Shown: positions 1 through 37,139 of the stretch, piece by piece
How positions within the stretch are numbered: the stretch's first letter is position 1
Layout: every line of letters begins with the position of its first letter
Assembly (NCBI GenBank): GCA_020072765.1
Contig: JAIQGD010000055.1
Location: forward strand, 1-37,139
DNA: 37,139 nucleotides
From: Terriglobia bacterium
Lineage (GTDB): Bacteria; Acidobacteriota; Terriglobia; Acidiferrales; UBA7541
Direction: 5' to 3'
The notes under the pieces: generated by a model
The model's database searches: none
What the model was told of the DNA's origin: nothing
Seen by the model: only the letters and a program-made list of their open reading frames with translations
Translations under genes and position numbers: made by a program

Positions 1-33
1 GGCGCGGTGCAGTTCGCGCTTTGTCCGCAGGGC

Positions 34-540
34 TCATTGGAACACGATCTCGAACGGAATCGCACTCTTGCCGGACTTGAGACTCTGCTTGAACCACGAG
101 TCATCGAGAAGGTCGAGGCGAAGAGTGTCCGCAGTGAGCGAGAGACGGCCGATCAGGTGCGACGGGATTACGATTCCCATGTCCACTTCCTGACCTTTCG
201 CGCGCACGCCAGTCTGAACAGCATCGAAGAACAGCTGGCCGTTGATCTTGACGAGGTGAACTTCGAAGATAAGTCCATCCGGCGGCTTACTATCCGGATC
301 GATGAAGGTCGCCTTATAGGAACTTCCCTGCCCCTTTTCAAAAATCAACTTTATGCGGTTGCTCTCGTCCGTCGGGTCATTCCACGTTCCGAGCAAGCCC
401 GGCTCAAAGACGGAATCCGCATCGCCGTACAGCGAGTGCAGAGCGAACGTCACACACGACGTCAGACATGTGCAAGCCAATGCCATCACCGCGGCACAGA
501 GTAGCCTTGCAGGGCGCCGGGAGAGCTGCATGCCGCGCAT
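34..540 (-). CDS. Small exported lipoprotein, function unknown
   Basis: A 168-residue protein with a type II signal peptide: basic start, hydrophobic stretch rich in Ala, Leu and Cys, then the lipobox LTSC with the lipidated Cys at residue 29. The mature part (about 140 residues) begins with a segment containing GLLGTWNDP and then alternates short strands, as in small beta-rich lipid-anchored proteins, but I recognise no named family. The ATG at 540 was chosen because GAGGTG lies six bases upstream; the frame stays open far upstream to 1440, but that part is shadow of thiC. It lies 92 bp downstream of the DUF4282 gene on the same strand and may be co-transcribed with it. Confident as a gene and as a lipoprotein; role unknown. 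Confidence 0.75.
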   Translation of the reverse strand: MRGMQLSRRPARLLCAAVMALACTCLTSCVTFALHSLYGDADSVFEPGLLGTWNDPTDESNRIKLIFEKGQGSSYKATFIDPDSKPPDGLIFEVHLVKINGQLFFDAVQTGVRAKGQEVDMGIVIPSHLIGRLSLTADTLRLDLLDDSWFKQSLKSGKSAIPFEIVFQ

Positions 541-632
541 CGTATCACCTCTTGTTGCGCTAATCGGCGTTTGATTCACACCACCAGGCCGAGTTGCCGG
601 ATGACAGTCACGGTCGGGCGGTCCAGCGCTGG

Positions 633-938
633 CTACGGCTGCGGCGGCGGGGCCTCGCGGCCGGGGGCGATGGCCTCGGCCATGCGAAAGACGGCCGCGA
701 GCACCTCGAGCGCAATCCTGCAGTAAAGAATCCAGAAGAAATAAGCAATGACGGCGCCCAGCAGCGTCAGCAATCCCTGCACGGGAGCTTCCTGGAAGGC
801 CAGCACCACGCAGGCCACGGCGGCAATGAGTCCGGCGAGCAGGTGCACGGCGTAGAGAAACTTCAGCATGCGCGGCGTGGCGTACGCGCGGAACGAAAAA
901 TCCATCAGACCTTCCCACATCCCTTTGGCTTCCGGCAT
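633..938 (-). CDS. DUF4282-type small membrane protein
   Basis: A 101-residue protein starting MPEAKGMWEG. Its N-terminal part (FRAYATPRMLKFLYAVHLL) matches what I know of the DUF4282 family, followed by two hydrophobic membrane segments at about residues 28-48 and 53-78 and a Pro-rich cytoplasmic tail. The start at 938 is supported by GAGGAGG a few bases upstream; the longer open frame to 1148 has no such support and overlaps thiC. It is divergent from thiC, with a TATAAT -10 element facing it at 973-978. Family role is unknown. Confidence 0.8.
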   Translation of the reverse strand: MPEAKGMWEGLMDFSFRAYATPRMLKFLYAVHLLAGLIAAVACVVLAFQEAPVQGLLTLLGAVIAYFFWILYCRIALEVLAAVFRMAEAIAPGREAPPPQP

Positions 939-972
939 CGGTGTGCCTCCTCGTAGTTGGCTGGGCGCCCAA

Positions 973-978
973 ATTATA
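973..978 (-). promoter_or_regulatory. Putative -10 element for the DUF4282/lipoprotein genes
   Basis: A perfect TATAAT on the minus strand, 34 bases before the DUF4282 start codon. I see no good -35 hexamer at the usual distance, so only the -10 is called. Confidence 0.45.
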
Positions 979-1071
979 GCCGAGCGGCGCGAAGGATGCG
1001 CTGGCGGAAACACTTTGCGCCATCGGGTTTCGGATGCCGCTCGATAAACCGGGGAGCACTTGCGGCGCGGG

Positions 1072-1100
1072 TTGCCGGGTGCGGGAGGCGGTGCGATAAT
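1072..1100 (+). promoter_or_regulatory. Putative sigma70-type promoter of thiC
   Basis: TTGCCG at 1072-1077, a 17-bp spacer ending in TGC, and GATAAT at 1095-1100, making an extended -10 (TGnGATAAT). Transcription would start near 1107. That argues against the TTG codon at 1109 as the thiC start and leaves a leader of only about 25-45 bases, too short for a TPP riboswitch. Confidence 0.5.
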
Positions 1101-1102
1101 GA

Positions 1103-2557
<1,455 letters not shown>

Positions 2558-2597
2558 CGTCGGAGCCGGGAGCCGGCCGAGCAGGAGTCTGAGCCGC

Positions 2598-3524
2598 ATG
2601 ACTTTCCAACGAGCCCTGCTCTGCGCCGCTGCTTTTGCGATTGCAGCGAGCGCGGTCTGCGTTGCGACCGCAGCCAACGACACCGCCTACCAAGCCGCAA
2701 TCCAGAAGTGGCGCCAGGAACGCGAGGCGAGCTTGAAATCCGACAACGGCTGGCTGACCGTTTCGGGGCTTTTCTGGCTGCACGAAGGCGAAAACCGGTT
2801 CGGTTCCGGCCCGCTCAACGACATTGTTCTCCCCAAAGGCGAAGCGCCCCCCGATGCCGGGTCATTCGAATTCCACGCCGGCCGCACCATCGTTCACGTC
2901 AAACCGGGCGTCCCGATAACAATGAACGGCCAGAGGGTTGACACCGCCGAACTGCGCCCCGATTCCGACGACCTCCTCGTTCTCGGCAATCTGAGCCTCT
3001 ACGTGCACGCCAGCGGCGCGCGCTACAGCATCCGGCTGAAAGACAAGAACAGCGCCCTGCGCAAAACCTTCCAGGGCCTGCGCTGGTTCCCGATCGATGA
3101 ATCCTATCGAGTCGCGGCGCGTTTCGTTCCCTACAATCCGCCCAAGAAGGCGCTCATCCAAAACATCATGGGCGACGTCACGGAAATCAACGTCCCCGGT
3201 TACGCGGACTTTTCGCTGCACGGCAAGCAGCTCCGCCTCGATGCCGAAGATGCTGACGCCGAGGGCGTCTCCTTCGTCTTCCGCGACTTGACCAACGGCA
3301 AGGAAACCTACGGCGCGGCGCGCTTCCTCGACGCTCCCGCACCACAAAACGGCACCGTCACCCTCGACTTCAACCTGGCCTACAACCCGCCGTGCGCCTA
3401 TAACCCCTACACCACCTGCCCTCTCCCGCCACCCGAAAATCGGCTACGTATCCGCATCCCCGCCGGCGAAATGGCCTACCACCACGCGCGCCCATCGCCC
3501 ACGCCTCCGCCCGCCCGGCGCTAG
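2598..3524 (+). CDS. DUF1684 family exported protein
   Basis: A 308-residue protein with an N-terminal signal peptide (MTFQRALLCAAAFAIAASA, cleavage near AVCVATAA). The mature part shows hallmarks of DUF1684: W-R-x-E-R-E, GWLTVSGLFWLHEGENRFGS near the start, RWFPIDESYRVAARFVPY in the middle, and the Cys- and Pro-rich box YNPPCAYNPYTTCPLPPPEN before the conserved IPAGE near the end. The family is common in Bacteroidota and Acidobacteriota and has no firm function. An open frame begins at 2526 but overlaps thiC; ATG 2598 gives a clean signal peptide with AGGAG about ten bases upstream. It may be co-transcribed with thiC, although no functional link is obvious. Confidence 0.85.
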   Translation: MTFQRALLCAAAFAIAASAVCVATAANDTAYQAAIQKWRQEREASLKSDNGWLTVSGLFWLHEGENRFGSGPLNDIVLPKGEAPPDAGSFEFHAGRTIVHVKPGVPITMNGQRVDTAELRPDSDDLLVLGNLSLYVHASGARYSIRLKDKNSALRKTFQGLRWFPIDESYRVAARFVPYNPPKKALIQNIMGDVTEINVPGYADFSLHGKQLRLDAEDADAEGVSFVFRDLTNGKETYGAARFLDAPAPQNGTVTLDFNLAYNPPCAYNPYTTCPLPPPENRLRIRIPAGEMAYHHARPSPTPPPARR

Positions 3525-3559
3525 CCTCAACGCGGCTTCAACTGAACTTGAAGTAGCTC

Positions 3560-3589
3560 TTGCGTCAATTTGTCCGTTGGTGATATTAA
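3560..3589 (+). promoter_or_regulatory. Possible promoter of the DUF3047 gene
   Basis: TTGCGT at 3560-3565, 18-bp spacer, TATTAA at 3584-3589, lying 30 bases before the start codon. A small hairpin (CTTCAA/TTGAAG, 3536-3553) sits just upstream and may help end the previous transcript. Weak match. Confidence 0.35.
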
Positions 3590-3618
3590 TCCGGCCCTGT
3601 GGTACGAAGAGGAAAACA

Positions 3619-4137
3619 ATGAAAACCAAGTTGGCGATTCTGGTGATCCTGCTAGCTACCTGCGTGCAAGCCGCCGATCAGAAGTGGCCGATATGGGAAG
3701 GTTGGGAGTTGATGGGCTCGGCAGGGGTGTTCAGCTATGACACCACCGGCAATGCAAAGACCGTGGTCGTCGATATCAAGGAAAAGCATCACTATTTTGC
3801 CGTCAGCGTGATCTTCGACAACGGCAAAAATCTCAGTTACATCTGGAGCGCCAACCTCGCCAAGGAATACGGTTTTCAATGCCCCCTGGACGACTGGAAA
3901 GACAAGGAAACGCATGTCGTGGTCGAGTCGGGGCCGGCGCGCCTGAACCAAGTGCTCTCCTACAAGAGAAACATCATGGCGGATTACGCCCGTTTCATTG
4001 GGGGCACAATGCCGGCCAAGGTGAGCAAAGTCTGGATGGTCGCCCTCGGCAAAGGTGGCGAAAAAGAGATCAGAGCCCGAGTCATGAAATTGGCGATCGA
4101 GTCCGAGAAACACGCGCCCACCAACTACCTGTATTAA
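3619..4137 (+). CDS. DUF3047 family exported protein
   Basis: A 172-residue protein with a short signal peptide (MKTKLAILVILLATCVQA, cleavage after ...VQAA). The mature domain fits DUF3047 as I know it: YIWSAN, then VVVESGPARLNQVLSYKRNIMADYARFIG, then a stretch aligning with the usual hydrophobic strand and closing alpha-helix. The start at 3619 has AAGAGGAAAAC immediately upstream. Function of the family is unknown; it is probably periplasmic. It stands alone between two non-coding gaps. Confidence 0.8.
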   Translation: MKTKLAILVILLATCVQAADQKWPIWEGWELMGSAGVFSYDTTGNAKTVVVDIKEKHHYFAVSVIFDNGKNLSYIWSANLAKEYGFQCPLDDWKDKETHVVVESGPARLNQVLSYKRNIMADYARFIGGTMPAKVSKVWMVALGKGGEKEIRARVMKLAIESEKHAPTNYLY

Positions 4138-4309
4138 TCCCATAATGCTGCGCACGTTCTGGCTTTTTGCGCCCCTCTAGGGCCCATTAAGAGGCCGAAT
4201 TCCCTGCCAATTTCGATGGAACTGCCGCTTCCTTGCGGAAGCCATTCTCCGGCTGCCAGTGCGTACCTACGACCTACCGCTGGGATGGCTTCCCAGCACG
4301 GGAGTGGTC

Positions 4310-4315
4310 TATAAT
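4310..4315 (+). promoter_or_regulatory. Putative -10 element upstream of the Rieske ferredoxin
   Basis: A perfect TATAAT 88 bases before the start codon in the 265-bp gap 4138-4402. No convincing -35 is visible. The rest of this gap shows nothing I can name. Confidence 0.35.
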
Positions 4316-4402
4316 CGGGGTTTGCGCGGCGCAAATGGAAGCCAACCGGGAGCGCAGTCTCCCTGGCGCTAGAACAGACAGAGACAAGAGGGAGACCGGC
4401 CA

Positions 4403-4708
4403 ATGGCATTGGTACGAGCGATGTGCAAGGCGAAAGTCCCGGAGGGGAAGATTTGCGAAGTCCGGGTGAACCGGAAGTCGTTGGCGGTGGCGAACGTTGA
4501 CGGCAAGCCTTGTGTAATCAGCAATATATGCACGCACGAGCAGGGTCCTCTGGGGCGTGGGGTGCTGGAGGGCACGGTGGTCACTTGCCCGTGGCACGAA
4601 TGGAAGTTCGATGTCACCTCGGGCAAGTTGCTGAATGCGCAGGGTGAAGGGGTCAAAACTTACCCGGCCGAAGTACAGGGCGAAGACATCTTCGTGGACC
4701 TGGATTGA
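4403..4708 (+). CDS. Rieske-type [2Fe-2S] ferredoxin
   Basis: A 101-residue single-domain protein of the NirD/BphF-like ferredoxin group. The cluster ligands are C43-x-H45 (CTHEQGPLG) and C62-x2-H65 (CPWHEWKFD), with a spacing of 16 residues between the pairs, typical of soluble Rieske ferredoxins. No signal peptide, so it acts in the cytoplasm as an electron carrier. GAGGGAG lies upstream of the ATG. No oxygenase or reductase partner is adjacent; the next gene is an EVE-domain protein 141 bp downstream. Specific partner unknown. Confidence 0.93.
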   Translation: MALVRAMCKAKVPEGKICEVRVNRKSLAVANVDGKPCVISNICTHEQGPLGRGVLEGTVVTCPWHEWKFDVTSGKLLNAQGEGVKTYPAEVQGEDIFVDLD

Positions 4709-4849
4709 GCTAAATCGGGCGATTGCCATAGGATACAGGGTGCGCGGGATGGCCGGCGTGCCGAATTCCGCACGAAATTTAGAAAAAACACCTAGAAACT
4801 CTCCCCTTTTTTTCCTCTTCCGTGTATAGTGCGCGCGATACTTTTGCGG

Positions 4850-5308
4850 ATGACACAACCTCCTACCAAACCGCGACGCTGGCTCTTGGCCGTTGATCCA
4901 CGGGTCTACCACTGGGACACCCTTTTCGTGAAAGGAAAGGAGATGTGGCGGCACGCGGGCAGCCGTCCGGACGCCCTGCGCCAGCTCAAGCAGGTGCACA
5001 AAGGCGACCGCACGCTTTGCTATCACGGCAAGCCGGAGCACACGATCTACGCGCTGGCCGAAGTCAGCCGCGACCCCTACCCGGACCCGCAGGACGAAGA
5101 CAGCAAGAAGCTGGTGATGGACCTGCGGGCTATCGAGCGGCTGCCGCGGCAGGTGCCGCTGGCCGAAATGCGCGATAATCGTCTGCTGCGCAAAATCAAG
5201 TTCCTGAAGAACACGCGCCTCACCATCTGCCCGCTCACCGACGAGGAGTACGCCGAGTTGCTGCGCATGGCGGGGATCGTCGCCTCACCGGGCATTCCTT
5301 TACCGTAA
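4850..5308 (+). CDS. EVE domain-containing protein
   Basis: A 152-residue protein made of one EVE domain, which belongs to the PUA-like fold and binds modified bases in nucleic acids. Characteristic features are the opening W-L-L-A-V-D-P, the Trp-rich stretch, the central GDRTLCYHG with the following IYALAEVSRDPYPDP, and a closing LLRKIKFLKNTRLTICPLTDEEYAEL. I chose ATG 4850; in-frame GTG (4829) and TTG (4844) codons lie just upstream, and a TATAGT at 4825-4830 could be a -10 element. No clear Shine-Dalgarno sequence is seen. mutM follows after 91 bp, which fits a loose DNA or RNA damage and modification theme. Confidence 0.88.
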   Translation: MTQPPTKPRRWLLAVDPRVYHWDTLFVKGKEMWRHAGSRPDALRQLKQVHKGDRTLCYHGKPEHTIYALAEVSRDPYPDPQDEDSKKLVMDLRAIERLPRQVPLAEMRDNRLLRKIKFLKNTRLTICPLTDEEYAELLRMAGIVASPGIPLP

Positions 5309-5399
5309 TTCCAAATCTCCAAGATCCGGGGTCGCGGTTCGCATAGAATGGCGGTTCCCAGCAGGGGGATTGGTGTGTCGTGGGCGCGCGAGGTGGCGA

Positions 5400-6308
5400 A
5401 TGCCGGAGTTGCCTGAGGTCGAGACAGTAGCGCGGGGCCTGCGGGCCGCTCTGCCGGGAAGGCGGATCGTGAGGGTGCGGCTGGGCAAGACAGACTTCAT
5501 CGACAATCCGGGGGCGATGGAACAGCAACTGCCGGGCAGCAGAATTCAAGGCGTGCGGCGGCACGGAAAATTCCTGGTCGTGGATCTGGAGTCGCGCGGC
5601 GAGCGCTCACAAGATAGTTCCCTGCTGATTCATCTGGGGATGACGGGGCAGCTGGTGGTTTCCGCGCCGGAAGCGCCCGTGGCGCCGCACACGCACGTAT
5701 TCCTGGCGCTCGATGACGGCCGGGAGGTGCGTTACACGGACGCCCGCCGGTTCGGGAGTATGCGGATGGTGTCCACAGGAGAGCGCGAAGCCGCGCTGGG
5801 CGAGCTGGGTCTGGATGCACTGGAAGCCACGCAGGATGAATTTATGCAGCAGCTACGCGGGCGGCGGGCACGCATCAAGGCGCTGCTGCTGGACCAGCGC
5901 GTCCTGCGCGGAATGGGCAACATCTACACGGACGAGAGCCTGTGGCGCGCACGGATTCATCCCATGCGGCTGGGGGCGACACTGCAGGGCGAGGAACTTC
6001 GCCGGCTGCATCGCGCGGTGCGCAAGGTGCTCACGCAGGCGATCGAGATGCGCGGGTCGTCCATTTCCGATTACGTGGACGCGGAAGGACAGCCGGGAGG
6101 ATTTCAGCGGCGGCATCGCGTCTATCAGCGTGAGGGAAAGAAGTGCGTCCGCTGTGGCACGGCCATCCAGCGCGTGATCGTGGCCGGGCGCAGCAGCTAT
6201 TTTTGCCGGCGCTGCCAGCCGGCCCCGCGCGGACGCCGGCGCAGCAAGAAGGGGGCGACAAGCAGCGCCCCTACGAATCGAACACCCCGCTCCATCGCAC
6301 CCCGGTAG
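5400..6308 (+). CDS. mutM: Formamidopyrimidine-DNA glycosylase MutM (Fpg)
   Basis: A 302-residue base-excision repair enzyme that removes 8-oxoguanine and formamidopyrimidines and nicks the abasic site. Visible residues: the MPELPEVE start (catalytic Pro2 and Glu3), Lys57 in HGKFLVVD, the DNA-binding Asn174 in GMGNIYTDE, Arg264 in the zinc-finger loop (AGRSSYFC), and the zinc ligands C249-x2-C252 and C269-x2-C272. Start fixed by the invariant N-terminus, with AGGTGG upstream. Oddity: the frame continues about 30 residues past the zinc finger, and the last 18 (from Gly285) are translated from a palindromic repeat at 6251-6274 and its flank, so this tail is probably not functional. Confidence 0.96.
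   Translation: MPELPEVETVARGLRAALPGRRIVRVRLGKTDFIDNPGAMEQQLPGSRIQGVRRHGKFLVVDLESRGERSQDSSLLIHLGMTGQLVVSAPEAPVAPHTHVFLALDDGREVRYTDARRFGSMRMVSTGEREAALGELGLDALEATQDEFMQQLRGRRARIKALLLDQRVLRGMGNIYTDESLWRARIHPMRLGATLQGEELRRLHRAVRKVLTQAIEMRGSSISDYVDAEGQPGGFQRRHRVYQREGKKCVRCGTAIQRVIVAGRSSYFCRRCQPAPRGRRRSKKGATSSAPTNRTPRSIAPR
6251..6274 (+). repeat. Tailed palindromic repeat inside the 3' end of mutM
   Basis: Stem GGGGGCG/CGCCCC followed by TAC. The 16-base string CAAGCAGCGCCCCTAC (6259-6274) recurs exactly at 6812-6827. It lies within the mutM reading frame, where it encodes GATSSAPT. Confidence 0.65.
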
Positions 6309-6420
6309 CACACGATTTTCCTTCGAGAGTGCTCGGAGCCATCTCGGCTAGCCCGGATTTCTCGCCGCAATCCTGACCGGGCTAAAGAGTCTGTGTGGCA
6401 ACTGGAATTTACGTCCCTCA

Positions 6421-6506
6421 GCGGCTAAAGCCGCGTTCATTTTGCGGCGGTCGCGGCACGGTCCCGACTGCTGTCCGGGACGCAAACGGCGCGCTGAAGC
6501 CGTGCC
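6421..6506. repeat. REP-like double hairpin (GGCTAAAGCC / GCTGAAGCC type)
   Basis: First hairpin GCGGC-TAAA-GCCGC at 6421-6434. The second element has outer arms GGCACGG (6455-6461) and CCGTGCC (6500-6506), with GCTGAAGCC at its right arm. The same two-part plan, TAAA loop first and TGAA second, recurs at 36389-36441. It sits in the 670-bp gene-free gap 6309-6978, which otherwise holds only other palindromes and a possible degenerate repeat at about 6856-6945. Confidence 0.55.
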
Positions 6507-6588
6507 CTGACGTCCAACCGAGTTTGCACACAGACTCTAAAGCATGGGGCGACCAAGAATCACAGCAGAGATGTCGCCACAGCGGAGC

Positions 6589-6612
6589 GGGCACGGCGTG
6601 CCGTGCCCCTAC
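6589..6612 (+). repeat. Tailed palindromic repeat
   Basis: Perfect 9-bp arms GGGCACGGC/GCCGTGCCC with a GT loop, followed by the tail CTAC, the same tail as the copies at 6251 and 6803. Confidence 0.6.
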
Positions 6613-6653
6613 GGAACAGTCGCGGCAAAGTGGCCTGGCTTCCGCGTTTGGCC

Positions 6654-6671
6654 GGCGAAGCAAGCTTCGCC
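6654..6671 (+). repeat. Short palindrome in the repeat field
   Basis: Arms GGCGAAG/CTTCGCC around the loop CAAG. The CAAG loop resembles those of neighbouring elements; there is no clear tail. Confidence 0.45.
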
Positions 6672-6707
6672 GTGGACTGCACAGCAAGGGCGTTACCGCG
6701 CAGCAAA

Positions 6708-6734
6708 GCGGCGGCAAGCCGCCGCACTCCAAAG
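6708..6734 (+). repeat. Palindromic repeat with ACTCCAAAG tail
   Basis: Perfect 8-bp arms GCGGCGGC/GCCGCCGC with an AA loop, followed by ACTCCAAAG. One of several stem-plus-tail elements within 600 bp. Confidence 0.55.
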
Positions 6735-6802
6735 GGTGGCGCTCCCGGTGGGGTTCGTTCGTGTGGTGTCGCGGAAACAGCTCGCCAATCTTGTCATCCG
6801 GC

Positions 6803-6827
6803 GGGGCGCGGCAAGCAGCGCCCCTAC
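6803..6827 (+). repeat. Tailed palindromic repeat, second copy of the mutM-end element
   Basis: Stem GGGGCG/CGCCCC with the internal string CAAGCAG and tail TAC; the last 16 bases are identical to 6259-6274. Confidence 0.65.
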
Positions 6828-6978
6828 TGGTCGTTAGCGGTGTTGATGAAGCAAAAGCAGATCCCTTCCCGCAAGACCACGCGGGACGCAAACGCCGCGC
6901 ACACCGTCCGCAAACAGCGCGGCCGGGTTCGGGATGACAGCTCGGGTGAGTTTTGCCGGGAACATCTGACTCCGGACG

Positions 6979-7947
6979 CTAGCGGGAAGGAGGGCGGAGG
7001 GGGGCGGGCATGTACAGGCTTGCGTCCGGCGGGAGGGCACGCTCGAACTGAACGGTGGTGTGGGTGATGTGAAAATCGCGGGCCAGCATCTCCGCGATCT
7101 GGGCGAGGATCTTGTCGCTGTCTTCCAGGTGCATATCGGGAATACGGGCGTGGCAGGACAGGGCGTGGAGGTCGCCACCGATGGTCCAGATGTGAACGTC
7201 GTGGACTTCTTGAACACCCTCGATGCCCAGCAGCGCGCGGACAACCTGTTCGAGCACGATGTCGCGCGGCAGTCCTTCGAGGAGGATGTGGGCGCTCTGG
7301 CGAAGAATGCCGGCGCCGGACCAAAGGACCATCGCGCCGATGCCCATGCCGAGCAACGGGTCGAGCCAGCGCGCGCCGGTCCAGTGAATCACGAAGGCTC
7401 CGGCCAGAATGGCGATGTTGGAAAGCGCGTCGCCGAGGTTGTGGAGCCAGACGGTGCGGACGTTCAAATCCCGGCGGCCGCGATGAACCGCCAGCGTGAT
7501 CCCGCCATTGATGCCCAGCGCCAGCAGTGAGATCCAAATCATGAGGTTCGTGTGTACCTCGACCGGATGGCGCAAGCGCGCGAACGACTGGACGATCAAG
7601 AACAGCGCAGCCAGGGCCAGGACCAGCGCGTTCACAAAGGCCGCGAGAATTCCCGCGCGGTGATAGCCGTAGGTCTTTTCGTGAGTCGGGGGACGCAAGG
7701 CCCAGCGCATGGCCAGCCAGGAAATCACGAGGGTCGGGACGTCGGTGAGATTATGAATGGCGTCGCTCGTCAGCGCGATGGAATGGCCGGCGTAGCCCGC
7801 GGCGAGTTCGGCGACAACCAAAAGAAGCGTGGCCAGAACGGATAGGCCCAGGATGCTGGTGGCACCGCGGCCCAGGCCATGATCATGATGGTGGTGCGAG
7901 CGGTGGTCCGGTGCCTGGGTGGAACCGCTGTGTGCCTCGGTGTGCAT
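6979..7947 (-). CDS. Cation diffusion facilitator, zinc-type efflux (CzcD/ZitB-like)
   Basis: A 322-residue inner-membrane proton/metal antiporter of the CDF family. It has a His-rich N-terminus (SHHHHDHG, residues 17-24), six membrane segments, and the two halves of the transport site, H65-x3-D69 in TM2 (SDAIHNLTD) and H169-x3-D173 in TM5 (LHNLGDALSN). The His/Asp pairs point to zinc, possibly also cadmium or cobalt. The C-terminal cytoplasmic domain (VHDVHIWTIGGDLHALSCH) is typical. ATG 7947 has no good Shine-Dalgarno sequence; a -10 element ends seven bases upstream, so the mRNA may be leaderless. It is divergent from the metallo-hydrolase gene and no metal regulator is nearby. Confidence 0.93.
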   Translation of the reverse strand: MHTEAHSGSTQAPDHRSHHHHDHGLGRGATSILGLSVLATLLLVVAELAAGYAGHSIALTSDAIHNLTDVPTLVISWLAMRWALRPPTHEKTYGYHRAGILAAFVNALVLALAALFLIVQSFARLRHPVEVHTNLMIWISLLALGINGGITLAVHRGRRDLNVRTVWLHNLGDALSNIAILAGAFVIHWTGARWLDPLLGMGIGAMVLWSGAGILRQSAHILLEGLPRDIVLEQVVRALLGIEGVQEVHDVHIWTIGGDLHALSCHARIPDMHLEDSDKILAQIAEMLARDFHITHTTVQFERALPPDASLYMPAPLRPPSR

Positions 7948-7954
7948 CGCCTAA

Positions 7955-7982
7955 ATTCTAACCGCAGAGGGCGCTTCCGCAA
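7955..7982 (-). promoter_or_regulatory. Putative promoter of the CDF gene, possibly leaderless
   Basis: On the minus strand: TTGCGG (7982-7977), 16-bp spacer, TAGAAT (7960-7955). The start codon at 7947 begins eight bases downstream, about where transcription would start. Confidence 0.45.
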
Positions 7983-8056
7983 CAGGCCGACGGCAGGGTG
8001 GGGAGCGGAAGGGTAAGAGGAGGTGTGACTTGCGCGTGCAGGGGACAGAAACGCAA

Positions 8057-8086
8057 TTGACTTCCCTCTTAGCCTCCGCCTACCAT
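8057..8086 (+). promoter_or_regulatory. Putative promoter of the metallo-hydrolase/PilZ gene
   Basis: TTGACT at 8057-8062, 18-bp spacer, TACCAT at 8081-8086, lying 75 bp before the start codon. Confidence 0.45.
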
Positions 8087-8160
8087 CAAATGAGTTTGAA
8101 TTCCCGCGGCCATCAAGAGAAAGGGCGGGAGGGACACCTTTCTCGAGAGATCCGCCGACT

Positions 8161-9372
8161 ATGCCCAACGCTGCCAAGCTCAAGTTCTGGGGAGTCCGCG
8201 GCTCGACACCAACGGTGGAGCGGGATACCTGGCGCTATGGGGGAAACACCTCGTGCCTGGAATTGACGGTCCCGGGCGGCGGCCGCTTCATCCTGGATTG
8301 CGGCAGCGGGTTGCGAATGCTGGGCAAGCATCTGCGAACCACGGCAGAAGGGTTACTGGAGTCGCCGCGAATCAACAGCATCGATGCGCAGGTGCTGGTG
8401 ACGCATTATCACTGGGACCATATCCAGGGCATGCCATTCTTCCAGCCGTTCTTCCAGCCACAAAACCGGTTTAATTTTTTCAGTTTCCGCTCCAAACAAT
8501 TGGGGCGCGACAGTTTGCGCCAGGTGCTGGAAGCGCAACTGGCCAGTCCCTACTTCCCGGTGGATGTCGGCAAGATGACCGCGGAGCGGCACTTCCACGA
8601 AATCAACGGCGGGGACACCTGGGATGCCAAGGGCGCGCACATCACGGCGGCGTGGCTCAACCACCCGCAGGGGTGCCTGGGCTACCGGCTCGACACGGCG
8701 GCCGGGTCGATGGTCTACGCGACCGATAACGAGCCCGGTGTCCCGGAATTCGACAACAATCTGCTGCGGCTCGCCGAGGGAGCCGATGTGCTGATCTACG
8801 ACTCGCAGTATTCGCCCGAGCAACTGGCGACCACGCGGAAGGGATGGGGACATTCGAGCTGGCTGGAGGGAGTGAAGATCGCGCGGCAAGCGAAAGTGAA
8901 AAATCTCATTCTCTTCCACCATGACCCGGAATCATCCAGCCGGACGGTGGACGGTTTTCTGTACGCGGCGCGACAGGAGTTCCCGGAGACGTGGGCGGCC
9001 ATGGAAGGCATGTGTCTAACGTTCGTGGAACGGGGCTTAGAGGTGAGTCTGCCGGAAGCACGCATGGGGCGGCGGCGCTGGGTGCGTCTGGCCGCGACGG
9101 TGAGCGGGCAATCGGAAGATGGGACAGCCTTCGAGGAACGGGCGGCGGTGCGCGATTTGAGCCTGCTGGGGGCATTTCTTTCGCTGAGCCGGCGGCCGAT
9201 GTTGCAATCGGAATTGCGCGTGGTGATTCAGACGGCGGGGGATGCCGAGAGTTCGGCGCCGCTGTCGCTGCGAGCGACCGTAGTCCGCTGCGAACCGGGG
9301 CGCGACGCCAACGAGCACGGCGTCGGCGTCGTCTTTATCGAAGAAGCGGAGCCAGAGACACCGGAGGGCTGA
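8161..9372 (+). CDS. Metallo-beta-lactamase-fold hydrolase fused to a PilZ domain
   Basis: A 403-residue protein. Residues 5-290 form a metallo-beta-lactamase-fold hydrolase of the GVRGSTP group, related to RNase Z and cyclic-phosphodiesterase types: FWGVRGSTP at 9-17, H82-x-H84-x-D86-H87 (THYHWDH), then H168, D189 (ATDNEPG) and H253/H254 as further metal ligands. Residues about 300-395 look like a PilZ domain, which binds cyclic di-GMP: R305-x3-R309 (RRWVR) and D332-x-S334-x2-G337 (DLSLLG). The arrangement suggests a hydrolase controlled by c-di-GMP, in the cytoplasm since there is no signal peptide. Substrate unknown. The ATG at 8161 precedes the family's N-terminal strand directly; it is convergent with the small gene at 9407. 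Confidence 0.9.
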   Translation: MPNAAKLKFWGVRGSTPTVERDTWRYGGNTSCLELTVPGGGRFILDCGSGLRMLGKHLRTTAEGLLESPRINSIDAQVLVTHYHWDHIQGMPFFQPFFQPQNRFNFFSFRSKQLGRDSLRQVLEAQLASPYFPVDVGKMTAERHFHEINGGDTWDAKGAHITAAWLNHPQGCLGYRLDTAAGSMVYATDNEPGVPEFDNNLLRLAEGADVLIYDSQYSPEQLATTRKGWGHSSWLEGVKIARQAKVKNLILFHHDPESSSRTVDGFLYAARQEFPETWAAMEGMCLTFVERGLEVSLPEARMGRRRWVRLAATVSGQSEDGTAFEERAAVRDLSLLGAFLSLSRRPMLQSELRVVIQTAGDAESSAPLSLRATVVRCEPGRDANEHGVGVVFIEEAEPETPEG

Positions 9373-9381
9373 TTCCGGCTG

Positions 9382-9404
9382 GGCGGCGCTGTGGAAGCGC
9401 CGCC
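9382..9404. terminator. Hairpin between convergent genes, possible bidirectional terminator
   Basis: Perfect 9-bp arms GGCGGCGCT/AGCGCCGCC with a GTGGA loop, exactly between the stop codons of two convergent genes. No T-run follows on either strand, so it may be a repeat or transcript-end stabiliser instead. Confidence 0.4.
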
Positions 9405-9406
9405 GA

Positions 9407-9664
9407 TCAGGCGATATCGGGAAGAGCGGAAAGCTGCGATTCGATATCGGCCAGCGCGCGATTCAACTGGTCACTGTAGCGCTGGGCGCGGCTGGATTGC
9501 AGGTCCATCTGCACGCGCGCGCGGGAAAGAAGCAGCACTTCCCTGCGACGGCGCACATCAACCTGCCCTGGCGTGATCCCTGCTTTGCGTGATGTCGTGC
9601 GATCGTGTGTCAAAGAGGCCTCGATTTGGAGTTCCACAGCCTTGCTTTCCCACCCTTTAGCCAT
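9407..9664 (-). CDS. Small conserved hypothetical protein
   Basis: An 85-residue charged, helical protein beginning MAKGWESKAVELQIEAS. I recall small acidobacterial proteins with a similar MA(R/K)GWESKxVE start, but know no function. The middle is Arg-rich (DVRRRREVLLLSRARVQ) and the C-terminal half (LNRALADIESQLSAL) could form a short coiled coil. No signal peptide or membrane segment. It lies 100 bp downstream of the RND pump start region on the opposite side of that operon's end, and is convergent with the metallo-hydrolase gene. Confidence 0.6.
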   Translation of the reverse strand: MAKGWESKAVELQIEASLTHDRTTSRKAGITPGQVDVRRRREVLLLSRARVQMDLQSSRAQRYSDQLNRALADIESQLSALPDIA

Positions 9665-9763
9665 ACAGTGATTTTACAACACCCGGGACGGTGCATCACG
9701 ACTATTTTTGAGCAGCTGCGGGCGGGAATATTCACACTGCGCGCAGCGCAACTGCCGTTTGGC

Positions 9764-12700
9764 TCATCCTTCCGGCTGGTGGCTGGCGGGTTGGCGTGGC
9801 TGCAGGTAGAAGTGAATGGTCGGAGTGAAGATGAGCGACAGCACCATGGAGCTGAAAATACCGCCGATGACGGCGATGGCCAGGGGCTGCAGCATCTGCG
9901 CGCCGGCTCCGATGGCAAAGGCCAGCGGCAACATGCCGGCGATGGTGGCCAGCGCGGTCATGGCAATGGGGCGCAGGCGGCGGCGGCCAGCCTGAATCAT
10001 CGACTCCCGCGCGGAGAAGCCGAGGCTGCGGAAGCGCTGCTCGGCATCGAGGAGCAGGATGCCGTTTTTGGCCACAATGCCCACAACCATAATCATGCCC
10101 ATGAAGGAGGCGACGTTGAAGGTCGTGCCAGTGACGAGCAGGGCGAGAAACGCGCCGAAGGTGGAAAGCAGCGCGGATGCGAGAATCGCGGTGGGCGCGG
10201 AAAAGGTGCGGAACTCGAACATCAGGACCACGAACAGCAGCAGCAGGACGATGAACAGTACCTTCAGCAGGTCGTGGAACGACCGCTGCTGCTCCTGATA
10301 GGTGCCGCCATACTCGACGTGGATGGAGGGCGGCAGGTGCAGCGCCGCGACGGTCTTCTGCACTTCGGCCATGCCGGCGCCGAGGTCCACACCCTCGAAG
10401 CGGCCCGTGACAGTCACCAGACGCTGGAGATTTTCGCGGCGGATCTCGGTCTGGCCGGCTTCGGTTTCCATGGTGGCCAGTGAACCGAGCGTCGCGGTGC
10501 GGCCGGTGGCGCTGGCCAGCAACGTGTTGCTCATGCGGTCCAGCGACGCGCGGCTCCTCTCCGGGAACCGCACGCGGATGGGATAGGAGCGATCGTTCAA
10601 GATGACGGGAGCGGCGGCGGGTTTGCCTTCGAGCACGGCCGCGGCATCGGTGGCAATCTCCTCGGGAGTGAATCCGGCGCGGGCCGCGGCAAAACCGTTG
10701 ACGTGAAACGTGACGGCAGGGCCGCTGATGGTGTTTTCGATTCCGTCGAGGACATCCACCACGCCGTGAATCTTGCCGATGGCATCGCCGACGCGCGGCG
10801 CGGCCTCGGCCAGCACGCGCGGATCCTGCGCAAACAGTTTGATGACGATGGGCTCGGGCTGGCTGGTGAGGTCCCCGATCATGTCCTGCAGGACCTGGAC
10901 GAACTCGACCCGGGCGGCGGGCTCGGTCTGTTCGATCTGTTTGCGGATATCATCCATGATCTCGTCGATATCGCGATGGCGGTTCTTCTTCAGTCGGACG
11001 GTGAAGTCGCCGCGGTTTACCTCGGTGACGGCAGCCAGGCCGAGCTGCAATCCCGTGCGGCGCGAGGTGTTTTCGACTTCGGGCGTGGCGCGCAGAATGC
11101 CTTCGATGTGCTGCAGGATGCGGTTGGATTCGGCGAGCGAACTGCCGGGCGGCGTGAAGTAGTCGAGGATGAAGCCGCCTTCGTCCATCCCGGGCAGCAG
11201 ATCGGTGCCGAGAAAGTTGTAGCAAACGAAGGCGGAAACGACGATCAGGGCCGAGGCGACGACGAGCATCGCCGGACGCTTCAACACCGCGTTCATGCAG
11301 CGCTCGTAAAACTGGACGCCTCGCCCAAAGAGCCCCGAAAAATGGGCCTCTTCGACGGCCAGCACGGCATTGACGTCCGGGACGGTCTCCACGGCGGGCT
11401 CGGCGCCGGCGTCCGGCGCTTGCGGCGCGAGGGTTTCACCCTTGCGGCGCACCAGGTACTGGCTGAGCACGGGCGTCCAGGTGAGCGCCAGCAGGAGCGA
11501 AGTGAACAGCGCCGCGGTCATGGTGATGGCGAGGGCGCGGAAGAAACTGCCCGTGACGCCGGTGATGGAAATGAGCGGAAGGAAGACCACGATGGGCGTG
11601 ACGGTGGAGCCGATCAGCGGGACGGCCATCTCGCGCAGCGCGGTCTGAATGGCCTGCAGGCGCCCTTCCCCGGCGTCGCGATGGAGGACGATGTTCTCGA
11701 GAACCACGATGGCGTCGTCCACGACCAATCCCACGGCGGCGGCCAAGCCGCCCAGCGTCATCAGGTTGAAACTCTGCCCCATCCATTTGAGAACGATGAA
11801 GGTGATGAACAGCGTGACGGGAATGACCAGGCCGGCGATCAGCGAGGTGCCCCAATCGTTGAGGAACAGAACGAGAACGGCCGAAGAAAGCAGCAAGCCG
11901 AGCAGCACGGCGTCGCGCACGCTGGCGATGGAATCGTGGACGATGCCGGACTGGTCGTAAAAGGGCTCCAAATGGACATCGGGGGGCAGCGACGGCCGTA
12001 ACGCCTCGATCTGGGCGTGCACGGCATCGGCGACGGCCAGGGTATTGCCCTCAGGCTGGCGGTTCACGCTGAGCAGCACGGCGTTTTTGCCATTGGCGGT
12101 GACGATGGTATAGACCGGCGCCGACGACGGGGCCACGGCGCCGATGTCCGCGAGGCGAATGGGAACGCCGCCGGGCGACATCTTCACCACAATCTGGCCG
12201 ATCTGTTCGGGCGAACGCACCTGTCCGCTGACGAGGCCGAGGACCAGCTGGTGATCGTGTTCGATGAGTCCGGGCGAATCCATCAGGTTGGTGCGGCGAA
12301 TGGCTTCCAGGATGTCGGTGACGGTCACGCCGGCCGCGGCGAGCCGCGCCGGATCAGGCGTAACCTGAAATTCCGGCACGAGGCCGCCTTGCACGAGCAC
12401 CGAGGCCACGCCGTCGAGCCGGTTGAGGCGCGGCTTGATGTCATAGGAGGCAATTTCCCAAAGCTTGGTCGGCGGGAGCGTGTCGGAGGTGAGGCTGTAG
12501 CCGAGAATCGGAAACGTGGCGAAGGTCAGGCGATGGGTTTCGAGCTTGACCGTTGATGGGAGTTCGGACTGCAGGCGCGCGAGAACCGCGTCCACGCGCT
12601 GCAGGGTCAAGACCATGTCGGCGTCCCAGGCGAAGAAGAGGTCCACTTCGGCCGAGCCGCGGCTGGTGATCGACTGCACCTTCTGCAGGCCGGGCACGCT

Positions 12701-12961
12701 GTTGACGGCTTCTTCGATGGGGCGGGTGATCGTGACCAGCATCTGGTCGATGGGCATGACGCCGTTGTCGGCGCCGATGACGATCCGGGGAAAATCGGTG
12801 TTGGGGAAAACGGCCACGGGAATCGAGAAGGCGAGGTAAGCGCCCACCAGCGCGACGCTGACGGTCAAAAAGAGAATCGGCCGCGCGAAGCGGCGGAACC
12901 AGGGTGCGGCGGATTCGCCGGCAAGCCGGGGATGGCGAGGAAATGTGGGGCGGGAGTCCAT
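9764..12961 (-). CDS. RND family efflux pump, inner-membrane subunit
   Basis: A 1065-residue resistance-nodulation-division transporter that couples proton influx to export through a TolC channel. It has a TM1 near residues 28-48, a first large periplasmic loop, TM2-TM7, a second periplasmic loop, and the last TM block with the conserved GIVAKNGILLLD. The proton-relay pair Asp415-Asp416 in TM4 (GLVVDDAIVVLENI) is the double-Asp form of drug-type (HAE) pumps; the HME metal pumps usually show a different pattern. Substrate cannot be told from sequence. The start at 12961 is six bases after the stop of the adaptor gene, so it is the last gene of the five-gene operon. Confidence 0.95.
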   Translation of the reverse strand: MDSRPTFPRHPRLAGESAAPWFRRFARPILFLTVSVALVGAYLAFSIPVAVFPNTDFPRIVIGADNGVMPIDQMLVTITRPIEEAVNSVPGLQKVQSITSRGSAEVDLFFAWDADMVLTLQRVDAVLARLQSELPSTVKLETHRLTFATFPILGYSLTSDTLPPTKLWEIASYDIKPRLNRLDGVASVLVQGGLVPEFQVTPDPARLAAAGVTVTDILEAIRRTNLMDSPGLIEHDHQLVLGLVSGQVRSPEQIGQIVVKMSPGGVPIRLADIGAVAPSSAPVYTIVTANGKNAVLLSVNRQPEGNTLAVADAVHAQIEALRPSLPPDVHLEPFYDQSGIVHDSIASVRDAVLLGLLLSSAVLVLFLNDWGTSLIAGLVIPVTLFITFIVLKWMGQSFNLMTLGGLAAAVGLVVDDAIVVLENIVLHRDAGEGRLQAIQTALREMAVPLIGSTVTPIVVFLPLISITGVTGSFFRALAITMTAALFTSLLLALTWTPVLSQYLVRRKGETLAPQAPDAGAEPAVETVPDVNAVLAVEEAHFSGLFGRGVQFYERCMNAVLKRPAMLVVASALIVVSAFVCYNFLGTDLLPGMDEGGFILDYFTPPGSSLAESNRILQHIEGILRATPEVENTSRRTGLQLGLAAVTEVNRGDFTVRLKKNRHRDIDEIMDDIRKQIEQTEPAARVEFVQVLQDMIGDLTSQPEPIVIKLFAQDPRVLAEAAPRVGDAIGKIHGVVDVLDGIENTISGPAVTFHVNGFAAARAGFTPEEIATDAAAVLEGKPAAAPVILNDRSYPIRVRFPERSRASLDRMSNTLLASATGRTATLGSLATMETEAGQTEIRRENLQRLVTVTGRFEGVDLGAGMAEVQKTVAALHLPPSIHVEYGGTYQEQQRSFHDLLKVLFIVLLLLFVVLMFEFRTFSAPTAILASALLSTFGAFLALLVTGTTFNVASFMGMIMVVGIVAKNGILLLDAEQRFRSLGFSARESMIQAGRRRLRPIAMTALATIAGMLPLAFAIGAGAQMLQPLAIAVIGGIFSSMVLSLIFTPTIHFYLQPRQPASHQPEG

Positions 12962-12967
12962 GCGCGG

Positions 12968-14296
12968 TCAGTCCTTGTCGCTGGCCGAGGGCTTGGCGGC
13001 GGAGTCGTGAGCATCGGAGCCCTTTTCGGCCGGGGCGGGCGCCGCGATTTTAATTTTGGTGTTGTCCGGCAACGCGTATCCGCCGGAGCTAATCACGGCT
13101 TCGCCCGGGCTGATCCCGGTGAGAATTTGCGCCAGGCCTCCGCCGAGCACGCCAAGTTTCACGTTTTTGACGTGCGCGCGGGCGTCCGCGCCGGCGATCA
13201 TGACGTAGTCGGCCTGTTGCGCATCCTTGAAGACCGCGGAGGCGGGCACGACGATGGCGTCCGCGACGGTCTTCGCGGTCATGGACACTTCCACGGTCAT
13301 GCCGGGCCGCAAGGACGGAGTGGGTTTGGACACTTCGACCCACACTTCGATGGTCGTGCTGCCGGGATCGAGCGCGGGGCTCACCAGGCTAACGCGGCCC
13401 TTCACCGGCGCGTCCAGAGCGGCAAGCTTCAGCTCGGCGGGATGACCGACGGCGAGATTGGAAGCCTCGGACTGGGCGATGCGCATCTTGGCGATCAGCC
13501 GCGACATATTCATGACGGTGAGAAGGGGCTGATTGGCGGCGGCCAGTTCTCCCGGGTAGAGCGGGCGGTCCGTGACGACACCGTCGATGGGGCTGCGGAT
13601 CTCGGAATAGCTGAGCTGCGCTTTGGCGCCCAGGTACTTACCCCGGGCGGCGGCAAGCTGGCCGCCCGCGGATTTCAGCGCCTGTTGTTCGCCGAGGCGC
13701 TTGAGGTCGTCGAGTTGGCGCTGCGCGACTTCGGACTGGCTGCGCGCCTGAGCGAGCGCGACTTGCGCGGAATCGAGATCTCTGCGGGGGATCGCTCCCT
13801 TTTCGAACAGCTGTTTGCGGCTGGCGTAGACGTTTTGTTGGGCGTCAAAGGCGGCCTTCGCGGCGGCGGCATCCAACTCGGCCTTCTGGATTTGTTGAGG
13901 GAGGCTTGCGCCGGTGGTGGTGGCGTAACCGGCTTCGGCTTGCTCGAACTCGCCCTTGCTCTGCTCGGCGGCGGCGGACAAGTCGGCGTTCTCGAGAACG
14001 GCCAAGAGCTGACCCTTGTGGACGCGGCTGCCGCGCTCGACCAGGAACTTGCCGATGGTGGACGCAATCTTCGGAGAGAGGACGGCCTGCTCGAGCGGAA
14101 AGACCACCGCCTCGGCGGACACTACCTGCGCAATCGGTCCGCGCCGCGCGGGCGTGGTTTCGACGGAGACCACCGGCTCGATTTCTTTTTCGGCGCGGCC
14201 GCAACCGCCGATCCCGCATAGCAAGGCCACGAGCGCCGCAGCGGCCGCTGCTCTAGGCACCGGCCGGTGAAACAATGTCTTGGTAGGTATCTTCAT
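12968..14296 (-). CDS. RND efflux membrane-fusion (adaptor) lipoprotein
   Basis: A 442-residue periplasmic adaptor of the HlyD/MexA type that links the RND pump to the outer-membrane channel. The signal peptide ends with a lipobox GIGGC (Cys32), so it is anchored to the inner membrane. Then come a lipoyl half-motif (GSRVHKGQLLAVLEN, about 89-103), a long alpha-helical hairpin (about 110-230, Ala-, Gln- and Lys-rich), the second lipoyl half (SPIDGVVTDRPLYPGE), a beta-barrel and the membrane-proximal domain, with an Ala-, Lys- and Ser-rich tail. Its start overlaps the TolC stop by four bases (ATGA), indicating translational coupling. Confidence 0.95.
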   Translation of the reverse strand: MKIPTKTLFHRPVPRAAAAAALVALLCGIGGCGRAEKEIEPVVSVETTPARRGPIAQVVSAEAVVFPLEQAVLSPKIASTIGKFLVERGSRVHKGQLLAVLENADLSAAAEQSKGEFEQAEAGYATTTGASLPQQIQKAELDAAAAKAAFDAQQNVYASRKQLFEKGAIPRRDLDSAQVALAQARSQSEVAQRQLDDLKRLGEQQALKSAGGQLAAARGKYLGAKAQLSYSEIRSPIDGVVTDRPLYPGELAAANQPLLTVMNMSRLIAKMRIAQSEASNLAVGHPAELKLAALDAPVKGRVSLVSPALDPGSTTIEVWVEVSKPTPSLRPGMTVEVSMTAKTVADAIVVPASAVFKDAQQADYVMIAGADARAHVKNVKLGVLGGGLAQILTGISPGEAVISSGGYALPDNTKIKIAAPAPAEKGSDAHDSAAKPSASDKD

Positions 14297-15684
14297 GGAG
14301 CTGTCAGGACTCCCGTAAGGGTTTGCAAGTTTGCCAGGGCGAGGCGGTAGCGGACCGCGCCGTCCTGATACGCAGTATTCGTCTGCGCGTAGGTGTTCTG
14401 CGCGTCCACGACCTCCAGCACCGTGGACTCGCCGCCCTGATACCGCAGCGTGGTGAGTTCCAGGCTCTCTCCGGCGAGCGAGGCGGAGCGGTCCAAATCT
14501 CCCAGCTCGTTGAACGCTGTTTCGGCTTCGGCGTAGAGGGAGCGGATTTGCGCCAGCAGGGTGCGCTGCGCCAGGGAGAGTTCGCGCTGCGCCTGCGTGC
14601 GGCGCAGCTCGGCCTGGCGGATCTTGCTGTGCGTGGCGCCCCAGTTCCAGATGGGAATGTTCACGGTGGCTGAGGCGGAGGAGCCGAGATTGGAAACCTT
14701 CTGGCTGCCCACCATGCGATTGACGGCAAATTGCGGGGCGTCGATCCCGTAGGAATAGTCGAAGCTGAGCGAGGGGAGGTATCCCGCGCGAGCGGTGGTG
14801 ACATCGCGATCCGCTCCCTGCGCGGCGGCCAGCGCGGCGCGCACGTCGGGATTTTCGCGCGCCGCCTGCTGCTGAATTTCGCCCAGCGTGGGAAGCGGGA
14901 CCGGGGCATGCAGATCGCCGGCAATTTCAAAATTGTCGCTGAAGTCCGGGAAGATCAGGACGGCCAGATCGAGACGCGCGTTCAAAAGCGCCAGTTGCGC
15001 TTCCTGGAGCTGGCGACGGCGGTCGCGAGCCTGCAACTCGGCTTTGATGACATCCGCATGGGCCACTTCCCCGCCGGTTTCGAGAGCCTGCGTCAGTTTC
15101 AGAAAACGCTCGCCCTCCGCGGCGGTCTTCCGCGCGATTTCGAGCTTTTGCTGCGCGGCGGCGGTGGCGTAGTAGGCCTGCACGATGGTCACGACCAGGC
15201 CGCGCGACGCAATCTCGGCGCGCGCGCGCGCGAGCGCGGCCGCGGCCCGGGCGCGGCGATAATTGAAAATCGACGCGAGGTCGATGGATTCGCGCACCAC
15301 GCCCTGGCTGACGTATTCGTGGACGGCATTGCTGGCGATGAAGCGGGGGCCGCCCCCCAGGGTGCTCTGCGTGGAGATGGCCTGGTTATTGAAGGCCACC
15401 GTGGGGAGCAGCGCATCGCGGGCCTGCGCGGTGTCCTGCCGGGCGACGGCGGCATCGGTGAGAGCCGCCTGAAAGGGCACGCTGTTGCGGCGGCCACGGT
15501 CGAGAGCATCCTGCAACGTCAGGCGAATGGGCGCCGCTCCGGTTGTGGCGGAGGGCGCCGATTGCACCGTGTGATCCACCGCTGGAGATGCAGAGCGGTC
15601 TTGTGCGAAAACCGGGGCGCGCAGAGAAACCAGAGCGACGCCCAGAAAACAGACTGCCCGCGACAGAGTGTGAAGTCCCTTCAT
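14293..15684 (-). CDS. TolC-family outer-membrane efflux protein
   Basis: A 463-residue outer-membrane channel protein. The signal peptide is MKGLHTLSRAVCFLGVALVSLRAPVFA with cleavage after residue 27. The mature protein has two OEP repeats of long helices; LTLQDALDRGRRNS opens the first, and the second ends with the usual LRYQGGESTVLEVVDAQNTY and ALANLQTLTG. I chose ATG 15684 over the open frame to GTG 15732 because it gives a clean signal peptide and has GAGGGA upstream. The histidine kinase gene stops 80 bp before it, so the five genes are probably one transcript. Confidence 0.94.
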   Translation of the reverse strand: MKGLHTLSRAVCFLGVALVSLRAPVFAQDRSASPAVDHTVQSAPSATTGAAPIRLTLQDALDRGRRNSVPFQAALTDAAVARQDTAQARDALLPTVAFNNQAISTQSTLGGGPRFIASNAVHEYVSQGVVRESIDLASIFNYRRARAAAALARARAEIASRGLVVTIVQAYYATAAAQQKLEIARKTAAEGERFLKLTQALETGGEVAHADVIKAELQARDRRRQLQEAQLALLNARLDLAVLIFPDFSDNFEIAGDLHAPVPLPTLGEIQQQAARENPDVRAALAAAQGADRDVTTARAGYLPSLSFDYSYGIDAPQFAVNRMVGSQKVSNLGSSASATVNIPIWNWGATHSKIRQAELRRTQAQRELSLAQRTLLAQIRSLYAEAETAFNELGDLDRSASLAGESLELTTLRYQGGESTVLEVVDAQNTYAQTNTAYQDGAVRYRLALANLQTLTGVLTAP

Positions 15685-15764
15685 CGAACTTTCCCTCGAC
15701 GCACGATCACGGATGCTGATGCGAGTATCCACAGCAGAGTACCGAGGCGAAGATAAACGAGGGA

Positions 15765-17132
15765 TTAACGGGAAGCCTGAGCAGGCTCGGTGGCGGCAGG
15801 GGCCGGAAGGAAAGCGGTGAAGGTGCTGCCGCTGGAATCGGAACGCGTCAGTTCGAGGCGCCCTCCATGGGCTTCGGCGATCCAGCTGGCAATGGAAAGG
15901 CCCAGGCCCGCGCCGCCATTGACCTCCGCGTGCGCGCGCGCCTGATCCATGCGGAAGAAGCGCTCAAAGACGCGGGGCTGGAGTTCGGGAGGAATGCCGG
16001 GGCCGGTATCGGTCACACCGAGGGCGTACGACGCTCCCTGGCGGCGGCACACCAGGGTGACGCTGCCGCCTTCGCCGGTGAACTTGATGGCGTTGTCGAG
16101 GAGATTGACGAGCATGCGGCGGAGCAGCCCTTCGTCGCCATGGACCGGCAATTCCTCGGCCAGATCACAGGTCAGGTTAATGCGCTTCGCCAGGGCCAGG
16201 GTGCGGACGGTGCGAAGACAATCGGCGGCGAGATCGTCCAAGTAGAAATCGCTCCGGGTGAGCGGGAGCTGGCCGGCATCGGCGCGCGCGAGCGTGAAAA
16301 GATCCTCGACGATGCGCGCCAGCCTCTGCGCCTCCGCGCGGAGGACTTCCAGGGCTTCGCGATATTCGGCGGGGGGCCGCTCGGGCTGCGCGAGGGCCAC
16401 TTCCGCCTCGCCGCGCAGGATGGCGACGGGCGTGCGGAGTTCGTGGGAGGCGTCGGCCATGAAACGCCGCTGGCGCTCGAAGGACTGATCGAGGCGGTCG
16501 AGAAGCTCGTTGAACGAGCGCGCCAGGCGCCCGAGCTCGTCGCGTTCGTTGCGGACGGGCAGGCGCTCATGAAGCGTGGCGGCGCCGATGCGCCCGGCCT
16601 GGGCGCTCATGGCCACCACCGGGGCCAGGCTGCGGCGGGCGAGGAAATAGCCTCCGGCGCTGGCGAGCACAACCACCAGCGGAATCACCAGGGCGAAGGT
16701 GCGCGTGAGTTCGCGGAGAAATTCTTCCTGGCGCTGCAGCGATTGCAGGACGACGAGCAGGTAGGTCTGATCCCCCGCGGAAAAGCGGCGGACGTATCCG
16801 CGATAGCGCCGGCCGCCATTGCGCAGGTATCCGAACGGCTGGCTCGAAACCGAGGCCGCCTGGACCACCACGCGGAGAGATTCCGGGAAGTTGCCCGCCG
16901 GAGCGGCGGCGGACGAAAGGTCTTGCGAGGCGACCACGACGCGTCCCTGGGCATCGAGAACGGCAAAAACATTGGTGAGGAAGGAGTCAGCCAGCTCGGA
17001 CAAGCTGCTATCGGTGCGCTGAATCGTATTCTGGCGCAGCACAAAGTAGGTCCCCAGCGAGAGCAGGAGCAACGCCACGGCGAGGGAGCCGGTGTACCAG
17101 AAGGTTAGACGGACGCGGACGGAATCAAGCAT
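15765..17132 (-). CDS. Sensor histidine kinase of the efflux operon
   Basis: A 455-residue membrane sensor kinase. TM1 at about residues 10-31, a periplasmic sensor region of about 115 residues (32-146), TM2 at about 147-165, a HAMP domain (166-220), then the phospho-acceptor H230 in SHELRTPVAILRGEAE, an N-box with N343 and N347 (NLLDNAIKF), DTGPGIP and GAGLGLS nucleotide-binding boxes. This layout is that of CusS/PhoR-like kinases. The start at 17132 is set by the overlap with the response regulator stop (eight bases); the open frame continues upstream to 17714, but that part reads in the shadow of the regulator. It probably senses an envelope signal for the pump downstream. Confidence 0.93.
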   Translation of the reverse strand: MLDSVRVRLTFWYTGSLAVALLLLSLGTYFVLRQNTIQRTDSSLSELADSFLTNVFAVLDAQGRVVVASQDLSSAAAPAGNFPESLRVVVQAASVSSQPFGYLRNGGRRYRGYVRRFSAGDQTYLLVVLQSLQRQEEFLRELTRTFALVIPLVVVLASAGGYFLARRSLAPVVAMSAQAGRIGAATLHERLPVRNERDELGRLARSFNELLDRLDQSFERQRRFMADASHELRTPVAILRGEAEVALAQPERPPAEYREALEVLRAEAQRLARIVEDLFTLARADAGQLPLTRSDFYLDDLAADCLRTVRTLALAKRINLTCDLAEELPVHGDEGLLRRMLVNLLDNAIKFTGEGGSVTLVCRRQGASYALGVTDTGPGIPPELQPRVFERFFRMDQARAHAEVNGGAGLGLSIASWIAEAHGGRLELTRSDSSGSTFTAFLPAPAATEPAQASR

Positions 17133-17886
17133 GGCTCTTGTGGGAGGCGGAATTGGTCTTGCCCGGGGCGGGTCGCGCGGTCGAATCCTTCCCGGGTTCC
17201 GCGGCGGAATCGCCGGGGGCCAGGCCGAGGAGGTAACCTGCTCCGCGGCGGGTGTGGAGCAACGGCGGCGCCGCTCCGGCGTCGATTTTGCGGCGCAGGC
17301 GGTTGATGTAGACCTCGATGAGATTGGAAAACGGGTCGAAGGCTTCGTCCCAGACGTGCTCGGCGATTTCCGCGCGGCCGACGACGCGCCCGGCGTTGCG
17401 CGCGAGAAATTCGAGCAACGCGTACTCCTTCGTGGTGACCGGAATATTGCGGCCCGCGCGCGAGACGGTTTGCGCGGCCGTGTCCAGGACAAGATCGGCG
17501 ACGGCGAGGCGCGCCGGGCGAAGCTCGCCCGAACGCCGCAGAAGCGCGCGCAGGCGGGCGAGCAGCTCGCGAAATTCGAAAGGCTTGGTGAGGTAATCGT
17601 CGGCGCCCTGATCGAGGCCGGTGATGCGGTCCTCGACGGCGTCGCGGGCGGTGAGCATGAGGATGGGCATGCGCTGGCCGGAGGCGCGCAATTCGCGGCA
17701 CACCTGAAAACCATTCCGGCCGGGCAGCATCACATCGAGAATAACGAGGTCGTAGGTGTTGATCGAAGCCTGATAGAGGGCATCGTCGCCGGTGGCGGCG
17801 ACATCCACGGCGTAGGCTTTTTCGCGCAGGCCCTTGGCGACCCAGCGCGCGATTCGCGGATCATCCTCCACCAGCAGCAGACGCAT
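17125..17886 (-). CDS. OmpR/PhoB-family response regulator of the efflux operon
   Basis: A 253-residue two-component regulator. The receiver domain (1-115) has the acidic pocket E7-D8-D9, phospho-acceptor D51 (LVILDVMLPGRNGF), T79 (MLTARD) and K101 (LTKPF). The C-terminal winged-helix domain (about 125-225) has VTTKEYALLEFLARNAGRVV and the recognition region NLIEVYINRLRRKID, ending GAGYLLG. An unusual Lys-, Ser- and Pro-rich tail of about 25 residues follows. It is the first gene of the operon and likely activates it together with the kinase. A TATGAT lies five bases before the ATG, but without a good -35 I do not call a promoter. Confidence 0.94.
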   Translation of the reverse strand: MRLLLVEDDPRIARWVAKGLREKAYAVDVAATGDDALYQASINTYDLVILDVMLPGRNGFQVCRELRASGQRMPILMLTARDAVEDRITGLDQGADDYLTKPFEFRELLARLRALLRRSGELRPARLAVADLVLDTAAQTVSRAGRNIPVTTKEYALLEFLARNAGRVVGRAEIAEHVWDEAFDPFSNLIEVYINRLRRKIDAGAAPPLLHTRRGAGYLLGLAPGDSAAEPGKDSTARPAPGKTNSASHKSHA

Positions 17887-17993
17887 GGCTCATCATACGG
17901 CAAGTCAGGGATTTTTGGATGGTGTCTGGCCTATTCGATAGGGGGCGGGAACGATTCCCTTGCCTGCCCGGGCACGATTTCTCCAAAACTTAC

Positions 17994-18024
17994 GTGGACA
18001 GCCAGGAGTGGCTGTCCCACAAAA
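17994..18024. repeat. Tailed palindrome between the E2 gene and the response regulator
   Basis: Arms GGACAGCCA/TGGCTGTCC with a GGAG loop, followed by CACAAAAC, similar to the CTACAAAA tail of the copies near 29.9 and 32.8 kb. It lies just downstream of the last gene of the catabolic operon and might also limit read-through, although no T-run follows. Confidence 0.5.
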
Positions 18025-18047
18025 CCGCGGCCCGAATTACCGATACT

Positions 18048-19238
18048 TTACTCGAGCGATTTGTTGGGGGCGCGGAGGGCATCGGCCAGGTCTTTCATGA
18101 ACTGCGCGGCGCGGGCTCCGTCGATCACGCGGTGATCGCTGGACAAAGTGAGCGTCATCACGGGGCGCACTTCGGGTTTGCCGTCGACGGGCACGACGCG
18201 GTCCGCCATGCCGCCCACGGCCAGGATGGCGGCCTGGGGCGGCGTGATGATGGCGGTGAAGGCATCGACCTCATACATCCCCAGATTGCTGATGGTGAAG
18301 GTGCCGCCGGAAATATCGGCGGGGCGCAGCTTGTTGGCGCGGGCGCGGTCGGTCAAGTCGCGGCGCTGCGCGGAAATTTCACCGACTTCGAGCGTGTCGG
18401 CCTTGCGGATCACGGCTCCCACGACGCCATCTTCGACGGCCATGGCGACGCTGATGTTGACGTCGGGGTTGGGGCGAATCGTCTGGCCGGTCCACATGGA
18501 ATTGACGCGAGGATGCTTGCGCAAAACGCGGGCCACCAGCGCGATGAGCAGGTCGGTGAGCGTGACGCGCACGCCGCGGGATTTCTCGATCGCCGGGCCG
18601 AGCCGCTGGTGCGCCGCGCGCAGTTCGGTGGCGTCGACGTCGCGCACGACGAAGAAATGCGGCACGGTCGTCCAGCTTTGCGAGGTTCGCTCGGCCATGA
18701 GCCGGGCAATCTGGCTGAGCTTTTCGCCTTCGGCAGGAGCGGCGGCCGGGGAGACTTTGGCATTCGCCGCGGCTTGCACGTCTTCTGCTGTGATTACGCC
18801 GTCAGGGCCCGTGCCGCGCAGCTGGCTCACGTCGATGCCGAGCTCCTGGGCGAGGCGCCGGGCCTTGGGAGAAATTTGCGGCGCCGCGGCGGCGGAGGGT
18901 CCGGGAGCCGCGGCGGCGGTGGTCACGGCGGCGCGCTCTTGTGCGCTGGTGCCGCGGGCGGATGGCGCCGCGGGGCCGCTTTGCACGGGAGGCGCTTCGC
19001 CGGGCTGCACCAGCCAGGCGATGGTTTGTCCCACGGGGATCTCCGCGCCCGCCTGTGCCGTGATGCCGGCAAGGATGCCGTCGCCGGGCGCTTCGACTTC
19101 GACCACGGCCTTATCGGTTTCAATCTCCAGGAGCGGCTCACCCTTGACGACGGGTTCGCCTTCCTTTTTCCGCCAAGCCAGAAGCTTGCCGGTTTCCTGC
19201 GCCATTTCCAGGGCGGGCATTACGACGCTGATAGCCAT
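18048..19238 (-). CDS. 2-Oxoacid dehydrogenase complex, E2 acyltransferase subunit
   Basis: A 396-residue dihydrolipoamide acyltransferase. The lipoyl domain (1-80) carries the lipoylated Lys43 in EIETDKAVVEVEAPGDG; an Ala- and Pro-rich linker follows; the peripheral-subunit-binding domain is at about 121-157 (ISPKARRLAQELGIDVSQLRG, then GPDGVITAEDV); the catalytic core runs from 170, ending in the active-site box with His369 and Asp373 (SSDHRVIDGA). It moves the acyl group from the E1 ThDP to CoA. The E1 alpha and beta genes lie upstream in the same operon, with the M24 gene between (30-bp gap). No E3 gene is in the window. Whether the substrate is acetyl, acetoin-derived or branched cannot be told. 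Confidence 0.93.
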   Translation of the reverse strand: MAISVVMPALEMAQETGKLLAWRKKEGEPVVKGEPLLEIETDKAVVEVEAPGDGILAGITAQAGAEIPVGQTIAWLVQPGEAPPVQSGPAAPSARGTSAQERAAVTTAAAAPGPSAAAAPQISPKARRLAQELGIDVSQLRGTGPDGVITAEDVQAAANAKVSPAAAPAEGEKLSQIARLMAERTSQSWTTVPHFFVVRDVDATELRAAHQRLGPAIEKSRGVRVTLTDLLIALVARVLRKHPRVNSMWTGQTIRPNPDVNISVAMAVEDGVVGAVIRKADTLEVGEISAQRRDLTDRARANKLRPADISGGTFTISNLGMYEVDAFTAIITPPQAAILAVGGMADRVVPVDGKPEVRPVMTLTLSSDHRVIDGARAAQFMKDLADALRAPNKSLE

Positions 19239-19268
19239 AGGGTTCCAGGGTTCCTGAGAACGAGGTCC

Positions 19269-20615
19269 TCAGTCGGTGGCGGCCGCTCCTTCTTTTTTAG
19301 CGCTTGCTTCAACCATTTTGACGACGTCCGCGCTGGGCGGCGCTTCGTGCTCGCGCGTGGTGGACATGGGGCCATTGACGGTGTGGTAGTGCGCGCCGGC
19401 GACCATAAGCTGTTCGGCCGGGAAGCGCGTGATGACCTCGTGGCCCGTTTCGGTGACCACAATTTCTTCCTCGATGCGCGCGGCGCTCCAGCCATCGGTG
19501 GACGGCCAGAACGTCTCGAGCGCGAAGACCATGCCGGGCTTGATTTCGTGGGAATGTTCGAGCGACACCAGGCGGCTGATGATGGGCTTCTCCCAGATGG
19601 CCAAGCCGATGCCGTGGCCGAATTGCAGGGCGAAGGCCGCCTCTTCGTCGGGGAAACCGAATTCCTGCGCCTTGGGCCAGACGGCGGCGATTTGCGCGGT
19701 GGTGCGTCCGGGCTGGATCAGGGAGATGGCGGCGTCCAGATAATCGCGGCAGCGCTTGTAGGCGTCGATCATGGCGTGCGACGCGTAGCCGATGGAAAAG
19801 GTGCGGTAGTAACAGGTGCGGTATCCCATGTAGGAATGCAGGATGTCGTAGTACACGGGATCGCCGGGGCGCAGGACGCGATCGGAGAAGACGTGCGGGT
19901 GCGGGTTGCAGCGTTCTCCGGAGATGGCGTTGACGGCCTCGACATATTCCGAACCGAGATCGTACAGCACTTTGCTGGCGAGGCCGACGGCCTGGTTTTC
20001 GCTCATGCCGGGCTTCATGGCGCGGTACAACTCATCGTAAGCCGCATCGACCATCATGGCCGAGTGGTTCAGGAGCGAGATTTCATCCTGCGTCTTGATC
20101 ACGCGCGCGTCGGACATGAGCTGCTGGCCGTCCACGACGGTGATGCCCTCGCGCTGGAGGGCGAACAGAATCGGCGGCTCGACCACGTCGATGCCGAGCG
20201 GTTCCTTGTGCAGGCCGCGCTTTTCGAGCTCGACCTTGATCTTGCGGGCCACGTTTTCGGCGCGGCCCATTTCCGGCGACATCGCGCCGCGCATCAGGGA
20301 AATTCCGGCGCGCGAGCGATCGCCCAGCCACGGGCAATTCAACTGATGGTGCTTGGCGGCCGAGCCGAAATCCCACAGGATGGGCTCGTCATTCTGCGGC
20401 AGGAGCGTGAAGCGGCTGATTTTGTCCTGCGCCCAGGCGCCGATGTGCGTGGCGGTGAGATAGCGGACGTTGTTCATATCGAAGCAGAGCAGCGCGCCCA
20501 TCTCCGACTTCGCCAGGAGCGCCTTGGCGCGCGCCAGGCGCTCCCGGCGCAGCCGGTCGAAATCGATGCGACTCTCCCAATCCACCGCCATGGTTCCGTA
20601 CGTCTTTAGTGCCAC
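19269..20615 (-). CDS. M24-family metallopeptidase homologue with an altered metal site
   Basis: A 448-residue protein of the creatinase/Xaa-Pro peptidase (M24, pita-bread) fold, with an N-terminal creatinase-like domain (about 15-165) and C-terminal metal-binding domain. Ligand positions: D257 (VYYDILHS), then 11 residues on, where a second Asp is expected, Cys268 (GYRTCYYRTF); H334 (FGHGIGL), E367 (FALETFW) and E382 (RIEEEIVVTETG). Four of five ligands are therefore kept. Length and layout (the NPHP box before the first Asp) recall DddP, the M24-type DMSP lyase, but DddP keeps Asp at that place. Start is GTG 20615 with AGGAGGG five bases upstream; the E1 beta gene ends 24 bp before. Function unknown; it may act on a small molecule used by this operon. 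Confidence 0.88.
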   Translation of the reverse strand: MALKTYGTMAVDWESRIDFDRLRRERLARAKALLAKSEMGALLCFDMNNVRYLTATHIGAWAQDKISRFTLLPQNDEPILWDFGSAAKHHQLNCPWLGDRSRAGISLMRGAMSPEMGRAENVARKIKVELEKRGLHKEPLGIDVVEPPILFALQREGITVVDGQQLMSDARVIKTQDEISLLNHSAMMVDAAYDELYRAMKPGMSENQAVGLASKVLYDLGSEYVEAVNAISGERCNPHPHVFSDRVLRPGDPVYYDILHSYMGYRTCYYRTFSIGYASHAMIDAYKRCRDYLDAAISLIQPGRTTAQIAAVWPKAQEFGFPDEEAAFALQFGHGIGLAIWEKPIISRLVSLEHSHEIKPGMVFALETFWPSTDGWSAARIEEEIVVTETGHEVITRFPAEQLMVAGAHYHTVNGPMSTTREHEAPPSADVVKMVEASAKKEGAAATD

Positions 20616-20639
20616 GATGACCCTCCTATTCGAATGCCG

Positions 20640-21635
20640 TTAGGCTTTGCCGCAGAGCGCGCGGGCCGCTTCGAAGACGGTCTGTTCGGTTGGTACCGTC
20701 AAGTCTTCGAGCGGCGGGGAAAACGGAATCGGCACGTGCATCGCGCCCATCCGCTTCACCGGGGCTTCCAGGCTGTAGAATGCGCCTTCGGAAATGACCG
20801 AAGCAAGTTCCCCGGTCACGCCGTAGCGTCCGTAACCTTCGTCCATCACGATGACCCGCGAGGTCTTTTTCGCGGACGCGATCAGCGTTTGCTCATCGAG
20901 CGGCCACATCGTGCGGGGATCAACGACTTCCGCGGCGATGCCGATCTTCTCGAGAAGATCGGCCGCGCCCAGCGCGACCTGCACCATGCTGCTGGTGGCC
21001 ACCAGCGTGATGTCCTTGCCCGCGCGCTTCACATCGGCCACGCCCAGCGGGATGGTGTAGTCCTCCGCCGGCACGGGGCCCTTTAACTTGTACATCATTT
21101 TGTCTTCGAAGAAGACCACGGGATTTTCGTCGCGGATCGCCGTTTTCAGAAGGCCCTTGGCATCGTAGGGCGTCGAGGGCATGACGACCTTGAGTCCGGG
21201 GACGTGGCTGACCCAGGCATGGAGCGACTGCGAATGTTGCGCCGCCGAGCGGCGCGTGGCTCCCAGCGTGGTGCGCAAGACCATGGGGACCTTCCACTTC
21301 CCTCCCGACATGTAATGAATCTTGGCGGCCTGGTTCACGAGCTGATCCATCGTGAGCGTCAGGAAGTCACCGAACATGATGTCGATGACGGGACGCATGC
21401 CCGTCATGGCCGCGCCCACGCCCACGCCGGTGAAGCCCGCTTCGGAGATGGGCGTATCGATCACGCGGTTGGTGCCGAATTCCTCGACCAAGCCCGACAG
21501 GACTTTGAAGGGCGTGCCGGCTTCGGCCACGTCTTCGCCGAGGATGCAGACGCGCGTATCGCGGCGCATCTCTTCGGCGAGCGCCTCGCGCACCGCTTGT
21601 GCAAACGTTAGTTCCCGCTGCGCAGTTTCAGGCAT
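20640..21635 (-). CDS. 2-Oxoacid dehydrogenase E1 component, beta subunit
   Basis: A 331-residue transketolase-like E1 beta subunit (PdhB/AcoB/BkdA2 type). Typical boxes: ILGEDVAEAGTPFKV near the start, TPISEAGFTGVGVGAAMTGMRPV, FLTLTMDQLVNQAAK, GGKWKVPMVLRTT, and the C-terminal transketolase domain with EVVDPRTMWPLDEQTL. It pairs with E1 alpha to decarboxylate a 2-oxo acid on ThDP. I chose ATG 21635 (MPETAQRELT), which overlaps the E1 alpha stop by eight bases and fits translational coupling; the frame extends upstream to 21686 inside E1 alpha but lacks support. Confidence 0.94.
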   Translation of the reverse strand: MPETAQRELTFAQAVREALAEEMRRDTRVCILGEDVAEAGTPFKVLSGLVEEFGTNRVIDTPISEAGFTGVGVGAAMTGMRPVIDIMFGDFLTLTMDQLVNQAAKIHYMSGGKWKVPMVLRTTLGATRRSAAQHSQSLHAWVSHVPGLKVVMPSTPYDAKGLLKTAIRDENPVVFFEDKMMYKLKGPVPAEDYTIPLGVADVKRAGKDITLVATSSMVQVALGAADLLEKIGIAAEVVDPRTMWPLDEQTLIASAKKTSRVIVMDEGYGRYGVTGELASVISEGAFYSLEAPVKRMGAMHVPIPFSPPLEDLTVPTEQTVFEAARALCGKA

Positions 21636-22626
21636 AGACGTCTTGCTCCACTTCCGCCAAGGCGGGATAAGGCGCCGCGATGGCAAAATCGACCGCGGCT
21701 TGCATTTCGGCCTTTACCTCGGACTCGATCTGGCCGAGCGCGGCGGAATCGGCAATCTTCTGGCCGGTGAGCCATGCGGCAAACAGCAGGATGGGATCGC
21801 GCTGCGTCTTCCACTCCTGCTCTTCCTGCTTGGAGCGGTAGTATTCGCGGCTGATGTCGCCCACGTGGTGACCGGTGTAGCGGTAGGTGTTGCACAGCAG
21901 GAGCGCGGGGCCATTTCCCTGGCGGGCGCTCTCGATGAGCCGGGCGGCCACCGCATGCACGGCGCGGACATCCTGGCCGTCGACGCTCTCGGAAGCAATT
22001 CCGAACGCCTTTCCGCGGGCGAGAATATCGCCGGCGGTGGTCTCGGAGAAGTGCGTGTACTCGTTGTAGAGATTGTTTTCGCAGACGTAAATCACCGGCA
22101 ATTTCCACAGCGACGCCAGGTTCATCGTCTCATACAGAAGGCCCTGGCCGAGGGCTCCTTCGCCGAAAAAGCAGACCGCCACCTGGCCCGTGCCCAGATG
22201 CTTGGCGGAAAAAGCCGCGCCCGTGGCAATTCCGGCGCTTCCGCCGACGATGGCGTTGGCGCCCAGATTGCCGGTATCCGGATCGGCGATGTGCATCGAG
22301 CCGCCCTTGCCCCGGCAGTAGCCGGCTTCTTTTCCCAGGAGTTCGGCGAACATCCGGTCCGGGGCCGCGCCTTTGGCGAGGCAATGCCCATGGCCGCGGT
22401 GCGTGCTGGTGATGTAGTCGTCCGGTCGAAGCGCTTCGCAGATGCCCACGGCCACCGCTTCCTCGCCCACATAGAGATGCGCGAGGCCGGGCATCAGCGC
22501 GCGGAGGTAGAGATCGTTCACGCGATCCTCGAAATGCCGGATCATCTGCATGCAGCGGTACATCCGAAGCCACTTCTCGGCCGTGGGCTCGGATACGACA
22601 CTCGATGGGTGTGCGGCTGTGGTCAT
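21628..22626 (-). CDS. 2-Oxoacid dehydrogenase E1 component, alpha subunit
   Basis: A 332-residue E1 alpha subunit of the AcoA/PdhA type. It has the active-site loop segment THRGHGHCLAKG (74-85), CRGKGGSMHIAD, and the ThDP/magnesium motif, here written GEG (155-157) rather than GDG, through to NLASLWKLPVIYVCENN (169-185). The Glu for Asp change is chemically mild and I believe it is found in other family members. The start codon overlaps the preceding dehydrogenase stop by four bases. With E1 beta and E2 it would make an acyl-CoA from a 2-oxo acid; the closest by eye are acetoin- and pyruvate-type complexes, but the substrate is not settled. Confidence 0.94.
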   Translation of the reverse strand: MTTAAHPSSVVSEPTAEKWLRMYRCMQMIRHFEDRVNDLYLRALMPGLAHLYVGEEAVAVGICEALRPDDYITSTHRGHGHCLAKGAAPDRMFAELLGKEAGYCRGKGGSMHIADPDTGNLGANAIVGGSAGIATGAAFSAKHLGTGQVAVCFFGEGALGQGLLYETMNLASLWKLPVIYVCENNLYNEYTHFSETTAGDILARGKAFGIASESVDGQDVRAVHAVAARLIESARQGNGPALLLCNTYRYTGHHVGDISREYYRSKQEEQEWKTQRDPILLFAAWLTGQKIADSAALGQIESEVKAEMQAAVDFAIAAPYPALAEVEQDVYA

Positions 22627-23504
22627 CGCTTGACTCCCGACATGTGCGCCAGCACGTCGAACACGACGGCGAAATCTTCCTGGACCAGGCCCATGGCGCG
22701 CGCCGCGGTCAGAAACTCGTTGGCTACCGCCGTGGTGGGCATGGGAACGTCCACCTGCCGGCCCAGTTCGAGCGCAAGCAGCATGTCTTTCTGCATCATG
22801 TTGACGTTGAACCAGGCCTCGTCCGGCAGCTTCAGGACGAACGGCCCGCGATACTGCACCATGGGCGACGCCACGGCGCTATGAACGAGAACGTCCACGG
22901 CGGTTTCGCGCGCGATGCCGCTCTTTTCGGCGAGCAGGATGCCTTCGGAAAACGCCAGCATCTGCACGGCGAGACTCAGGTTCGTGGCGATTTTCATCAC
23001 CAGCGCCTGGCCGTTGTCGCCGACGTAGGTCACCTTGGGACCGATGTCATCGAGCAGCGGCTTGACGCGCTCGAAGGTTTGCTTTCGGCCGCCCACCATC
23101 ACCGAGAGTTTTCCCTGCTGGAGGGTCACCACGCTGCCGGACACCGGCGCATCGACCATATCCGCGCCCTTTTCCCGGACCTTGGCGGCAATCGAGCGGC
23201 TGAACGCCGGGCTGACCGTGCTCATATCGATGAGCAGCTTGCCGGGGGCCAGGCTGGCCAGCATTCCGTCGGGGCCTTCGGCAATGGCCTGCAGGGCGGC
23301 GGAATTGGTCACCATGGAGAAGGTGACATCGGCGGCGGCCACGACGGCGCGCGGCGAGTCCGCCCATTTCATGCCCTTTTGGATCAGCCACTCCGCTTTG
23401 GCACGGGTGCGGTTATATCCTGTCACGGTGTGGCCCTTGCTGAGGAGGCGATTCACCATCTCGCCGCCCATCACTCCGAGTCCGATGAATCCGAGGTTGG
23501 CCAT
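22623..23504 (-). CDS. 3-Hydroxyisobutyrate dehydrogenase-family (beta-hydroxyacid) dehydrogenase
   Basis: A 293-residue NAD(P)-dependent dehydrogenase of the beta-hydroxyacid family (HIBADH, tartronate-semialdehyde reductase, GLYR). The Rossmann motif is GFIGLGVMG (5-13); the second strand ends YNRT (30-33), and the Arg there suggests NADP rather than NAD. The substrate loop is DAPVSGS (118-124) and the catalytic Lys171 and Asn175 are in ALVMKIATNLSL. It would interconvert a hydroxy acid and a semialdehyde. It begins 13 bp after the regulator gene and overlaps E1 alpha, so it is in the operon. Exact substrate unknown. Confidence 0.92.
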   Translation of the reverse strand: MANLGFIGLGVMGGEMVNRLLSKGHTVTGYNRTRAKAEWLIQKGMKWADSPRAVVAAADVTFSMVTNSAALQAIAEGPDGMLASLAPGKLLIDMSTVSPAFSRSIAAKVREKGADMVDAPVSGSVVTLQQGKLSVMVGGRKQTFERVKPLLDDIGPKVTYVGDNGQALVMKIATNLSLAVQMLAFSEGILLAEKSGIARETAVDVLVHSAVASPMVQYRGPFVLKLPDEAWFNVNMMQKDMLLALELGRQVDVPMPTTAVANEFLTAARAMGLVQEDFAVVFDVLAHMSGVKR

Positions 23505-23517
23505 GAGGTTCGGTCTC

Positions 23518-24231
23518 CTAGCTCACACGAGAAATTTGCAGGCCTTGATTGCGCGAATCTTCGCGCACCTGCTGCAGATGGGCGCGCATCGCTTCGCGCG
23601 CGCCCTGCGCATCGCGATGCTCGATGGCATCGAGAATTTGTTTGTGATGATGCTGCCCCCGTTCAGGGCCTCCCTCGACCTTGAAGATGCGCATGCGCTG
23701 CTCGCGCAGCACGGCCACGATGGAGTCGATCAGGGACAAGATCAGGGGATTGCCGGCCGCTTCGGCCAAGGCCAGATGGAAGTCCAGATCGGCCTCGATG
23801 AAGGCCTCCGGGTCGCGCCGGGAGTGATCCATCACGGCGACCGCCTCGCGCATCGAGGCAATCGCGTCTTCATCGGCGCGCGAAGCCGCCAGCGCGGCGA
23901 TCTCGGGTTCGAGGATTTCGCGAACCTCGACCACATGGGCGGCTCCCTTCTCCGGCCCGGTGCGCAAAATCCAGTCGAGGGTCTGGCGAATGGAATGCGA
24001 CGTCCCGTCGGTGACGAACGTGCCGCGCCCGGGATGCGCTTCCACCAGGCCCTTTTCACGAAGCGCCTTAACGGCTTCGCGGACCGCCGTGCGGCTCACT
24101 CCGAACTGGTGCGCCAGTTCGCGTTCGGCGGGAAGCTGGTCTCCCGGCTTCAAAGCACTCTTGAGAATGGAGTCCTCAATCTGCTGCACGATTTGTTCGT
24201 ACAGACGTGAAGTTTGGATGACCTTATACAT
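23518..24231 (-). CDS. GntR-family transcriptional regulator, FadR/FCD subfamily
   Basis: A 237-residue regulator. The winged helix (about 8-75) has LPAERELAHQFGVSRTAVRE and the wing HPGRGTFV; its Arg-Glu, Ser-Arg-Thr and Arg-Glu positions parallel the DNA-contacting residues of E. coli FadR (PAERELS, GVTRTTLRE). The C-terminal FCD ligand domain shows EADLDFHLALAEAAGNP, the later pair HHHKQILDAI and the closing EAMRAHL, with His residues that normally hold a metal near the effector. ATG 24231 has GGAGGAG upstream; GTG 24255 is in frame but lacks one. It lies second in the operon. A FadR-like operator at 25853-25867 on the operon promoter is its likely target, so autoregulation as repressor is inferred. 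Confidence 0.92.
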   Translation of the reverse strand: MYKVIQTSRLYEQIVQQIEDSILKSALKPGDQLPAERELAHQFGVSRTAVREAVKALREKGLVEAHPGRGTFVTDGTSHSIRQTLDWILRTGPEKGAAHVVEVREILEPEIAALAASRADEDAIASMREAVAVMDHSRRDPEAFIEADLDFHLALAEAAGNPLILSLIDSIVAVLREQRMRIFKVEGGPERGQHHHKQILDAIEHRDAQGAREAMRAHLQQVREDSRNQGLQISRVS

Positions 24232-24296
24232 GACGGCGGCTCCTCCACATATCACGCTGCTCCTGGCCCCTGCAACTCATGCTCCGACCCTGCGCC

Positions 24297-25661
24297 TTAC
24301 TTCACCCAGACCGTCTTGATATTCATGAATTCGCGGATTCCGTAGACGCTCAGCTCCCGCCCGTATCCGGATCGCTTCACCCCGCCGAACGGAACACGGG
24401 GGTCCGAGGCTACCATTTGATTGATGAAGACCATTCCCGCGTCCAGTTCATTGGTGAAGCGTTCCTGCTCGTGCGCATCATTGGTCCAGGCGCTGGCGCC
24501 CAATCCAAACCGGGTGTCATTGGCGATGCGGATGGCGTCGTCAATATTCTTCACTCGGAACAGGGACGCGACCGGGCCGAAGAACTCCTCGCAATAGGCC
24601 GGGGAATTTTTCGGGACATCGGTGAGCACGGTGGGCAGGTAGAAATTGCCGGGGCGATCGGCGGGCTTGCCGCCGGTGAGAACCCGTGCTCCGGCCTGCA
24701 CCGACTTCTGCACATCGGCGTGGAGGGAGGTCACGGCGTCCGCGGTGGCCAGCGGCCCGACGTCGGTGCTCGCGTCGAAGGGATCCCCCAGGCGCAGCGA
24801 CTGCATGGCCGCGACAAACTCGCGTTCGAATTGATCCGCCACTTTCTCCGCCACAATGAAACGCTTGGCCGCAATGCAGGACTGGCCGTTGTTGGCCGTG
24901 CGCGCCTTCACCGCCGTGGCTACGGCGTCCGTGAGATTGGCGCTGGGCATCACGATGAACGGATCGCTGCCGCCCAGCTCCAGAACTACCTTCTTCACTC
25001 GCTTGGCCGCGCCCATGCCCACCTGGATGCCGGCATCTTCGCTGCCGGTCAGCGTGGCCGCGGCGATGCGGGGGTCGTCGAGGAGGCGATCGACTTTCGC
25101 CGATCCGATCAGCAGCGTTTGGAACGCCCCTTCGGGGAAACCGGCCCGGCGCAAAACGTCTTCAATCTTCAGCGCGCACTGCGGGACGTTGGAGGCGTGC
25201 TTGAGCAGGCCCACATTTCCGCCCATCAATCCCGGCGCAATGAACCGAAATACCTGCCAGAAGGGATAATTCCAGGGCATGACGACCAGGATGACTCCCA
25301 GCGGCTGGTAGCGAACAAAGCTTCGGCTGGCCGTCGTGGCGATCACTTCATCGGCCAGCATGCGCTCGGCGTGCTCGGCGTAGTAGCGGCAGGCCCAGGC
25401 GCACTTGGCGGCTTCGTCGACCGCCGAACGCAGCGTCTTTCCCATCTCGGTGGTCATGAGCACGGCGAGTTCGTTCTTTTCGCTTTCCAGGATGTCGCCG
25501 GCCTTTTTCATCATGCCGGCCCGCTCCGCGAAGGAAAGACTGCGGAATTTCGGAAAGGTCTGCACTGCCCGCTGGATCTTCTCTTCAATTTGAGAGTCGG
25601 ATATGGGCTCAAAACTCTTCACAAGCTGCCCGGTCGCCGGGTTCACTGTCGCGATGGCCAT
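24297..25661 (-). CDS. NAD(P)-dependent aldehyde dehydrogenase, succinate-semialdehyde (Sad/YneI) type
   Basis: A 454-residue aldehyde dehydrogenase close to the shorter Sad/YneI group: TVNPATGQLV at the N-terminus, MPWNYPFWQVFR with catalytic-pocket Asn131, general base Glu228 (VVLELGGSDPFIV), nucleophile Cys262 (NNGQSCIAAKRF), and EEFFGPVASLFRV and PFGGVKRSGYGRE near the end. It would oxidise a short semialdehyde such as succinate semialdehyde. ATG 25661 has AAGGA eight bases upstream; the GTG at 25667 is too close to it. It is the first gene of the catabolic operon, with a long leader of about 190 bases. Confidence 0.93.
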   Translation of the reverse strand: MAIATVNPATGQLVKSFEPISDSQIEEKIQRAVQTFPKFRSLSFAERAGMMKKAGDILESEKNELAVLMTTEMGKTLRSAVDEAAKCAWACRYYAEHAERMLADEVIATTASRSFVRYQPLGVILVVMPWNYPFWQVFRFIAPGLMGGNVGLLKHASNVPQCALKIEDVLRRAGFPEGAFQTLLIGSAKVDRLLDDPRIAAATLTGSEDAGIQVGMGAAKRVKKVVLELGGSDPFIVMPSANLTDAVATAVKARTANNGQSCIAAKRFIVAEKVADQFEREFVAAMQSLRLGDPFDASTDVGPLATADAVTSLHADVQKSVQAGARVLTGGKPADRPGNFYLPTVLTDVPKNSPAYCEEFFGPVASLFRVKNIDDAIRIANDTRFGLGASAWTNDAHEQERFTNELDAGMVFINQMVASDPRVPFGGVKRSGYGRELSVYGIREFMNIKTVWVK

Positions 25662-25857
25662 TTCCACGATCCTTGCTGGAGAATTTTTCCGTCCCTCTTC
25701 GAGAGAGACCGAGTTGGCTGCCCCGCATGTCCACCAGGGTGGCAGCGACGAAACAACAAACCATTAGGGCTGAAACAAATACCTATGGCCGAGGACCAGC
25801 TAAATTGCAGGAGGGTCCTTAAGTTAGCTTTGAAAATCTAGCCAACCGGCTCACTGG
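25662..25857 (-). promoter_or_regulatory. Long 5' leader of the catabolic operon
   Basis: About 190 untranslated bases between the predicted transcription start and the aldehyde dehydrogenase start codon. They can form a hairpin with arms GCTGCC (25717-25722) and GGCAGC (25741-25746) and a small CTCTTCGAGAG hairpin at about 25695-25705. I do not recognise a known riboswitch. Confidence 0.35.
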
Positions 25858-25867
25858 TACGACCAGT
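25853..25867. promoter_or_regulatory. FadR-type GntR operator
   Basis: A perfect palindrome ACTGGT-ACG-ACCAGT. Its core CTGGTACGACCAG is the same as in the E. coli fadB operator bound by FadR (ATCTGGTACGACCAGAT as I recall it) and fits the FadR-subfamily rule TNGTNNNACNA. It overlaps the -10 element and start site predicted for the aldehyde dehydrogenase operon, which encodes a FadR-subfamily regulator. Repression is inferred from this position. Confidence 0.75.
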
Positions 25868-25873
25868 ATACCA
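25865..25873 (-). promoter_or_regulatory. Extended -10 of the catabolic operon promoter
   Basis: On the minus strand TGGTATACT, i.e. TGn plus TATACT (five of six to consensus), preceded by an AT-rich spacer. A weak TGGAAC lies 18 bp upstream as a possible -35. The -10 overlaps the palindrome at 25853-25867. Confidence 0.5.
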
Positions 25874-26041
25874 CGAAAATAAATTTCAGTTCCAGGACAT
25901 CTATAAAAAGCTGAATCCGTCATTCAGGAAGCAAGGCGAGACTAGCGTTACCCGCTCGCAATTGCAACTTTTTTCAGGAATTAGCTGGAGCAAGTCAAGG
26001 ACTGTTCGAAAAGCGACATTGCAGCCATCGGCAAAATATCC

Positions 26042-26072
26042 TTGACAGGGGCCAGCTGTACGGTGGTACAGT
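26042..26072 (+). promoter_or_regulatory. Promoter of the TonB-dependent receptor, with a palindrome across the -10
   Basis: TTGACA at 26042-26047 (perfect), 19-bp spacer, and TACAGT at 26067-26072 preceded by TGG (extended -10). An inverted repeat CTGTAC-GGTG-GTACAG (26056-26071) covers the -10, as an operator would. It resembles the FadR-like site only in the GGTAC core, so it may belong to another regulator. The rest of the gap (25874-26041) is AT-rich with nothing else recognised. Confidence 0.5.
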
Positions 26073-26128
26073 CTCCGCATCACTCAGGGGAGTTTGGTCC
26101 AGTTTCAAAAAAATATCAGGAGGCGTGA

Positions 26129-29100
26129 ATGCGTGTCCTTGCATTAAACACCACGGTGCGGGTGAATGTACGGCGGGCGATGCAGGCCCTGGTTTTGAGT
26201 TTTGCGGCGCTGTTGCTGTGCCTGCCGGTTCTGGCGCAGAGCACAACGGGCCGAATTCTGGGCATTGTAACGGACCCCTCGGGCGCGGTTGTTGCGGGCG
26301 CCAAGGTGACGGTCACCGACGTACAACGCGGCGCGAAGCGCGAGCTGGTCACCGATGCCTCCGGGCAATACGTCGCCCCTAACCTGCCTCCCGGCCTGTA
26401 CACCGTGCGGGTCGAGGCCACCGGTTTTAAGGCTGCCGAGCGGCCGAACATTCAGCTGGAAGTGGCCAAGGACGTCAGCGTGGATATGGCGCTCGAGACG
26501 GGCGCCATCACGCAGACCGTCACGGTGACCGAACAGGTCCCGCTGCTGGATACGACGACCTCCACCCTAGGCGGCACGCTCAGCAACGAGCAGATCAACG
26601 ACCTGCCCCTGAATGGACGCAACTACCAAAACCTGCTGCAGCTGCGCCCCGCCGTGGTGCGCTACCCCGGAGGCGGATTTTCGACCACCAGCACGAACGG
26701 CCTGCGCGCGGAAGACAACGCCTATGTGATCGAGGGCCTGTTCAATAGCGAACCCTACTCCGGCCAGGGCATCATCAATGGCGCCGGCATCGTCGGCGAC
26801 TCGGCCACGATCCTGCCTATCGACGCCATCCAGGAATTCAACCTGATCGAAAATCCCCCGGCGGAATACGGCTGGAAGCCCGGCGCCATCGTGAACGTGG
26901 CGCTGAAGTCTGGCACCAACAGCCTCCACGGCGCCGCGTACGCGTTCGGCCGGGACGACGCCTTCGACGCCCGCAACTACTTCAATCCGGCGCCGAATCC
27001 GAAAACTACTGCGCTGGAGCAATTCGGCGGGGCTGTGGGCGGCCCGATCGTCAAGGACAAACTGTTCTTCTTCGGCAGCTACGAGGGCCAGCGCTACCTC
27101 CTGGGCAATACTTTTGGGGTGACCACCCCGGTGACGACCACCTTGGGGGGAGACCCGGCCAACAGTATTCCGGACGCAATCCATAACTTGCTGGCGAATG
27201 ATGTGTCGATCAGTCTGGTAAGCCAGAAGATCTCGGGCTGCACGGTGACGGGATCGTACCCAACAGAAGTGACCACGTGCAACGGCACGGGTTTCCCGAC
27301 CAACACATCGGGATCAACTGGCATCGTACAAGGCTTCCCCAACGACGCAAAAACCGACGACGCTCTGGGCAAGGTTGATTATCACGTGAACGACCGCCAC
27401 ACCATCAGCGGCATGTATTTCTTCGGAAACAACTCGGGCATTGCCGAGGACTTCCCCGAACTGCAAGCGAACTGGCGCAGCTTGATTCACACCCGCGCGC
27501 AAGTGGCCGGTGGAAGCTGGGTATGGACTCCCAGTGCCCGCTGGGTGAACGAAGCCCGCGTCGGGTACAGCCGCCTCTATCAGCCCACCAAGCCCGGCGA
27601 CCTGAATGTGGACCCGATGGCCGCCTATGGACTGAATACCGGGATACCGTTTGGCCCGCTGACGGGCGGCCTGCCCCGCATCAGTTTTGGGCCCTTCTTC
27701 CAGGGTTTGGGCGGCTTTAAATGGCCCAAGATTCAAGGGCCGGACACGATCATCCAGTTCACTGACCACATTTCGTATAGCCGCGGCAAACACGCACTGA
27801 AGTTCGGCGGCGAGGTTCACCGTGACGGCGCGAACGGCGGCGCGTTTGGGAATGCGCGAGGCAGCTTCAAATTCCTCGGCGACGGTGCCTATCTCGGCTC
27901 CAGCGCCCTGGAAGATTTCTTCGCGGGCTACCCGACGGTCGCCAGCGTCATGGCCGGCAATCCCACGTTCCACCTGAGCAACTGGGCCTATGCGCTGTTC
28001 GTGCAGGACGACATCCGGCTTACGCGGCGGCTGACCGTCAATCTCGGGCTGCGCTATGAGCTGAATACCGTCCTCAAGGAACAAAACAACCTGCTCGGCA
28101 ACTTCGATCCGAACCTCGGGCTGGTCCAGGTGGGCAAGCAGATCAACGCTCCCTACAATGGCAACCATCTGAACTTCGCGCCGCGCGTCGGCTTTGCGTG
28201 GGATCCCACGGGCACGGGCAAGACCGTGATCCGCGGAGGCGGCGGTCTGGTGTACGAATTCGTGAACTGGCAGGCGCTTCTCGCGTTCAACAACAGCTTT
28301 GGGCTCAATACCATTCCCACCGGCTTTCAGGGAGTGCAACCCGGCGGTGGAACGATCCAAGCTGGCAACCTGACCCAATTCCCAGGCCAATGGGATACCG
28401 GCCCGGTCTTCACAAATATTACCCCCAGCAGCTTGAGTTGCGACCCGAATACGGCGAATCCCTGCGCGGTTTTGGGCGTGGACCCCAAGCTCACGACACC
28501 CTATGTCGCAAACTGGACTTTGAATATCCAGCATGCCTTTACGCCGAACGTGTCGCTGGAAGTGGCGTACGTAGGCAACCATGGCTTCAACCTGACGGGA
28601 ATCCACGACCTCAACCAACCCAAGGTTGGTTCGGGGTGGCCGGCGGCGCTCATCGCTAGTTGCGTCAGCTCCGGTTACGATCCCAACGTCTGTCAGCCTG
28701 ATGGTGGCGCGGAGCAGGCCAGCCAGCCCTACAGCGCGAAGTTCCCTTTCCTGAGCAATATTTTCCAGATGGGGAACATCTACAAATCCAACTATAACGG
28801 TCTGCAGACTACCCTCACGGCGCGTAATTGGCATGGGGTCAGCGCCGTGGCCGGGTACACATACTCACACGCTCTTGACGATGTAGGGGCGAACTGGCAC
28901 TTCGGGTACGGAGTTGGATTGCCTCTGGACTCCTACAACACGGGCCGGGAGTACGCTACGAGCGACTGGGACATGCGCCACAGATTTACGCTGTCCCTCA
29001 CCTACGCGATTCCCGGAAGAAAGTCGTTCGCGCAGATGCTGGAAGGGTGGCAACTCACTTCGATTGTGACCCTGAACAGCGCCCAGCCCTGGGGAGCCAT

Positions 29101-29701
29101 TGATTTGGGAACGGATACCGCCGGAACGGGCAACTTGCCTTTCAACCCGCCGGCCACCAGCCCCAATCGCTGGGACTTCTTCGGGAATCGCAATGACTTC
29201 CGGTCCGGCCCGACGGCAATTCCCTACTTTGCCGGAGCCAGCAACGCTGCCTGTACTGCAAAAGCCCTGGCCCTGGATGGAGGCTCCGCAGGTGCGGCTA
29301 CTGCCGCACTCAACCTGTGGGGCTGCTACGCCAAGGGCAGTTCGATCATGATTCCTCCGGCGCTGGGAACCTTCGGCACGATGCAGCGCAATGCTTTCCC
29401 GGACTCCGGCTTCCGCAACTGGGACTTCTCGGTCCAGAAGAAGTGGAAGTTCACGGAGCGGTTCAGCGCTCAGTTCCGCGCCGAACTCTTCAACATTCTC
29501 AACCACCCCAACTTCGCCAATCCGTATGGCGGACAAAATGGCCTGGGTCTCAACGATCCGTCGGTACCGGCACCGGCCATAGCCCCGGGAGTACAAGGGT
29601 TCGGCTGCGGCTGCGTGACACCGGACGTGGCGGCCGTCAACCCGATCATCGGATCGGGAGGCTCCCGAGCCGTGCAGTTGAGCCTGAAGCTGGTGTTCTA
29701 A
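26129..29701 (+). CDS. Oar-like TonB-dependent outer-membrane receptor
   Basis: An 1190-residue outer-membrane protein. Signal peptide to about Ala36 (CLPVLAQS). Residues about 42-125 are a carboxypeptidase-regulatory-like domain (GRILGIVTDPSGAVVAGAKV, GLYTVRVEATGFK); a plug domain follows (about 130-260, with LPLNGRNYQNLLQLRPAV); the remainder is a large beta-barrel ending in the aromatic VQLSLKLVF typical of outer-membrane proteins. Such Oar-like receptors are abundant in Acidobacteriota and may import plant or microbial oligomers, but the ligand cannot be told. ATG 26129 has a perfect AGGAGG five bases upstream. It is divergent from the catabolic operon and followed by a strong terminator, so it is monocistronic. 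Confidence 0.95.
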   Translation: MRVLALNTTVRVNVRRAMQALVLSFAALLLCLPVLAQSTTGRILGIVTDPSGAVVAGAKVTVTDVQRGAKRELVTDASGQYVAPNLPPGLYTVRVEATGFKAAERPNIQLEVAKDVSVDMALETGAITQTVTVTEQVPLLDTTTSTLGGTLSNEQINDLPLNGRNYQNLLQLRPAVVRYPGGGFSTTSTNGLRAEDNAYVIEGLFNSEPYSGQGIINGAGIVGDSATILPIDAIQEFNLIENPPAEYGWKPGAIVNVALKSGTNSLHGAAYAFGRDDAFDARNYFNPAPNPKTTALEQFGGAVGGPIVKDKLFFFGSYEGQRYLLGNTFGVTTPVTTTLGGDPANSIPDAIHNLLANDVSISLVSQKISGCTVTGSYPTEVTTCNGTGFPTNTSGSTGIVQGFPNDAKTDDALGKVDYHVNDRHTISGMYFFGNNSGIAEDFPELQANWRSLIHTRAQVAGGSWVWTPSARWVNEARVGYSRLYQPTKPGDLNVDPMAAYGLNTGIPFGPLTGGLPRISFGPFFQGLGGFKWPKIQGPDTIIQFTDHISYSRGKHALKFGGEVHRDGANGGAFGNARGSFKFLGDGAYLGSSALEDFFAGYPTVASVMAGNPTFHLSNWAYALFVQDDIRLTRRLTVNLGLRYELNTVLKEQNNLLGNFDPNLGLVQVGKQINAPYNGNHLNFAPRVGFAWDPTGTGKTVIRGGGGLVYEFVNWQALLAFNNSFGLNTIPTGFQGVQPGGGTIQAGNLTQFPGQWDTGPVFTNITPSSLSCDPNTANPCAVLGVDPKLTTPYVANWTLNIQHAFTPNVSLEVAYVGNHGFNLTGIHDLNQPKVGSGWPAALIASCVSSGYDPNVCQPDGGAEQASQPYSAKFPFLSNIFQMGNIYKSNYNGLQTTLTARNWHGVSAVAGYTYSHALDDVGANWHFGYGVGLPLDSYNTGREYATSDWDMRHRFTLSLTYAIPGRKSFAQMLEGWQLTSIVTLNSAQPWGAIDLGTDTAGTGNLPFNPPATSPNRWDFFGNRNDFRSGPTAIPYFAGASNAACTAKALALDGGSAGAATAALNLWGCYAKGSSIMIPPALGTFGTMQRNAFPDSGFRNWDFSVQKKWKFTERFSAQFRAELFNILNHPNFANPYGGQNGLGLNDPSVPAPAIAPGVQGFGCGCVTPDVAAVNPIIGSGGSRAVQLSLKLVF

Positions 29702-29726
29702 TCGCTGCTGAGTCTGCGTAGTGCCA

Positions 29727-29757
29727 GGGGCCAGGCCATCGCCTGGCCCCTTCGCAT
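29727..29757 (+). terminator. Terminator hairpin after the TonB-dependent receptor
   Basis: Perfect 10-bp GC-rich stem GGGGCCAGGC/GCCTGGCCCC with a CATC loop, followed by TTCGCATTTCT, starting 25 bases after the stop codon. Confidence 0.75.
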
Positions 29758-29822
29758 TTCTAGGCGCTTCTGGGAGGCGTTCAGAGTCTGAAGCTGAGAT
29801 TGGAAGTTGAGTTGAGGGAACA

Positions 29823-29873
29823 GCCGCGGAAGGCGGCGCTACATAGCGCCGGCGTCCCGCCGGCTCTTTTACA
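29823..29873 (+). repeat. Two fused tailed palindromes
   Basis: First unit: GCCGC-GGAAG-GCGGC plus tail GCTACA (29823-29843). Second unit: GCCGGC-GTCCC-GCCGGC plus tail TCTTTTACA (29848-29873). Stems differ but the plan, GC stem followed by a tail ending in ACA, is shared. The 396-bp gap 29702-30097 holds the terminator, these units, the copies at 29896 and 30010, and no gene I can support. Confidence 0.55.
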
Positions 29874-29895
29874 GTGCGCCCGAACCACACAAAAT

Positions 29896-29930
29896 CGCTG
29901 GTCCCGCCTCGCGGGACCAGCGCTACAAAA
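29896..29930 (+). repeat. Tailed palindromic repeat (CTACAAAA tail)
   Basis: Perfect 12-bp arms CGCTGGTCCCGC/GCGGGACCAGCG with a CTC loop, followed by CTACAAAA. It closely matches the copy at 32792-32827. Confidence 0.7.
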
Positions 29931-30009
29931 CCGGGCGTTCCTCGCCAAGCTTTGCGAGAGTCCCAACGGTCTGTTGGATGGATGTCAGCAGAGCCGGAAG
30001 CGCTCCAGG

Positions 30010-30045
30010 TTTTGTATAGGCCAGTCCCGGTGTGCGGGACCGGGC
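30010..30045 (-). repeat. Tailed palindrome in reverse orientation
   Basis: TTTTGTA (30010-30016, reverse of the TACAAAA tail) is followed by a stem GTCCCG/CGGGAC (30024-30040). Degenerate, but it reads as an inverted copy of the 29896 element. Confidence 0.4.
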
Positions 30046-30097
30046 AGGTCTCACTCTAGCTGCTGAAGTTCCCTACCGCCTCTTCTTCAGCACGCTG

Positions 30098-31621
30098 TTA
30101 AGGCGCTGGCTCCAGATCGCCTCGCCACCATCGCGCGGAATAGACGATCACCGCGGCGGCCAGCCATCCGGCGGCGTACATCGGCTGCGCCTTCCACCGG
30201 AAGATCGCCGAATGCATCATGCCGAACCAGGAAAACACGGATGCGACCAGGCACCATACGGCGGCGCGGCCGAAGTTCCGGTCGATGACCTCGGTGATGA
30301 CCGCCGCGACGACCAGCACCAGAAACAGGAAGCCGTTGCCCAGCCCCTGCAAAGACGACCAGTAGATCGAGCTGTTCAGCGCCGCTTGCACCGCGGGATT
30401 CGCGGCGGAAAGCTTCAGCGCGGGAAGCGCGGAGTTCACCGCCGCGGATACCACCGCCCCCGTCGGCAAAACGAGACCGAGAAGCAGCGCGCTCAGATAC
30501 TTGCGGTCGACGCGGCGCAAAGCCGCCAGCCCTACGCCCACCGAGACGTAGGCGATCATGGCCGCCAGAATGGGCCACGGGAAGAGCTGGGCGATGAAGA
30601 TCGTCAGCCCGCTGGTGACCACGAGCAGGAAGATAACGGGCGTCCAGAGGGCGAAGCTGATGCGCGCTCCCATGGCCTTGTAGGGCGGGTGCATGGCGTA
30701 GACCACGGGGGTGATGACGCTGCCCGCGACGCCGCACAGCAGTGTGCCCAGGCCATCCCACGCCACCACGCTGCGCACGTCGTAGTTGTCTCCTGCGGCC
30801 GCGGCTCCCTCCACGGAAGCGATATCCTGCAGGATCTGGTAGATGGCCATGGGCGCAATCACGGAAAGATACGGCACCGCCAGGCCCAGCGCCCGCAACG
30901 GCCCCAGCGAAGCCACGAACGGCGCCCCCAGCGACAATCCCGGCCACGCGGGACGCACATACCCGATGCCGAGCCCTACGGCCAGCGGAATGATCCACGC
31001 GGCGATAAACGGCGGGATTCTCCATCGCGTGATGGGCACGTTGCCCAGGACGCTGGCCGCCACGATGACCAGCGCCACCAGGCCCACCAGTGGCTGATCG
31101 AACACGCGCTGCAGCAGCATCAGGGCGAGGTAGCTATACATGGCGGCCGCGAACACGGTGATCGAGGCGGGCACGGGGATGAACCGCCGGAAGGCCGCCG
31201 CGAAAGGCGCCGCCACCAGCTTGATGATGCCGGTCCACGCGACCGCCGCCGCTCCCACCCGCCACGCAAGAAGTTCGTCATGCGTCTGGAGGTAGACGGG
31301 AACCATGATGGCCAAGGTGTAGGAGATGATCGCGGGGACATTATTGCCGTAGACGTGAGCGGTCACGTCCGCGCGGCCTTCCGTTCTGCGCAGGCTGACC
31401 GCCAGCCAGGTCAGGCCGGCCGACCCGACAAAGAACCCCAGCGCGTATCCGGGCAGAAGGTGGGCAATGCTGAACTCGCGGGAAATTCCCAGCGGTGCCA
31501 GCAGGAACACAGGAATGATCATCTGGGCGATGTTGAAGCCCACCTGCGCAACGGTGGCGTCGATATCCCCGCGTTCCGGGGCCCACCATCGGGGCGATCT
31601 CGAGATCTGGTCGGCTGCCAT
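30098..31621 (-). CDS. NCS2-like membrane permease (xanthine/uracil or guanine permease type)
   Basis: A 507-residue polytopic membrane protein with about 12-14 hydrophobic segments. The segment around 270-310 (IASVEGAAAAGDNYDVRSVVAWDG, then GTLLCGVAGSVITPVVYAMHPPYKAMGAR) resembles the family motif region of NCS2 nucleobase permeases and AzgA, with the usual Gly-Asp and Tyr-x-x-Met-Gly-Ala elements. It is thus a likely proton- or sodium-coupled importer of a small planar molecule. I chose ATG 31621 (MAADQISRSPRW), with GAAGGGA upstream; the frame extends to 31696 without support. It follows the decarboxylase-like gene by 40 bp, so it may take up that enzyme's substrate. Distant from typical members, hence medium certainty on substrate class. 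Confidence 0.78.
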   Translation of the reverse strand: MAADQISRSPRWWAPERGDIDATVAQVGFNIAQMIIPVFLLAPLGISREFSIAHLLPGYALGFFVGSAGLTWLAVSLRRTEGRADVTAHVYGNNVPAIISYTLAIMVPVYLQTHDELLAWRVGAAAVAWTGIIKLVAAPFAAAFRRFIPVPASITVFAAAMYSYLALMLLQRVFDQPLVGLVALVIVAASVLGNVPITRWRIPPFIAAWIIPLAVGLGIGYVRPAWPGLSLGAPFVASLGPLRALGLAVPYLSVIAPMAIYQILQDIASVEGAAAAGDNYDVRSVVAWDGLGTLLCGVAGSVITPVVYAMHPPYKAMGARISFALWTPVIFLLVVTSGLTIFIAQLFPWPILAAMIAYVSVGVGLAALRRVDRKYLSALLLGLVLPTGAVVSAAVNSALPALKLSAANPAVQAALNSSIYWSSLQGLGNGFLFLVLVVAAVITEVIDRNFGRAAVWCLVASVFSWFGMMHSAIFRWKAQPMYAAGWLAAAVIVYSARWWRGDLEPAP

Positions 31622-31661
31622 GGCGAATCCCTTCAGTGCGGGATGAAAACGGTCCGGCCGC

Positions 31662-32654
31662 TCAAATCTTGAATGACTCCAAGGTCCCCGGGGCAAACAG
31701 CTCCCGCGGCGTCAACTGGCGCTTCGAGAGGCCCTGCTCGTAGTGATACCGGAGAAAGGTATCGAGCGTGCGCACGTTGGGCTCAAACCCGTAGGGCCAG
31801 AAATCCTCGCCCATCATGGCGCGGGTTTCCTCCACGTGCCGGAGGAGCCAGGGGAGCATGAATTTCAGCGCCGAGGTGTAATACAGGTCGTGGTAGACCT
31901 CCTGCTGCGCCAGCGCAAACGCTTTGCACAGCGATTGCGCCACCCAGGGATTCTTTTGGTAGACCTCGCGGCGGATCACCACGGTGTGCATGATGGGGAA
32001 AATGCGCGTCTTGAGGAAGTAGGCGCGCTCCACCGATTCGTAATCTTCGAACAGGCGCTTCACAGTTCCGGAGCCACGCGTGAAGGTCGAGGGCGTCGGC
32101 GCGGTATAGATCGCGTCGATCTGGCCGCCATCGAGCATCGCGGCGAGCGTGGAGGTCTCGGGAATCGGCTGCAAGCGAATGTCGGCGGGCAGCGAGAGCG
32201 GGAGTTTTTCAAAGCGTCCCGGCTGCTCGAGCCCGCCGTTGAAATAGGAGACGCTCTTGACCGGGACGTTGTACTCGTCGCTGAGCATGCCGCGAATCCA
32301 GACCCCGGCGGTCATCTGGTATTCGGGGGTGCCCACGCGCTTGCCGATCAGGTCCTTCGGCTCCCGAATGCCGCTGTTGCGGTTGATGTAGATGCAGGAG
32401 TGCCGGAAGAACCGCGAGGGGAACACGGGAATGGCAATGAAGGCAGGCGGCTCGGAAAACAGGGAGAGCACGTAGGAGGACAGCGACATTTCCGCGATGT
32501 CGAACTCCTGATGCCGGAGCATGCGGAAAAAGACTTCCTCGACGGGGAGGCTCAGGCAGGTGAGCTGGATTCCATCGATGGGAATGCGGTCATCGAGAAG
32601 CGCGCGCGTGCGATCGTAATTGCAGCAGGCCATGGACAACGGAAGCTTGGGCAT
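31662..32654 (-). CDS. 4,5-Dihydroxyphthalate decarboxylase-like protein
   Basis: A 330-residue protein with the type-2 periplasmic-binding-protein-like fold of the Pht5/4,5-dihydroxyphthalate decarboxylase group: KLPLSMACCNYDRTRALLDD at the N-terminus, FDIAEMSLSSYVL, IYINRNSGI with DLIGKRVGTPEYQMTAGVWIRG in the centre, and DAIYTAPTPSTF. There is no signal peptide, which fits a cytoplasmic enzyme rather than a transport binding protein. Database annotations use this name loosely, so the reaction is not certain. ATG 32654 is preceded by GGGGAAA. It lies 40 bp before the permease and is separated from the cytochrome gene by a 186-bp gap with a palindromic repeat. Confidence 0.8.
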   Translation of the reverse strand: MPKLPLSMACCNYDRTRALLDDRIPIDGIQLTCLSLPVEEVFFRMLRHQEFDIAEMSLSSYVLSLFSEPPAFIAIPVFPSRFFRHSCIYINRNSGIREPKDLIGKRVGTPEYQMTAGVWIRGMLSDEYNVPVKSVSYFNGGLEQPGRFEKLPLSLPADIRLQPIPETSTLAAMLDGGQIDAIYTAPTPSTFTRGSGTVKRLFEDYESVERAYFLKTRIFPIMHTVVIRREVYQKNPWVAQSLCKAFALAQQEVYHDLYYTSALKFMLPWLLRHVEETRAMMGEDFWPYGFEPNVRTLDTFLRYHYEQGLSKRQLTPRELFAPGTLESFKI

Positions 32655-32791
32655 TAGCGTTTCCCCGGCTGTGGTCGAAGAGGCTCGGCGGTGATCATTC
32701 CGCACCCATCAGGCTGCTAGAGATTACACGGAAAGCATTCCCTGGGGAAGAGTCACGAAGGCGCGCCGGTGCATAGGCCGACGCGGCATCT

Positions 32792-32827
32792 GCCCGGTCC
32801 CGCTTCGCGGGACCGGGCGCTACAAAA
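32792..32827 (+). repeat. Tailed palindromic repeat (TACAAAA tail)
   Basis: Perfect 12-bp arms GCCCGGTCCCGC/GCGGGACCGGGC with a TTC loop, followed by GCTACAAAA. It shares the stem core and tail of the 29896 copy. It lies between the cytochrome gene and the decarboxylase-like gene and is the only notable thing in that gap. Confidence 0.7.
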
Positions 32828-32840
32828 GCGGTTTGCTCCT

Positions 32841-33248
32841 CTAATTCAGCAAGGGGATGCTTTTCGCCGGCGGCGGTTGCGGCACGGTGTTCAAGAACGC
32901 GCGAATGTCGGCCAACTCGGCGTCGGACACGACTTTCGCGGTATAGGGAGGCATCTGGCCGGAGGGCTGGCGCACGTAGGCGATGAAATAACGGAGCTCG
33001 ATGGGGCGAGGGGCGAGTCGCGCGCCCGAGACGGGAGATCCTTGACCCTCACGGCCGTGGCATTCGTAGCAGCCGTAACTGGTGTAAAGCCGCTTGCCAT
33101 TTTCGGCGTTCGCGGCGGCGGGAGTCTCCACGGGCTGAGTTTTCGCGGCGTTCTGAGCGTGCGCCTGCTGGCGGGCAAACATCAATAGCGCAGCAGCGGC
33201 CACGAGTGCGGCAAATCTGCCCGTTTTCGACAAAGTGCGAATCTTCAC
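32841..33248 (-). CDS. Periplasmic c-type cytochrome, single haem
   Basis: A 135-residue cytochrome c with an N-terminal signal peptide or anchor (FAALVAAAALLMFARQQAHAQ, cleavage near residue 31). The haem site is C60-x2-C63-H64 (CYECHG) and the sixth ligand is probably Met99 in GQMPPY. The start is GTG 33248, decided by AAGGAGG five bases upstream; the frame extends to 33323 into the ThDP gene without support. It begins 10 bp after the stop of the Tat-exported ThDP enzyme, so the two are translated together and could share an electron-transfer role. Confidence 0.9.
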   Translation of the reverse strand: MKIRTLSKTGRFAALVAAAALLMFARQQAHAQNAAKTQPVETPAAANAENGKRLYTSYGCYECHGREGQGSPVSGARLAPRPIELRYFIAYVRQPSGQMPPYTAKVVSDAELADIRAFLNTVPQPPPAKSIPLLN

Positions 33249-33258
33249 GCCTGCCTCC

Positions 33259-35196
33259 TTAGCGCGGCTGTGTGACCACGTCCACGAGGGCCGGCTCGCC
33301 GCGCTCGACCGCCTCGATGGCACGGCGGATCGCGGGCCCGAGATCCTTGGGATCGGTGATCGGCCCCTCGGCGTGCAGGCCCATGCTCTGCGCCAGCCTC
33401 GCGTAATCGATATTGGGACCGATGAGCGTGGTGCCGATGTTCGCGCGCGTGATGCCGCGGTTGTGCCGGTCGGCCATGCGTTGCACGTGCATCAGCTCCT
33501 GATGATAGCCGCGGTTGTTGTGCATGATGCTCAAGAGTGGAATGCCGTTATGCGCGGATGTCCACAAAATTCCCGGGGCATACATCAAATCTCCGTCGCA
33601 CTGGATGTTGACGCTCAGCCGGCCATACTTCCGGTTGGCCAGGGCGGCGCCGACGGCGGCCGGCGCTCCGTAGCCGATGCCGTGGCCACCCGCTCCACCA
33701 ATGAACTGGTAATGCTTGTCAAAGGCCCACAGGCGCCGCGGCCAGTTGCTGACCCAGGGCGTCACGTCCGACACCAAAGACCAATCCTTGTCCTTGATCT
33801 GCGCCCACAGTTCCGCGCACAGGCGGGCGGTGCTGACCGGGCTGGCGTCCCAGGCATAGGTGGCATCCGTGCGGGCCTGCTCGAGAGCCTTCTGCTGCGC
33901 CGCGGCCAGCTTCGCGCCGCGGTCCTGCAAGGCACGCTTGCGGTCGTCGGTGAGCAGGTGTTTGACCGCCTCGATCAGCGAGGGCAGGGTCGCCTCGGCA
34001 TCGGCGGCCATGGCCAAATCGACTTCCGTGTAGCGCTGGAAGTCCTGGTAATTGTTTTTTAGATACAGGTCGTTGGCCGTGATACTGATCAGCTTGGCCT
34101 TGGGGTTCGCGATGGGTGCGGAGGAGCGATGCAGTTGCTCGCGGAAGGAGTTGACCGTGCCCCAGAAGTCGGTGACTTCGAGGCCCAAAATGACGTCCGC
34201 TTCCCGGACCAGCGCGTCGCTTCGCCCCGACTGGTTCAGGGGGTGACGCGAGGGAAAGTTCATCCGGCCTCCCTGGTCGACCACCGGAGCCTGCAATGCC
34301 TCGGCGAGTTCGATCAGCAACGCCATGCCGGCGGGCGTGCGCGCGACGCGATCGGTGATAATGACGGGGTGTTCGGCCGCCACCAGGAGCCGCGCCGCTT
34401 CGGCCACCGAGCCTGAGTCGCCCTGCGGGGGCGTCGCCAAAGTAAGCTTGGGAACGCGCAATCCGGAATTTTCGGCGACCGGCCGCTCCTGCAGCTCGCT
34501 ATCCGCCACCAGCAGCACCGGCTCCATCGGCGGAGTCATGGCTACTTTGTAGGCGCGCACGGCGGATTCGGCAAAGTGAGGCAGCGAGGGGGGCTGATCG
34601 TCCCACTTGACGAGATCGCGCACCGTCGCCGCTGGATCCTGCGCGCTGTGGACCCATTCCACGCCCGGGCGCCTCATGGTGGCGTCCACCATGTTGCCCA
34701 TAATCATGTAGACCGGCACGCGGTCGCAAAAGGCGTTGTAAATGGCCATCGTAGCGTGCTGTAGCCCCACGGTGCCGTGTAGAAACACCCCCAGCGGCTT
34801 GCCTTCGATTTTGGAATATCCGTGAGCCATGCCGACGGCGGACTCTTCATGGCAGCAGGTGATAAATTCGGGGGCTTTGTTCCCTCCGTAGTTGATGACC
34901 GATTCATGCAGCCCGCGGTAACTGGAGCCGGGATTGGCGGCAATGTATTCGATGCCCAGCGATTTAATGATGTCGACCATGAAGTCGGCACCGGGCCGGT
35001 CGGTGGTGAGCACCTCGACGGCGGCAGGATTGCCGGTTTCGGCTTCCTTCGACATGGGCGGCGGGGCGGCGGGCGGGCGCGGCGCGGGCTCGCCAGCGGC
35101 GGCAACTCCGGTGCCGGCCACGAGCGCCGCCACGCCGGCCGCGGAACCCTTCAAGAAATCGCGACGCTTGACCGAATCTTTTTTCGACTTCGCCAC
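33259..35196 (-). CDS. ThDP-dependent enzyme with a Tat signal (acetolactate-synthase-like fold)
   Basis: A 645-residue ThDP enzyme of the pyruvate oxidase/acetolactate synthase/benzoylformate decarboxylase superfamily. Catalytic Glu at about 117 (CCHEESAVGMAHGYS), a middle domain (about 250-410), and the ThDP-magnesium motif C-terminal: D534-G-D536 through N560-N561 (CDGDLMYAPG ... IMHNN). The N-terminus is a twin-arginine signal, KRRDFLKGSAAGVAALVAG followed by AAAG, with a Pro-rich linker. Export of a ThDP enzyme is unusual; Tat exports folded, cofactor-loaded proteins, which fits. GTG 35196 was chosen for its GGGAGG; ATG 35271 is in frame upstream and less likely. A cytochrome c follows. 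The substrate and whether a flavin is bound are unknown. Confidence 0.88.
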   Translation of the reverse strand: MAKSKKDSVKRRDFLKGSAAGVAALVAGTGVAAAGEPAPRPPAAPPPMSKEAETGNPAAVEVLTTDRPGADFMVDIIKSLGIEYIAANPGSSYRGLHESVINYGGNKAPEFITCCHEESAVGMAHGYSKIEGKPLGVFLHGTVGLQHATMAIYNAFCDRVPVYMIMGNMVDATMRRPGVEWVHSAQDPAATVRDLVKWDDQPPSLPHFAESAVRAYKVAMTPPMEPVLLVADSELQERPVAENSGLRVPKLTLATPPQGDSGSVAEAARLLVAAEHPVIITDRVARTPAGMALLIELAEALQAPVVDQGGRMNFPSRHPLNQSGRSDALVREADVILGLEVTDFWGTVNSFREQLHRSSAPIANPKAKLISITANDLYLKNNYQDFQRYTEVDLAMAADAEATLPSLIEAVKHLLTDDRKRALQDRGAKLAAAQQKALEQARTDATYAWDASPVSTARLCAELWAQIKDKDWSLVSDVTPWVSNWPRRLWAFDKHYQFIGGAGGHGIGYGAPAAVGAALANRKYGRLSVNIQCDGDLMYAPGILWTSAHNGIPLLSIMHNNRGYHQELMHVQRMADRHNRGITRANIGTTLIGPNIDYARLAQSMGLHAEGPITDPKDLGPAIRRAIEAVERGEPALVDVVTQPR

Positions 35197-35325
35197 TGGA
35201 TTCGCCTCCCTTGGATACGACGCGCAGCATATAATATCAGACGCGGCCGCATCGCAGACGTTGGTTTTCATGCCTGGTTGAGGCCCGCGTATACGACGCG
35301 CACTTTCCCATCGGAGGTGGTACTG

Positions 35326-36354
35326 GTGAAGATTTCACGACTCAGTCTGGCCGTCGCGCTGGCGTGCGCGCTTGGCGCAACGACGACGTTCACGCAGGAG
35401 AAAACGCGCGCGGAAAGCAGTGCGCCGCTGGTCCTGACCGGCGCGGTTCCGCTGCCCAACGTGGTGGGGCGCATCGATCATCTGGGGTTCGACGGGAAGG
35501 GGCATCTGTTCGTCTCCGCACTGGGCAACAACACCGAGGAAGTGATCGATCTTTCCGCCGGAGCGCGGGAGCGGACGATCAGCGGAGTCCCCCGGCCGCA
35601 AGGCGTTGTGTACGCCCGGGAGTTCAACAAGCTGTTCATCGGAAGCGATGAAGGCAAGCTGTACATCTACGACGGAGAGTCGTTCACGCTGCTCGCGTCG
35701 ATCGATTTCGGCGACGATGTGGATAACCTGCGCTACGATGCGGCCAGCAAGCGCGTCTACGTCGGCTACGGCGATGAGGAGGCGGGGGCCATCGCCATGG
35801 TGGATGCCGCCACGAACAAGCGGCTCGAGCAAGAGTTTAAGCTTGGCGCCCATCCGGAATCATTTCAGTTGGAGAAGTCGGGGCCGCATATCTACGTCAA
35901 TCTTCCCGACCTGAAGCAGATCGCGGACATCAATCGCAACACGGGCGCCATCGCGCGATGGCCCGTCAGCCTGGAAGGCAATTTCCCGATGGCGCTGGAT
36001 GAGGCTGGGCACCGGCTGTTCGTGGCCACGCGGGCGCCGGCACGGATGGCGGTGTTTGACACGAAATCAGGCCGCATGGTCGCTGCCCTGCCCTGCGTGC
36101 AGAATTCCGACGACCTGTTCTTCGACTCGGCCCGCAAGCGCGTTTACGTGGTCGGAGGGGAAGGCTATCTCAGCGTGTTTCGGGAGATTGATCTCGATCA
36201 TTACCAGCTTCTGACCAAGGTGCCGTCCGCTCTGGGAGCGCGCACCGCGGGTTATCCCGGCAAGGGCTTGAAGGGCTTCGATCAGTTTTATCTGGCGGTG
36301 CCGGCGCGCGCCGATCACGGCGCCGAGGTGTTGATCTACACCGTGCAGGACTAG
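35326..36354 (+). CDS. Exported YVTN-type beta-propeller protein
   Basis: A 342-residue protein with a signal peptide (VKISRLSLAVALACALGATTTFTQ, cleavage near Ala20-Thr23) and a beta-propeller of about seven blades with YVTN-like strands such as FDGKGHLFVSALG, NKLFIGSDEGKLYIYD, SKRVYVGYGDEE, PHIYVNLPD, GHRLFVATRAP and RKRVYVVGGEGYLSVFRE. Start is GTG 35326, with GGAGG eight bases upstream. It is divergent from the ThDP gene (129-bp gap with an AT-rich ATATAATAT at 35229-35237 that could serve as a -10 for either side) and likely acts in the periplasm, as a scaffold or enzyme of unknown function. The frame before 35326 is shadow of the ThDP gene. Confidence 0.85.
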   Translation: MKISRLSLAVALACALGATTTFTQEKTRAESSAPLVLTGAVPLPNVVGRIDHLGFDGKGHLFVSALGNNTEEVIDLSAGARERTISGVPRPQGVVYAREFNKLFIGSDEGKLYIYDGESFTLLASIDFGDDVDNLRYDAASKRVYVGYGDEEAGAIAMVDAATNKRLEQEFKLGAHPESFQLEKSGPHIYVNLPDLKQIADINRNTGAIARWPVSLEGNFPMALDEAGHRLFVATRAPARMAVFDTKSGRMVAALPCVQNSDDLFFDSARKRVYVVGGEGYLSVFREIDLDHYQLLTKVPSALGARTAGYPGKGLKGFDQFYLAVPARADHGAEVLIYTVQD

Positions 36355-36388
36355 CAGGGTGCTGAACAAGGCGCCTCAGAGAGCTTCA

Positions 36389-36441
36389 GGGGCTAAAGCC
36401 CCGTGAAAACGAATGCGTTAACGCCGGGGCTGAAGCCCCGG
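36389..36441. repeat. REP-like double hairpin between convergent genes
   Basis: Two hairpins: GGGGC-TAAA-GCCCC (36389-36402) and CCGGGGC-TGAA-GCCCCGG (36424-36441), separated by 21 bases. Same order of loops (TAAA, then TGAA) as at 6421-6506. It lies between the stops of two convergent genes, a common place for REP elements, and may also help end both transcripts. Confidence 0.7.
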
Positions 36442-36478
36442 CCTCCTAAAGAGAAATGCTACGAACTTCTTGGACGGC

Positions 36479-37139
36479 TCACTCGCGGCCTTCTTTCGGC
36501 GCGGGCACGTCCAGGGTGCGGACCAGCCAGGGAATAATCACGGTGCGGAAGATCACCGGGTCGGGCAGCACCTTAACCTGGCGGCCCAGGTGGCCTCCCT
36601 TCGGGTTGATCCAGGCTTCCTTCGGAACGTCACCATTGCTCAGGAGCAGATAGGCATCCGAAACGGGAACCTGGGTGTCCAGGGCCCCGGCGATGATGGG
36701 CATCGGCGAGGTCGGCTGGCCGATCAGATTCTGGTTGACCAAGGACATCTTGGGAAACATCTCCGCCAAGTCGTCGACGGTGTTGGCGCCCTCGAAGATG
36801 GACCTCATCGCCAGCGTCAGGCCGAACAAATACTCCCGATTGCCCAGGAGATCATTCCGCAGAAAATCCTTCTGAAAGAAGGCGTGCACGGGCGGAGACT
36901 GCACGACGACTCCCTTCAGGCGCGCGTGCTCGACAATTGCCAACTTGGTTCCCCAATACCCGCCGAAGCTCTGTCCGTCGACGGCGATCTTGGCCCGGTC
37001 GACTTCGGGCCGCGTGGCCAGGTAATCGATCACGCGCGAAAACATGCGCTCGGCCGTCGCGCCGGCCTTGATCGGAGCCTGCCCGGTGCCGGGTCCATCC
37101 ACGGCGAAGAAACCGATTCCGTAGGGGAGGATGGCGCTG
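36479..37139 (-). CDS. Alpha/beta hydrolase, N-terminus cut by the window edge
   Basis: A partial gene whose start lies beyond 37139; about 220 residues are visible. The motif DGPGTGQAP near the left of the visible part, the nucleophile elbow GQSFGG, the acid in IIAGALDTQVPVSDAY and the His in NPKGGHLGRQ give a complete catalytic triad of an alpha/beta hydrolase of the FrsA/DUF1100 or 2,6-dihydroxypseudooxynicotine-hydrolase-like group. These usually have an N-terminal cap of 100 or more residues, which would be outside the window. An ORF starting at GTG 37102 is only an internal codon. Neighbours suggest a small-molecule catabolic role, not proven. Confidence 0.85.
   Translation of the reverse strand, partial: SAILPYGIGFFAVDGPGTGQAPIKAGATAERMFSRVIDYLATRPEVDRAKIAVDGQSFGGYWGTKLAIVEHARLKGVVVQSPPVHAFFQKDFLRNDLLGNREYLFGLTLAMRSIFEGANTVDDLAEMFPKMSLVNQNLIGQPTSPMPIIAGALDTQVPVSDAYLLLSNGDVPKEAWINPKGGHLGRQVKVLPDPVIFRTVIIPWLVRTLDVPAPKEGRE

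Follow-up and report, generated by a model that had tools for sequence, protein, structure and literature searches.

To our knowledge, ThDP enzymes of the decarboxylase fold are treated as cytoplasmic. Benzoylformate decarboxylase (BFD, MdlC) binds no FAD, and the acetohydroxyacid synthases bind FAD. Where a ThDP intermediate is oxidised, the ferredoxin oxidoreductases achieve this via Fe-S clusters and the pyruvate oxidases via FAD. PoxB is cytoplasmic, peripheral to the membrane, and uses FAD and quinone. Pyruvate:ferredoxin oxidoreductase is cytoplasmic too, with another domain layout, Fe-S clusters and CoA; this enzyme and its relatives are a precedent for the one-electron oxidation of a ThDP intermediate by a metal centre. 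In p-cresol methylhydroxylase-type pairs, a dedicated small c-type cytochrome accepts electrons from a periplasmic dehydrogenase, the catalytic partner being a flavoprotein. No report of an exported ThDP enzyme, or of a ThDP enzyme/cytochrome pair, was found in the literature available as open-licence full texts.

The window examined in this study (the whole stretch of DNA analysed, 37,139 nucleotides) belongs to a soil acidobacterium. This organism appears to export an enzyme of a normally intracellular kind that depends on thiamine (vitamin B1). Together with the small haem protein encoded beside it, its near-constant companion in related bacteria, the enzyme probably carries out 2-oxo acid oxidation on the outer side of the inner membrane, the electrons passing to respiration. 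The features of the locus are listed below.

33259..35196, minus strand: ThDP enzyme with Tat signal, 645 aa, TPP_enzyme_N/M/C (GTG at 35196, stop ending at 33259)
35205..35210, minus strand: ribosome-binding site GGGAGG of the ThDP enzyme, 8 nt upstream of the GTG, read from the sequence
35146..35169, minus strand: twin-arginine motif KRRDFLKG, residues 10-17 of the ThDP enzyme
35095..35196, minus strand: predicted Tat signal peptide, cleavage after AAA (residues 32-34) inferred by eye
34843..34845, minus strand: codon of E118, the invariant ThDP-activating Glu, aligned with Glu47 of benzoylformate decarboxylase
32841..33248, minus strand: 135-aa monohaem cytochrome c carrying a signal, the partner of the ThDP enzyme (GTG at 33248)
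33254..33260, minus strand: ribosome-binding site AAGGAGG of the cytochrome, overlapping the stop codon of the ThDP enzyme, read from the sequence
33057..33071, minus strand: haem attachment site CYECH, residues 60-64 of the cytochrome
32952..32954, minus strand: M99 in the conserved MPP, probable axial haem ligand (role inferred)
31662..32660, minus strand: 4,5-dihydroxyphthalate decarboxylase-like protein, 332 aa, possible pathway neighbour
30098..31621, minus strand: multi-pass permease (by eye), also found close to the pair in L029
35329-36354, divergent from the ThDP enzyme: exported beta-propeller

The putatively exported enzyme has the activating Glu, the His70 equivalent and the Mg2+ site in common with MdlC, and is set apart from it by its predicted export, its cytochrome c partner and an NCBIfam score far below the cut-off. 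Pyruvate oxidase (PoxB/POX) has the same fold, and its respiration-coupled oxidative decarboxylation is the chemistry proposed here; unlike PoxB, the proposed unit is periplasmic and has a cytochrome c as partner. The use of a dedicated cytochrome would be as in the p-cresol methylhydroxylase-type pairs, but with a ThDP enzyme in place of the flavoprotein.

Pfam domains TPP_enzyme_N, M and C were all detected above cut-off, and in order, on the ThDP enzyme. The sequence-only reading had assigned it to the acetolactate synthase/pyruvate oxidase fold; the ThDP-decarboxylase fold was borne out, but the nearest solved relatives by sequence were benzoylformate decarboxylases. An AlphaFold model was obtained with a mean pLDDT of 83 and a pTM of 0.84, residues 1-65 being of low confidence. 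The best alignment of this model was to benzoylformate decarboxylases (Z about 37 over about 515 residues, 23% identity), with the acetohydroxyacid synthases slightly behind (Z about 35), while Foldseek alone placed glyoxylate carboligase at the top among near ties. The best sequence-family match, NF006203 (PRK08327), is a "thiamine pyrophosphate-requiring protein" with no named function; it was full length (residues 66-643) but below cut-off (259 bits against 456), and it leaves the Tat signal outside. The NCBIfam equivalogs for benzoylformate decarboxylase (NF005485, 160 bits against a cut-off of 493) and pyruvate oxidase (NF006377, 73 bits against 742) were not met, and an identity as acetolactate synthase or pyruvate oxidase was rejected because the NCBIfam scores lay far under the cut-offs. 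E118 and H140 (the equivalent of BFD His70) were invariant among the relatives, and the Mg2+ ligand pair D534-N561 was conserved with the same spacing as in BFD (27). An equivalent of BFD Ser26 is likely, and His281 had no clear equivalent. Given the conservation of E118, H140 and D534/N561, the enzyme looks catalytically competent, although its activity and ThDP binding are inferred.

The N-terminus of the 645-aa open reading frame reads VAKSKKDSVKRRDFLKGSAAGVAALVAGTGVAAAGEP, and the coordinates and the KRRDFLKG Tat signal described earlier hold. The Tat consensus is S-x-x-R-R-x-F-L-K, a textbook motif which is fitted by the consensus of the relatives, S-V-[DN]-R-R-[ND]-F-L-K; the remainder of their N-terminus is variable. 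In a tblastn-anchored count over 80 relatives on genome contigs, RRxF preceded the core in 78. The two exceptions were a gene starting at a contig edge and a probable frameshift, in which the signal is read in a different frame. Ahead of the catalytic core there is a hydrophobic, Ala-rich region as well as a disordered linker. The Pfam TAT_signal score fell just below its cut-off (22.3 against 22.7 bits). A translation start after the signal, for example downstream of residue 45, had been named in the sequence-only reading as a result that would refute export. Such a start is unlikely, since RRxF is kept in an otherwise variable N-terminus and the ribosome-binding site lies upstream of the motif. 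Two TatA/B genes were present in the host's 152-contig draft genome and TatC was not detected there; TatC was present in all 11 of the other enzyme-bearing genomes tested. Its absence from the host draft is read as an assembly gap, which is unproven. On sequence grounds, export of the ThDP enzyme is considered very highly probable, without any experimental localisation.

The start codon of the cytochrome lies exactly 10 nt past the stop codon of the ThDP enzyme, and the overlap of AAGGAGG with that stop codon points to translational coupling of the two genes. The description of a monohaem cytochrome c 10 bp downstream with its own ribosome site was thereby confirmed: the protein has a single CxxCH (CYECH) and an N-terminal signal, judged by eye. 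It matched Pfam PF13442 (Cytochrome_CBB3) with 46.8 bits against a cut-off of 27. The CxxCH and M99 (the Met of MPP) were invariant in the family, which also keeps R93 and a C-terminal IPLL tail; these last two are inferred to be candidate docking features. The structure model of the cytochrome was only moderately confident and gave no significant structural match, the cytochrome of p-cresol methylhydroxylase being among the weak matches to this protein. Cytochrome-assembly family genes were present in the host genome. Some family members are a dihaem version of the partner cytochrome, and one (L067:11918-12811, 297 aa) has an apparent C-terminal cupin-like extension (by eye), unlike other members.

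The sequence-only reading had proposed a search for other Tat-signal ThDP enzymes with a cytochrome neighbour, and the pairing turned out to be conserved. A CxxCH protein of the same family was directly downstream of the enzyme in 69 of the 77 loci with enough sequence, mostly with a gap of -4 to 20 nt, and 8 of the 77 had no adjacent cytochrome. When 297 acidobacterial genomes were surveyed, the enzyme was found in 12; the cytochrome family was present in all 12 of these and in 2 of the 285 others (Fisher P about 1e-19, not corrected for kinship). Fourteen of the 15 strong cytochrome-family matches in the 297 genomes adjoined an enzyme gene, which argues that the cytochrome is specific to the enzyme. 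The single non-adjacent match was in a genome with three enzyme copies, two of them without a neighbouring cytochrome. The host carries a second enzyme copy (66% identical) with its own cytochrome (54% identical), the next best host cytochrome being 29% identical, and a tandem duplicate (enzyme-cytochrome-enzyme-cytochrome) was observed in L092 (Bryobacterales). The pair spans Acidobacteriota, several Pseudomonadota classes (Alpha- and Gammaproteobacteria) and one Myxococcota record, and occurs on one Caballeronia and one Novosphingobium plasmid. Because the 80 loci represent the closest relatives, for the most part from one phylum, these counts are not independent. Clustering of neighbours across loci gave no third conserved gene in the unit. 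The exported beta-propeller next door, which had also been pointed to at first, was dropped as a member of the unit, as no homologue was found near any of the 79 relatives compared. Judged from gene order, the conserved ThDP enzyme/cytochrome c two-gene unit is real, and we hold with high confidence that the two proteins are partners.

In two close relatives without an adjacent cytochrome, its place was taken by an Abhydrolase_10 protein that is likely to carry a signal peptide (L030:11978-13459 and L031:10645-12105). The second pair of the host (G000:C114, L116 coordinates 1693-10025) lies beside alternative complex III-like genes on the opposite strand (by eye): multihaem c, 4Fe-4S, NrfD-like and DUF3341-like, together with a molybdopterin-type subunit that has its own Tat-like signal. 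A link to the respiratory chain is possible.

A sister clade of homologues, about 33-40% identical, lacks the Tat signal; the six non-Tat sequences included in the tree formed one clade (support 100/100). The active-site motifs NPGSSFRGLH, HEE, GLxH and KWDDQP are common to both clades. No cytochrome adjoined the enzyme in the whole-genome members or the annotated plasmid loci of the sister clade. An aldehyde dehydrogenase was near the enzyme in 9 of 14 annotated sister loci compared with 2 of 80 Tat-clade loci; the sister-locus proteins were 54-83% identical to the query aldehyde dehydrogenase. This comparison is not corrected for kinship, 5 kb on both sides was available in only 32 of the 80 Tat loci, and most of the 14 sister loci are from Rhodobacterales and rhizobia, which means that these counts cannot be taken as independent. 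Several sister loci add a 2-hydroxyacid dehydrogenase or an alpha-hydroxy acid oxidase. The sister clade is thus like the mandelate pathway in its aldehyde dehydrogenase and, at some loci, in its hydroxyacid dehydrogenase/oxidase, and its gene set, as predicted from gene content, is that of a mandelate-type route, in which a hydroxy acid is converted successively into a 2-oxo acid, an aldehyde and an acid. The exchange of cytochrome for aldehyde dehydrogenase between the clades strengthens the case for oxidative decarboxylation in which the cytochrome accepts the electrons; on the simplest reading, decarboxylation and oxidation are merged into one step in the exported clade.

In the proposed mechanism, the ThDP enzyme would take up ThDP and Mg2+ as it folds in the cytoplasm, before its export by Tat. 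It would decarboxylate a 2-oxo acid to a ThDP-bound carbanion/enamine, which the dedicated cytochrome c would oxidise in one-electron steps; the acyl-ThDP would be hydrolysed to the acid, and the cytochrome would hand the electrons to a terminal oxidase. The unit would thereby take the place of the sister clade's cytoplasmic route, namely a decarboxylase, a free aldehyde and an NAD-dependent aldehyde dehydrogenase. The ThDP fold, the catalytic residues, the conserved Tat motif, the specific pairing and the neighbour swap are shown by sequence comparison; export, decarboxylation, the redox chemistry, direct electron transfer, acyl-ThDP hydrolysis and the substrate class are inferred, and there is no experimental evidence that the enzyme is exported, binds ThDP, transfers electrons or acts on any given substrate. 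The suggestion of a periplasmic 2-oxo acid oxidative decarboxylase feeding the cytochrome remains the best-supported reading, although location, activity, substrate and cofactors have not been shown experimentally. We lean, without firm conviction, towards the two-gene unit being a periplasmic 2-oxo acid (or aldehyde):cytochrome c oxidoreductase that works by this mechanism.

A flavin-free route is favoured because the nearest solved structure is that of an FAD-free benzoylformate decarboxylase, but it is unproven. DXP synthase was shown to pass carbanion electrons to O2, dyes and an oxime without flavin (PMC11908136). That the unit represents a new class, a flavin-free periplasmic 2-oxo acid:cytochrome c oxidoreductase in which the ThDP carbanion reduces a c-type haem directly, is offered only tentatively. 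If true, neither NAD nor quinone nor ferredoxin would be needed for electrons to join respiration outside the cytoplasm. The exported enzyme might instead also bind FAD, as pyruvate oxidase does, with the flavin relaying electrons to the cytochrome. Pyruvate oxidase, acetolactate synthase and glyoxylate carboligase have the same fold, the last of these heading the Foldseek matches; a cytochrome c partner is common among periplasmic flavoproteins, and the p-cresol methylhydroxylase cytochrome was a weak match here. The FAD-free benzoylformate decarboxylases nevertheless gave the top aligned Z (about 37 against 35) and outscored pyruvate oxidase in NCBIfam (160 against 73 bits). Neither rank order in a structure match list nor absence from it excludes FAD, and we regard a flavin relay as unlikely but worth keeping in view.

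We find it rather improbable that the exported enzyme is a non-oxidative decarboxylase or a carboligase/lyase whose neighbouring cytochrome serves another periplasmic dehydrogenase, such as a PQQ quinoprotein. This separate dehydrogenase would oxidise the aldehyde or make the substrate. Ten quinoprotein gene matches near enzyme loci and the non-oxidative nature of the nearest solved relatives are in keeping with this idea, but the cytochrome tracks the ThDP enzyme and the unit has no third conserved gene. Lastly, the twin-arginine stretch could be unused and the enzyme cytoplasmic, the adjacency of the cytochrome reflecting co-regulation only. The failure to find TatC in the host draft genome and a TAT_signal score 0.4 bits under the cut-off would be concordant with this. 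Against it stand the fit to the Tat consensus, the RRxF kept in 78/80 relatives, the hydrophobic region and linker ahead of the core, and the sister clade, which lacks the signal as well as the cytochrome; a cytoplasmic enzyme is accordingly held to be very improbable.

Were the periplasmic oxidoreductase reading to be correct, an exported family with a dedicated cytochrome c would put 2-oxo acid decarboxylation in the periplasm, in direct connection with respiration. It could also be a natural case of electron transfer from ThDP to haem, for which no report was found. Members of the family are distributed across uncultured Acidobacteriota and occur in some Proteobacteria; their gene, for which the usual annotation is no more than thiamine pyrophosphate-binding protein, would become a testable respiratory enzyme.

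An attempt to derive the substrate from conserved neighbours failed for lack of a third conserved gene, and the scattered genes are suggestive only. The 4,5-dihydroxyphthalate decarboxylase-like protein of the window matched PDB 9jp7 (E 3e-84), and the permease had no Pfam, NCBIfam or PDB sequence match. The closest relative, L029, likewise has decarboxylase-like and permease genes as neighbours of its pair, in a different arrangement. Five sister-clade plasmid loci in phthalate-type oxygenase clusters carry homologues 42-44% identical to the window's decarboxylase-like protein, and the Caballeronia pair is near a ring-hydroxylating dioxygenase set. TcuA, TctA, tannase, UbiD and PrpF recur in small numbers near enzyme loci, and PcaD-like, aromatic-acid MFS and quinoprotein genes are scattered near them. 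An aromatic or polycarboxylic 2-oxo acid is a plausible substrate, on weak evidence. Tricarballylate dehydrogenase (TcuA) was on the opposite strand, <=10 kb from the enzyme, in L070, L071, L073, L083, L088, L095 and L102.

No RNA family, including the TPP riboswitch, reached the Rfam gathering threshold in the window. A ThiC-like thiamine-biosynthesis gene was identified by eye at 1109-2557. A minus-strand run at 18048-25667, also assigned by eye, contains genes for the E1 alpha, E1 beta and E2 components of a 2-oxo acid dehydrogenase complex, E2 and E1 being separated by a gene for an M24-type peptidase-like protein. The run also encodes an aldehyde dehydrogenase, a GntR regulator and a protein resembling 3-hydroxyisobutyrate dehydrogenase.
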